NCBI GenBank assembly: GCA_015956445.1
Contig: WIUZ02000008.1
Coordinates: 434,001-498,000, forward strand
Direction of reading: 5' to 3'
DNA length: 64,000 nt
Source: Thelephora terrestris
Lineage: Eukaryota > Basidiomycota > Agaricomycetes > Thelephorales > Thelephoraceae
The stretch's first letter is position 1. Every line of letters begins with the position of its first letter. The position numbers and the translations under genes were made by a program. The notes beneath the pieces are model-generated. The model saw nothing but the letters and a program-made list of their open reading frames with translations, was not told the DNA's origin and made no database searches. Positions 1 through 64,000 of the stretch are shown here, piece after piece.

Positions 1-407
1 TTGTAGCCAGATACAAAGGAGATGTGCCGTCACAATCACTTTGAGTGATTCCTCGAAGTCGTGGAACCAGTTTCCCTTCACCTTTGCTGTAACCAATCCC
101 TTCTTGCCCAGCACCTCAAAGGCTCGCGCAAGCCCAAACCCCGCTTTTACACCATAGTACTGCCTGTGGAGGGACGTGGCAAATGCCATCTGGAGGTGAA
201 ACCATCCAAATATTGGCTCTATCCAGCCAAGCTGCTCGTATGGTGTATTGTCCATTGAGCAAAAGGTTTTGAGCCCACGGAGCCTTGAGGCGGTGAGCTG
301 ATCTCCAGACCAAACAATGACCCAATTCCGTCCTGTCTTTTCCTCCTCCTCCTCCTCTGTATCGAGTCCAAGCTGGCGGGACCATTCATCCACCCACTGC
401 TGATTCC
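1..407 (-). pseudogene. DUF6589-like gene, 3' part (runs off window)
   Basis: This is the downstream part of the split gene, cut by the left edge of the window. Reading minus from 402 gives an acidic Glu run, then WSGDQLTASRLRGL and later FGWFHLQMAF, which are hallmark stretches of DUF6589 proteins (GDQLT..RLRGL and FGWFHL.MAF). The frame is continuous with the piece at 3694-4294 once the B1 element and one copy of ATTCC are left out. This shows that B1 inserted cleanly. The C-terminus is outside the window. Confidence 0.65.
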
Positions 408-856
408 TGTCAGGGCCACTCTACCCCAACAACTACCAGTGCACTGAGCCAACTCCGCAGAGTACTCACTAGTCCAACTAGCTGTGAGAGAAAGATCACT
501 TCTCTATTCTTCCGGTAGGTTGTCCGAGGTCACTACAAGTCAGGTGGAAATCCTAAAGAGAAACCCAACCTAAACCGTACTTTGTTCGGTTTAACAAGCA
601 AGGTTTTATCCCTACAACAGGATTTGATGACTCCACCAGGTGATCGACTGGACGCTCGAGGTGTTCTAATATGAACGCTGGGGTTCTATAGTTATGAGGC
701 ACAGTTGACGCACAGAGCAGGAGGGAGAGCAGATGGGGGATGCCTTGTGTTCAAACAAGAAACTCTGACTTGTCCTTAACTGCAACTGGGCTGAGAAGGG
801 CAGAGGATTTCCTGAGGTAACAAAACTAAGGTACTATGATACAGCCACAGTTGCCA

Positions 857-885
857 CTTATACTAAAGGAGTGGCCATGACGTCA
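857..885 (-). promoter_or_regulatory. CRE box plus TATA box of element B1
   Basis: An 8-bp palindrome TGACGTCA (CREB/ATF-type site) at 878-885 is followed on the minus strand by TATAAG at 862-857, about 20 bases away. The same pair occurs in B2 (10681-10688 and 10706-10711) and in B3 (20333-20340 and 20312-20317). It points at the TGACA end of the element, as expected for an LTR promoter. Confidence 0.55.
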
Positions 886-904
886 ATACCCTAATATACC
901 CTTA

Positions 905-1291
905 TCAAGACAGAAAAAAGGGAGATAAGGAGTGTGAGAACGCTAAGTAAGGGAAGCGAACAAAGGTGACGCGTGGGAAAATAAAGACAAAGGGCCTTAC
1001 TAGCGTGTGAAGGATTGCATAAAAGATAAGAAATGTCCACATGAAACATAGGGGTAAAGATAACACTAGTCCAAAAGGGAATAGGAGCATGGGGTCATGA
1101 AAGTTTGTTCCTGGGGATCTCACCCAAGGGCCAGGTGTCAATCTCCCTTTACATGGCCTCTGCCAGCTGGATTCGGGAGTAGAGAAATTCAACATCCCTT
1201 GTTGTCTGTAGGCGGTAACAGCATCACGGACTAGTGGCAACCTCAACGTACGTCCAAACATGAGGAGGTCGGGCCTAGACTCATGGGACAT
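905..1291 (-). CDS. Small conserved frame of element B1 (sense to LTR promoter)
   Basis: A 128-codon frame begins MSHESRPDLLMFGRTLRL. It is followed by a Pro/Arg region and a hydrophobic stretch of about 40 residues that could span a membrane. The first 65 or so codons are nearly the same in B2 (10275-10622) and B3 (20346-20747), which supports either coding or strong recent ancestry. It diverges head to head from the coiled-coil frame at 1785. No family was recognised. A non-coding origin is possible, since three young copies will share any open frame by descent. Confidence 0.3.
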   Translation of the reverse strand: MSHESRPDLLMFGRTLRLPLVRDAVTAYRQQGMLNFSTPESSWQRPCKGRLTPGPWVRSPGTNFHDPMLLFPFGLVLSLPLCFMWTFLIFYAILHTLVRPFVFIFPRVTFVRFPYLAFSHSLSPFFLS

Positions 1292-1784
1292 GGGGGATTA
1301 CAGATTCGCCGGCGTTTCACGCTAACGACTACTTCTACATTCGCTTGGCTAACCAAAAGGAGTCTAAGGCACTCCTTCCGAATAACGGCAATTCCTTCCT
1401 CCGGTTAGGAGACTGTGATGTGACTGTCCACGTGTGTGATCAGGGTCCAGGGTTGGTTGTTATCGTGATGTCATAAATGAGTCATCAGGGTCGTAAAGGG
1501 ATTCGTAAAGGGGTCGTCAAGGTCATGAGACCTATTTTTAGTGCGCGCGTGTTCTAGGCGTTCCGGAACGAAGTTCTTCCAAGGCCGTCCCGCGGGCCGA
1601 GGTGTCAGCTTGATATAGTAAGCCAACGATGATGGTACAGTGGCGGAAGTTGATGTGACCCGGACCAATGAGGTGCGTCAAGGTAGGTCACGTGAAGGAT
1701 CACCAATCTAGGCTATAAGAAGGACGTCTTCTTGGAGCCATCCTTGATCAGCAACACCAGCAACTTCCCCATCATCCTACCAAA

Positions 1785-3506
1785 ATGTCTTTCCCCAACA
1801 ACCATACCTACAAAGTTGCCAATGGGATCTCCACCATCTCCCGTATCGACCGCCGTGCTGCCAACCGCAAGACCTATGCCAATGAGGCAGGGGTTTCCTA
1901 CACCACCGATGAACAGGTGGGGGGGAGTTTGAAATAATTTTGTGATATTTCTAACTCTTTCCCAATAGATCTTGGAGGTCGTCAAGCAGGTGGATGCCGA
2001 ACGTCTCAGGGAGACGATTCCTCATTTGATGGGGTTGACCTGGGACGATGAGCTCTGGGTCCGGTCTATGATCGCCGAGAAGGTGATCTTCCAAATGAGG
2101 GGTAGGAGCATCCGATCAAGAAGGAACTCTGGTACACCCTGCAAAGGGGGATCTACGATCAGGACCTATTGGAGCACGGGGCAACCGTTCCTCGGGCCAT
2201 CCGCCATGCCACCGCTTCCACCACGCTATTGTGGTCGCTCGTTCGAGAGGGGGAAAGCCGGGTAGGTTTTCCGTTTGGATATTTGAGTATGACTCTCGAC
2301 TAACCAAACTGCCTAGGTTGAACAATTGGAGCGCGAGGTGAAGGAGGTGAAGGCAGACGTCCTTCGTCTGTCCGCAGAGGGTCTGTTGATGAAGGAGACC
2401 ATGGCCGCCTTCCAGCAGGGGACGAACGAGGCATTGGAGGCAATGGTTGCTAACCATCAAGAGTTAGTCGCTGGCCTGAAGGTTCGGGACGTCAACATCC
2501 AGAAGGCCTTGGACATGAGGGATGATCGCCTGGATAGACACTCAAAGAAGATTGGGGATGAAAGCAATAAGGTAGCTTTCAGCCTTTGCAGGTTTATGCA
2601 ATGACTGAAGGACTTCCTTCTAGATCGAGGAGCTCGAGGATCTAGTGTCCGTGTGGATGGCGCGGGTCGAGTCCTTACAGGATAAGACCTGTAACTGCAA
2701 GGAAGGTCCTGTCTTGGTTGGACAGGGGACAGCCGATGTTCCGTTCGAGTTGGAGTAGGCCGACGAGGTGGTACTCCCGTTGCCTAACCCGTCGTCCTAC
2801 GCCACACCTCCGGTAGAGAACGAGGTTCCCGTCCCGACTCCGGCTCCGGCTTCTACTCTGGCCGAGTCCGACAAGGAGAACTGTGGACGCTGCCCACTGC
2901 AGCCGATCCATCAGTTGGTGAAGATCGAGGATGAGGTCATGGTGGTTGACCGGGCCGAAGATGCTCTGAGGGTCGTCAAGGTACGTCCGGTGGTCAGGGG
3001 TCAGCGTTGCAAACACTCTCGATGCTGCAATGATCATCGCATGGCTCCCTCGGCTAATCCTTACCCGCGTCCAGTCGAGTTGGATGGTGACCAGTCTGGT
3101 CGAGATGAGGGACGAGGGTTCCGATATCGGGTCCACCGTCCTAACCGACAGGTTGAGTCGGATGTCCAGCGTAGGCACCTCACCCGACTCGCAGTACAGG
3201 ATCCTGGCCAGGCCTCCGATGAGGGAGACGGAGGGTCGCTCTTCGACTACGTCGACAGCGCTGCTGAGTACTCACCCGGTGATGGAGATGTGGGACCAGG
3301 TGTTCCGCAGTTCGGTGACATCTGGGAGGCTGACCGGTCCACTCGAAGGAGTCTCTTCCTATCGGCTTGAACTAGAAGTTCAGTTGAGCGCGGAGGATGG
3401 GGACACCATGTTCGGAGAGATCCTGGTGAGGAGGGGCCAGTTCTACGATCTCCGGGATGGAGCGTTGATGACCATGAGGCCTGCCGTAGATAGAGTCGAC
3501 TTCTGA
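1785..3506 (+). CDS. Antisense coiled-coil frame carried by element B1
   Basis: Open frames on the plus strand run from an ATG near 1785 (MSFPNNHTYKVANG) to a stop after 3500, with GT/AG-type gaps between open stretches that suggest introns. Parts in order: a short basic N-terminus, a helical segment (RLRETIPHLMGLTWDDELW), a heptad-rich coiled coil, and a Pro/Asp-rich acidic C-terminal region with a Cys pair (ENCGRC). A TATAAG box at about 1713 lies 70 bases upstream of the ATG. The same frames occur in copies B2 and B3, so the unit belongs to the element and is not a host gene caught in it. No known family was recognised. The direction is opposite to the LTR-type promoter of the element. It is part of a fossil. 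Confidence 0.45.
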
Positions 3507-3693
3507 AGGACGTTGTAGAACCATAGTATAGCCATGTCGTTTTGTATTGCCGTGAATGGATTGTGCGTTGTGTGTGTTTTGAATGATTGAAGTGAAAGAT
3601 AAGGAGTGTGCAGCATTCAAACATAAGAAATGGTAAGAAGAGTTTGAAGAAGGAGCGTGTTATAAAAAGTTTAAAAATACCATGTTCCTGACA

Positions 3694-4294
3694 ATTCCCC
3701 TTGAAGGACACTTCATCTATCTTGACCGTGCGCATGACGAACTGATCTAGTACGTGTCCCGGTCCTGTCAGGAGTGCATCAGAAACCAGCGGGCGGCTGA
3801 AAACCTCACTATCTCTGTGCTCGTAAGTGTCGAATTGAAAACCCGGAGTGTTTAAAAGTGTCTTCAAAACCGTGTGGGCGTTCTGTGCGAAAATTCGTGG
3901 AGCTGCATCAGCGTGTAGCTCCTGAATTTCGTGCTGGCTTATTGAAGTTCTTGCACCTTCGGTTGCTTTCTTCAGGAACTCCTCGTTGGACCCTGGAAGT
4001 TGGTAATCGGGTTCGTCTGGTGGGATGAAAACGGTTGTGGCAGTGCTGCTGTCAAAATGGGAATTGTGTCCCACTCGTTGGTGCGAGACACGAAACATCC
4101 GGTTGATATTATCATGGGTGGTGTTGAAGCTCGTTGTTTTGACCCGCTTTACCAGATCATCCATCTTGCTCTTCGCAACCTTCTCTACGGCTGTAAGGGC
4201 CCACTTTTGGGTTAGCGTGACCCCGAGGGCGCTCATGGTACCGAAAGCCTTCACCACAGTACCACAGGCTTTTGAGTAAAGCAAGATGGGGCGG
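3694..4294 (-). pseudogene. DUF6589-like gene, middle part
   Basis: This is the central coding part of the split gene. It has about 195 residues with the motif HDNINRMFRVSHQRVGH followed by a Thr/Ala-rich stretch, typical of the DUF6589 core (DNIN...R..QR.G). It lies between element B1 (ends 3693) and element B2 (starts 4295). Both borders show 5-bp target-site duplications: ATTCC at 3694-3698 and GGCGG at 4290-4294. The reading frame is open throughout this piece, and it matches the frame on the far side of each insertion. The two insertions therefore hit an open gene, and little decay is visible in this piece. Confidence 0.65.
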
Positions 4295-4478
4295 TGTCAG
4301 GAACATGGTATTTTTAAACTTTTTATAACACGCTCTTTCTTCGAACTCTTCTTACCATTTCTTATGTTTGAATGCTTCACACTTCTTATCCTTCACACCA
4401 ATCATTCAAAACACACACACGCGTGTACTATTCCCAGCGAATCCACAATGAGCTATACAAAGTGCTATCATCGTCCCA

Positions 4479-5445
4479 TCAGAAATCGACTCTATCTACG
4501 GCAGGCCTAAAGGTCATCAACTGTTCATCCCGGAGATTGTAGTGCTGGCCCCTCCTCGCTAGGACCTCCCCGAACATGGTGTCACCATCTTCGGCACTCA
4601 GCTGAACAACTAGTTCAAGCCGATAGGAAGAGATGCCTTCAAGCGGACCAATCAGCCTCCCAGATGTCACCGAACTCTGGAACACCTGGTCCCACATCTC
4701 CATCACCGGGTGACTGCTCGACAGCACTATCGACGTAGTCGGCAAGCAACCCTCCGTCTCCCTCGTCGGACCCCTGGGTGGGATCCTGCCATGCGAGGCG
4801 AAGCTGGTGTCGGAGTTGGATCTCGGACTCGACCTGTCGGTAAGGACGGTGGACCCGATATCGGAATCCTCGCTCCTCACCTCGACCAGACTGGTCACCA
4901 TCCGACTCAACTGGTCGAGGGTAAGGATTAGCCGACGCGGTCATACGATGAGCGGGACGGCGTCGAGAGCGCTTGCATCGTTGCCCCTTAGTCACCGGAC
5001 GTACCTCGGCGACCCTTGGAGCATCTTTGGCTCGGTAAACCTCCATGACCTCATCCTCGATCTTCACCAACTGATGGATCGGCTGCAAGACGCAACGCCC
5101 ACAGTTCTCCTTGTCGGATGCGGCCAAAGTCGAAGCCGGACCTGGAGTTGGCACGGGAACCGCATTCTCGATCAGAGGCGTTGCATAGGACGACGGGTTA
5201 GGAGATGGGAGTACCACCTCGTCGGCGTACTCTAACTCGAACGGAACATTGGCTGTCCCCTGACCAACCAATTTGGGACCCTCTTTACAGTTACAGGTCT
5301 TGTCCTGCAAGGACTCGACCTGCGCTGTCAACACGGCCACCACGTTCTCGAGTTCTTCCGTCTAGAAGGTCTTTCAGTTATTGCACAAACCGCAAAGGCT
5401 GAAGGACGACCTTTTCATCCCTCCTGGCCAACGCCCCCTTGATGT
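4479..5445 (-). CDS. B2 antisense coiled-coil unit, C-terminal frames
   Basis: This is the counterpart of the acidic, Pro/Asp-rich part of the frame at 1785-3506 in B1, again with the Cys pair (ENCGRC) and an Arg-rich stretch. Its other half lies at 9012-9781, on the far side of element D. It is conserved with B1 at the protein level in the same frames. It is part of a fossil element. Confidence 0.4.
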
Positions 5446-6828
5446 CACTGGGGACAGGGGTTGGTTTACTGAGTTAGTAAACTGTGAGTAAATCACAAGC
5501 AAATGGAAAAAGAACCCAGTGAAATACTTGCCAGGCAAGCACAAAGCAAATTCACAATTTACTGAGCCAATTTACCTGCAATTTACTGGGTTCAGTATGT
5601 GCTCAGTATGTTTGCAGTTTACTGGGTCATGTGACTATGATTTACCCATTAGGTAAACCTTGGAAAAATTCACAATTTACTGAACAAATTTACCAGCAAT
5701 TTACTGGACTCAGTAAACTGGAAAAAAACCAAACTGGTTTACTGACAACGTACCTGATTGGTCAATTTGAAAAATATCCAAAAATTTACCTGGACGTGTC
5801 ATTGTCAGTAAACTGCAAGTTTTCTTTCAGTAAATTGGAAATACACGTCAGGTAAACTGGGAAAACACGTGACAATTTGATTGTGGTTTACTGGGCTCAG
5901 TAAATCAGAAAAAAACCTAACCGGTTTACTGAAGATGTACCTGATTGGCTAATTTGAAAAAAACTCGAAAATTTACCAGGACATGTCTTTATCAGTAAAC
6001 TGCAAGTTTTCTTTCAGTAAATCGCAAATACACGTAAAGTAAACCAGAAAACACATAAACTTTGAATTTACTTACAGTTTACACGTGTTTTCTGGTTTAC
6101 TTTACGTGTATTTGCGATTTACTGAAAGAAAACTTGCAGTTTACTGATAAAGACATGTCCTGGTAAATTTTCGAGTTTTTTTCAAATTAGCCAATCAGGT
6201 ACATCTTCAGTAAACCGGTTAGGTTTTTTTCTGATTTACTGAGCCCAGTAAACCACAATCAAATTGTCACGTGTTTTCCCAGTTTACCTGACGTGTATTT
6301 CCAATTTACTGAAAGAAAACTTGCAGTTTACTGACAATGACACGTCCAGGTAAATTTTTGGATATTTTTCAAATTGACCAATCAGGTACGTTGTCAGTAA
6401 ACCAGTTTGGTTTTTTTCCAGTTTACTGAGTCCAGTAAATTGCTGGTAAATTTGTTCAGTAAATTGTGAATTTTTCCAAGGTTTACCTAATGGGTAAATC
6501 ATAGTCACATGACCCAGTAAACTGCAAACATACTGAGCACATACTGAACCCAGTAAATGTCACGAACGCGTGACATAGTAGCCAAGATCTCACAAGTAAT
6601 CAAAGACATTGGTCTCATTCGCAGTAATAATAATACAAGAGGAGCTAAAAAGAACTACAAACTCAGACAAGAACAAACGGGTCAATATCACATGAGCAGT
6701 TCTGAGGAAGAGGGCAACGATGAGCGAAGTGGTGAGGGTTATGAATACTCTCAGGACAGTAAGACCAATCTCGCGTCACCGGATCCTGCCAACACTCCCT
6801 ACACCCCAACACATCATGAGATAAGCTA

Positions 6829-7566
6829 TCATACATCTCTCGCCTCATGTCCGACAAGGCTGCGCTCACTAAGGAGAACCCATAGCGGTCTTGGAGACCC
6901 GCCACTTCCACCTTCAACTTCATCCTCACTTGACGTGACTTGTCGGAGGGACGACAACGTTGACCAGAACGAGTCATCGGACTCTTGCGGGTCTTCTTCT
7001 TCTGGGACCTCTCCACCATCTGGCGAACTGGGGCAGGACTCCAGGGAGGGGATGGAGGGAGAGGAACGCCCTGATCCTGGCGGTGGCGAAGGGATGACTG
7101 GGGACTTGCAAGGGGGGTCGGTACAATAAGTCCCATGGCACTGGTGTCCGAAATATCGGAAGAGAGATGCCTGGAAAGGTCCCCAATGTTCCAAAGCAAA
7201 GTGAGAGAAGTCGTCATTCAAACTGTTCATGATGACGTACATGAGATCCACCCGCTTCTCCAATTTCGCAATCCGATCCTCCCTCTCCCTCTCCATAGCA
7301 TCCAACAAACGAACGGCTCCAGGGTGTTGAGCCTGGACCACAGGCCCAGAAAGCCTGGGATCTTCATACCCAGCTTGCTCCCAGAACTCGGTGGGGGCGT
7401 TATGAGCGGTAAGGAAGCTGATGGCAACCTGGTTGTCATGAGCAATGTTGGCAGGAGAGTCGTACAAATGTTGCTCCACGTCGTAGGGAGCAGCCGTCTC
7501 GAAGGACGGGGTGAAGGGAGTAGCGGCGGCGTTGAGCACGGCATTGTTGGCAACGAAGGCAGACAT
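6829..7566 (-). CDS. Antisense frame of element C1
   Basis: A 245-codon frame begins MSAFVANNAVL. In order it has an Ala/Pro N-terminus, a YDVEQHLYDSPANIAHDNQ segment, a charged helix (MEREREDRIAKLEKRVDL), a conserved FALEHWGPFQASLF stretch, a Cys pair region and a long Ser/Pro/Glu-rich acidic tail. The same protein is encoded in C2. A TTTAA-type box precedes the start by about 90 bases. No known family was recognised. The overall layout (helix, then acidic Ser/Pro tail with Cys) resembles the antisense frame of family B. It is part of a fossil. Confidence 0.45.
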   Translation of the reverse strand: MSAFVANNAVLNAAATPFTPSFETAAPYDVEQHLYDSPANIAHDNQVAISFLTAHNAPTEFWEQAGYEDPRLSGPVVQAQHPGAVRLLDAMEREREDRIAKLEKRVDLMYVIMNSLNDDFSHFALEHWGPFQASLFRYFGHQCHGTYCTDPPCKSPVIPSPPPGSGRSSPSIPSLESCPSSPDGGEVPEEEDPQESDDSFWSTLSSLRQVTSSEDEVEGGSGGSPRPLWVLLSERSLVGHEARDV

Positions 7567-7774
7567 AGTAGTAAGAATATTTGAGAGAGGAGAGTAGTGC
7601 TGGTGATTGTGGGTGGAAAAGAGGCGATGGAGGAAACGATCATTAATCCCCCTGACTTAAATACGTCCTGACTCAAGGGGGGAACTGGAAAGGGAAAACA
7701 ATAACCCATTATCCATTAAAATCCCAATTAGGATAAATAAACCCTCAGCCCCAATCGCGATCCCATCAAACCCT

Positions 7775-7905
7775 GAGAAATCCCCATCGATCATGAGAAA
7801 TCCCCACCACGCTTCTACTACTACCGTTGATCCAGAGAAATCCCCGTCGATCACGAGAAATCCCCACCACGCTTCTATTACTACCATGAAACACGAGAAA
7901 TCCCC
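7775..7905. repeat. GAGAAATCCCC array between the two C1 frames
   Basis: Five copies of GAGAAATCCCC start near 7775, 7795, 7835, 7855 and 7895, in a 60-base higher-order period that includes CCACCACGCTTCTA. The array lies between the divergent frames. C2 has the same array at about 11840-11970. The reverse complement GGGGATTTCTC resembles a Rel-type binding site. In fungi the proteins with a Rel-like fold are the velvet factors. The link to them is speculation. Confidence 0.6.
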
Positions 7906-8073
7906 GAATGCTTCCGTCGACCCGTACCTCTACTGTTCCCGTATTAATAATTATCATCTATCGTTCTAAGTCCTCTCGCTCTCTGATTCATCTACCCTAC
8001 CCTAAACTACGCACAGACCATGTTGACTCCTGTTTGACTCGTTGTAGAATAATGACTGCTGTAGAGGGTTGGG

Positions 8074-8151
8074 TATATAAGGAAGAGCGTTCGCTCCTTC
8101 TTTTCCCCATTCTCAATCTCTTCTGTACTCCTCTACCCACAACCTGAATAA
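8074..8151 (+). promoter_or_regulatory. C1 TATA box and AATAAA signal
   Basis: TATATAA at 8074-8080 is followed about 70 bases later by AATAAA near 8146. A CT-rich stretch between them fits a transcription start. The pair is conserved in C2 (TATATAA on the minus strand at 11669-11675). The arrangement is that of a U3/R boundary and a polyadenylation signal in an LTR. Confidence 0.5.
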
Positions 8152-8223
8152 AAGTAAGCTGAGGAATTCTCCTCACGCCTTACCTCTTCTAACTCATCTC
8201 AGCAGGAATTCTCCTGCTAGTGT

Positions 8224-8847
8224 ATGTTCAGCGCCCCCAACCCTTTCCCCTCTACAAGCCCAGTTCAGCGACCAGTCGTCCCTGACGCTAGGAGATCTAT
8301 CTGGGAGTATAAACTCATCAGGAGTCTTCAAGTAAACCGAACCGCCGGTTTACTCACCCACTTCCCTTACTATCGCCCCTTTGCTGCTCTCGACGCCGGA
8401 GTCACCACTCCTCCTTTCCTTCTAGGCGCAGACCATCAGTTCCTTTGGAACTCAGACCTCACCGAGAGCGTCCTAGCAACGGTCTATTTCTGTATTAGCC
8501 CTGCCTTTTACTTCCCTTCCCCCAAAGTTCATCTAACCACCAACGTTCATACTCACTGTCCCGCTCTTATCATCCTTTGGTGGGACGTTCCAACTGAATT
8601 ACCTTATTCAATTATAGAATACCTCGTGCACTTCGAGCAACTCAGCGGTCAAGACTTCGAGCCGTTCGTTCAGCAATTAAGCCAGTTTTGCCAGGACTAT
8701 AACTCGCCCGTCCACCCGTATCAGACAGAGTCATCACTCTCGCTCGATATCCCTCCTCCTCTCACCCCTACGCCCGGAACCCCCTTCAAAACTCGACCCG
8801 ACACCCCGCATCCCTCCGCTAATCCTCTAGCGCCCCACGAACAGTAA
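8224..8847 (+). CDS. Sense frame in the 3' third of element C1
   Basis: A 207-codon frame (MFSAPNPFPSTSPV) ends 20 bases before the TGACA terminus. It is Pro-rich at both ends and has a hydrophobic/aromatic core (LLTHFPYYRPFAALDAGV, then LIILWWDVPTELPY) and a Pro/Thr tail. The frame is intact and nearly the same in C2 (10901-11524). Many of the differences I noticed between the two copies are conservative, which suggests real coding. It lies downstream of the TATA/AATAAA pair, so it would be the first frame of any RNA started there. No family was recognised. Confidence 0.5.
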   Translation: MFSAPNPFPSTSPVQRPVVPDARRSIWEYKLIRSLQVNRTAGLLTHFPYYRPFAALDAGVTTPPFLLGADHQFLWNSDLTESVLATVYFCISPAFYFPSPKVHLTTNVHTHCPALIILWWDVPTELPYSIIEYLVHFEQLSGQDFEPFVQQLSQFCQDYNSPVHPYQTESSLSLDIPPPLTPTPGTPFKTRPDTPHPSANPLAPHEQ

Positions 8848-9011
8848 GCAGGCCTACAACCCTGACAGTAAATTGCAGGTAAATTGGCTCAGTAAATTGT
8901 GAATTTGTTTTGTGCTTGCCAGGCGAGTATTTCGCTGGGTTCTTTTTCCATTTGCTTGTTATTTACTCATAGTTTACTGACTCAGTAAACCAACCCTTGC
9001 CCCCAGTGTGT

Positions 9012-9781
9012 TGTTATCTCTAACCTTCAACCCGGCGATCAACTCTTGATGGTTGGCGACCATTGCCTCCAACGCCTTGTTCGTTCCCTGTTGGAAGGCT
9101 GCCAAGGTCTCCTTCATCTGAAGACCCTCTGCTGACAAACGAAGGACGTCTGCCTTCGCCTCCTTCACTTCATGCTCCAATCGTTCAACCTAGGCAGTCT
9201 GATTAGTCGAGAGTCATACTCGAATATTCAGACAGAAAACCTACCCGGCTTTCTCCTTCCCGAACGAGCGACCATAATAGGCTAGTGGAAGCGGTGGCAT
9301 GGCGGACAGCCCGAGGAACGGTCGCTCCGTGCTCCAATAGGTCCTGATTGTAGATTCCCCTCTGCAGGGTGTACCAGAGCTCCTTTTTGATCGGATGCTC
9401 CAACTCTCCGAACCTACCCCTCATCTGGAAGGCCACCTTCTCGGCGATGATCGTACGGACCCAGAGCTCGTCGTCCCAGGTCAATCCCATCAAGTGAGGG
9501 ATCGTCTCCCTGAGACGTTCGGCGTCCACTTTCGTAACGACCTCCAAGATCTAGAAGCCATTAGCTGGACATCAACGCCCAAAAGAAGGTGCCTCTACCT
9601 AGAGGAAGGCGTTAGTGCAAACACAAAAAGCTCTAGGTCTCCCCCATACCTGGTCATCAATGGTATAGGGAGTCCCCGCCGCACAGGCATAGGTCTTGTG
9701 AGCGGCGGCACGACGGTCAATACGGGAGATGGTGGAGATGCCGTTGGCGACTTTGTAGGTGTGGTTGTTGGGAAAGGACAT
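9012..9781 (-). CDS. B2 antisense coiled-coil unit, N-terminal frames
   Basis: From the ATG at 9781 (MSFPNNHTYKVANGIS) through the helical RLRETIPHLMGLTWDDELW segment and the first heptads of the coiled coil, this matches B1 and B3. Gaps between open stretches begin GT and end AG. The unit is cut by element D at 9008. It is part of a fossil element. Confidence 0.4.
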
Positions 9782-10274
9782 GTTGTGGTAAGATGATGGG
9801 GAAGTTGCTGGTGTTGCTGATCAAGGATGGCTCCAAGAAGACGTCCTTCTTATAGCCTAGATCGGTGATCCTTCACGTGACCTACCTCGACGAACCTCAT
9901 TGGTCCGGGTCACATCAACTTCCGCCCCTGTACCATCATCGTTGGCTTACTACATCAAGCTGACACCTCGGCCCGCGGGACGGCCTTGGAAGAACTTCGT
10001 TCTGGAACGCCTAGAACGCGCGCGCACTAAAAATAGGTCTCAAGACCCTGATGACCCCTTTATGACATCACGAACCCCTTTTACGACCCCTCATGACTTT
10101 ACGATTACGATCAACCCTGGACCCTGATCACACACGTGGACAGTCACATCACAGTCTCCTAACCGGAGGAAGGAATCGCCGTTATTCGGAAGGAGTGCCT
10201 TAGACTCCTTCTGGTTAGCTAAGCGAATGTGGAGTAGCCGTTAGCGTGAAACACCGGCGAATCTGTAATCCCTC

Positions 10275-10622
10275 ATGTCCCATGAGTCTAGGCCCGACCT
10301 CCTCATGTTTGGACGTACGTTGAGGTTGCCACTAGTCCGTGATGCTGTTACCGCCTACAGACAACAAGGGATGTTGAATTTCTCTACTCCCGAATCCAGC
10401 TGGCAGAGGCCATGTAAAGGGAGATTGACACCTGGCCCTTGGGTGAGATCCCCAGGTACGAACTTTCATGACCCCATGCCCCCATTTCTTTTAGGACTAG
10501 TGTTATCTTTACCCCTATGTTTCATGCGGACATTCATTATCTTTTATGCAATCCTTCACACGCTAGTAAGGCCCTTTGTCTTTATTCTCCCACGCGTCAC
10601 CTTGTTCGCTTCCCTTACTTAG
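10275..10622 (+). CDS. Small conserved frame of element B2
   Basis: Counterpart of the frame at 905-1291 in B1 (MSHESRPDLLMFG..., 115 codons), with the same hydrophobic C-terminal half. The neighbouring CRE/TATA pair lies downstream at 10681-10711. Whether it is translated is unknown. Confidence 0.3.
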   Translation: MSHESRPDLLMFGRTLRLPLVRDAVTAYRQQGMLNFSTPESSWQRPCKGRLTPGPWVRSPGTNFHDPMPPFLLGLVLSLPLCFMRTFIIFYAILHTLVRPFVFILPRVTLFASLT

Positions 10623-10900
10623 CGTTCTCACACTCCTTATCTCCCTTTGTTCTGGACTTGATAAGGGTATATTAGGGTATTGACGTCATGGCCACTCCTT
10701 TTTGGTATAAGTAGCAACTGTGGCTGTATCATAGTACTTTAGTTTTGTTACCTCAGGAAATCCTCTGCCCTTCTCAGCCCAGTTGCAGTTGAGGACAAGT
10801 CAGAGTTTCTTGTTTGATCCAAGACAACTCCATCTGCTCTCCCTCCCGCTCTGCGCGTCAACTGCGCCTCGTAACTATAGTGTCAGGGTTGTAGGCCTGC

Positions 10901-11524
10901 TTACTGTTTGTGGGGCGCTAGAGGATTAGCGGATGGGTGAGGGGTGTCGGGTCTGGTTTTGAAAGGGGTTCCGGGCGTGGAGACGAGAGGAGGAGGGATA
11001 TCAAGGAAGAGAGGTGACTCGGTTTGATAAGGGTGAACGGGCGAATGGTAGTCTTGGCAGAACTGATTGAGTTGCTGCGCGAACGGTTCGAAGTCTTGGT
11101 CGCTAAGACGTTCGAAGTTGACGAGGTATTCTATGACAGAATAAGGTAATTCAGTTGGGATTTCCCACCAAAGAACGATAACGGCAGGAGAATGGGTGTG
11201 AATATTAGTTGTGAGATGAACACGTGGAGAGGGGAAGTAAAAGGCCGGACTGATACTGAAGTAGACGGTCGCAAGGACGCTCTCAGTAAGATCTGAATTC
11301 CAAAGGAATTGGTGATCTGCCCCTAGTAGAAAGGGGGGGGTAGTAACTCCGGCGTCGAGAGCTGCAAAGGGTCGGTAGTAAGGGAAATGGGTAAGTAAAC
11401 CGGCAGTTCGGTTTAATTGAAGACTTCTGATGAGCTTATACTCCCAGATAGATCTTCTAGCGTCAGGGACGACGGGTCGTGGGACTGGGCTGGTAGAGGG
11501 GAAAGGATTAGGGGCACTGAACAT
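10901..11524 (-). CDS. Sense frame of element C2
   Basis: Counterpart of 8224-8847: 207 codons, the same length, start and stop, with scattered mostly conservative differences (for example HFEQLSGQDFEPF against NFERLSDQDFEPF). A TATATAA box lies at 11669-11675 upstream. Confidence 0.5.
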   Translation of the reverse strand: MFSAPNPFPSTSPVPRPVVPDARRSIWEYKLIRSLQLNRTAGLLTHFPYYRPFAALDAGVTTPPFLLGADHQFLWNSDLTESVLATVYFSISPAFYFPSPRVHLTTNIHTHSPAVIVLWWEIPTELPYSVIEYLVNFERLSDQDFEPFAQQLNQFCQDYHSPVHPYQTESPLFLDIPPPLVSTPGTPFKTRPDTPHPSANPLAPHKQ

Positions 11525-12180
11525 ACACTGGCAGGAGGGTTCCTGCTAAAATGAGTCAGAAGAGGTAAGACGTGAGGAGAATTCCTCAGCTTACTTGTAT
11601 TCAGGTTGTGGGTAGAGGAGTACAGAAGAGATTGAGAATGGGGAAAAGAAAGGAGCGAACGCTCTTCCTTATATACCCAATCCTCTACAGGAGTCATTAT
11701 TCTACAACGAGTCAAACAGAGATCAACATGGTCTGTGCGTAGTTTAGGGTAGGGTAGATGAGTCAGAATGAGGGGACTTAGAACGACAGATGGTAATTGC
11801 TAGTACGGGAACAGTAGGGGCGCGAGTCGATGGAAGCATTCGGGGATTTCTCGTGTTTCATGGTAGTAATAGAAGCGTGGTGGGGATTTCCCATGATCGA
11901 TGGGGATTTCTCAAGATCAGCGGTAGTAATAGAAGCGTGGTGGGGATTTCTCATGATCGATGGGGATTTCTCTGGGTTTGATGGGGTCGCGATCGGGGCT
12001 GAGGGTTTGTTTATCCTAATTAGGACTTTAATGGATAATGGGTTATTGTTTTCTCTTTCCGGTTCTTTCCTTGAGTCAGGAGGTATTTAAGTCAGGGGGA
12101 TTAATGATCGTTCCCTCCATCGCCTCTTTTCCTCCCATACTCACCAGCACACTCCTCTCTCTCAAATATTCATTACTACC

Positions 12181-13065
12181 ATGTCTGCCTTCGTTGCCAA
12201 CAACGCCGTGCTCAGTGCTGCCGCCACCCCCTTCACTCCGTCCTTCGAAACGGGTGCTCCCTACGACGTGGAGCAACATCTGTATGATTCCCCCGCCAAC
12301 ATCGCCCATGACAACCAGGTCGCCATCAATTTCCTCACCGCTCATAATGCTCCCGCCGAGTTCTGGGAACAAGCTGGGTACGAGGACCCCAGGCTTTCTA
12401 GGCCTCAGGTTCAGGCTGGACACTCTGGACCCGTCCGCTTGTTGGACGCCATGGAGAGGGAGAGGGAAGATAGAATTGCGAAGTTGGAGAAACGTGTGGA
12501 CCTTATGTACGTCATCATGAACAGCCTGAATGATGACTTCTCTCATTTTGCTTTGGAACATTGGGGACCTTTCCAGGCATCTCTCTTCAGATATTTCGGA
12601 CACCAATGTTGCGGGGCTTATTGCACCGACCCCCCTTGCAAGTCCCCAGTCATCCCTTCGCCACCGCCAGGATCAGGGCGTTCCTCTCCCTCCATCCCCT
12701 CCCTGGAGTCCTGCCCCAGTTCGCCAGATGGTGGAGAGGTCCCAGAGGAAGAAGACCCGCAAGAGTCCGATGACTCGTTCTGGTCAACGTTGTCGTCCCT
12801 CCGACAAGTCACGTCAGGTGAGGATGAAGTTGAAGGTGGAAGTGGCGGGTCTCCAAGACCGCTATGGGTTCGCCTTAGTGAGCGCAGCCTTGTCGGACAT
12901 AGTTTATCTCATGATGTGTTGGGGTGTAGGGAGTGTTGGCAGGATCCGGTGACGCGAGAGTGGGCTTACTGTCCTGAGAGTGTTCACCACCCTCACCACT
13001 TCGCTCATCGTTGCCCTTTTCCTCAGAACTGTTCATGTGATATCGACCCGTTTGTTCTTGTCTGA
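12181..13065 (+). CDS. Antisense frame of element C2
   Basis: A 294-codon frame begins MSAFVANNAVLSAA. It has the same parts as the C1 frame and adds a C-terminal Cys/His-rich stretch: GCRECWQDP, then CPES, HPHHFAHRC and NCSCD. That spacing of Cys and His could bind zinc. The start codon lies about 90 bases downstream of a TATTTAA box. No known family was recognised. It is part of a fossil. Confidence 0.45.
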   Translation: MSAFVANNAVLSAAATPFTPSFETGAPYDVEQHLYDSPANIAHDNQVAINFLTAHNAPAEFWEQAGYEDPRLSRPQVQAGHSGPVRLLDAMEREREDRIAKLEKRVDLMYVIMNSLNDDFSHFALEHWGPFQASLFRYFGHQCCGAYCTDPPCKSPVIPSPPPGSGRSSPSIPSLESCPSSPDGGEVPEEEDPQESDDSFWSTLSSLRQVTSGEDEVEGGSGGSPRPLWVRLSERSLVGHSLSHDVLGCRECWQDPVTREWAYCPESVHHPHHFAHRCPFPQNCSCDIDPFVLV

Positions 13066-13453
13066 GTTTGTAGTTCTTTTTGACCCGTCTTGTACTATTA
13101 TTACTGCGAATGAGACCAATGTCTTGGATGACTTGTGAGATCTTGGCTACTATGTCACGCGTTTGTGACATATAGACTCTCAGCAGTCACATTAGAACAC
13201 CTCGAGCGTCCAGTCGATCAACTGGTGGAGTCATCAATCCTGTTGTAGGGATAAACCCTTGTGTGTTAAACCAAACGAAGTACGGTTTAGGTTGGGTTTC
13301 TCTTTAGGATTTCGACCTGACTTGTAGTGACCTCGGACAACCTACCGGAAGAATAGAGACGTGAACGTTCTCTCACAAGCTAGTTAGACTAGTGAGTACT
13401 CTGTGGAGTCGGCTCAGTGCACTGGTAGTAGTTGGGGTAGAGTGGCCCTGACA

Positions 13454-14254
13454 GGCGGTGCATTTTGTTGGCACGGTGGTTCCGGCAAAATGCTGCCTGG
13501 CAGACAATAAATGAGACGCGCTATGTGTTCATTGGGGTGAGCTCTTGTGGTACAAATGCATGAAGCACATTACGCTCGCCTTTGTGGGATCTTTGAGCGT
13601 GTTACGCTCTTCCTGTTTCTCTCTCCATGCTGCTTTCATCACAAGGTCATAGAACACTGGTGCTATTACCAGAACTCTTTCCTGTACTTCATCTATCACT
13701 GCACCGAGTACACTCTGCTCAGTGATGTCCGCTGAGTCCTCTTTCAGCTCCTCCACAACAACGTCTATTTCATTGTTGATGATGTCCTTCACTGTGTTGA
13801 TTACGAGCGGTAGTAGGACATGTCTTGCACCTCCTGCTCTTGGTCCCCCTTGAGACGTTTGAGGGGGGCAAAACCAATGTGAAACGACCACCGCAAGTTG
13901 GTCACTGTGCATTAGGTTCGTTCTCGCAGACTTTGTGGTCAGATCCGCGATGGCAAACCGGTATCCCCAACACAGCACGTCCAGGAATCCGACCACATCC
14001 ATCTCCCCCTCCCTCAGAACGTCCAACGCCTGTTTCAATGTTTGAAAGTTTGCAGCTTCTGTACGCATATCAGTTAGAGTGTGATCCCCTTGCCTGCCTG
14101 ATGGCTCACCCCGTTCTCTTTGTCTCCCTCTGCCACTTGTGCGCGAGGTGCGTCTTGTTGGAACGTTGTGGGGGAAGTCACCAGCAGAAGAGTTTAGAAA
14201 GGTGTCGTGTTTGTTGGCGGTGTTCATTGTCGACGAGGGGGTAGATGAGCGCAA
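13454..14254 (-). pseudogene. DUF6589-like gene, 5' part
   Basis: Upstream part of a large minus-strand gene whose remaining parts lie at 3694-4294 and 1-407. The open frame opens with a Ser/Thr/Arg-rich N-terminus and continues into a helical region with several Cys, as in fungal DUF6589 proteins (function unknown, often many copies in Agaricomycetes). The frame of the middle part can be followed back across the B2 insertion point into this segment, close to 13459-13500. One in-frame stop lies about 50 bases further upstream, so either an intron or a break is present there. The gene is inactivated by two transposon insertions. The family name is my recognition from sequence style and was not searched. 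Confidence 0.55.
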
Positions 14255-17200
14255 GACAACAAATGATATTTTATTTCTCTCCCTCTACCAAACGTGCACT
14301 GTGCTCAGCACATACATTGAAGGAGCACTACAACTTCCAAATACACAAACCTCGATCCGGGATCTTGCTCCTCGTTCGATCATCCTCTCAAAACGGTATT
14401 CCGAGTATCAAAAAAAGCTACTAATTCAACGAAGCTACCTGCCAAATTGGGGTACCCCCCGTCCACGGTACAATTTCACAAGATGGTTAGGAGGTGAAAT
14501 CTACCACCAGACCACCGATCACACGCGATCATAGATGAAACCTCCAACGGGCATGGGACTAGACTAGGACAAACAGTGGGGGAGTCGCTCGCGCCCCACG
14601 TGGATCGACAAGGAGCGCTCAGGAACGTGCATTGGTAGCTCAACGTCCAACCGTAGTGTAGGATAGATTTCACTAGATCTCAATATATTTGCGGTTCTAC
14701 TTGGGTCGAGCGAGAGAAAAGATAAATCTATTCACGTCAATTCTAGTCAAGGGACAACAATTCGGATCTATTTTACAGTGGGATCATCCCGCACGAAATC
14801 CCACCCGGAAATCCTACCCACACGATACCCAGCCCCGCAGATGGGCCCACCCATACACGCTCCAAGACAGAACAGTGTCCAGTTAGATGGACTCGCAGAA
14901 TTCGAAGCCTGTGGAAGCGCTGTCAAATCAGCTCATAATATATAGAAGTTTTCATAATACAGATGTACGAGCTTTGTTTGGCTTCGTTCCACATACTTCT
15001 AACGGAGGTTGTGAGGTGAGATAAGATGATGAAAATAGGAGGGAGACCAACTTACCCTCTTCCTGGAAGCAGGGACACAGTGGCCGCTCTTCCAGTAAGC
15101 TTCGAAATATATGATATATTTCATCTCCATTGTTGGTGCTCACTGAGTGACTGGGTGACTGTCCGTAGGATTTACACGGTGTACACTCGAATCCAGATGA
15201 ATTTTTAAGGTCATTTAAGGGAACTGTCAATCAGTGTCAGGACCCTGACCGCTCCGTAGGCTCAGGAACACCGCAAAACTCGGCAACTGGCACCCTTCTA
15301 TGATAAGTATATATATTCCTACTCTAATCTAGTCCTACGGATAGTCACCCACTGTCCGCAGGAATAGTTTAGACAGAAAATATACATATCCGCCGTAGAA
15401 GGGTGCCAGTTCCCGCACTTTGCAGTGTTCCTGACCCTCCAGAGCGGTCGGGGTCCTTCACCTTCCTTAACAGTCCACAAATATTCACCTAGATTCGAGT
15501 GTACACTGTGTACATCCCACGGACAGTCACTCACTTCGTCCTTCTTTTATTCTTCGGCACATAGTTTCCTAGATCACATATAATCATCACTTTGGTACAA
15601 AGAGATGTAATATATACTTACCCGCTGGAACCATCTTACATCTTTGCGGTGCTGGAAACATTCACAGCTCAGATATGTCACCTGGAGGGATAGCTTGAGG
15701 CCGATGATTTGGCAGGGGACTCGAGGCGGAGGAAGTGGTTTAGAGTAAAGAAGGAACCTGGAGATCAGTAGAGACAGAAATATTGCGCGCAAAATGATTT
15801 GGGGGTGCGGGTTGGGGAGGGGGCATTGGGGGATGGTCAGATCATGCTTGGGGTTGTTGAGGGACTTAGAAGAAAATGACGAAGGAAAATTTGACATCAT
15901 TTCACACAAGGTACGATGACGTAGATGCTGCTATTTACTCAAGTAAATCTATGTTGAACTTCATGTTTACGACATGAACTCATCAAGATCACTCGATCTG
16001 GCCTGATCCCAGTTCGCGCGGCCTAGATCTCTCTACATTAGATAGATCCGGCTCGCCCAGTGTCATTCAGCCTTGCTTACGCTCGACCAAATTTTTACTG
16101 GGTCTTATGTCGGATAAGTGGGTTGGTGAACATGCGCCCAAAACGTAGAGCGAGCCTTCCCAAACGTGATTGAGAAGCTCCGAGGGTATCGCTGTGATAT
16201 GTCGTTCAAGGGCGGTGTAGGCATGCAAGTGGGCAGAGGTCCAGCAGCAGATCATGCGTTTGGTGGCAATGGCCATCTGTAATCTGGGCTGAAACTTGGG
16301 TTCCTGATGGCAACGCACTGCCTTGTTGATAGATTTCCGATATGAGATGGCTGAGATGGAACCGCAGTCTTCCATTCATAAGCATCGCCTTAGCAATTAC
16401 GAACAGCACGCAGGTCTCAGGCAATGCAATATTCCATCATCGGATGTTACAAATTTCCGGCGAGACCATGCGGTGTAGGCTTCTCCTGGGAACACACGTG
16501 CAGCGCTGCTGCGGAGCTCCGTCGGGAAGTCAGCGTGGGTGTTGAGATGTCGTCAAAGTCAAACGAGATCATGCGGGCGGTGTGCCGCAATGCAGACCCG
16601 ATCAAGATCCGACAGTCATGGAAACTAAATCATGATGGGGGCTGCGCTGCGGAGATAAGTTGCTGCGGGGAAGGAACCAATATGATGAGTTCCCAGCAGC
16701 CTGGTAACCTGCCAGGTACACGTGTACCTGTGCCTGCCTCATGTCATCATGAAAACAGTTTTTTTGCAAACTGTCAAAGCGTCAAAAATCACCAAAAGAG
16801 TGCAGAAATACCCAGAAACAGGATGAAAGCTTATCGATTGCCGAAAAGTCTCTCAAAGTTGTCAATGGGACAAAACCACGGTCCAGTCGCTATCCAAAAT
16901 TCCTCTAAGTAGTTCTAACTCCAGTATACTAAGCCGTTTCACATGGCATCATTACGAACTTGGAGGTTTCATCTGGTTTCATTTCACACGTTCCACTGCT
17001 TCCCCAGTACCTCCACCTCGTCTCAACCATTTTTTCCTTTGACTTTTTCCCTCGTGTCCCAGCATCTGTGTCAAGTCAAGTTCTTGGCTGCCACTGCACC
17101 AGCTAGTACATGCTACCACTCCATGACGCCGTCTCAGGTTTGGTCCCTGGGTCACCGGTGGCACTCGTTGAAACAGTTGTATGATGTTCCTACTTTCCAC

Positions 17201-17443
17201 TCCACTTTCTTCCTCAAAAAATTTCCCTCCCCTTACTTAGTGCCACTTGCCTCAGTGTCAGTAGCAGATGACTCTTCGTCCATTGATCCAATCCAACATT
17301 GTCACCCCATGGCAACACTCTAAGTATGTCAGTGTGTCAACGGTTCATCTCCCCCCTCCGTCCCCTTCATGCCCGGGCGATTCAAGTTACCATTGGGAGC
17401 ATGCAGACCATGACCGGAGAAGGGAGAGGAATGGAGGTCATTA
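14255..17443. other. No supported gene (except a fold-back repeat)
   Basis: Only short unsupported frames are seen here. None carries a recognisable domain or a conserved copy elsewhere in the window. Base composition is mixed, with AT-rich patches near 14.7-15.0 kb. The one structured item is the inverted repeat at about 15146-15535. Confidence 0.5.
15146..15535. repeat. Imperfect fold-back (MITE-like) element
   Basis: The left end reads GTGACTGTCCGTAGGATTTACAC. The right end is its approximate reverse complement, with GTACATCCCACGGACAGTCAC. Further inward pairs are GTGTACACTCGAAT, the GACC..GACCGCTC block and AGGAACAC..GCA..AACT..GGCACCCTTCTA. The centre holds a further inner copy of the terminal word (CTACGGATAGTCACCCACTGTCCG). 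It is about 390 bp with no coding. A related word CTACGGATAGTCACCCA also occurs at 46680. The target duplication was not resolved. Confidence 0.6.
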
Positions 17444-18668
17444 CACTGGGGACAAAACCCAGTTTCCTGGCCCAGGACATCATAAACACATTGTAAGGAA
17501 ATGGAAAATGTGCCTGACAAAGACCCACCTGGTACATCGTAAATACATTCAAAATGTCCAGGCCAATTTCCTTAGAGTGTTGCCAGCACAGGAAATGCTC
17601 AGTACATTCATGGTGTTCCTGGTCATGTGATCTCATTGTTCCCATCAGGTAATCCATGGGAACATCATGAATTTTCCCAAAGAAATACCCATGATGTCCC
17701 TGAGTGGCTCATTGAAAGAAAACCCTGAGTGAACCCACAGTTTCCCAGGTCATGTGACCTTGATGTCCTGATTAGGTAATCTGAGGGTAAACCATGAATT
17801 TTCCCAAAGAAAGTAACCATGGTGTTCCTGAGTGGCTCATCCACAGTGTTCTTTCCAGTGTTCCCAGTGGTGTGATCACGGTGTTCCCAGTCAGTAAAAT
17901 TCAAATTAAGCCTTAATGGTGCGCCGGAAGTGTACCAGTGCGGTATATCCTGAAAGTACTAAGGCCTTCGACCATGATGTACCAAAATTTGGCAAACCAT
18001 CAGAAAACTGTGGGAACACTGAAAGGAAACTGGGGACACTGGGAACATCATAAACCCATTCAAAATGTTCCCAATTTCTCAGTTTCCTTTCAGTGTTCCC
18101 ACAGTTTCCTGATGGTTTGCCAAATTTTGGTACATCATGGTCGAAGGCCTTAGTACTTTCAGGATATACCGCACTGGTACACTTCCGGCGCACCATTAAG
18201 GCTTAATTTGAATTTTACTGACTGGGAACACCGTGATCACACCACTGGGAACACTGGAAAGAACACTGTGGATGAGCCACTCAGGAACACCATGGTTACT
18301 TTCTTTGGGAAAATTCATGGTTTACCCTCAGATTACCTAATCAGGACATCAAGGTCACATGACCTGGGAAACTGTGGGTTCACTCAGGGTTTTCTTTCAA
18401 TGAGCCACTCAGGGACATCATGGGTATTTCTTTGGGAAAATTCATGATGTTCCCATGGATTACCTGATGGGAACACTGAGATCACATGACCAGGAACACC
18501 ATGAATGTACTGAGCATTTCCTGTGCTGGCAACACTCTAAGGAAATTGGCCTGGACATTTTGAATGTATTTACGATGTACCAGGTGGGTCTTTGTCAGGC
18601 ACATTTTCCATTTTCTTACAATGTGTTTATGATGTCCTGGGCCAGGAAACTGGGTTTTTTCCCCAGTG
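17444..18668. mobile_element. Element F: fold-back CACTG-type non-autonomous transposon
   Basis: It is 1225 bp with ends CACTGGGG(A)AAAACCCAGTTTCC and a 3-bp duplication TTA (17441-17443, 18669-18671). It is an almost perfect palindrome with its centre near 18056. The arms carry many copies of GGGAACA/TGTTCCC, CAGGAACA and AGTTTCC, a different word from the one in element D. There is no coding: its frames are mirror pairs. The 3-bp duplication and CACTG ends place it with CACTA (CMC) elements. The near-perfect arms suggest a young insertion. Confidence 0.8.
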
Positions 18669-18671
18669 TTA

Positions 18672-19495
18672 TGAACGGGATTGACGTGACAGAACCTCAC
18701 CGATCGCCACGTCTCTCGCCGTATTGTCTACGTTAAACATCATCAACTCATTGGTTGTGCCATCTCTGGATCGCGGCCAAATCTGAGGATGCTAAGGATC
18801 ATGTCCCGTCAGGTCCAAATTTGCCACGATAGCCATGACAAGTTGGACTTTATTTGGTGGAGCAACACGTCCTCTCTACCATCCAGTCCTTCCATCCCGC
18901 CTGTGGTCCCTGGTCAGTCGTCACATGGAAGCCTGAGTGGACGGACTAACCCACCACCCACCCCATCAGCATCCACATCCGCCACGAATCCTTGTAGTTA
19001 TATCATCTAGCTCATTAGTATCTGTAGTTAATTCTAGATACTCTAGCATATGCACAATACATCTATCTTTCCACCAAGCTGCTAAAGTAGACTGAAGTGA
19101 ACGAAACTGTCAAAAAATGAGTTGTCACTTTGGGCACTTAGGTCACTTTTGAAGTGACCGCCCAACTTCAAAGTGCCTCAAAGACGGACCCGCACATCAC
19201 ATGTGCTTTCAAAACAGCATGAGCCTTTGGCTGTTTTGGAACTTTCGATCACTCAAAAGTCCATTAAAGGGTTTTCTATTTTTGTGATGGTTTCTCGCTG
19301 TGGCGCTTCTGTCACATCAAATCCCAGCATCAACTCATTTGTCTGAACAGCTTTTCGCCCGCAGTTCCCCCAATTTGAAGTGTCCTGGCAGCGCCTTTGG
19401 CTGTGTCGGCAGTGATAGCACAGCCAAGCTCCCAGATGGTCTCGATAGAAGCAGGACAGTGTTGTCCATCCTATATACTAAGAAATAATGGTTTT
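18672..19495. other. No gene seen
   Basis: No recognisable protein is present. A short inverted cluster near 19110-19180 repeats GTCACTTTGGGCAC / GTCACTTTTGAAGTGAC / CTTCAAAGTGCC. The word GCCTTTGGCTGT occurs twice (near 19225 and 19395). These look like worn repeat debris. Confidence 0.4.
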
Positions 19496-19692
19496 TGTCA
19501 CGAACATGTGACATAGTGCAGAAAATCACACAGGTTATTCAAGATATTCAATTTATTAAATATAATGATACATCAAACCAACGAAAAGGAACTAAACAAG
19601 TACATAGGAGTCAACGGTACAATCACAGGCTTGAGACAAGGCACAACAATGAGCAAAATGGAAAGGATTATAAATGCTCTGAGGGCAGTAAG
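19496..19692 (+). mobile_element. Relic related to the 5' end of family C
   Basis: It begins TGTCACGAACATGTGACATAG, close to the first bases of C1 (TGTCACGAACGCGTGACATAG), and follows C1 for about 200 bases with much divergence, up to the shared word CAGTAAG. It stops where a B-like sequence begins (19693). It is an old LTR fossil fragment of a sister family. Confidence 0.6.
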
Positions 19693-19863
19693 TGTCAGGG
19701 CCACTCTTTGCCCTTCAGGTACCAGTGCTGTTGGTGAGTCGCAACTCCAACCAACAAGAAACAATGGGGCAAAGGGGGAACGACTTCCCTATATCCACCC
19801 AAAGTCTACGTGGTCCAAAACGCGATGGACGAGCGTTCTCCGGTAGGTTGTCCGAATTCACAG
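19693..19863 (-). mobile_element. Relic related to the terminal part of family B
   Basis: It starts TGTCAGGGCCACTCT like B, shares the TACCAGTGC block, and ends with CGGTAGGTTGTCCGAATTCAC, which matches B's CGGTAGGTTGTCCGAGGTCAC. The middle differs. It lies inside the C-like relic and is itself followed directly by B3, so three layers of insertion are recorded in 370 bases. It is an old fossil. Confidence 0.55.
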
Positions 19864-20345
19864 TGTCAGGGCCACTCTACCCCAACAACTACCAGTGCAC
19901 TGAGCCGACTCCGCAGAGTACTCACTAGTCCGACTAGCTTGTGAGAGAACGATCACGTCTCTATTCTTCCGGTAGGTTGTCCGAGGTCACTGCAAGTCAG
20001 GTCGAAATCCTAAAGAGAAACCCAACCTAAACCGTACTTCGTTCGGTTTAACAAACAAGGGTTGATCCCTACAACAGGATTGATGACTCCACCAGTTGAT
20101 CGACTGGGCGCTCGAGGTGTTCTAATATGACTGCGGAGAGTCTATAGTTACGAGGCGCAGTTGACGCGCAGAGCGGGAGGGAGAGCAGATGGGGGATGTC
20201 TTGGATCAAACAAGAAACTCTGACTTGGCCTTAACTGCAACTGGGCTGAGAAGGGCAGAGGATTTCCTGAGGTAACAAAACTAAGGTACTACGATACAGC
20301 CACAGTTGCTACTTATACTAAAGGAGTGGCCATGACGTCAATACC

Positions 20346-20747
20346 CTAATATACCCTTATCAAGTCCGAACAAAGGGAGATAAGGAGTGTGAGAACGCTA
20401 AGTAAGGGAAGCGAACAAATATGACGCGTGGGAGAATAAAGGACAAAGGGCCTTACTAGCGTGTGAAGGATTGCATAAAAGATAACGAATGTCCGCATGA
20501 AACATAGGGGTAAAGATAACACTAGTCCAAATGGAAATAGGAGCATGGGGTCGTGAAAGTTCGTACCTGGGGATCTCACCCAAGGGCCAGGTGTCAATCT
20601 CCCTTTACATGGCCTCTGCCAGCTGGATTCGGGAGTAGAGACATTCAACATCCCTTGTTGTCTGTAGGCGGTAACAGCATCACGGACAAGTGGCAACCTC
20701 AACGTACGTCCGAACATGAGGAGGTCGGGCCTAGACTCATGGGACAT
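20346..20747 (-). CDS. Small conserved frame of element B3
   Basis: Third copy of the MSHESRPDLLMFG frame, 133 codons, near-identical to B1 and B2 over its first 65 or so codons and with a hydrophobic second half. Function is unknown. Confidence 0.3.
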   Translation of the reverse strand: MSHESRPDLLMFGRTLRLPLVRDAVTAYRQQGMLNVSTPESSWQRPCKGRLTPGPWVRSPGTNFHDPMLLFPFGLVLSLPLCFMRTFVIFYAILHTLVRPFVLYSPTRHICSLPLLSVLTLLISLCSDLIRVY

Positions 20748-21239
20748 GAGGGATTACAGATTCGCCGGTGTTTCACGCTAACGGCTACTCCACATGCGCT
20801 GGGCTAACCAGAAGGATCCTAAGGCGATGCTTCCGAATAGCGGCGAGTCCTTCCTCCGGTTAGGAGACTGTGATGTGACTGTCCACGTGTGTGATCAGGG
20901 TCCAGGGTTGATCGTAATCGTAAAGTCATGAGGGGTCGTAAAGGGGTTCGTAATGTCATAAAGGGGTCATCAGGGTCTTGAGACCTAATTTTAGTGCGCG
21001 CGCGTTCTAGGCGTTCCGGAACGAAGTTCTTCCAAGGCCGTCCCGCGGGCCGAGGTGTCAGCTTGATGTAGTAAGCCAACGATGATGGTACAGGGGCGGA
21101 AGTTGATGTGACCCGGACCAATGAGGTTCGTCGAGGTAGGTCACGTGAAGGATCACCGATCTAGGCTATAAGAAGGACGTCTTCTTGGAGCCATCCTTGA
21201 TCAGCAACACCAGCAACTTCCCCATCATCTTACCAAAAC

Positions 21240-22261
21240 ATGTCCTTCCCCAACAACCATACCTACAAAGTCGCCAATGGTATCTCCACCATCTCTCGCA
21301 TAGACCGTCGTGCCGCCGCTCGCAAGTCCTACGCCTGTGCGACAGGGACTCCCTATACCACGGATGACCAGGTATGGGGGAGACCTAGAGCTTTTTGTGT
21401 GCTAGCACTAACGCCTTCCTCTAGGTAGAGGTTACGTTCTTTTGGGCGTTGATGTCCAGCTAACGGCTTCTAGATCTTGGAGGTCGTCACGGAAGTGGAC
21501 GCCGAACGTCTCAGGGAGACGATGCCTCATTTGAGGGGGTTAACCTGGGACGACGAGCTCTGGGTCCGTACGATCATCGCCGAGAAGGTGGCTTTCCAGA
21601 TGAGGGGTAGGTTCGGCGAGTTGGAGCATCCGATCAAGAAGGAGCTCTGGTACACCCTGCAGAGGGGGATCTACGATCAGGACCTATTGGAGCACGGGGC
21701 GACTGTTCCTCGGGCCGTCCGCCACGCTACCGCTTCCACCAGTCTCTTGTGGTCGCTCGTTCGGGAAGGAGAAAGCCGGGTAGGTTTTCTGTCTGAATTT
21801 TCGAGTATGACTCTCGACTAACCAGACTGCCTAGGTTGAACGATTGGAGCGGGAGGTAAAGGAAGCGAAGGCAGACGTCCTTCGTTTATCAGCAGAGGGT
21901 CTTCAATTGAAGGAGACCTTGGCTGCCTTCCAGCAGGGGACGAACGAGGCGTTGGAGGCAATGGTCGCCAACCATCAGGAGTTGATAGCCGGGTTGAAGG
22001 TTCGGGACAACAACATCAAGGGAGCATTGGCCAGGAGGGATGAAAAGGTAGCTTTCCTCATCTCGAAGACGAAATGAGGGAAGCTGACATTTCCTAGACC
22101 GAAGAACTCGAGAACGTGGTGGCTGTGTTGACAGCGCAGGTCGAGTCCTTGCAGGACAAAACCTGCAACTGCAAGGAGGGTCCCAAATTGGTTGGTCAGG
22201 GGACCGCCGATGTTCCGTTCGAGTTGGAGTACGCCGACGAGGTGGTACTCCCATCGCCTAA
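21240..22261 (+). CDS. B3 antisense coiled-coil unit (partial)
   Basis: From ATG 21240 (MSFPNNHTYKVANGIST) the same order of open stretches as in B1 is seen: N-terminal basic part, RLRETMPHLRGLTWDDELW, the heptad-rich coiled coil and the TCNCKEGPKLVGQG segment with its Cys pair. A TATAAG box lies about 70 bases upstream, near 21168. The acidic C-terminal part is missing because element E follows. It is part of a fossil element. Confidence 0.4.
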
Positions 22262-23130
22262 CACTGGGGGCAAGGGCACCTGTAATCAGCGATTACATCT
22301 TGATTACATGGTGAGTTCATGTGCACTTTTCAATGATTGTTATCGTCGATTCCAGGTTGAGCACATTTGAAATGTTATCAAGCCATGTGATCTACATGTG
22401 ATTCCTGGCCAAAGATTGATTAAATCTCAAATGTGTCCTCACAGTTCCTGAAAATTCTCCTTTACCGAAAATCAACCCTCAAATCTCAATCACAGCTCAA
22501 ATTTACTCACGTTGTTCTCCCAGATTACAGGTAGGTTACATCCCTCAGATACATTCTAAATGTGTATTGAACGTACAGTTTCCATGGAATCAGACATGCA
22601 CACACAGCGTTACAAGGTGATTACATTCAGAATTTCCCCAAACATGTGCTTGAAATGTTCCCCAGGTAAAAAGATTTGAACACATCGCATTTCATTTACA
22701 AATGTTTCTGAAATGTATTTTTACCCTGGGTCAGTACTCACATTTAGGATGTAACCATCCCAGTATCATAGCTCAAGCACATTTCGAGTACATTCCGAAT
22801 GTGAATTTAACATGGGATCATAATGTGTCCACCCGATTCACGCTGATCACATCGCAAATGTGCGCGAGCGATGTTTCCGGAATGTTCTCGGTAGCCACAT
22901 CCCAGCCAGATTTCAGTTGTGCGCGGTCATTGTTTTCTCAATGTTCTCGCTGCCAACAGGTCAATCTCTTTTCAAATTCTCTCGCAATGTTCTCCCTCGG
23001 GTACATTACATTCTAAGGTAGTTTACTTCCTAAATGTTCTCTCCGATACCAGGTTGATCTCATCTCGCGCACATTTGAAATGTGCTCAAACGGTTCATGG
23101 AATGTTCCTGGCGGTTCACCTGGCTGAGTA
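22262..23130. mobile_element. Element E: CACTG-type element with ACATTT/AAATGT word array
   Basis: It starts CACTGGGGGCAAGGGCACCTG, sharing the first 15 bases with element D's right terminus. It then carries some 20 copies of ACATTT/AAATGT, sometimes as the palindrome CACATTTGAAATGTG, plus GATTACA-like words near the start. No matching CCCCAGTG end was found downstream, so it is truncated or its far end was lost. The right limit is set where the word array stops. There is no coding. Confidence 0.6.
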
Positions 23131-23169
23131 CATTTCAACACGATTTCGACATCGGATGTCGATGTTAGG

Positions 23170-23335
23170 GTTGGTGTCGCAGTTAGCGGGGTCTAGGTTG
23201 GGGTTGGGGTCGAGAGTTGGTTGGGACGTCGGTCCATGTTGAGGTTGAGGTTGGTTGATGTTGATGTTGAGGTTGGTTGATGTTGATGTTGAGGTTGGTT
23301 TTGAAGTTTGTTAGTGTGGGGGTTGGGGTTGGGGT
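23170..23335. repeat. TG/GGTT-rich microsatellite
   Basis: Loose repeats of GTTGAGGTTGGTTGATGTTGAT (about 22 bases, 2-3 copies) sit among GGTTGGGGT words. The open frames across it, with runs of Asn/Pro or Gln/His, are by-products of the repeat. Confidence 0.7.
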
Positions 23336-23344
23336 CAGCGTTGA

Positions 23345-24750
23345 GTCGTGGTTGAGCCAACGTCGACTCAAAGCTGGAAAACAAAGGAGGTATATAGCAA
23401 ATCACACCGTAGACTGTCGAAAACCGTCCCTGCAATGACCAGCCCTGAGACCCTAAATCCCGATCCGGTAGAAGCCAACCCTGCGAGCGGCGCGGTCACG
23501 TCACCCGTTCCAGCAGAAGCCAACCTGTGGCAAGCAACGCGGTCACCTGTCAGTCTCCTTGTGTGTATATTAAAAGAGGACTCGATTGTTTACCTGCGCA
23601 GCATGATTAGAACCCCCCCGAATACAGCACGGCAACGAGAAGGCATGAGAACTGCAAGCGCACCCGTGTCGAGTTGGCGAGCAATACCGTGGTCGGACGG
23701 ATGAGATCAAACTCACCCTGTCACCGGGTGTCCGGAAACCAAACTGGACGAGGGAGCGGAAAGGCGTGGAGACCCAAGTGTGAACCTGTTATGAGGGTGG
23801 TCAGCAATCGGAAAAAGTGCATGACTTCCGAGGAGAACGCGATTGATACAGCGAACCATGTGTTGCGGCTACGGCTTGTGGTGGTAACAATGGAAAAACG
23901 TACACCACGGCGTTGTAACGAAAGGTGGTGGTGGAGGCAGCAGTAAATCATCCTTGCCTGCAGTGGTATCCCATACGCCGGTCCTAACACGAGAATCATA
24001 AACGTGAACAGAAGGAGTACAGAGGGGAAGATCGCCGTCCTTGGGGTTGCAGATCCCTAAGATCTCATGGGTCGGTCGTCCTCATTCCAACGTTGAGAGC
24101 GAAAAGGGCACGAGGTCGGACCATAAGACGGACGGGGGTGGGCGTGAACAATGACTTGCGAGGTTTGATAGCTGTCGCACACGGCTGGAACAAAACCGCT
24201 CGGTATGACTTGGAGCCAGCGGCTCCCGGAATTTCAGTCTGACAAGGGAGAGGAAGAAGGGAGACTGACTCGATCCAAACGTGGGAACACGTTCCAGGAC
24301 TCGGGAGATGTCGTTCCGACTGTGCCGACAGTGATCGCGGCATTGGCCGACGAGGGCAACGACCTCCTGCGGAACACGTCTGAAATCCTGAGAATAAATC
24401 CAGGGATTGAGAATCCGCGCGATGGCTAAAAATACGGCAGACTCACTGAAAATCCAAGCTCCTTGAACATCGGAGAGGCCAGAGAGAGTTCGATCGTGGC
24501 AGCCAGGCTCGACCGATGCTCCGTCTGCAGTGTGTCCGTTCGGCGTCTCTTCCACTCCCTCACCAAACGGTCGATGCCCCACTTGTTTTGCTGTGCCACC
24601 GTGGCTAGAAGAGTAACTGACAAGGGAAGTCTACGGAAAACATCCGTCAGATCTAGTATCTCAGGAGGCTGGGAAGCTTACGAGGCAGGATCTGCAGTGG
24701 AAGGAGGCCGTTCCACCTAGTACATGTTGATAAGCATTGTTCCTCAGGGG
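23345..24750. other. Unassigned stretch with one possible small plus-strand frame
   Basis: A 118-codon plus-strand frame at 23348-23704 contains an internal duplication in which 'VEANPASGAVTSPV' is echoed by 'AEANLWQATRSPVS', DNA-level AGCCAACC...GCGGTCAC. The duplication may be all there is to it. No domain is recognisable on either strand in the rest. Confidence 0.3.
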
Positions 24751-24759
24751 GATTTTTCA

Positions 24760-27310
24760 GGTCATAGGCCTCCGGGGATGCACGAAGCTATGGCAGCGGT
24801 TTGACCAGCGTTCGCGAGGGCGAACGACACGCCGCCCACAACATACTCAACGATCACGTCGTTGCGGCTTTCCAACACGCCACAGAGGGGACGACGGTGA
24901 TCGGCGATGGTCATAAGCAAATCCGTCGCTTCCTTGTTTGGCCTTGGCCAACGGATCGTGCATCGGGGGAGGGTAGAGGGAGCTACGGCGGGCTGCAGGG
25001 CGATCTCGTACCGGCGTCGCATACCAGGAACGAACGAACTTAAGGCTTGGAGGTAAGAAGATGGATCTGTATCGGTGACTTGCGCAATATCTGGGTGCAA
25101 GACGTAATGGAAACAAGCGTCCAACAAGACCGGTTTGAATACTTAGTCAGAGGCACTGAGAATACAGGTCAGGAATGATTTTCACAAAAAGCGAGGGGCA
25201 AGCGTAAGCGTCTCTCACCGACCGGCAGTATGAGGAATTTATATGACTGCCATTCCTTCGCGAGCAGTTCCGCGGAGTTTCTTCGGTCTCTGAAACTGAG
25301 GACCAAACGCGGCAAAGCGTTCAATTAAGTCGTGAAATCCTGGGGAGTGTGTTAGCTACATTCACGGTGAGCGTTGTAATTGAATCACCATGGGTATCGA
25401 TCAACGGGAACTGAGCCAACGTATTTCGGACATCAAGCTTTGGCAAGGGTGCCACCGTGTTTCGACTTGCCGATCCTTGGTGACCGCGCGCTGCATTCGA
25501 AGGGAGGACATGCCCCGCCCGCCGCTCGCCACTGGAAGGGGATTTGAGACAGGATGTATTGCTCTGAAGACCTAGGACACTAAATGCCCAATGGATCCTT
25601 TGAGTGCGCCGGCATTTTTCGGTCCTAGCATGCATTCAAAGTCAGTGCTGAACCACAATGACTTTAGTTTTATGCAACCTTTCGTGGGTGGGTTTTGAGG
25701 GGACGCCACCTCTCCAAGGGTTTAGTCGGCCGGCGCTCCCGGGTGTCCCGGCTTGCGAGGTGTCGTGCAATCTGAAGACGGTGATACTGCATGGGAGTGT
25801 ACGGACTCGAACCTTCCACACAGACGCCTTGCGTCAGCGTGAAGTTGATGACGAACGGCAACTTGCTAACCTTCTAGGCTCGGCAACAACACGTCGCCGA
25901 CCGTTGATTGGGCATTTGAGACTTGGCCCTACCAAGTTGAGCCTTGGCGCTCGCGGCTTCTTCGGCAACCCTCCAGCTCCTGGTGGTAACCTTATCCGGT
26001 ACAGTCGAACGTCTTGATTAATGACCTTGAGGCACAGCGTGAGGAACATGCAAACGGAGTCGTAGGGGAAAGTAGGTCCTTGGACATCGAGATCTGTGGC
26101 GAAGGCCTCGACCTCAGCGAGAACTCGGTGGGATGGGAGCAAAGAAGATGCATGGACGAGTAGGACATGGGCTGAATGCGAGGCTGTGCGAAAAACTGCA
26201 GAAACTGATGTCCGGCGTATAGCTTGTGTCCATATCTGTTCCTAGACGTTACCCGTTCGAAACGTCTGCAAAGAGAACGTAGAGTTTTGGGTTGGTGTGG
26301 TCTGGGACTGTGAAGCGCCCGATGGGGAGGTGGTGGCATTATCGTGCGAGACTGGTTGAGCGAGATGGAAGAGAATGTCTTGTTTGAGTCCGTCGTGAAG
26401 CACGGACCAATGTCGCCAGGGACAGGACCTTTCCGAATGCTATGCCCCAAACTAAGCGCGTGCCGATTTGCAAAACCTATCCACGGGAAAGGATTGTGGT
26501 CGTGAGTTAACAAAGGTATACAACAGGGGGATGTTGTGATGTCCACTCACCATATCAATGAATGCAGCAGCCGGTATGATGGGTTTCCCATACATCTTCG
26601 CATTCATCTTCAATAAGAGCAGATACCCGCCCTTGACGAGGGCGAGGGGTGCCTCCCGGGGCCATCAACTCGGTACGGAAATTGACGTTGTGTGAAAGGA
26701 TAGGGTATATCGTCGGAGGCGGGGATCCTGCTCGCTCGACCGAAGAGCGCCGTCAGATCAACAGAGTTGACGCCCAGCCAGGGCTCCGAGGGAAGCGTAG
26801 AACGCTGAAAGCTCGACGGAGGCGAGAGAGTTTTTGGCTGGCCGGGCCGACGCACGGGGCAGATGTTCGGCGAGACGCTGGCGTTTGAAACATACGACGA
26901 CACCGCGGGGTGCGGGGATATCTCAATAAGCGCGGCACCGGGGGCATCTAGTAGCATCGCGGGAATGGCTTGGTGGAAATGGAAAGGTCGTTGACCCTTG
27001 GCAACGGTTGAGAACCTTCTGAACACCATCACGACAACAGTGCTCCATGAGGGGACTATGGGTGTGCGTTTGGAACTGTCTGGCGAAGAATCGCTGGATT
27101 TGAGCGATATCTGTAGCTTTCTGGATTAGCTGTACAGAGCCAGAGATAACGATTGCCTCTGGTGAGTTATGGCATCCGATTTCCAGTACGTCTCAGGATC
27201 CATTAGTCACACGGGCCACGATCTTGATGGCGTCCTTGTACCCGCATCCGAGCGCAGCCATACTAGCCCCAAGGGCTTCCGTCAGCTGAGAACCGAGCAC
27301 CGACGTTCTT
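24760..27310 (-). pseudogene. Polyketide synthase pseudogene (acyltransferase and dehydratase parts)
   Basis: Pieces of a fungal type I polyketide synthase appear in the right order on the minus strand. About 27280-26990 is the acyltransferase region, with IGCHNSPEAIVISGS and a following FARQFQTHTHSPLMEHC. About 26980-26900 gives ALIEISPHPAVSSYV, the end of the acyltransferase domain. About 26800-26650 gives GVNSVDLTALFGRASR and the linker. About 26590-26520 gives GKPIIPAAAFIDM, the start of the dehydratase domain. About 25127-25020 gives LDACFHYVLHPDI, later in the dehydratase domain. The ketosynthase and carrier domains were not found, and stops and frame changes separate the pieces. It is therefore a decayed copy. 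The product cannot be inferred. Confidence 0.65.
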
Positions 27311-28259
27311 GGCAAAGGCGTCAGCCGCCTCTGTCGATGGAACTGAATCAGTAGCTACCCCCCGGTGAATAGATGGAAGCTCTAGCTCTACTAACGTTTA
27401 TCGTCGAAATCAGCATTGTCTGCCCAAAACTATGAACCCGATTCCCGGCTAAGACGACGCAACCAAACTGCTGAGCGTGACTGTCCGAAGTTGGTTGGAT
27501 TGGAGCTAAGATGAGAATGTTGAAAATCTTACCCGTCATTGCCAACATACACCCATACGTGCGGAGGCGACAGCATGGTCTTCCAGTGGGGAGTGTCGGT
27601 GGTGAGTTGCGACGGAAACGGACGTCGCGCAAATGCTCCGGAGTCACTTTTTGAACCCACACACCACGCACTGTCGGTTTATGCCGATGGGCGTGAGGCC
27701 GATGGTTGAAGCCTGAAGGACCGAGAGGGTGGTCCTAGGATGAATAACCCTGTCGCGATCAGAAAAGTCGAGAATCGGCGTGGTCGGGCGTTGTCATCGA
27801 TATAGGGAACCACTACAACAATATGAGCAGTCGTGTCCAACGGGATGGTGCTGGTGATGGATAGATGAATACCGCATCCCAATCGCGGGTGTTCGTCATC
27901 CTCTGCTTCAAGAGATAACGCTAGGTCTCTTGGTATCGTCCCTGTCGCCTCCACTTGTTTTGTTGCGCTAGGTGAGATGTCGAACCAACACTCACAATCA
28001 GCCCACTACCACGCAAGCCATCGTTCGTGCTGAGCCTAGGCAAACAAATCGAAGGAAAGATTACATGGGGTTTGGAGATGTTGGCACGTGGTAGACGACG
28101 TTTTGTGTCGTCGATTTTGTTCGATCAAGTGTTGATGACCCTTGCATATTCGTGAATTCGAAATCATCTCCTTCTATGGTCCTTTTTGTGTGAAGCGGTT
28201 GGTCGGTACAGAATTTACTAGATATGGTTGTACGGACAGGGTCGTAGAGCTATCAAAGA

Positions 28260-29215
28260 TGGTTCAACTTCTTCTATTACCAGCGGTTGTCGGAGAATAG
28301 CGATATCCGTAGCTGATGCCCTTCCCTGCCGCGCCAAACGGTCGAGGACGTCTCGCGAAAGCACCACCAGAGCCGGGCAAGAACCCCGGTCCAAATCCGA
28401 GTTGCTGACACCACCGGCGGGTAGGCCAGACTTGCGAGACCGGTTGTTTGAAGTTGTCGACCAGCCGGGGTCCGGGAGTGGAACGGACTTCTTGCACAAC
28501 TCCGTAGCAGTCCTTGAGCGTGCGGAGTTGAGCTTTGCGTCCAGCCTTATCACCAGCATCTCTTTCTTTATCGAGTCGGTCAAGGCCTTTTCCGCCGAAT
28601 CCGGAGCCAGCAGCCTGTGCCTTTCCGGTTTTAACTTTCGCCAAGAAACCTGTAAACGAGTTCGGTGAACATCACGCCCAAAAGTTGAACGAACAGGGTG
28701 ACGAACCATTCGCAAGATCTTCCAAGACTTTAGGAACGTTAGCGTTACTTGCTTTCAAAGCACGATAGGGATCGACCGAGATCTATCCTGGTCCTCCGTG
28801 ATGAAAGGTGCCCTGGTTTCCAGCCCTTCCAGTCCGACCAGCCCGATGAACTTAGTCTTCTGGCGCGTCGTGATTGATGACAAGCTTTAGCTGTTTGACA
28901 TCTAAACCTCGAGCAGCAACGGAAGTGGCGATGACAATGGGAACGACACCCGACTTAAAGTCCGCAATAGTCTGGTCCCGGTAAAACCGACCCTTCCCTC
29001 CCTGGAGGGACATACAGAGGTAACCTTTCCGCATGAGTTCCCGTAGCAGACTATCCGCCGCTTCCTGCCTGTCAACGAAGCTCAGTGTGCGCGCCCCAGC
29101 GCCTTCGTTGTACATCTGACCTAGGATCTCAAGTAGCCGGTTGAACTTGGTATCCTCCGCCCGAACCTCGACGATCTGGTCAATCTCCGGTGCAACGACC
29201 GAACGTTCTCAAAGT
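28260..29215 (-). pseudogene. PRP5: PRP5-like DEAD-box RNA helicase pseudogene (C-terminal half)
   Basis: PRP5 is a spliceosomal ATPase that acts on U2 snRNP during prespliceosome assembly. Minus-strand reading gives [20 protein letters not shown], then the helicase C domain with [40 protein letters not shown] (motif V) and VHRAGRTGRAGN (motif VI), then [20 protein letters not shown] typical of the PRP5 C-terminal region. There is an in-frame stop between DAPED and VHRAGR, and more stops and a deletion follow motif VI. The N-terminal helicase half was not recognised upstream. It is a decayed duplicate. The functional gene should be elsewhere. Confidence 0.75.
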
Positions 29216-31045
29216 TTTGGCAACGTACTTCTCGAGGCCAATTGATCAATGAGGTCGATATGACCTCGCGAACTGGACCGATATTGAGACTGATGCACTA
29301 CAAGTCGTTGCTTCGCAAGTCCGGTTTGATGCGTTCAATGTTCAATGGCCCTAGGATCCACGAACTCTGGCCAAAGGAAAGGTTCTGATAGCATTGTGAC
29401 CAGCCTCCGTAAACGGCTGAACCTGAGGGCCAATTTAGCGAGCATCTGTCCCACACGTAAAGCAACCTCCTACCTGTGAATCCGTCGCATCGAAGGTATT
29501 AACCATAAGGATGTCGAGTTCACGGGAGATCCGCGTTTGCCCTCTGGTAAATCCTGACCCAAAAAGATTGAGTGAATTCCGCTGCAAGAAAGTGATCAGC
29601 GCTGCGCAGAGACATTAGATGAACCAGATAGTTGATGGGCCTCTCGGACTCTTCTGCTATGTGTTTTGCAGGTGGCCTCCCCTCTAGTCATACGACGTGA
29701 CGAGCGCGTCGATGACCAGTTGGTTAATTGGCCCAGGTTCAGTCTGGGAAAAAGATCGGAGGACAGGTGGGACTGGTCGACGACCTCGGGCGACGTGCTA
29801 ATGAATGGAGGGATCCAGTCGTTTTTGGGAGGCTGAGCGCTTCCGCAACAACACTCTTCAAGTCTTCGTGCTTTTCGGTACACTTTGAAATCGTTTTGAA
29901 CAGTTCGGTGGAGTTGAGATATACGCAAACGCGCCTTGCGATAGTTGAGACCCTGCGGGAAAGGTTGATACTGATCACCAGAACAAAACCTCAACAGCAC
30001 ACGAGGGGTAGCGTGCCAAGGAAGGGAGACTTTTGGTGAGCGGAGGGCCGACTTCTCGACTGTCGGAAGGATATACGATGCCGTCTTCCTCAGTCGCACG
30101 GCTCTCGATTGAGTCGTGAAGCGTGATTTGAGGAGGAAACGAGCTCAGATTCAGCATTGAATGGATAGCGGAATCACGACGACAACGTCACACTCACGGA
30201 TCGTGGTCCTCTCCGTAAACTCACTTCCAGAGGAGGGGTGACGAAGGCGCGAAGCGCGCGGATTGGTAAATTTGACCAAAGTGTGCTGACCCCAGAACTC
30301 GGGTGAGGAAACGCCTACGAATCGTTGGTGCTTTATCAGGTCGTCAAATGGTCACGACACTCGCCAAACACCCGATGACGAAGCGTCAACAAATGACTTA
30401 TAGGGCCGAGAGTCACAATTCAGATCATCCCTACTAAATCAAGCTTTTCCAGCAGACCTCGCATTCTTCAATTTTTTTCTCCCTCTCGTTCCGGGTTTCC
30501 CCAGAAGTTCATTGATCTTCCATCTCGCAGTCTCAATTTCATCCAGTTGCCCAAATTCCCGTTCCATGTTCGACCCTGGGCTCCGCCCAAAGTCACAGCA
30601 ACCCGTGGTTCGAGAGGCACCTCAGTTTGCTTCGAATTGCACACCGACGATCGTACCGTCGCAATCACTACTAATCCGATGGCGAGACAAGGGAGAGGGG
30701 AAAATCCACCACCGTATAACGTTCAACAGATGTCATGTATATACGTCTACAAATGTCTTGCCTATCTATAAAAAAAATAACATTGCGGGGGTCTACAAGT
30801 GTGAGAATCCAATACAATCTCTCGAAAAAAAGGCCGCCGTCCCAACGCGTGCCCCGAGAGTGGTGCATGGTGTAGGGGGAGCGCCCCGAGAATCGACAAG
30901 TTTTTCTTGCGCTCATATCTAGGCGGTGATACCGACACGGATGATTCTGTGAAGTCAATCGCTTCGTCATCATTTTCCTTGACGGCAACAGGACTTACTC
31001 GTCAGCGGGGCCGTTCCAATTTGCAGTCTCAGGGAAGGAAATGAC
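29216..31045. other. No gene identified
   Basis: Frames up to 167 codons exist but none shows a domain that I recognise. The part up to about 30.1 kb may hold worn 5' parts of the PRP5 pseudogene. The part around 30.4-30.95 kb has runs of A and no clear exon structure. Confidence 0.3.
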
Positions 31046-31049
31046 TGGA

Positions 31050-33820
31050 AAGAAAAAAACCCATCAATACCCCGCACGGGGGTCCAGGGGCAGGGAAGGG
31101 GAACTTACTAAGACGACGGTATATCGACTCGATCAAGAACTCTCGTATCGAGTTAAGCGGAACGCGAATCGGCCCGCCTTCGTGCACGTCGACCTTGCTC
31201 AGAACGTGGTAATGCGGAACGCTAGCAACAACAGCGCGGAGCGATCGTAAGCGCGAGATCTCACGAAAGGCACAAGCGTTGAGACTCACATGTGGGTCGT
31301 CTGGAGTACCGCCCTCCTGATCTCATTTATCGTTTCGGACGAATTCTGATCACCAGGGTTTTCCAGTGAGCAGATCTTCGCGATGATCTCCTCGATATAA
31401 GGTTTGAAACGACATCAGCACCCTGGAGTAAAAGTGGCTCGTGGGAGGGTAGCGACTCACGTTGACTTCAAAGTCTTCGCGGAAACCAATATAGTACGTT
31501 ACGCCGTAGAAGCCTAGAAGTAGCGCAGTTTCAGCGTGCATGCGGGAGCGATGGAATGCCGTTCGTGCGGAGGGACCCTAGGAGCCGGAAGGACACAAAC
31601 AGACGATAGTATCTATCAGGATGCCATCAGCACGCTCCTCGGCGCATTTGAACACCACAGGTCGCAAAGACTTACGACGACTTGAGGAAGCGCAGGCCAC
31701 TGCCTAATAAACCCAATGAAAGGATGCGGCACGCTCTTCCCAGACGAATGAGACATCGAAGCGGCAACAAGATACGATGGGCCTCACCGTCCAAGAAACC
31801 AAAGACCACGAAGAACCCGACCGCAACAATCACTGGCAGACGTTTGACGTAGACCATCTGGACCGCGAGGAGCGTGGTTGTCGTGAACATCACAGTTGCA
31901 ACAGCAAAGCTGGCCGGATAGGTTAGCTTGTTGAGTACGGGGGATGAACGCGCAAGAACTCACCCGTATGCGTTGGTAAGGGTTTCGGAGTTCTTGAATG
32001 CCACGACGAAGACGATGACTGCGATCATCACTGGAAAATGAGTCAAGACAAAGGGTAAAATCGACGCAACGGAAGTTCACGAACGAATCCAGTTGAGTCC
32101 TGTGGAGAAATGAGGACCAACGGCGACCAAAGCCAGTCGCACCAGTTACGAACCTTGAATCTTCTCGGAGGTGTGCTTGATACGGATGCTGACAAACGGT
32201 TGAGCTGAGGGAAGGGCACGTTGGGTTCGGGCGTACTCACGGTGGGAGACTCTTCGCGTTCACAAGTTGTTGCACCAGACTGAAAGTGGAGGTGACCATG
32301 GCTTGGTAAACGGTGAGCTGAATCACCGGTGAGCACGCGCGCGTACTTTTCCGAAGGCGAAGAGCTCACAGTTGCGAGGATCCCGAAGATGTAGACAATC
32401 CTTGGGGAACGTTAGCTGGCTCTCTGACATGACTACAGCGGCTACGGACCAGAAAAGAGGTCCGTTCGAGCTTCCGGGAATCGTCGCATAACAGATGTTG
32501 TTTATAACCGCCTCACCGTCCCTGATCATCCGAGCCCCTTGCCCAAGGTACGCTAAAATAAGGTTGGGGAAGACGAATGCGGGGAAGGATGGCTGTGGGG
32601 AGGTGAGCTCTGGCCACGAAGCCTCACGAGGAGATCACGAACCTGGATGGAGAGCATGTTGAACTGGCCAAGACTGTGGTCAGGGATGATTAGCCGACGC
32701 TGACCCGTAAAAATCCCCTGAACACCTACCTCGCAAACATCGCCTCGCAACCAGTCAGGGCCAAGAGAACACCGACAAGATCCGTGAATCTCTTGGTGCG
32801 TACGAAAACTAGGGAAGGGTTCGACACGGTGATTGTAGGGAATAGCATACAACGTACACATTACCGCACGGGAGGGGTCAAAGGCGCGGAAGATACCCGG
32901 ATGAGCGGTGATGTTCACAATTCCCGTTACACCAACAGCCAGATAAACAGGACTAGATGCCGGGATAAGACACGCGTTTGGGGCGAGGAATGGAATCACT
33001 CACCGGGCGAGAACGCAATACCCAGCCTTTCCGTGCCCAGAGGTTGTATCAGGAAAAAGGGCGTGAGGAGAGCCTGTTACGGTCTTCAGTGAGGTGAAGC
33101 GGGAGCAATAGAGGGATACTGACCAAGGAAATACCCGTAACACTGCCGGCGGTGCAAGGCTTCGTTCCGGTCACATTTCTAACCGGTTCCGTTGGCCGTT
33201 GTTGGCTTGGGTGCGTCACAAGAGGTCACAGGCCGGTTATCTATCCCGATGAAACTTGATCAATCCCGCCTTCCAGTGTCTATTTGCGACCGGGCTGACC
33301 ATGGCTAATGGTATCCTCACCCCTGCCGTCTCGGTCACAAGCGCTGCGGCTGGTATCGCCGTTTCGGAGACGGATCTCGTCTTGTAGGAGCTGTCGCCGG
33401 TCAAGACGCGATCGCCGTCGATGTCCTCGCGGGGAGGTGGGAACAAGCCCTGGAACAAGGCGAAACTTCCTCCTTCTCCTTCTCCAGTACCAAAGTGCAG
33501 GTAGATGAATGCCTAAGATTCGTTGTCAACTGGAGATCCCCGGACTGAATACGGGGTGTGCTCACGTATTTCACCAATGGCAACAGAGTCATAGACCATA
33601 TAATCGCGCTGAGCACTCCGATCACGTCCTCTGGAGGGGGAGCCGGACCATTGGGTAACCAAACACTGTTGAGGACGTACAGAGGGGAAGTTGCGACGGA
33701 CGAGTGGATCACACCTGCGAAGGAGATCAGTGATCGACAGGAAAAAAAAAGAGAGAGACGCCAAAACACTTGCCCAAGGTCATGAAAGACAATGCGAGAA
33801 GACCAAAGCCACAAGCGGTA
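31050..33820 (-). pseudogene. HAK1: HAK/KUP potassium transporter gene with an inverted exon
   Basis: The HAK family imports K+ across the plasma membrane with high affinity. Exons in order on the minus strand: TSPLYVLNSVW and PPPEDVIGVLSAIIWS (33.7-33.55 kb), FALFQGLFPPPREDIDGDR and LTGDS (33.46-33.39 kb), VNITAHPGIFRAFDPSRAVM (about 32.93-32.85 kb), VRTKRFTDLVGVLLALTGC, LGQFNMLSIQ, DGEAVINNICYATIPGSSNG (about 32.5 kb), VQMVYVKRLPVIVAVGFF (31.85 kb), VPHPFIGFIRQWPALPQVVV (about 31.72 kb), GFYGVTYYIGFREDFEVN (about 31.5 kb) and PHYHVLSK..IREFLIESIYRRL (about 31.2-31.1 kb). Introns are short and regular. The exon expected after LTGDS is present but on the opposite strand (33254-33388), which should kill the product. 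The start codon was not resolved. Confidence 0.75.
33254..33388 (+). other. Inverted HAK exon (micro-inversion)
   Basis: The plus strand reads LFATGLTMANGILTPAVSV and on to SETDLVL. This is the signature TMADGxxTPAVSVTSAxxGIA segment of HAK transporters. All neighbouring HAK exons read minus. The exon therefore sits in its expected place but flipped, within roughly 33237-33392. The minus-strand reading of the same bases has no HAK similarity. Either a real small inversion or an assembly artefact is possible. Confidence 0.75.
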
Positions 33821-34576
33821 TGGGGTCTCCTGGTCTGGACCATCCCCTTCTCGAGGGTATCGGCAGTGACACGGGATTCCATACTTCTGTTTGTGAAGGG
33901 ACGGTCGTGGGGATCATGATGATTTTGGGCTGATCAAATGCGGACCGCCAATCACGGACGTAGGGCGTGACTCGCTGAATTAGAAAATTCCATGTTCCTG
34001 GCCTGTGGGAGGGAGGACGAGACATAAAATATCAACGAGCGCATAGTATTTGGAGACCGGACAAGCACGGCATAAACTGCACACATTTGAGACCGGTTCG
34101 GCGTTTTGGAACCCTCTGTGCAAGAGTTGAGGGTGGATTCCGAGGGTGAATTCCTGCAATGCCAACGCCAACCGTTTGCTGTCTTTCGAGTAGTTCCGCG
34201 GGGTCTCCGATGCGCCGACGCCGGTGCAGCCAAGCGGTACCGGCCGACGGTTGCAACGGCCTGAAAACGCGTCGGAGTCAATCCAAGCAATCGTGTATAT
34301 CATAAAGGGGTACCAACGTCGCGCAGCGACAACCGATTCGACCAGACAGCACGAAAAATATCACTGCTGTTCAGGAAAGGGTTGACGAGATTGGTTGCTG
34401 GGTTCCATTCGACTGTAAGGCGGAAATAGGCTCAAGAAGTCGAGGAACGTACCCAAAGAGGAACGCACCCAAAGATATCGATATCGCCGTGCTAGCAAGA
34501 CGTGCATCTTTTCGTCCCACAGTTCCGCGGGGGCTGGATATATCGCGCCCTCGGCATGCTGGAGTGGTTGCCTCCG

Positions 34577-34720
34577 AGTTTGCATGTTGAGGAAGATGTC
34601 GGGAAAATGTTGGGACGTCGTGTACCAATTGTTAGGATCGCTAATATCATCTATCATCGCGATGAGATACATTTACAAAGGCCCTACCCTCGTCGCGATG
34701 GCCTCCACAAATCCTGCGTG
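34577..34720. repeat. Shared 130-bp segment, copy 1
   Basis: The sequence from GAGGAAGATGTCGGGAAAATG to GGCCTCCACAAATCCTGCG recurs at 41758-41885 in the same orientation, with a few substitutions and small indels. It includes GACGTCGTGTACCAATTGTT and CCCTCGTCGCGATGGCCTCC. It lies next to the permease fragment here and next to an LRR-like fragment at the second site, so it is probably a short dispersed repeat or a duplicated exon border. Confidence 0.6.
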
Positions 34721-34899
34721 ATGAGCGTAAGCAAGAAGCACCAACACGACAATGCTGATAACCCGAAGGTTGCGGCTTACTTTTTACCCCTCTTCGTTGC
34801 CCCCTGCTCAAAACATCCGCACTAGCAAAGCGCGTGTCGTCTTGCACCTTTTTCTTCCCCGTCCGATGGGTTGTCGGGAAGTGTTGCTTGGCAACCGAT

Positions 34900-35200
34900 G
34901 CCGTTCTGAGTGGTATTGCCCGAGATCCCACGGCTGGATCGAAAGTCTGAAGATTTGTGTCACCGGTTGACCGGTCGCGGAGTGGACCGTAGCGTCCAGA
35001 TCTTGAATTGAAAACAGCGGTCCAAGGATGAGGAACCAACCCAAAATCGTCGAGACACCAACAGCCATGACGATGCCGACCGACCCGGACTTGGCAGCGT
35101 TACTAGTTTCCTCCGTCATCTGCAAATAAGGGTCATTCTCAAAAGCGGTTGTTGCAACGAGGGCCTCGTACGGATGCGCTGGCGTCGAAGCCTGTGAGGG
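34900..35200 (-). pseudogene. Amino-acid/GABA-type permease fragment
   Basis: Minus-strand reading gives an acidic stretch, TEETSNAAKSGSVGIVMAVG, a hydrophobic helix (VSTILGWFLILGPLFSIQDL) and ATGQPVTQIF. This matches the central part of fungal APC-family permeases (xxEET.NA....P.GI....SxxxGWxxxLxxxFSIQD..). No N-terminal helices upstream and no clear helices downstream were found, so this is a fragment of a plasma-membrane transporter gene. Confidence 0.6.
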
Positions 35201-35615
35201 TATATTGAGCCATTGGTATAAGTACCGATCATCACGACGTATCCCTTGCTTGCTCGAACACTTCAACCAGGATCGATCATCACCGGTGTTATCCAGTTGA
35301 ACAATCCATCAAAATGCTGAGTGGTATCTCGAATTAGTAACGGTAGTGTATGCACCGAATAGTACTAGTGTTGTTGGTATGCCGGGCAACGAATCCAATA
35401 AATGGGTGGCTACACCGAAGAGGTTTGAGAAGAAACCAATTTCTCCTTTCCCTACCGCCCTCGATAAGTAGGATCCCGCGGGGTTCGTTCATACAGCAAA
35501 ACCGGTCGACTTTTGTCTATTCAGAAGTATATGAGGTAGCTCTGCAGCAATTCCCTCGTCCCAGTGCAAACCACATCAACTCCAAAACCGGCTGATTGAC
35601 CTCTCGTGCCTATAC

Positions 35616-36415
35616 CTATTTATCGGGATACATTTCAGCGAAGCATGAGGGGTCAAAGTTCTCAGAGTCGTTTGTTGGAACATCACGTCCTCGGGCCTGG
35701 TAAATCGTCGAGAGGACGCTGCAAACCGTGAGATCGCGCTGAGGTAGCCCAACGCTTTCGACGCCGCACTCAGGGCAGACTGCAGCATCCTGGCAGATAA
35801 GCCACAAAGCTAAGCAAGGTCCACACCATACGTGGTGGCAATCCAGGCTATAACCACAGGTGAGCCTCCAAATGCAGGTGTCGTGGTTCGAGACGAGTTG
35901 GCACACCTATATGGGAGGACATAAATATCTAAGCAGAGCTTACATTCGACTCCGTTGCTCAACTCTCGTATGATCTAAAGGGGCATGTCAGCTCACAGCG
36001 TGACCACGGATCCAGCAAGGTCCACAATCTGGTGCACCTCCTGCAGGCCAGTCAGTCAACGAGTCAATAAGACTCAATACACGGTGGACTGTACGTGCTT
36101 CGCGCAATTTGTCTAACGTGGAACTGATCTCGTTTGCAGTTGCAACCTCAGCCTTGAGTTCGGCCCGCAGCCTTTGGATTTTATCCAGGTTGTTTTTGAG
36201 ACCTTCCCGCACAGCTGCGCCCCTGGCAACAGACTCATCGTGCAGCTCTTCTAGCCGAATGAGCCTTTTCGTCAGGGTCTGGTGATCCTGGAGGTGTCCT
36301 TTGGTTTAGCGTCCTGGTCCTCAGAGGGGGTTCCAATGCTCACCTCTCGGAGCTTTGCTAGATGTCCGTTGAGTATGTCGTAGAAGCGCGGGTCGGCAGA
36401 GTCGATCTCGTCCAT
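35616..36415 (-). CDS. RING-finger / coiled-coil protein 1
   Basis: The ATG at 36415 opens MDEIDSADPRFYDILNGHLA, with a GT donor after LAKLRE near 36343. The next exon is a long charged helix (TKRLIRLEELHDESVARGAA, then LRAELKAEVATANEISS) predicted to form a coiled coil. The last exons carry a C3HC4-like RING: YSLDCHHVWCGPCL followed by CPECG. The stop lies at 35616. It is a paralogue of the gene at 53305-54402, with the same order of helix, RING and ASN/PRO-rich end (FDPSCFAEMY against IDPKTFEKLY). The family is probably an E3 ubiquitin ligase type. It seems intact, unlike its neighbours. Confidence 0.6.
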
Positions 36416-36859
36416 CTGAAAAAACCTGGAACGTCGCAACGTTGAACCCCCAAGGGTTCGGAGGGTCCCGGTATAGGGGGTCAGCAGGTGCCTTTCTTCC
36501 TTTCACAAACGATTTCACAAATAACTCCGCTCGACACTTCGAATGATGATCGATATCGATATCGCGTATCTTTTGCGTTACGACTGGGCCCAGGAGAAAC
36601 CGAAAGGATCGCAAAATAGCTGCGATAGGAACGCAAGCTCAGGCAGGGCGCGAAACACATCTGAAGATTAGGGATGTATTTTCAGAGGTGCTGGGGATGA
36701 CAAGGACGATGACGACCAGGAACCTACACACTTTCACCGGAAACAGACCATGGCAAATCGGTGTACATAGAGACTTTTGTGGTTTATTCAAGGGTACAGT
36801 ACTCTCGCCTTTAAGTTCCAGGGAACGAAAAATGGGAGATTGAGACCCACAATCAATCA

Positions 36860-38340
36860 TTCTTTGCAAAAACCCATTCGCAGCTCCCTCGATCCTACTG
36901 ACTGTCTGGTTGTTGAACACAACCATGTCTCTCCTTACCGTGACAGAAGTGCTGGCTAACGGGAAAATGGCATCTGTGACGTACTGTTGCCAGAGGTGGC
37001 AGATGAGGTCAACCGAACGCAAGACTTGTAAAGGTTGCAGAGGAGGTTGTGTTTGCTGGTCAGCGTTTGCGAGGGCAGTCGTGGACCTAGCGTTACAATG
37101 AACTGCCCACCTATAAGATAAGAGACAGAAATGACGCACGTCTCCAGAGCAACTTCGAGGTACGATGTCCCGATAACCTCCGCTAAAACCTCCAATAAAG
37201 TGAAGGTGTGTTTGAGCCTAGCGATCTCAAGATATATCAACCGCCGAGTTCAGATGGATCGGATGCTCCTTACACTTCTTGAGGCGCCGTTAGCTCAACA
37301 CACCTCCCAATGGCCTCTGCATGCCACTTCAGCATCTTCTCCGCCATATCCAGCGTCAACTGTCCGTCTTCCTCCCTCACTTATCCCTCGTTCGGATTTT
37401 CCGATTTCTTTTCGGCAGTGATACTTCCCAGACGCATGAACGCGGCGGCAGCCTGAGCAGAACTCGTAAGAGAACCGGAGCTGGACGTCTGCGTTGCAGC
37501 GGCACCGAGACGATTGACAACTCCGCTCAGCATCAACTTGAGGAGACGGAAAGGGGCGGAACCTACGTGGTATCGAGTGAAAGCGGCCAAATGTCCAGCA
37601 TGTAGGTCACTCAAGCTTTTTCTCTTAGCGCAGTCTCCAACAAGGTCGTTATCGATGCAGATATCACGGAGGAGTGTCCAACCGCCGGGAGGGGGAGGTT
37701 GAAGGTCTTGTTTATATCGGAATCCGTGGGTGACCGAGGGGCCAAGGTGGGGAGCTCGTATACCTTGAGATCCTCGACAAGTGCCGATGTTTGGTGGTGG
37801 ACGAGTTGCAAGATCCGGAGGAAAGCGAGTTCAGATGAAGACGCGATGCGGTTAAGGAGCTGTTCCAGGTGTTGTTGGATCTGTGAGTGGTCGCACATCC
37901 TGTAGCGCATTAACGACGGGGGTCTGCTCCTGTGTCGTTTCAACCACTTGCACGTCATTTCGCCACGACGTTCTCGGATTTTCTCATTGGTAAGGTTGCG
38001 GTGTTTCTCGCGACGTGCTGCTTCGACGATGTTGATCGGTTCGTCGGTGTACGGAGCGTGGAGGCGAGTGCTATCGCGTTAAAAAGTTTCATAGAGTCGC
38101 TCACGTTCGGCAAAGAGATTCTTGACTAAGCAGAAAATGAGTTTCAGCATTTCTGCGGCCACGGCGAGAAATACGACGTCCTGGGGGGTTATGGAAGAAG
38201 GGGACGAGGAACTCACGCCAATCCACGTGCTGGAAAGCACCCTCAAACGTTTGTCCAAACTTCGCTGCGTTCCTCTCGAGCGTTCTCTCGAATATATCTT
38301 CTGCCCTCGATATCCTTGGTCCAGCTGGTTAAAGTCCACT
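36860..38340 (-). pseudogene. SEC10: Exocyst subunit SEC10 fragment
   Basis: SEC10 is a subunit of the exocyst that tethers secretory vesicles at the plasma membrane. On the minus strand in order: NAAKFGQTFEGAFQHVDW (38.27 kb), LRILQLVHHQTSALVEDLKV (37.8 kb), TSSAQAAAAFMRLGS (37.45 kb), LTLDMAEKMLKWHAEAIGRC (37.35 kb), LEVLAEVIGTSYLEVALETC (37.2 kb), VDLICHLWQQYV and VTVRRDMVVFNNQTVSRIEG (37.0-36.9 kb). These match the middle and later parts of fungal SEC10. The N-terminal third and the last part after the EGAAN segment were not found. Since SEC10 is normally single-copy and essential, this is either a truncated duplicate or a gene whose ends I could not read. Confidence 0.65.
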
Positions 38341-38344
38341 GCCG

Positions 38345-40125
38345 TTCTCGTCGACGTTGGCGTGCACGCATGCGTTTATGGATCACCCCGCTGACGTGGA
38401 GTGGTTGGACTTTCATCCGCGGAAGGGGCTTGTTGTAGGAGTCGTTCTATGGAATGTACCTGTCAGGATCGGACGGTGTTGCATCACGTTTTCTTCCATC
38501 TGGAGAGCCGGGAGGGATACGGAGGTTAGTTGGATAAGATGCGCGTGGAGGCGCGGACTCACGAGCTGGTTTTTGATGAGCTGTTTCCATCTCTCGTTTT
38601 CTCGCTTGGCCGCGATCATAGACCCTTATCGCTCAAGTTTCCTCTGCAGCTTGATATCCCCCTGATGGGCACGCCTGAACACATCCAGAGCATGCAGAAC
38701 CTGAGCGAGCTCGTGTGCGTGACTGAAGGCTAGGAACTCACCCTATACCGCAGTGAGTTTGGAGGACGGGAGGATCGTGGAGCCGAGATCTGAAAACGGC
38801 AGTCTTCCGCAATAGAGGCAAGGATGGAGATCACGTGTGCGGGAAAGGTCTGGAGTAAAAACCGGCTAGCCCTCCCTCTCGAAAATGAAGAGAACCGTGA
38901 ACGACGGCGGGTGTTATTGCGAGAGAATCGCCGGGTAGCGAACATGGCGAAAGCTGCTGGAGACACGTCAAGTGAATCTCTGCGGGGTCAAGATTGAGCG
39001 CATACATAAGGAAGGGATTAAACGCGACTTCACACCAACTTCACACCCATCAAAAAAATTCCAGCCCGCATTCACAGCAACGACAAGTGCAATTACAAAC
39101 TGACTAAGCAGATTGGAGGTCGAGTCGGTGGAAAAGATGCTCTCATCGTTGTTGCTATTGCTGTCGTCCTGTATTGTGGCTCGCATTCGCGTGGGTCTTT
39201 GCGTGACCGGAAGACTCGGGAAAGACTTTCAGGCAAGACCACATCAGACGATGGAAATCCGCAACCCTGGAGAACCATTTAGCCTGAAAGCCAGAAGATT
39301 GCGCGGTGGCGAGAAGAAACCCACATTGTCCAGCAATAGACGATCTCTTCGCCGGTCTTAGAAACGGGGAGAATTCTTCTGGAGACGGTTTCCAAGAACT
39401 CGGCGCAAACCCTGTGCATCTCGTTCACGAAGCCAGCTCGTGAACAGACACCTTCGCGCCCTCGAGCTGAAGCCTGCAGCTCGGCCCTGTGGCTAAGAAG
39501 GATACGCCTATACGCCACAGCCAGTTCACAGTGTTCCTGCACTGTAAGACGGCCGTGCATGCCAACCACGTCGCCCTGCAATTCGAAGATGGTGACCGGA
39601 AGTACTGATGTAAGAAGGGAAGTCCTTCAAAGGCGATATTGGTTAGATGGCTCACCATCTGTGTAGACACCCCAGGTCGCGCTTGGGGTCTCAGACCTGC
39701 CCTGAAGTTGACCACACCTTATATCGCCCGAACGGTCGTTCGCAACTCGCGTGATTCAACTCCATCGGTCCCATCAAATTTGAATGCGCTGACTGAGGCT
39801 TCGTCCGGTCGCGCTATTGACCGAGGATGTGAGCGAGAAGTTTGCGAGACTCGTCGCGGTACCTCTGCGCGTTATCTGGCTGATGAATGACAGAAGGGTG
39901 TTCGAAGCCGAAGGAACGACGACGGAGATTTGGCGGCCCAGGAGGGGGTAACTTTACTTGGGAGAAGAAACGTCCTGCGGGCGTGGAGGGAGAGACTTGG
40001 CCACGGGAATCATTGGAGGGAAATGATGGCAGATCAACGTGCAGACTGGATAGAGCTGGCGTGACTGGAGAAGAGGATGTGTATGTGTATCTGTCGAAGT
40101 CTTGAGAGGTAGCTTCCATATGAGT
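38345..40125 (-). other. Unassigned minus-strand coding-like segments
   Basis: Several frames look protein-like but match nothing I know. At 40119-39814 a Ser/Pro-rich N-terminus is followed by RYRDESRKLLAHILGQ. At 39700-39640 the frame gives PGVSTQMVSHLTNIAFEGLP. At 39580-39300 it gives QLQGDVVGMHGRLTVQEHCE and FVNEMHRVCAEFLETVSRRI. They could be exons of one helical protein lying between BSD2 and SEC10. No start or full splice pattern was worked out. Confidence 0.35.
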
Positions 40126-40199
40126 TAAGAGTTACGACTGTTGGCACACCACGAGAAAGTCCGCAGCCAGAAAGCGATAGCGATCGTGTGTTGTTTGCG

Positions 40200-40761
40200 C
40201 AGGGGGTGATGTTATCGCCGCCCCGGGTGTTGACCTGGATCTCGTCACCACCTGACCACTCAGTGTTGATATAGTAGAGTACTTAGTGGTGAACAAACTC
40301 ACCGCGAATCGCAGCCGAAGCAGATGATCCACCCAACCCAAACTGACGAACGTAATGTGAATGTAATACGTTCGCCGCCGTTCTACTAAACCAGTTCCTG
40401 AGACCTCCATGTCTACGTCCTGCAAGATCTACGTCGGTATCAAACGAGGGAACGAGGCCATTGGTGTTCCCGTAATCGTTCGACGCCGCTCGGGTGGGGA
40501 TCCGGGGGGTGGGACGTCGTAATCCACCCGCTCAAAGTCGTACGCCCCTGGGATGGATATTGACGGAGGGTGGTTTCGGGCGGAGAGAGGGGGGGAAGTG
40601 TGGACAGAACGGGATGGGTCCAATGGTTGCGATTCGGAAACGGGGGCGTTGTCGTCATCGTAGTCGAGCTCATCATCCGAACCATCGAAGGCGACGTCGA
40701 GCTCGTCATCGGAGTGCTCTGAGGGCCGTTGGGTAGGCAATGGGGCGTAACGTGCGGACAT
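40200..40761 (-). pseudogene. BSD2: BSD2-like (NEDD4-interacting) protein, truncated
   Basis: BSD2-family proteins are Golgi/endosome membrane adaptors that bring the Rsp5 ubiquitin ligase to metal transporters. The ATG at 40761 opens MSARYAPLPTQRPSEHSDDE, with an acidic region and then GAYDFERVDYDVPPPGSPP, the fungal BSD2 signature including a PY-like motif. The next conserved block (NDYGNTNGLVPSF, then GGLRNWFSRTAANVLHSHYV) is in another frame, so one indel lies near 40495. An intron follows GSSASAAIR. After it the sequence no longer matches and the three transmembrane helices are not found. It is a 5' fragment with one frameshift. Confidence 0.7.
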
Positions 40762-41757
40762 GGGTGATCGTGAGGAACTCAGAGTAGGAAACTTGGAGTG
40801 GGGCTCGGTTGGCCGGTAAGTACGGGGGTTGCCGACTTGAAGGGAGGATCGTGGGGAACAATTACTCTTCGTGATCAAGGAAATAATCTTGAGCCCTCTT
40901 GACCACTGCTCAATTCGTCGTCAAAATAGGCACCGGCTCAGTCACAACCTGTTCCATTCGCAATAGGGGATCCAAGGTGCCCCTTCCAACCTCGATGACG
41001 CTCCCCAAACCCCCGCTCAATCCACCATCAACACAATTCACGATTCCAAGACACCTGCCTTGATCTTTGTGTCAGGGAAGATGGTCGTTACGGGCGCAAA
41101 AATCGGAGAATAACCCGAGGTTTGCATCACACAAGTATGCCTGTATTTTCCTCAAGTTCCCCATTTTTTTGGAGTTCCTGGACAGGTCACCAGTTGAACC
41201 AGAAGTTGGTGCATCTCTGAGCAATTTGTGTATCACGGTCAACGTCGGCCTTCATCGATTCTAATTCCGATCAACGCTGTATAGCAGCGATCGTATTGAG
41301 CTTTATCAAATCAGATGGGAACTCGGCCCCATACGCAACATACACACGGGAGGGTGGGGGTGCGAGCACCACTTAGAAGGGTAGGCGGTGCAACATGCAG
41401 CCATAGAATCAATGGCTGACTTCCATCCACCTTAGGCCGTTTATCACCGGAGCGAGATACGGATCGCGGTACGCTCTGCTCTGATCCCCTTCCTGTACCC
41501 AACTGACGTGTCCATGACATACCTGACCTGGTTCATGGTTTTTTAGCCCTTCTTGCCGTTCTTGGCCAGTGGGCTAGCGTCTTGAACATATCGCGCGCTG
41601 TCCGCACCTGCACCTCCCTTACAAGCGGCAAGATGGAAAGTTCAGATCAGGGATCCTGACGTCTAGCTGAATAGTACGGCTAGCTGCCATACCTCCAAAC
41701 AGTGCCGCTTAGTGTCGACTATTAGTCGGCACGATTTTTCCAGATGTCGTTTGCGTG

Positions 41758-41885
41758 TTGAGGAAGATGTCGGGAAAATGTCGGGACGTCGTGTACCAAT
41801 TGTTTGTAAAATTTCATTTCATCGCGATGATATTAGTTGCGATCCTAAGGCCTTACCCTCGTCGCGATGGCCTCCATAAATCCTG
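41758..41885. repeat. Shared 130-bp segment, copy 2
   Basis: Second copy of the segment at 34577-34720, same orientation. It overlaps the 3' end of the LRR-like frame that follows. The flanking sequences differ beyond it on both sides. Confidence 0.6.
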
Positions 41886-42205
41886 CGTACAAGACCTTGT
41901 ACCAACGTCCCGAACAAGTCCATAGAAAAATGCCGTAGGAGTGGCGATGTCCCTTCCTGGCGTAGGGCACACAATGGCGCAGCCGCGTGGTGGAAGAGCG
42001 AAACCCTCAGGGAGCGTAGGGTTGTCAGGCTGCGAAGAGCCTGCGTGAGGTACTGGTGGGCGCCGCCGTGGTTTTCCACTACCAGGGTCTCTACTCCAGA
42101 TACGTCCAACGATCCAAAGGAACAGATCGCCCGGGCCCCAAAGTCTTGTGTTCCCCCCCAACACGCACCTATGCGGAGGGCGCCGTGAGTCCCGGAGAAC
42201 AACAT
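41853..42205 (-). pseudogene. LRR/F-box-like protein fragment
   Basis: The minus-strand frame includes GSLDVSGVETLVVENHGG, LTQALRSLTTLRSLRVSLF and SPLLRHFSMDLF. Regular Leu spacing is typical of the leucine-rich half of the large fungal F-box family. There is no F-box upstream. It ends within the shared 130-bp segment. It is probably a gene end or a fragment. The family call rests on pattern only. Confidence 0.4.
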
Positions 42206-42566
42206 GAAGCACTCGCTTTCTGATGAGCATTGAAACCATATGCTCTCCGGTGACTTTATACTGGGGATGAGGTCGTGGCGAGGGGGGATAGTAAGTGCAA
42301 CGAGATCTGTGCCTGACCCGTGGATGTGTACTGATAACTTGAGAATGACTCTAGAGGGAAGCGATAAGTGGACAAGGAGACCATGAGAAGTATCGGATGG
42401 TGTCAGCGGTTGTCACTCTCTGGGGAGGCGAGTTCGGACGCTCCCGTATGAACTGATAAAATACATATAACAAATGCACGTGCGAGTAAGTAAGCTGAGA
42501 AGAGCATAGAGAATCGAATCGTATACGACTGTTAGACTCGTGAGCTAAATGGTTAGTGGGGCGATA

Positions 42567-45500
42567 TCATTGAGTTCTTGATGGAAGTTCGTATGTGTCC
42601 ATGTGCTGCAGAAGGTTCAGTACAGTGCAAAACATCGGATAGAGACGAGATCTACATACCTTGTTGAGAGGAAGTACGTGAAAATATTCGCTCTCCTGTT
42701 CGTCGAAGAAGGCCTTTGCGTAGTGTGAAACGATTTCGTCGACTCCCACTACATGAACACCGACGATCCGGTTCCAACATAGAAAGCCGCCAGCAAACCC
42801 AAACTGTTGGTATCTCCGTTGAGCATCCTCGTCTTCAACCACTTCCCACTCCTGGACCACCAAAAGATTATCGCTTGAGGGAGGGCACCCTGCGCCAAGG
42901 GTAGTATATGGCAAGAAAAAGATCGAGTCAATTCTTCCGGCTCGATGCGAGGAACCGCGGACTCTCCGGAAGATGACATTGCTATCGCGACGAAGAGCCT
43001 TCTCGCTGGCATAGATAACTCCTCGAATGGAAACCTTGTCTAACCTTAGCGCAGTGCGTGGGACAGACCAGCGACCCGGATCACTCGTATACTTGTTTGT
43101 TGAGTGCTTCCTGTTCAAAAAATGGGCAACTGCCGCACGAACGTCTTCAGCGAGGTCAACGGGCTTGGGGGGTTTGGTGGTGGGGTGGTGGGTTTCGTCC
43201 GCCAGTCGAGTTCCCCGATGATCCTCATCGGCAACCTTGTGGTATGCATCGAGCAATGGCTTTATCCGAGGGAGATTAGTGTCAGCGAGGATCCCTTGGA
43301 GGTTCGAGCTACGGCAAACGCTCATAGTAAAAGTCGCTTCAAGTTCTCCTGCACGCAAGTGAGGATTATACACCTAGACGTACTTCGGATGTGCGTACCA
43401 GACTTGTTGTTAACATTTTGCATTCCCAGGACCTCGAGGAACCTTTCACCACCGAACGCTTGAACTGCATGTGTTGGACCAAATAACCGCAAAAAGTCTC
43501 CGGTGTGCAGCGCGGCATGATGAATAGGTTGAATTTTGTTGCCCTTGAAGAGTATCTTCATCTCGGTGAGATAACGCGTGATTAATTGTTCGTGATCCTC
43601 GATCATTTGGGGTGTGATAGAGCGTTGGGTTGCTAGTTGGATCGCAGATGTCAGGTCCATGAAATTGCAAATGAGGTCAAACCGTCGATCGGTGAGGCTG
43701 CCCCAAAGTCGGATAAGGGTGACAGGGAGGTGGACCGTGCAAACAACCATCCACTGGTCTGCCGTGAGCTTTCCCCGGGCGGCGGTACCCCAGTTCGGAG
43801 GTGCTGGACTCATCCAGGAGGGGAGCTCTGTTAACTTCATGTCCTTCCACACCGCTTCCATTACATCCCGCCCAAGGGCCGCTCCGCCGGTCGGTCTGTC
43901 CTCTGTGGCCTCAGGTCGGGGTATACTATCCTTGCGCTCAAAGTTCACATTTCAGCGAGGTGCAAATGGATAAAGGTGCAGCGGGGAACTCGACTAACCC
44001 ATTCTTTGAGCCTCGTGAGCAGGTCAATCTTGTATCCCCCTGTATCCAATCCGCGGTCCTGGCACATCGTACGAAGAATCTTGAGGTTGACCCGATCAAC
44101 AAATGTGTTGCCATCCTTGTAGGCCTCGAATATCCTAACCGCTTTGGCATGCTTCCCTTGAAATTGTTGACCTTGATCAGTTCCAACTTCATTGTTAAAG
44201 GCTTGCGCGTCCTCCGCGCCCACTTGGCTATGGAATACAATGGCGTCGGGAGGTGTCTGGGCTCTCTGTAGAGGTAAAAGCCAACATGAATTAGTATCGC
44301 GAACGGCGAGACGAACGGCAACCCACCCATTGTACAATTTCTTTTGCGAGGGTAAACTTGCTGCCCACATAACGCAAACTATTGTCGAAGCAGATATGCC
44401 ATAAAACTTGCCTGGGTGTGCTTTTGGCGGAGAGAAGTTCCAGGAGATTGCCAGGATTGTTTCGAATGACGTCCAGCCAATGTTTGAAAACGACATCGCG
44501 CGGTCGGGAAGGGGATTTGGAAAACGACAGAGCACTAGCATCCCCGCCGTCGATTGATAAATCTATACCCCAGACCCGGCGGCAGTGTGTTTGGTACAGC
44601 CCTAAGAATGCGGCGTGCATCTGATCGACGACGGAGTAGAGAATGGGGTTCCAGTAGGGGAGTTCCAGAAGTGCAGACCATCGGACACCGTACAACTTAA
44701 AGCTCTGTTCTCTGTCTTTCTCGCTCTTGCAGTCCCTCCACTGGCGTGCCCAGACGACGTGTTCGTGTAGATGGCGCGCGGGCCAGGTATGCTTCAGTAG
44801 GTTCTCGATGTCCTGTATGGGCAACTGGCAGAACGTGCAGAAGAACTGCGAGTTTACACTGCCATACCCAGCCATTTGTCGAGCTGCGAGCATGTCGCAG
44901 ACGAGCGGAATCGCCGCACCTTTTACGAACCGGCCGAAAGGATGTCGTGCGGTGGAGGTGAAAAATACCCCCTTCCAGAATTCCAGGAGCTCCTTGACCA
45001 GTAGAACAAGGACGTGGTTGATCTGCTCCAGGGAAGGTTTCGAGGGACCAGGGATGACGCCTGCAAGATACATATTCTTGTATTTGTACCGTTCGCTTTC
45101 AGGAAGGTTGAGGAGGACCAAGTAAATCGCCGTGGAACTGATCGATTGCTTTGCTTCGAGGTTTCCGAGGGGATTGAAACTGTCGGCTCCGATGCTAAAT
45201 GCGTAGCGGCCTTCGGTCCCTCGCTCGGAAAAAAAGGGTAATCCATCTTCATCGTCCCGGAAGGCTTGGAAGACAGCAGAATCCCATATGTCTGTGATAC
45301 GCCCTGTAGGGGGACGACGCGGAGCGGCGTCGATGACCTCTTCCATACCAGGTCGTGAGAGCAATCTCCCCATCCACTCCTTTAGACTCTGGTGAACGTA
45401 TTTGCGGCGGGGAACCGGAAACACCTTTCCTCCAACACGCCGTTCTGTCCACAGTGGGACGTTGCAAGGGGGACTAGTTGGGGTGGGGCGATGCGTACAC

Positions 45501-46483
45501 GTTTGGACGTCGGGTTCCGCGAGGGGTGGTGTCCCAGTGTATTCGTAAAGTGCATAGCAGGCTGGGCATTGAAGGTATGATGTGGTGCGGGGATTCAGAT
45601 CGATATGGTTGACAATCGTTCTCGGGTCGTTTGGGATGAGCTGAGTGATGTTTTCGTCGGTCGAGGCTACTGATAGTACTGAGCGAATTCCAGCGACCAT
45701 GACTTGAGTTGCACGCCGAGGGACACGAAAGAACAAATGGAGGATGAGGACCGTTAGGTATACAGCTGAGACGATGGGGTTCTGTGGGACAGATATACGG
45801 AGGTAGACCTCTAAATAGTGGCACATTCAGCTTGGCATCGGCCATATGCACCGAAACGGCTCACCAGAATCAACGACCGCATGACCACTGTAGCTCGCAA
45901 TGGAGCCAAGCCTTTGTCTGTTCCATTCCTGTTCCTTGTGTTGTCGCATCGCGCGCAAACCCTCCATAACTTTATCCTCCAACCTATCTCGTGCATCATC
46001 CAACGAGTCGAGCTCATGAAGATGAGTAAGAATTTCGCTAAGCCTGCGCTCGTTTTCCAAGTATGCGATATTTCTGTAGTCGATAGGGTCGAGCGCGTGA
46101 GGGCCGTCGTTGGAAAGGTGAGCCTCAGGGTCGTCTTGGTGTACGAATTCTTGCAACGGGCCGGGTTTTTCGGTGAATACTAGCCTCGTGTTGGTTGGCG
46201 ACCATAAAATCCTCTCCCCGATTTCTGATTCCAGTGTGAATAACTCTTCCCGAGATGGGTCATAAGGGTGCGCGATATGTTGGATGGGAGTTATTGAATC
46301 GTCAAGGGAACGGAAAGCGGTGGTCCTTGCAAAGTTATCGAGGGTCTGAGCTCTGGCGTCCTCCTGGAGGTGATTGCGTGCCGTTGAGGAGGGGAGACGG
46401 ATACCTGGGCCCTCATATCGGCCAGTCTCGGGGTTGTAGGATGTACAATGGGTTTTACAGCGACAGATTGTGAACCGAGTCAT
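42567..46483 (-). CDS. CACTA transposase (tnp2 type) with SAP-like insert
   Basis: The six exons are 46483-45865, 45810-44327, 44265-43999, about 43930-43399, 43348-42660 and 42605-42567, with introns of 50-68 bp. They give about 1209 residues in one open frame. The N-terminus is Cys-rich (CRCKTHCTSYNPETGRYEGPG split as CRCKTHC and a GRYEGPG loop). The core has FSIGADSFNPLGN, where the Asp is the first catalytic residue of the family, then CTFCQLP and VVDQMHAAFLGLYQTHCR with the second Asp-His region. Exon 3 carries MCQDRGLDTGGYKIDLL, a SAP-type DNA-binding motif, before the C-terminal part. The start is the first ATG before the Cys motif. The acceptor of exon 4 is ambiguous by six bases. Confidence 0.8.
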
Positions 46484-46761
46484 CGAACTGTTTCCAGATG
46501 AACAGATAGTGGAAATTAGGACAGGATAATGAGCCTGACCCAAAGCTAGCACCCACCTGCATGCGAGTGTTCTGTAAACGCTGAGTCGAAATTTTCGAAG
46601 GGGATTCGATCGAGATTCGATACGATGATGTAGTGACAAGTCTTACTAGTAACCGATATGTACCAAAACAGCAACAGCGCTACGGATAGTCACCCAGTTG
46701 TCGATATCACCGTGAACCCTCCTCATCAGATAGACCAACACCGTTTCCACCCCCATCCATA

Positions 46762-48554
46762 CTATTCAGGCCCAGGGCCAACCTGATAATCGGGATTAAC
46801 ACAGCAAGCATCAAGGTTAAAATGCACCCACTCGATGATCTTCTCATCATGGGTCCAAGATATGTTGGCGGTCGGTTTAACGACGTTCTCAATATCAACG
46901 AGGGAGCCAAGCCAACTTTGTCTGTATGCATTTCTTGGGAGTCCGCGAACGAACTTGATGTTTTCGCTAGTCCTTCTGGCGCTCCCACGATGCCGAGGGT
47001 GCGACCCCCGCGCATCACCACTCAGTTCTCGCGCCCGGTCATAGAGAGCGTCAAAGTAACGGAGCCAACCAGTAACCCTGGTAGCCCTCCACCGAGGAGC
47101 GAGGATTCTCCACTGTCTCCTCCCCCCCACCTTCTCTTCTTCATCGCTTGACATTCCGGCGACTCCCAGGAGGTCAAGCTTTCTTCGCTGAGGCTGGAGG
47201 GCAGGATAAAAGTAAGTTAGATCTCGCCTGCGGTGGAACAACTAATTCACAGAATAAGCAACCACGCGCAAAGGTGCGACAACTCCTCACCGCTCTTTTC
47301 CGTTCTGCTTTGTTTTTTGTCTTGCGTTCCTCTTTGAGACTGTCGACCGTATGCACCTTCTTGCCCGTTTTATACCTTGTGATCGTGGACCTCACAACCG
47401 CGGCGCATTTTTTCGACACCATCTCCCTGACAATCTCGTCATTGGCGTTGTATTCTTTGTGCACCTCCATGAAACTGTTCACAAGGACTCTTGTTGCCGA
47501 TTTATTCCAAACGTTACAAGGTGTGCCCTCCAAATGAAGGCGGAAGTCACCCGCGGTGCAACATTCCTCGATCTCGGGGTTGAATTTTTCTATATCATCG
47601 GTAGTGACAAGGTTCACGAGCCATTCGCCACGAGGTGTTAGTTCTTCGGAAATAAAGAGCCTGATTTTGTCCTGAGGGCGGATAGGTCAGCCGCGGGATA
47701 TTGGGATATTTCCAGGGCGACGACTTACCGAAAGCTCGTTCTCGTAGGGTGAACGGAAGGCCACTTCCCTGCTTTTTTTGGGAGGACGTTTTCGAGGGTT
47801 GGTACGCCTAGGTCTGTTCCTTTCGTTGTCAGAACTATCGGGGGAATCGCGGCGTGAATCCCTCAGGGCGGCGACTATCTGATCGGCAGTAGCCTGCTGG
47901 GCATCCCGGAAGTGTGAAGCAAGATATTTCATATCTTCAAATGTCACATAACGGTTCTAATGCGCACGTTAGGGAGTGTCAAATCTATTCCGGAGTGCTC
48001 ACCTCTCCACTGTCTTGATCTGGCACGCCGGAGGAACCTCCCGTTGGCGCGTGATCCGACATTCTCGTGTCGTTGTCGCCGTGAAGGTCTGCTGCCTCGT
48101 CGAGATTCTCTGGGGTGGTGTCGTCCTCGTCCTCCCCTTCATACAGTGATGACTCTTGATGTTGAGCGGACCGGCGGGCCCGTCCTTGGTTATACTGGCT
48201 TGGGCGGCCAGGTTTGGGGGGACGCCTCTGCTTCTCCTGGTTGAGTTCACGACGAGGTGTGGTATCCAATGACTCAGCGTGTGGGGATTGATCCGCCGCC
48301 ATGTCTGTACCCATCTCTTCCTCGTCGGAAACCTGTGAGGATTTGTTAGGACAAAAGATATCACTTGGGTAAGTCCCGCATACAGAGCGTGCCAGTCTGC
48401 TTGCTTGCTTCAGGAAAGCTTCCTGCATCTCGTCTCCATCGTCCGAACGGTGATCTGACGTTTCTTCGTGCACCAAGGTGTAGAATTCGTTCGTTTTACG
48501 GTCATAAAATACTTCAACCTTTCTGTCTGGAGACCCCAGTAGAACGAGTCGCGG
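46762..48554 (-). CDS. Companion protein of the CACTA transposon
   Basis: The four exons are 48554-48003, 47956-47729, 47671-47291 and 47241-46762, all in phase, at least 546 residues. An upstream exon with the start codon was not resolved. The N-terminal half is acidic and Ser/Pro-rich. The third exon has FISEELTPRGEWL and a Lys-rich helix. The last has the block LDLLGVAGMSSDEEE, then WRATRVTGWLRYFDALY and RGLPRNAYRQSWL. The GMSSDE...R..GLP.N.Y motif set is common in fungal proteins found beside CACTA transposases. The role is unknown. DNA binding or subterminal recognition, as for TnpA of plant En/Spm, is a guess. Confidence 0.7.
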
Positions 48555-48559
48555 CTAAT

Positions 48560-49582
48560 GAGGGGTTAGTAGCTATTGACCATTGTGGGGGACGGTGGGA
48601 CCCACAGTGTTACTTGGTCTATTTCCGCTTCCGGTTGTGTCGCCTACAAACTGGAAGCAAACACGATTAGCTGGAAAATGGAAGCGGCAGCGATATGAGC
48701 TACCTGACGCTTGGCCAAGGGGGTAGCCGACTCCCCAACAAGAGTTGCTGCGCTTGCGACTTCACTTCCTCTCACTTTCGAATTCAGTCAGATTACAACA
48801 GGAATGCAAAGCAATGCTAGCGCACTCGTAGATACGATCTTCTGAGATAGCTCCGGCGGGAGAGTAATCCTCGAGAGCCGTAGTCGATTTCCGGGCATGG
48901 TTTCAAAGGGGGTGCAGGAAGGGGCGAAAGGAGGTTGATGGGAAAGGGGGTGATTGACAGTAAAGTGCCAACCGCTTGGTGTCGCTCATTCTAACCGGTC
49001 AGTACCCGCTGTAGGTATCGAGTCGCCTCAACACGAGCTTGGGTGCATGGACTGCACATCATCCCCTTTCCCACGGAATATATCGCCACGTGATGTAATT
49101 TGGTGAATATTCCTGACTCCCGAGGTAATATACCTGGGGCAGTGGAACTAAATAATTGAAGAACACTCGCACGCAAGGGGCGATCCTCTGGTCTCACGAA
49201 GCCAGTCCTCTGCAGGCATTCCAATGCCGAATCAATACATTCCACCAATGTTTCGGAGTTTGTGTTACGGGGTCAACGTGTAGGCATTTTGATGTGCGTG
49301 TACACTGTCCACCGGGGGTGAAAGAATAATGGTCAGAGGGTCAGAGACGAGTCGTGAAAATCGATCCCTCACGCTGAGACACGTATGAATAGAAGTGTCA
49401 CAGGCCGGAAAACTAGGGTGCCAGGCAAGGGACGCACAACTCGATCATCGGGGGTGTACCAACGTTATCCCAACGTGAAACAGGGCATTAATCGAGGGCA
49501 CAAATGAAATGAATTGTAATCTAAATCGTGAGGCAGAAGTTTGGTGTCGTAAAATAAAACAAAGTGACAGCCTCGTCTTGGT
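48560..49582. other. No gene identified
   Basis: The first 250 bases may hold the first exon(s) of the CACTA companion gene: a branch-point-like CTAAC lies at about 48562-48568 and two more possible splice borders occur. The rest shows only an 85-codon minus frame (48991-49248) with Cys residues and no known domain. Confidence 0.35.
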
Positions 49583-50278
49583 TGGGGTGGTTGACTAAGA
49601 AAGAAAAGAAAACTCGCTTGCTCGCTTGACTTGGGTGAGAAAACCTCCGAAGCCAGGGGCTCGTGCACACAGAACCATACCAAATACGAAACGGCCAAGT
49701 TGACAGAGAAGTATCGATTTCGGAGCTCAGTGTGACCGGCGACCGTCCTCCTTGCAGTTGGATCACGAGGATCAGAATCCTGGTGCATGGCTGGTGTTGC
49801 GTGCTTGGAGGGTGTCTAATCCATGCCTCTGGAATGTTCCTAAGCCTTTTCGAGTGTGAGAGCACCCGGCGATAACCAAGGTAATGATGCAGGAGGACGT
49901 AATTGGGGTTGAATGTTGAGGCTAAGCCTCGGCCTCGAAGCGATCGATGAACCTCCAAGGAGACTCACGCAAGCATGACGGACCGGCCGCCGCGCTCTTA
50001 CTCTACGATTTTTCTACCTGGAAGGAATACCTGGAAGGAACGTGTAAGTTCAGACAACACCCTATGCCCTCGTATTCACTGTGGGGAGTGTGAAAGGGTC
50101 GGAATTTAGAACGTTGGAATCCATACCCCAAAAGTTTTGCCCATAACCGATGTTCCGACGTTCGCCCTGCACATGCAAAATTGTTCAGCCGAGGTGGTTG
50201 GGGGATTTTGAGCGTGATGAAGTGGGAGGGGGTGAGGGGGTGCTCGCTAGGTCATGGTGGGCGCAGTTGACGACATGG

Positions 50279-50455
50279 ATCGACACCCGACTGCGTGGAT
50301 CGACACCCGACTACTCCCACAACAAGGTGTAGGCGTCGCAACAAAACAAAATTGAAAGCCCCACAAGACAAGGTAGGCGTCGCAACAAAAAGCGTCGCGA
50401 AATTAAAAGGCCCACACGACAAGGTGTAGGCGTCGCAACAAAAAAGGTCGAAAGG
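50279..50455. repeat. Tandem repeats in the left arm
   Basis: GGATCGACACCCGACT occurs twice 18 bases apart (from 50279). It is followed by three copies of the CAAGGTGTAGGCGTCGCAACA word (one shortened) at about 55-60 base steps, with A-rich and CCCACA(A/C)GA parts between. The mirror copy is at about 59012-59188. Confidence 0.7.
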
Positions 50456-50654
50456 CTAATAACGTTTATTGTTTGTCGACTACGTGTAGACAGTCGGAAT
50501 ATTAGTGCAGAATCGACATTTACCCACCCTCTCTCTGTGAAGCAATGCGGAGGTAGAACGATGGGATAGATAGAACGAACGATTACTGTGCGGAGGGGTC
50601 CCAAACCCCGCACAGGACGGAATCGGATCACGGCTCGGACCGTTATCACAACAA

Positions 50655-51772
50655 TCAACGTCCAACCAAGTCTGCCGTCTGGTCCGGGTTGTTGTCAACC
50701 TCGTGCCTCTTTCCTTCGCTCGCAAGCGAAAGTGCCTTGTGTCCGCCTGACCTTTCTCGTTGCCGATTTGTGCAGCTTCCTGCGTTGAACCGCGCGCGAT
50801 GCGGGGAACACGGAAAGCCGGTTGGGCACTGCCACTGCGGGTGGATTGTAAGGATTATTGCCGATGGCTGGAGGTCGGTAGAAACGCTGGAGATATATGT
50901 GTCGAGTATAACATGTGACGCGCCACGGGTGGGTTCTGAACCACCCAGGACATGGCTGCTGAGTGTCGCTTCTTGGGTATAGACGGTCCCACCACTTTCT
51001 GGCACGGAGATGGGTGGGGATGACCACGCAGTCGTTAAATTCCTTGAGGAACCTGAAGGGGGTCGTCAGAAAAACTCTCAAACGGTGGAACGCTGCAACG
51101 TTGTACCAATCGACCCGTTGAAACGCTTGAAAGCCCGCGGTATCCGTACACGAGGGTTCGCCTCTATCAGGAGGCCCCTGGCTGTCGTCGTATATGCTTG
51201 AAGCATCCCAGCTTTTCTTAACCGCGAGTCGAGAAGCGGAAACTAAGGATCGAAAGTACAAACTTGTCACCCATCTCCGCAGGATTGCCCAGCGAAACGT
51301 ACCTGATCCCTGGTCTCCGCCAGAATGCCTTGACAATCACCGCAATTCGATAGACATGCTTGACATCCCCTTCCACACCTTTCTTGCTCGTACTTGTCCA
51401 CTGTCCCTCCAGGCGAGCTCGCTCGAGGGTCACGAAGAGCCGATGTGTGCAGATTTCGCCACGAGGGGGAGCCCGCGGATCGGGTGAAAACACGGCACCG
51501 TGCACGCGATGCGAGCTGTCTATGAGATGCGCCCCAACCGCACCGCATCATGGGGTTCTCGCCCAGTCGGGGTCCCTGGAAATGTCCGATTTTGTCGAGA
51601 GCGGGGTAGAGTGATGGGCAAGATAGGCTCAGAGTTCGCAGAATTCGTATGGCTGTGACCGAAGACACTCTCTGACAGAAAGAAAGCTAACAAAGTCAAC
51701 TTGTTACTCCATCAAACGGTAAACCGAGAACGGAACGACTTACGGGCGGGAAAGGGATGATGTGGTCATTCA
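50655..51772 (-). CDS. Unrecognised coding-like segment, left arm
   Basis: The minus-strand frames run away from the gene at 51968 and would share a 200-base divergent promoter with it. A short first exon (MNDHIIPFPP, ATG at 51772, donor GTAAGT) could lead to several open stretches, among them HRLFVTLERARLEG and RFLKEFNDCVVIPTHLRARK. Frames change between stretches, so introns or decay are present. No family was recognised. The mirror copy is at 57695-58812. Confidence 0.3.
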
Positions 51773-51967
51773 TCGCAAAGGCGATCGAACAAGAAAGACG
51801 ATCGAACGCTGAGCCACTGGCGCTTGAAAGGGCTCTTTGGCGACAGAGGCCCACCCGGCCCCGACATATAATGCCCAATGCTCTGTACGCTCGCAGCAAC
51901 AATGCCCTCCTATTCTCTCCCTCCTATTGTATATCTCCCCTCTTCTGGCGGCTACACTAGCTCCAGG

Positions 51968-52945
51968 ATGGTACCAGAGGTCTGTCGTTATCGCTCCTCT
52001 CACTCTCACTAGAAAACCCTCCGAACTGACTTTCCGTCCAGACCCCCGACCGCCAGAGGTTCCCTTTCCGCCGCTACAGCATTGACGACGACGGAAACCT
52101 TGTCTGCAAAACCCGAAACGTATCACGAGACAGGTGAGTGTCCCTCGAGCATCCGATTTCCCAGACCCTAACGCAACATCAGCCGCCTAAAACCATATGA
52201 CAAGCCACCCTCCAGATCCAAACCTGCACCGCTCCCGTCTCGCCGCTCTCCGTCTCCCCAGGAGACCGAGGACGGCTCATCCGACCCCAATGCTGCTGCC
52301 AGACTCTTTGCCAGCTTGGTCCCGACGATCATGCAAAACCCCAAAGCGCTAGATTCCGTGTCCTCAATATGTGCTGCCCACAACGTCGATTCTACCGTCA
52401 CCGCCTCCATAATCCGGGCTGTTAAGAAGCAGCTTGAGCCTCCCGAAGACGAAGCGTTGAACGAGAGGTGCGATTCCTCTCTATTTCCGTGTCCCCAGCG
52501 GTGCTAACGATCCAGGCGTAGTGCTCAGCCCGCCGTCCAAACTCCGGTCCCTGCATCCTCTTCTGGACCTTCCGACGCCCACACTTCTGCACCGCTGCAA
52601 GATGGACTCATTCCGTTCAAACATGATCGTCCGTTTCCTTCCGGACGAGGAACTACAACCTGGTATTCTACCGAGTCCTCTGGAGAGGTCCATTCTCCCC
52701 CATCGGGCTTACGCGTCGATGCCGGCGACCTCTACATTCACAAGAATCTGTCCAACTCTTCGTTCCAGACTTGGTTGTACGGCGTTGATGGACGATGGAG
52801 GCGCCTCAAGACCGATGGCACCAAGATCCCGCACCCAATCTACTTGGAGAGGTCACTTAGTCTCCGATCCGACGGAACCCCCAACTGGGTCGCTTCGGTG
52901 AGGTTCGCCGCCGTACAAACTCGCAAGGATAGGAGCCGTGCATAG
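51968..52945 (+). CDS. Gene of the inverted pair, left copy
   Basis: The four exons are 51968-51979, 52042-52133, 52183-52467 and 52516-52945, which give 272 residues. In order: a short N-terminus (MVPETPDRQRFPFRRYSIDD), a Ser/Pro/Lys region, a helical domain (AAARLFASLVPTIMQNPKAL), then in the last exon LIPFKHDRPFPSG, GDLYIHKN and DGTPNWVAS. The first three exons and about 90 bases of the fourth lie in the identical arm. The rest of exon 4 lies in the spacer and is only about one third identical to the right copy. No known family was recognised. Both copies keep intact frames. Confidence 0.65.
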
Positions 52946-53304
52946 TCCCATCGTTTTTCATGACGTCTAATAGTGTATCGCGCCGGCGTGGGCCTCAGTC
53001 TCTGAGCTCTCCCCCAGATCTCGATTTTTTATTTGATCTTGTATCTCGAGCCTTTTTTTCTGCAGAGAATGTTTATGTTCTTACTCGGTGCGAAATTCAT
53101 CAACCATGAGGCCGAGCTGCACCCGACATCAAAGCGGTCCATCTTCCCATTACAGATCTGAGATTTAGAAAGACAGGGAACGGAGCCTCTGAGTCGTTCA
53201 TTATTGGCAGGGGGCGGGGCCTAATGAGTCCGGGAACAAAGTATCGAGTCGTGGTTACATCATGCCTTGCCATCTCGTTTTTCTCAAACTAAAGTCCCCT
53301 TACC

Positions 53305-54402
53305 CTACAGGTCCATCGGGGTGTTGATCAGATCACTTCCCTGAATCCCTGCCGCCACACTGGTAGGGCCAACCTGCTTAATAAAATCGAGGGTTTGAGG
53401 TTGCGCTCGAGTCTGATCCTGAGGAGCAATCGACAACAACGGTTGTAATTGAGGGCCAGCTGCCTGTAGCATCGTCATTGTATTTCTCTGGCCGTAGAGT
53501 TTCTCGAATGTCTTCGGATCGATCGACGAAGACCCTGCTGTGAGGTGTTGGGTTCCAGTACGGCTGCATACAAGAGAGAGGAAGTTTTCGAGTGAAACGT
53601 CGTATTGAGGGGGATTCCCGCAGAAGGCATTGCATTTCGGACAGGATGTCCCATTGTTGTTGAACCCGTCCAATACACAATTAAAACATCCTGCGTGGCG
53701 GCAGTCCAGGCTGCAGCACAGTGAGTATCGGCTGTATGATGGTGAAAACCGGAAAACACACCTGAATGGCACAACAAGCAGGCGAGAACAGAATATGCAT
53801 GTCAAGAGCTCAGTGCACGCCCCCACCATCTATAGGATGTGATATATAACCGGTCAAAAAGCGGATTGACTGGTCGGCTTACTGATTTTCCCTCAGCAAC
53901 GGCGACGGTTTCTGTCCCTTGGATCATTTTCCTTGTAACGTCAAGTTCGGCAGATAGATGCTCAACCTGGCGGACTTTCTCCTCCAAAATTTCCGACAGG
54001 TCCTTGATCGCCTTCCCCCCCTCGTCCAGTTTGTCAAGAAGAGTAGAAGTGGTGGATTCGTATTCAGCAGTCTTGTTCTGAAGCTCCTCTTTTAGCGACC
54101 GGACTTGAACTTTTTTCGCCTCGCAAAGATTCTCGAGGATGATAAAACCCTTCTGCATGACCCTGTATTGCTGACGAGGCATTCACTGCCTCTGCTCATT
54201 TTCCAAGACAAGCAGGACTTACTTGTTTGAGCTGGTCGGATGCCCCAACTTCAGACTGCGCAAACCTTTGTCTACGTGGGCCAGATCGAACAGGGGAGGC
54301 TGGCGTGGGCGCTGATCTCTGGGGGGTCCGAGTGGGTGTTTTGGCTTGTGCGTGCATTAATTCGTGGAAGCCTTTGGAGAGATCGTTCCTCGATTTAGCC
54401 AT
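53305..54402 (-). CDS. RING-finger / coiled-coil protein 2
   Basis: The ATG at 54402 opens MAKSRNDLSKGFHELMHAQA, with a Pro/Arg/Ser-rich linker and a GTAAGT donor after LKQ near 54221. Exon 2 is a coiled coil of about 95 residues (VRSLKEELQNKTAEYESTTS, then EILEEKVRQVEHLSAELDVT). A third short exon gives ELLTCIFCSRLLVVPFR. The fourth gives YSLCCSLDCRHAGCFNC and CPKCNAFC, completing a Cys-rich RING. The tail is Gln/Pro-rich. All joints are in phase. It lies in the spacer of the inverted duplication. It is a paralogue of the gene at 35616-36415, and both may be ubiquitin ligases. Confidence 0.65.
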
Positions 54403-54614
54403 CTGGCTTTCAATACAGGTATGAGAGGGTGGGATTGAGGGAGAGGGTAGCCAGGTCACGATGTCACGACCTGGCCAAAACGTGGAAAATGTGAACGCTT
54501 ATATATCATATGGATCAATGCTACGATGGAATTTTCATGGGTACATGTGTTGTGTCCTCTAAATTGCTACGTTACCCAAGAACATTGGATGTTCGAAAGC
54601 GGGCTGCTGCGCTT

Positions 54615-56290
54615 TCACGGTGTGCCTGTTTCGATGGCCACATCTATTTCTACCGACGTGGTCGGGATGCCTGTTTCGATGGCCACATCTATTTCTACCG
54701 ACGTGGTCGGGATGCCTCTTTCGATGGCCACATTTGTTTCTACCGACGTGGTCGGGATGCCTGCCTCGCTGGCGCCCCAGAGTTTTCCCATATCACCGTA
54801 TTCACGGGGAATTGGAGGTGGAGTGATTGGTCGAACAAGGCGTAGCCACTCGTCCGGATTCTTCAAGAAGATAACGGATGCTACGAGCAAAATAATCGAG
54901 AGGATATTGATAAATAATCCGCCTCGTGGCCGTTCTGGGATCTGAAGGTATTCCGTCAGGGTAGCGGTCGGTAGAGAAAATGGACACTGACGTTGACGAT
55001 GCGTTCATCTGCCACATTCGTAGTCGACTGGGTGTCCTTCTCGGATGATCTTCCTGTGTTAGACGTCCACACTTTGATAGCGGTCTCACTCCCGAGTTCT
55101 GACACACCAACTGATACAATCCACTCTCCACTCCCGGCTTGGTAGACGTTCACCGCTTGAATGAGATCGCCTGCAATGACTCAGCACTCGTAGGGATTTG
55201 TTGGCGGGCACGCTCACCGCTATGGGGGAGGAGTTGAATGGTCTCGGACGTTTGAGTGTCAACCATTCTCGCACTCCCGTGTGTACCCCCTACAAGAAGG
55301 ATTCGACCATCCGGGAAAAACTCCACAGGGATGGGCGAGTTCACGTGCGGATTGACGCGATATTGTATTGTGTGGCTGAAGGCAGGGGTTGAGATCGAAT
55401 AGAAATCCACGCCATCGTACATGTTCGAAACGACGGCAAATTTCCCATCAGGCGAAACACAGGATCTGCCGCTACGAGGGAGTGCATCTGTCATACGGCG
55501 TGACAACTGGTGAGGTAACGCGGGCGTACATGTATCGCACTCGCGGGACGATGTTCCACTTCAGAGACCCCGATTTGAGATCCCAACACCTTCCAACAGG
55601 TAAATCAAATGCTAGAAACCTACACCTGAGCCACTTACACGATTCCGTGCTCCAGGTATGAGACCAGCAACGACCCGTCCTTGAGGAAGTGGATCGATCT
55701 TGCAATAGGAGTAATGTCGTCCCCAGAGTCGGCAACCGAAGGTGGTGGCGGGAGCGTTTTCATGCCGTTCCACAGAGCTGCAATTCCCATCGGACCCTGT
55801 CCCAAAGGGCTAAAATGCAAAGAAACGTACATATCGTTGGCTGGTCAAAGATCGTGACCTCGGGGCCGTGAGATATGGCAACGGTAGCACCGTCCACGTC
55901 CATCGCGATCCAGGCGACTGGGTCGTTCATCCAGTCTACCCACACCCTCCGATAGTCTGCGTCACCACCCTAGGATAATGTATCAGCAAACTGATTTCTG
56001 GGAGTATTAGTCGTTACCTCGGGGTCTTGGAAATGAACAGTTTCCACATCGCCATTCTTACATCCGAAAATGATGGTGCTGGGAGTGGTAGGGTGCCATA
56101 CCAGTGCTGATACCGGCGAGAGGCTTCCATACCGTTTGACTGCTCTCCAAGATCTCGTCGAATATATGATTATCGTTCCGTCTTCGCCTCCACTGGCCAA
56201 ATATCTCCCATCGGGTGACGACCTTACAACGTTAATCGAATTTGTATGGCCGTAAAGCGTAGTGAGGACAGTATACGGAGACGAAGACAT
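54615..56290 (-). CDS. WD40 protein with C-terminal membrane anchor
   Basis: The ATG at 56290 opens MSSSPYTVLTTLYGHTNSIN. WD-type blades follow: VVRSSPDGRYLASGGEDGTI, VSALVWHPTTPSTIIFGCKN, AWIAMDVDGATVAISHGPEV, RSIHFLKDGSLLVSYLEHG, CVSPDGKFAVVSNMYDGVDF and VEFFPDGRILLVGGTHGSAR. They are divided by about six short introns. Near the end a hydrophobic helix (LFINILSIILLVASVIFL) should anchor the protein in a membrane, with the propeller on the other side of a short linker. The last 60 or so residues are a tandem 15-residue repeat (IPTTSVEIDVAIETG). Such WD40-plus-anchor proteins are frequent in Agaricomycetes. The partner is unknown. Confidence 0.7.
54623..54772. repeat. 45-bp coding tandem repeat in the WD40 gene
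   Basis: Three full copies and one partial copy of a 45-base unit start at 54623, 54668, 54713 and 54758 and encode a 15-residue repeat. Differences between units are few, so the array is young and likely to vary in copy number. Confidence 0.85.
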
Positions 56291-56515
56291 GGTAGAAGTT
56301 CGAAGGAATGCCCCGTGGCTAACCTCGTGCCCATGCACGCAACTCCTGAAAGGCTGGGGATGGTGTGTGGACAGGATAATGGGTCGACCGAAAAGGTTCG
56401 ACGAGTGTTAGATTAATAGATTAAATGTACAACGCTGCAAATAGAAGATATGGTGCATGGGGGAGAACGAACGCTGCAAAGGGAGAATATGATGCATGAG
56501 GGAAAACGACGCTAT

Positions 56516-57499
56516 CTAATCCCATGACTTTGATTTTCCTTTTCTTCCCTTGATAGTAGAATAACTAGCGGAGGTAATCCAGCTGGGTGTCCCGTTGACA
56601 CGGATGCTGAGGACACGGTCGGGGATGATGGGATGATACACCTTGGCAGCATCGGTCACGGACTTCCAAGTTCTGTCAAATTCGAAGAGCCAGACATCAT
56701 GGTGGTCTGTGGCCCGATTCTTGTGAACGTAGAGGTCTCCGATATTTGGATTGAGGTCATCCGAGGGAGAAGGAATGTCCTCCATCGATTGAGAGGCGTA
56801 CCAAATTGTGTGTCCAGAAGAACCGGAAGCAAATGGACGTTTTTGCTTGAAAGGAAGGATCTCATCTTGCGGCGGTGCAGAAGTGTGGGCGTCGGAAGGT
56901 CCAGAAGAGGATGCAGGGACCGGAGTTTGGACGGCGGGCTGAGCACTACGCCTGGATCGTTAGCACCGCTGGGGACACGGAAATAGAGAGGAATCGCACC
57001 TCTCGTTCAACGCTTCGTCTTCGGGAGGCTCAAGCTGCTTCTTAACAGCCCGGATTATGGAGGCGGTGACGGTAGAATCGACGTTGTGGGCAGCACATAT
57101 TGAGGACACGGAATCTAGCGCTTTGGGGTTTTGCATGATCGTCGGGACCAAGCTGGCAAAGAGTCTGGCAGCAGCATTGGGGTCGGATGAGCCGTCCTCG
57201 GTCTCCTGGGGAGACGGAGAGCGGCGAGACGGGAGCGGTGCAGGTTTGGATCTGGAGGGTGGCTTGTCATATGGTTTTAGGCGGCTGATGTTGCGTTAGG
57301 GTCTGGGAAATCGGATGCTCGAGGGACACTCACCTGTCTCGTGATACGTTTCGGGTTTTGCAGACAAGGTTTCCGTCGTCGTCAATGCTGTAGCGGCGGA
57401 AAGGGAACCTCTGGCGGTCGGGGGTCTGGACGGAAAGTCAGTTCGGAGGGTTTTCTAGTGAGAGTGAGAGGAGCGATAACGACAGACCTCTGGTACCAT
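56516..57499 (-). CDS. Gene of the inverted pair, right copy
   Basis: It is the mirror partner of 51968-52945: the same ATG context, introns and first three exons, with the last exon from 56951 to the stop at 56516. The last-exon frame continues from the identical part into ILPFKQKRPFASG, PNIGDLYVHKN, HDVWLFEFDRTW, PIIPDRVLSIRVNG and TPSWITSAS. It aligns with the left copy's LIPFKHDRPF...GDLYIHKN...TPNWVAS but is diverged everywhere else. Both promoters are the same sequence, so both should be expressed alike. Confidence 0.65.
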
Positions 57500-59884
57500 C
57501 CTGGAGCTAGTGTAGCCGCCAGAAGAGGGGAGATATACAATAGGAGGGAGAGAATAGGAGGGCATTGTTGCTGCGAGCGTACAGAGCATTGGGCATTATA
57601 TGTCGGGGCCGGGTGGGCCTCTGTCGCCAAAGAGCCCTTTCAAGCGCCAGTGGCTCAGCGTTCGATCGTCTTTCTTGTTCGATCGCCTTTGCGATGAATG
57701 ACCACATCATCCCTTTCCCGCCCGTAAGTCGTTCCGTTCTCGGTTTACCGTTTGATGGAGTAACAAGTTGACTTTGTTAGCTTTCTTTCTGTCAGAGAGT
57801 GTCTTCGGTCACAGCCATACGAATTCTGCGAACTCTGAGCCTATCTTGCCCATCACTCTACCCCGCTCTCGACAAAATCGGACATTTCCAGGGACCCCGA
57901 CTGGGCGAGAACCCCATGATGCGGTGCGGTTGGGGCGCATCTCATAGACAGCTCGCATCGCGTGCACGGTGCCGTGTTTTCACCCGATCCGCGGGCTCCC
58001 CCTCGTGGCGAAATCTGCACACATCGGCTCTTCGTGACCCTCGAGCGAGCTCGCCTGGAGGGACAGTGGACAAGTACGAGCAAGAAAGGTGTGGAAGGGG
58101 ATGTCAAGCATGTCTATCGAATTGCGGTGATTGTCAAGGCATTCTGGCGGAGACCAGGGATCAGGTACGTTTCGCTGGGCAATCCTGCGGAGATGGGTGA
58201 CAAGTTTGTACTTTCGATCCTTAGTTTCCGCTTCTCGACTCGCGGTTAAGAAAAGCTGGGATGCTTCAAGCATATACGACGACAGCCAGGGGCCTCCTGA
58301 TAGAGGCGAACCCTCGTGTACGGATACCGCGGGCTTTCAAGCGTTTCAACGGGTCGATTGGTACAACGTTGCAGCGTTCCACCGTTTGAGAGTTTTTCTG
58401 ACGACCCCCTTCAGGTTCCTCAAGGAATTTAACGACTGCGTGGTCATCCCCACCCATCTCCGTGCCAGAAAGTGGTGGGACCGTCTATACCCAAGAAGCG
58501 ACACTCAGCAGCCATGTCCTGGGTGGTTCAGAACCCACCCGTGGCGCGTCACATGTTATACTCGACACATATATCTCCAGCGTTTCTACCGACCTCCAGC
58601 CATCGGCAATAATCCTTACAATCCACCCGCAGTGGCAGTGCCCAACCGGCTTTCCGTGTTCCCCGCATCGCGCGCGGTTCAACGCAGGAAGCTGCACAAA
58701 TCGGCAACGAGAAAGGTCAGGCGGACACAAGGCACTTTCGCTTGCGAGCGAAGGAAAGAGGCACGAGGTTGACAACAACCCGGACCAGACGGCAGACTTG
58801 GTTGGACGTTGATTGTTGTGATAACGGTCCGAGCCGTGATCCGATTCCGTCCTGTGCGGGGTTTGGGACCCCTCCGCACAGTAATCGTTCGTTCTATCTA
58901 TCCCATCGTTCTACCTCCGCATTGCTTCACAGAGAGAGGGTGGGTAAATGTCGATTCTGCACTAATATTCCGACTGTCTACACGTAGTCGACAAACAATA
59001 AACGTTATTAGCCTTTCGACCTTTTTTGTTGCGACGCCTACACCTTGTCGTGTGGGCCTTTTAATTTCGCGACGCTTTTTGTTGCGACGCCTACCTTGTC
59101 TTGTGGGGCTTTCAATTTTGTTTTGTTGCGACGCCTACACCTTGTTGTGGGAGTAGTCGGGTGTCGATCCACGCAGTCGGGTGTCGATCCATGTCGTCAA
59201 CTGCGCCCACCATGACCTAGCGAGCACCCCCTCACCCCCTCCCACTTCATCACGCTCAAAATCCCCCAACCACCTCGGCTGAACAATTTTGCATGTGCAG
59301 GGCGAACGTCGGAACATCGGTTATGGGCAAAACTTTTGGGGTATGGATTCCAACGTTCTAAATTCCGACCCTTTCACACTCCCCACAGTGAATACGAGGG
59401 CATAGGGTGTTGTCTGAACTTACACGTTCCTTCCAGGTATTCCTTCCAGGTAGAAAAATCGTAGAGTAAGAGCGCGGCGGCCGGTCCGTCATGCTTGCGT
59501 GAGTCTCCTTGGAGGTTCATCGATCGCTTCGAGGCCGAGGCTTAGCCTCAACATTCAACCCCAATTACGTCCTCCTGCATCATTACCTTGGTTATCGCCG
59601 GGTGCTCTCACACTCGAAAAGGCTTAGGAACATTCCAGAGGCATGGATTAGACACCCTCCAAGCACGCAACACCAGCCATGCACCAGGATTCTGATCCTC
59701 GTGATCCAACTGCAAGGAGGACGGTCGCCGGTCACACTGAGCTCCGAAATCGATACTTCTCTGTCAACTTGGCCGTTTCGTATTTGGTATGGTTCTGTGT
59801 GCACGAGCCCCTGGCTTCGGAGGTTTTCTCACCCAAGTCAAGCGAGCAAGCGAGTTTTCTTTTCTTTCTTAGTCAACCACCCCA
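56863..59884. repeat. Right arm of the 3.0-kb inverted duplication
   Basis: Reverse complement of 49583-52604. The outer border falls in CCACCCCA: beyond it the left side continues AACCAAGACG and the right side TCGCGACAAG. No transposon ends or target duplications are seen at the borders. Confidence 0.85.
57695..58812 (+). CDS. Unrecognised coding-like segment, right arm
   Basis: Exact mirror of 50655-51772. The ATG at 57695 (MNDHIIPFPP) faces away from the gene at 57499, so the two share a 200-base promoter region. No family was recognised. Confidence 0.3.
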
Positions 59885-60750
59885 TCGCGACAAGGGTGAG
59901 CGCGGCCAGTGAATGTGACTCATGGGAAAACCCAGCTTAGATTCGCAGTCAATTTCTGTAAGCCTCCTCCGTTGTCTGGGCTCGGGCTAACTAACAACTA
60001 GACCGTAGGTTCGACACGATGAGCCTGCCACTTCGCCCCGTCTCCCGACGGCACACCCCTGCCTCACGGTCTACTTGCCGACCCACTGCCGACCCACTTG
60101 TTGGTTGTTGCCCGCCATCCATCCTCTATACATGGGTATCTCCTTTCCGGCTAATTGTTTTTTAACTCTCGGATGCACTCCGAGGGTGTTTCCCTTCCCT
60201 GATCTCGCCTTAATGATCTCACAGGCGCTTTACGTACTAGAATGTGACAAGTCAAAGTTATTCCATCATTTCCTGGATATTTTCTGGATTTCTGGATCAG
60301 CGCCTGTGTACGTACGATCCATCGTCTCCAACTCGTCTCTTCCCTACCACGAGGCTCAATTTCCAGGCCTTATAACAGGGAACGTGAGTCCTGAGCAACG
60401 TGTGACATGCAGCGATCAAACCCCACTAACAAGGGCAAGCGAGCACAGAAACCATACGAGCGTATAACGCTCCCCAAAAACATACAAGACAGGTTATCGA
60501 AGTACAGTAGGTCTACTGCCTCGGCTTTAGGGTTTCCCACCTAATCGCAGCAGTCTCGGGGGATAAATCACAGGCCGGAACACCGTCTCGAAACAGTGGG
60601 GCGGGAAAAGTGAGCACCATTCTTCTCATTACTAGGTCTGAAATAGGCTAATTCACGGTGTCCGTAGGCTCGGCGACACGTTAAGGTCGAGGAACCTGAT
60701 GTAAGCCTATCACGTACGGTCTACCATCCGATGGGAGTTGCTCACGTTCG
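59885..60750. other. No gene identified
   Basis: The longest frame (60075-60467, 130 codons) has no recognisable motif and no related copy in the window. A short word TCACAGGCCGGAA near 60567 also occurs near 49399. Confidence 0.35.
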
Positions 60751-61248
60751 GTGTCACAGGACCAAGCTCTGCTTGGCGGGGATGAAGACCAGCATGATTC
60801 TGTGACCTTCGACCGCGATGACGACCGCGATGACTCGGAACACGAGGTCGCACATGGGCTTCAGGAGTCAAGCCGAATTGCCCATGCGGTGTGTAGACAT
60901 GCAATTTTTGTTTCGGCGGAATTGACTCGAATCCAGGCCATTAGCTCTGACGGGCTCGGCTCGGAATTCGAAGAAATTAAAACTCCCGTGCCAGAGCGCA
61001 AGAGTAACAAACGCCCGACGCAGGGCCTCTTTACACCACTCGCGAAATTCCATCCCCAGGGTAAGACCTCTCAGGTTGGTGGACTACTGTTTGTCTTTTC
61101 TCGCCTGCTCACGTCTAAACGACAGCCCGGCAATCGGCCCACCATCGAGGAACTTGAGAAGTTTGCTAATGACATGAACGATTCAATCGATGCGTTCTGC
61201 AACCGTGCGAAGTTACAGGTGGCTGGGTTCGTGAACAGGCATAGATAG
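60751..61248 (+). CDS. Hypothetical protein segment
   Basis: An open plus-strand stretch of 165 codons ends in a stop at 61248. The first part is rich in Asp and His (DEDQHDSVTFDRDDDRDDSE). It is followed by helices (IAHAVCRHAIFVSAELTRIQ), a basic linker and a C-terminal helix (TIEELEKFANDMNDSIDAFC). There is no ATG at its start, so it is probably a downstream exon. No known family. It lies about 240 bases upstream of the JmjC-type gene on the same strand. Confidence 0.4.
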   Translation: MSQDQALLGGDEDQHDSVTFDRDDDRDDSEHEVAHGLQESSRIAHAVCRHAIFVSAELTRIQAISSDGLGSEFEEIKTPVPERKSNKRPTQGLFTPLAKFHPQGKTSQVGGLLFVFSRLLTSKRQPGNRPTIEELEKFANDMNDSIDAFCNRAKLQVAGFVNRHR

Positions 61249-61487
61249 CTCGAATGTAATCGAATAGACGGCCTTGGCCATGAGTAGACGCAGTCGAACT
61301 AAGTTTTATCATTGGCTCCCATCGATTATTTTTTTTGGGCGTGACAGGGTCTCACATGGCAGGTCAGTATATAATCGATAACATGCTATCGGTTTGGGGC
61401 CCGTTGCAAAAAGGACCCCACTCTGCAGCGCTTCGACACTAACCAGCGTGCGTCCATCACAAAAATCGATCCCCATTGCAGAAATCC

Positions 61488-64000
61488 ATGGCCTCCAGCG
61501 TCGACGAGCTCTCTGATGATCCAGACTATGTTCAGAACTCCATGGCCTCCAGCGTCGACGAGCTCTCTGAGGATCCAAACCATGTTGTTCCCGTCCCAAC
61601 AATATCATTTGACACGCCTATCGTCGAACTCGTCGAGAGCTGCTTACGCTGGCAATCAAGCGGCACTCCTTTCGTCATCAAGGGAATACCACTTGACGGG
61701 CAAGGGTCCACGTTCTCTGGTAAACAAGATTGGTTAGCAAAATTGACCGGGCCCACTGGTAAGCACGCCTAGTGTCCACTGTAATCAGAACCAAGATTGA
61801 CACCACTGTCTGACAGGCGCGATCGATGGTTGTGGCAATGTCGGCAACTCTGGTGAGGCAAATCCCAACCAAATCACGATATCCTGTAGTTCAATAACTG
61901 GGGCACAGTTCCATCACGCGTTTGCCCTCCGGAGTGGAGCAGTTGGCTTCACACCTCCTTCCTAGTTCCAGGATGCCTTAGACCCTACGGATCGACCGAT
62001 CTATTCCCTCCACATGTGGACACAACATTATGCCAATTTGGCGTTGACGGAAATGGTGCGGCGTCTGTGACGTGATGCATTTTCTCCCGCTTACGCTTCA
62101 TACTTAGTTGCCCATTTCGAGGGCAGCCATCACGGTGCCTCGGGACATTATCTTTTGTGTTGCCAGCAACCAGATGCCTGGATTGACTGGTTCATGACCG
62201 CTGCTTCTGATTCACAAAGAGTTTTCGACTACTTACAATCACCTCAAACTAGTTCCAAGTCCCCTCATCGACTTGATCTCGAGGACTCCGACATCCCATT
62301 CAAAGTCTACGTCTTCAAACAAGAGAGGGGTGATTTGGTTGTTTTGCCACCACGCGGCTATCATCAAAGATCGTTCAAGGGCACCACCGCGAGCTTTTAT
62401 TGGTCAAGGCTGACAATCGAAGGCTTACGGTACGCAGTGTTCTATGACTTTTACAAACGTCAACGGTGAGTTTAAATATACATTTTCTATGCCCACGGTG
62501 TGCTGACCGTGATAAAAGCCTCTGCTTGCCGGCCGTACATCCAGTAAAGCAACTTGCGTACGATATCCTTTGCTCACGGTTCGCCGAGCTCGAAACGTCG
62601 GAGACAGGATTGACACGAACGACTGCCGTTGAGATGAGACAATTACTTGAAGTGGTTGATGAGATTCTCAGGGTGGAGGCTTATACCAACGAAGAAGACA
62701 TCCCCAACTTCGGCAACACCGCGATTGCTCCTTCTTGCGCGTTTTGTGGGGGTGAAGTCTTTCAGAAGATTTTCAGTTGCAAAAACAGATGCTTGAAGGA
62801 CAAAACCGTCGGCTCCACGCCAATGGACGTTGTCTCTATTTGTCCTTCCTGTTATGTCGATGGTAGGACGTGTCTCTGTGGCGAGATGACGCCGTTTCGG
62901 TTGCGACCGATTTCCCCAATGGTTACATCACGGGACAAGATTGCTGCGTGGTTCCGAAGTAACAGCAAGGATGTCCTCCTCAGCGATGACTCAGAAGATG
63001 AAACGCCTACCGAGGATCCCCACGAGGATGCAGAACTGTAAGCCCTTTTCGCCTCGTGGTTTTTTCGAAGTTGAACATTTTCCAGTTCATCGGACAGGAT
63101 TTTCCTAGCAGCGCTGCTTTTGTGTTCGGCTAGGGCTATGAATTCGGTGCGTACCAATCAAAGTTTTAGTCATTGTATTGAACACCCCTTCCAGGGTGCC
63201 GTGAGAACCTGTAGTACCCGTAAGGGGCAACAGCGGTCGCACCAAACCCACTGCTATGCCCTTCTCAACTGCAAAAACTGTCACGCTTCAAAATGCTACG
63301 AACACATTCTTTCCACCCTGAACATCCATTCCGCACAGGCCATTCTTGTGTACTATACGACGGATTCACCGAGTGAGGCTTGGCATAAACATCATGTGGA
63401 TCTGAGGCAGGACTACTCGAAATCCTACCCGAGGTTGCTCTCTAACATGTTGTCTGGGAACCACCATCCGCTCAATCATCGTCTCGCTTACTTTGCCCAC
63501 CACTTTTCCACCGCGGATCCCATCAACAAAAACACACTGCGAGGGTTCTATGATGAGGGCGAAATAGCAGTAAGACAATTTTCTTCTTTGTGCCCACTCT
63601 GAATCCCGTACTAGGTCAGCAATCCCACAAGGCCAGGTGCAGAAGGGGAAAAGAGTACCATTTCTGCAATCTCGAAAAAGCGAGCGACCGGTGCAGGGGG
63701 TGCTAGAACCGCTGTGTCCCAGGAGCCGTCGGCATCCGAACAATCTTCAGCTACCGGGAGTGATGTCTTGGACGTGAATGAGCCAGCTAGTTCCTCATTC
63801 CAACAGTCATTGGAAACCGAGAGGCAGCCAACGAGAAAACGCGGTCGTAGTGACACAGATGAAGGTGAAGGCGAGGATGATTATATTCAGCCGAAGCGAC
63901 CTCGGGTGCGCGCTCGGGAGGACCAAGGTAACCGTGTATTGGTTGAGAAGGTATGTCTCTGTCCGCCTTTGTCACACCGGGGTCTTAATCTCTGTTCTCT
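61488..64000 (+). CDS. JmjC-domain / zinc-cluster protein (runs off window)
   Basis: The ATG at 61488 opens with an 18-residue unit (MASSVDELSDDPDYVQNS) that is then repeated. Later exons give DRPIYSLHMWTQHYANLALT, HHGASGHYLLCC and QERGDLVVLPPRGYHQRSFK, the second half of a JmjC fold as in large Agaricomycete JmjC proteins. Then follows a Cys-rich part with CAFCGGEVF, CKNRC, ICPSCY and RTCLCGEM, a further CKNCHASKC cluster and a basic nuclear-signal-like KRPRVRAR. Joints at 62468/62519 and near 63040/63085 and 63141/63195 are in phase. The classic HxD iron-binding pair was not seen in the readable part, so demethylase activity is doubtful. The C-terminus is beyond the window. Confidence 0.6.

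Follow-up and report, generated by a model that had tools for sequence, protein, structure and literature searches.

Within the window, the 64,000-nucleotide stretch of Thelephora terrestris contig WIUZ02000008.1 analyzed here, two elements termed C1 and C2 each carry a divergent pair of genes. By analogy with two chromovirus families of the same genome whose LTRs carry genes, C1 and C2 are probably solo LTRs of a Ty3-type, probably chromovirus-related, retrotransposon with both genes inside its LTR. The ends and duplications of C, both genes and the selection acting on them, the intron signals and the architecture of the two families with bodies were observed directly. The body of C, the transcription and splicing of its genes and their accessory role, be it in LTR expression, silencing or integration, we infer; its gag-pol direction is assumed from the CCCTGACA end common to C and B.

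Table 1 Features of families B and C in the window
Feature	Position	Strand	Remarks
B1, family B solo LTR of 3286 bp	408..3693	-	duplication ATTCC; gene reads to higher coordinates, antisense to LTR
B2, solo LTR of family B	4295..13453	+	duplication GGCGG; interrupted by C2 and by a palindromic repeat holding C1
C1, complete element, 2310 bp	6558..8867	+	TGTCACG...CCTGACA; duplication GTAAA on both sides
C1 antisense frame b	6663..7217	-	overlaps frame a; conserved; ends ..DIDPFVLV; open in 33/35 copies
C1 antisense gene, frame a, 245 codons	6829..7566	-	predicted coiled coil; open to normal end in 32/35 copies
Tandem pair of 60-bp repeats (GAGAAATCCCC motif) between C1 genes	7772..7891	+	87% alike; repeat family D17
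TATATAA box upstream of C1 sense gene	8074..8080	+	read in sequence
C1 5'UTR intron of sense gene, 49 nt	8154..8202	+	GTAAGC..CTAAC..CAG; predicted from sequence pattern
C1 sense gene, 207 codons	8224..8847	+	stop 20 bp from terminus; family dN/dS 0.056 over 34 copies
C2, complete element, 2290 bp	10881..13170	- (reversed)	duplication TATAG
C2 sense gene, 207 codons	10901..11524	-	stop 20 bp from terminus
C2 5'UTR intron of sense gene, 49 nt	11546..11594	-	predicted; row L010
C2 counterpart of the C1 tandem repeats	11842..11961	+	repeat family D18
C2 antisense gene, frames a and b fused	12181..13065	+	stretch 19 bp shorter

Family C occurs as single units

C1 and C2 are separate insertions with their own target duplications, as the sequence-only reading had proposed, and both pairs of frames lie where that reading had placed them (Table 1), with the short spacing between sense stop and terminus recurring in 35/35 complete copies. 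A search of the 40.6-Mb genome with the 207-aa frame yielded at least 150 scored matches, 145 of those listed being free of stops. The 35 complete copies fetched, which are the best scorers against C1 and not a random sample, all start with TGTCA and end with TGACA; 32 have their own perfect 5-bp target duplication, and divergence among them has a median of 11.6% (range 6–16%). Every copy with flanks read is a single unit, and neighbors at most 18 kb apart show no pairing (25 same-strand versus 23 opposite-strand pairs). Homologues found as normal host genes remote from these ends had been named as the finding that would speak for captured host sequence. This is not what was seen: on contigs covered by 100 termini, the first in a list of 337, 37 of 39 sense-frame matches sit at a C terminus, and all 35 complete copies have theirs inside an element. 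Among eight further fetched stretches, three have a C-like sense frame, which is open at 208 codons in two and shorter in the third; two are C ends interrupted by B, and three are chance matches.

Both frames of C are genes

The sense and antisense frames of C are real genes. The sense frame is open in 35/35 copies, with 207 codons in 34 and 199 in copy L029, which was left out of the codon statistics (34/35 copies). Its dN/dS is 0.056 over 561 pairs and 0.082 over 25 nearest-neighbor pairs, 77% of its changes fall on third positions, and its pN/pS of 0.09 compares with 1.45–3.02 in four of the five other frames; the fifth, on the minus strand with the same third codon position, has a pN/pS of 0.17, but contains stops in 34/34 copies. 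In a substitution-only simulation, all 35 sense frames stayed open with P ~5e-4 at 1% neutral drift per copy and P ~2e-10 at 3%. Upstream, the pattern of the predicted 49-nt intron is kept in 34/35 copies, and TATATA, scored as a sequence motif, precedes the intron donor in 35/35. Of the TATA and AATAAA signals earlier placed before the sense frame, AATAAA occurs in C1, not in C2, and in 23/35 copies overall; it adjoins the donor site of the intron, which is conserved, and its presence there is probably incidental.

For the antisense frame, dN/dS is 0.174, or 0.205 over nearest-neighbor pairs, in 34/35 copies, L025 being left out as a near-twin of L024. The frame b region (element positions 109–420) is likewise constrained (pN/pS 0.14–0.21). 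The 294-aa frame of C2 arises from its shortened stretch, which joins the two frames, the common form having 245 codons. No canonical intron explaining the switch between the C frames was found within the limits searched; the switch may reflect splicing or +1 frameshifting.

Neither C protein gave a convincing match to Pfam, PHROGs or PDB; the best PDB sequence hits (E 0.46 for sense, 0.045 for antisense) were taken as chance. No resemblance to a transposase or integrase was seen, and no relatives were found in the viral contigs scanned. Structures predicted from two-sequence alignments had a mean pLDDT of 33.6 and 39.3.

Two chromoviruses with gene-carrying LTRs

Family B is a 3.3-kb LTR that flanks, on both sides and in one orientation, an open gag frame of 681 codons and an open pol frame of 1322 codons. 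In the L070 stretch, which holds different parts of the two LTRs, B ends at 1267, the body spans 1268–7284 and B resumes at 7285; the L069 stretch contains one LTR only. Pfam matches in the pol pieces (RVT_1 1.6e-31, rve 3.9e-9, Chromo 8.7e-18, SH3_Tf2-1) identify a body with reverse transcriptase, integrase and C-terminal chromodomain, that is, a chromovirus. Body-joined ends number 8 among ~595 termini. B also occurs as single units with their own duplications, as do 8 of 10 fetched copies and both copies in the window.

B shares with C the TGTCA/TGACA ends and the 5-bp duplication. Of the longer terminal identity claimed before, CCTGACA holds and TGTCAGG does not (C has TGTCACG), leaving an exact match at one end only. 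No homology was detected between the genes of the two families (probability 0.1%; E 1.2). Of the two-gene plan attributed to B, codon statistics support the antisense gene (pN/pS 0.12–0.16 in three exons); a second gene is putative. Shortly before its end the antisense gene, as in C, switches into the +1 frame, here with several candidate introns. Of 12 copies, 6 show a stop or a frame gap within the exons that were tested. A guessed first exon, the MSFPNN frame, found no support (pN/pS 1.67).

A second chromovirus has a reverse transcriptase 76% identical to that of B, a chromodomain (Pfam Chromo 4.8e-13) and an LTR pair 99.925% identical over the 1339 bp compared. Its antisense LTR gene is 38% identical to that of B over 107 aa; a Mim2 match in it (E 7e-4) fell below the cut-off and was not accepted. 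Reverse transcriptase, integrase, Tf2-like SH3 and chromodomain are common to both families, and their gene-carrying LTRs measure ~2.9–3.3 kb. The proposal of a wider class of gene-carrying LTRs is therefore supported by B and the second chromovirus, C itself being assigned to it from its ends, duplications, layout and analogy.

Search for a body of C

C has the TG...CA ends (35/35) and fixed short duplication (32/35) of an LTR; a direct pair around gag-pol was not found in this genome. No C copy is joined to a gag-pol body among the 35 complete copies, 128 integrase matches (of 144 integrase rows) and 10 body-start sites. A B-type body start follows eight LTR ends, or ten in a looser search, none of them C. 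C lies on both sides within 14 kb for 2 of the 128 integrase matches, with spacings unlike those of B, and on contigs C1–C10 none of 46 integrase rows (47 typed, one twice) has a C pair. Candidate pairs were rejected at C23:1248-1265k, where two C copies inserted independently and have different duplications of their own, and at contig C1:189-197k and C1:562-571k, where other repeats lie in between. As absence from this genome is not absence from the species, the classification of C as LTR-like is solely inferential.

Discussion

In the best reading, the body of C is missing from this genome or has gone unrecognized. C might instead be a stand-alone mobile unit, a 2.3-kb two-gene element moved by an integrase at its TGTCA/TGACA ends: copies with flanks read are all single, neighbors are unpaired, no body was found, and both genes are intact in nearly all sampled copies despite 6–16% divergence. 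We consider this unlikely, since B, which has very similar ends and duplications and also occurs mostly singly, has been shown to be an LTR, since at B's rate (8/~595) fewer than one full-length element is expected in 35 C copies, and since neither protein is transposase- or integrase-like. A DNA transposon is likewise not indicated (no Pfam match; inverted ends of only ~5 bp). The better preservation of sampled C genes compared with sampled B genes is not predicted by a plain solo-LTR history by itself. Also unlikely is the idea that C has outlived its body, its gene-bearing LTR spreading and being selected as an independent two-gene unit mobilized in trans by end-sharing chromoviruses, which would make the LTR, not gag-pol, the replicating entity.

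The frames might also be captured or ordinary host genes that chance to lie in repeats, as they look spliced, have TATA boxes and do not encode known mobile-element proteins. Such an origin is very improbable in view of the position of 37/39 sense matches at a terminus, the 20-bp spacing in 35/35 copies and the recurrence of the LTR plan in two families with bodies. That the frames are chance or an artefact of a GC-rich repeat is hardly conceivable: the proteins do lack Pfam and PHROGs matches, but the low pN/pS of the sense frame (0.09 versus 1.45–3.02 in four of the five other frames), the excess of third-position changes (77%) and the 0/35 copies with a stop argue against it.

If C1 and C2 are solo LTRs, the region between the genes, with its 60-bp tandem repeats and TATA boxes in both directions, would act as promoter. 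A rightward transcript, in the gag-pol direction, would start ~190 bp before the 207-codon gene and lose the 49-nt intron, making this gene its first frame; a leftward transcript would encode the coiled-coil protein running on into the conserved second frame that overlaps the first. With both genes located in the LTR, every provirus would hold two gene copies and every solo LTR one, and recombination deleting the body would leave working accessory genes.

In fungi, LTRs typically measure a few hundred bp; B and the second chromovirus have the reverse transcriptase, integrase and chromodomain of chromoviruses, but gene-carrying LTRs of ~2.9–3.3 kb. Some retroviral genes lie in or reach into LTRs (MMTV sag, HIV nef), and HTLV HBZ is transcribed from a promoter of the 3' LTR. 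What these have in common with C is accessory coding, sometimes antisense, that the LTR either contains or drives; those are vertebrate viruses with one such gene, whereas C has two divergent genes with TATA boxes in a fungal Ty3-type LTR. The plant Ty3 elements Grande (gene23), RIRE2 and Retand are described as having conserved antisense extra genes between pol and the 3' LTR (PMC7264820). They share with the families described here a conserved antisense extra gene of unassigned function, which in Grande has its own promoter; their gene occurs once per element, whereas here it lies inside the LTR, would occur twice per element, is kept in solo LTRs and differs from the plant-type aORF. Boty/BcGypsy1 of Botrytis cinerea, with the antisense gene brtn as additional ORF (PMC7264820, PMC8365987), likewise adds an antisense gene to an LTR element of a fungus, and the passages of these sources on it describe no LTR-borne gene. 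A text search of the open-access literature found no gene-carrying fungal LTRs of this plan. Extra antisense genes are already known in LTR elements, but in the internal region; within the reach of that search, the location in the LTR appears to be the novel aspect.

LTRs tend to be regarded as control sequence, and solo ones as mere debris. In this one genome, three families would have protein genes in LTRs under strong purifying selection, kept by hundreds of solo LTRs. They offer a set of unexplored accessory proteins and a system to probe the role of an LTR-borne gene for its element, and the overlapping conserved frames of two families pose a sharp question of splicing versus frameshifting. 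The annotation of solo LTRs would change, and LTR genes may account for many gene families of fungi now classed as "orphan".

Copy number and insertion of family C

The genome from which the window derives (40.6 Mb, 60 contigs) was searched for relatives of family C, the 2.3-kb element carrying divergent sense and antisense genes. With the window copy C1 as query, at least 51 matches were obtained (best 40 of 522 candidates scored), and the 207-amino-acid sense frame yielded at least 150, 145 of them without a stop (best 150 of 411 candidates scored). There are 337 occurrences of the terminal 11-mer CAACCCTGACA, compared with 26 of the reversed control. As sampled 11-mer sites lacking a listed match proved to be C relatives, C ends cut by the neighbouring family B or chance matches, we estimate the family at ~200–300 copies.

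Both ends are present in 35 of 40 copies examined, with lengths of 2250–2341 bp. The sequence-only reading had proposed a check for TGTCA...TGACA ends with 5-bp duplications: the ends were found in all 35 complete copies and perfect duplications in 32, the remaining three agreeing at 4, 3, and 1 of 5 positions. Likewise, C1 and C2 are separate insertions, as had been suggested from their different duplications. Copies differ pairwise by a median of 11.6%, nearest neighbours mostly by 5–10%, with one near-identical pair. A sister subfamily (~80% DNA identity), whose own 208-codon sense frame is open, is found in two other stretches, L061 and L066, and L058, a further stretch of the same genome, contains a diverged C relative.

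Coordinates of C copies and of repeats in the window and in L058
Feature	Position	Structure	Detail
C1	6558-8867	complete copy	perfect duplication GTAAA
C2	10881-13170	reversed, complete copy	perfect duplication TATAG
Long palindrome	5581-6054 / 6085-6558	474 bp at 100%	C1 insertion at its end
Long palindrome	17438-18032 / 18080-18674	595 bp at 99%	
Inverted repeat	49583-52644 / 56823-59884	3062 nt, 99.6-100% complementary	4178 nt separating arms
Diverged C relative	L058 2859-3066	83% alike to C1 over its first 209 bp	coding similarity to end of antisense protein (37 aa, 76%)
Another repeat	L058 63-2325 and 3078-5363	inverted 2.3-kb copies, 90% alike	acidic frame of 158-159 codons in each

Both genes of family C are real

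All 35 copies have an open sense frame (207 codons in 34, 199 in one), which, as noted earlier for the window copies, always ends 20 bp before the terminus. Its dN/dS is 0.056 (561 pairs, 34 copies) and 0.082 in 25 nearest-neighbour pairs, with third positions accounting for 78% of differences. A 5' leader intron of 48–52 nt (GTAAGC..CT[AG]AC..YAG) is predicted in 34 of 35 copies; in the remaining one the donor is present and the branch sequence differs. The TATA and AATAAA signals reported before this frame hold in part: TATATA lies upstream in every copy, and AATAAA is present in 23 of 35 but missing from C2.

On the opposite strand, frame a runs without a stop to its usual end (240–245 codons) in 32 of 35 copies, with a dN/dS of 0.174; the overlapping frame b, nearer the end, is open in 33. 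Codon statistics place constraint in frame a at element positions 661–1009 (pN/pS 0.14) and in frame b at 109–420 (0.14–0.21); between 420 and 569, every position is conserved. The antisense gene thus leaves frame a. Because constraint moves from one open frame to the other, either a +1 frame change occurs, via splicing or frameshifting, or two products are made; no canonical intron was found at the switch within the limits searched. A third frame, on the sense strand from the left terminus, is open in 31 of 35 copies and gives no coding signal at 111–269 (pN/pS 2.6). The C proteins have no match in Pfam (E up to 1) or PHROGs and no convincing one in PDB.

Antisense genes in chromovirus LTRs

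Family B is the 3.3-kb LTR of a chromovirus. At an integrase locus read as a control (L070), a reversed B ends directly before a 681-codon gag frame and restarts directly after a 1322-codon pol frame. Pieces of B-type pol elsewhere (L069) match RVT_1, rve, SH3_Tf2-1, and Chromo in Pfam, and the body start comes after an LTR end at 8 places in the genome. The B terminus occurs 595 times with at most one mismatch (control, 2). Single copies predominate: 8 of 10 fetched have their own 5-bp duplication, and so have the two window copies, B1 and B2. Within the LTR, on the strand opposite to gag-pol, lies a gene (pN/pS 0.12–0.16 in three exons, 12 copies) in which constraint shifts near the end to the +1 frame (0.27–0.31), a switch of the kind seen in the C antisense gene.

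The places returned by a reverse transcriptase search fall into three levels of identity: 100% (8 places), 76% (3), and 32–36% (32). One 76% locus, of a second chromovirus, has a chromodomain and a pair of LTRs whose identity is 99.925% across the 1339 bp common to both fetched stretches. Its antisense LTR gene has overlapping open frames at its end and is 38% identical to that of B over 107 aa, so the presence of an antisense gene in the LTR dates far back in this chromovirus group. The wider class of gene-carrying LTRs suspected from sequence alone is therefore borne out by two families with antisense LTR genes next to chromovirus bodies; the C antisense protein has no detectable homology to theirs. 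The other L058 repeat is possibly a further gene-carrying family.

One source (PMC7264820) has a passage on antisense additional ORFs of plant elements, placed between pol and the 3' LTR, and cites Boty brtn as a fungal case; brtn is also mentioned as an additional ORF in a passage of PMC8365987. Text searches of mainly open-access literature returned no report of conserved genes inside fungal LTRs.

LTR or independent unit

We infer that C is an LTR; C itself offers no proof. Neighbouring C sense frames up to 18 kb apart comprise 25 same-strand and 23 opposite-strand cases, hence no excess of direct pairs. At 2 of 128 integrase matches tested, C is present up to 14 kb away on each side, with spacings unlike a normal element, and C ends flank none of 46 matches on genome contigs C1–C10 within 9 kb. 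Two apparent same-strand pairs were rejected as LTR pairs, as they enclose other repeats.

A bolder reading makes C a unit of its own, and its main point is that C sense frames are intact in 35 of 35 copies while B genes are more damaged (the exons tested contain a stop or frame gap in 6 of 12 copies, some gaps maybe being alignment effects). In a simulation with substitutions only, all 35 frames stay open after 1% free drift with a probability of ~5e-4; the sampled copies therefore either all inserted recently, from many old lineages, or are kept under selection as units. Among 144 integrase matches (contigs C8, C23, C12, and others), many have long open frames and tied scores, which suggests that many LTR elements were recently active in this genome.

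The middle of these LTRs is probably a two-way promoter with tandem repeats. RNA in the gag-pol direction would start inside the LTR, in C with the 207-codon gene first, although the conserved donor could also allow splicing past it; in the opposite direction, a coiled-coil protein would be expressed from each LTR. Reverse transcription would put a copy of a gene so placed at both ends, and the gene would outlast loss of the body. The LTR genes likely have an accessory role, which may lie in regulating LTR expression, evading silencing, or assisting integration.
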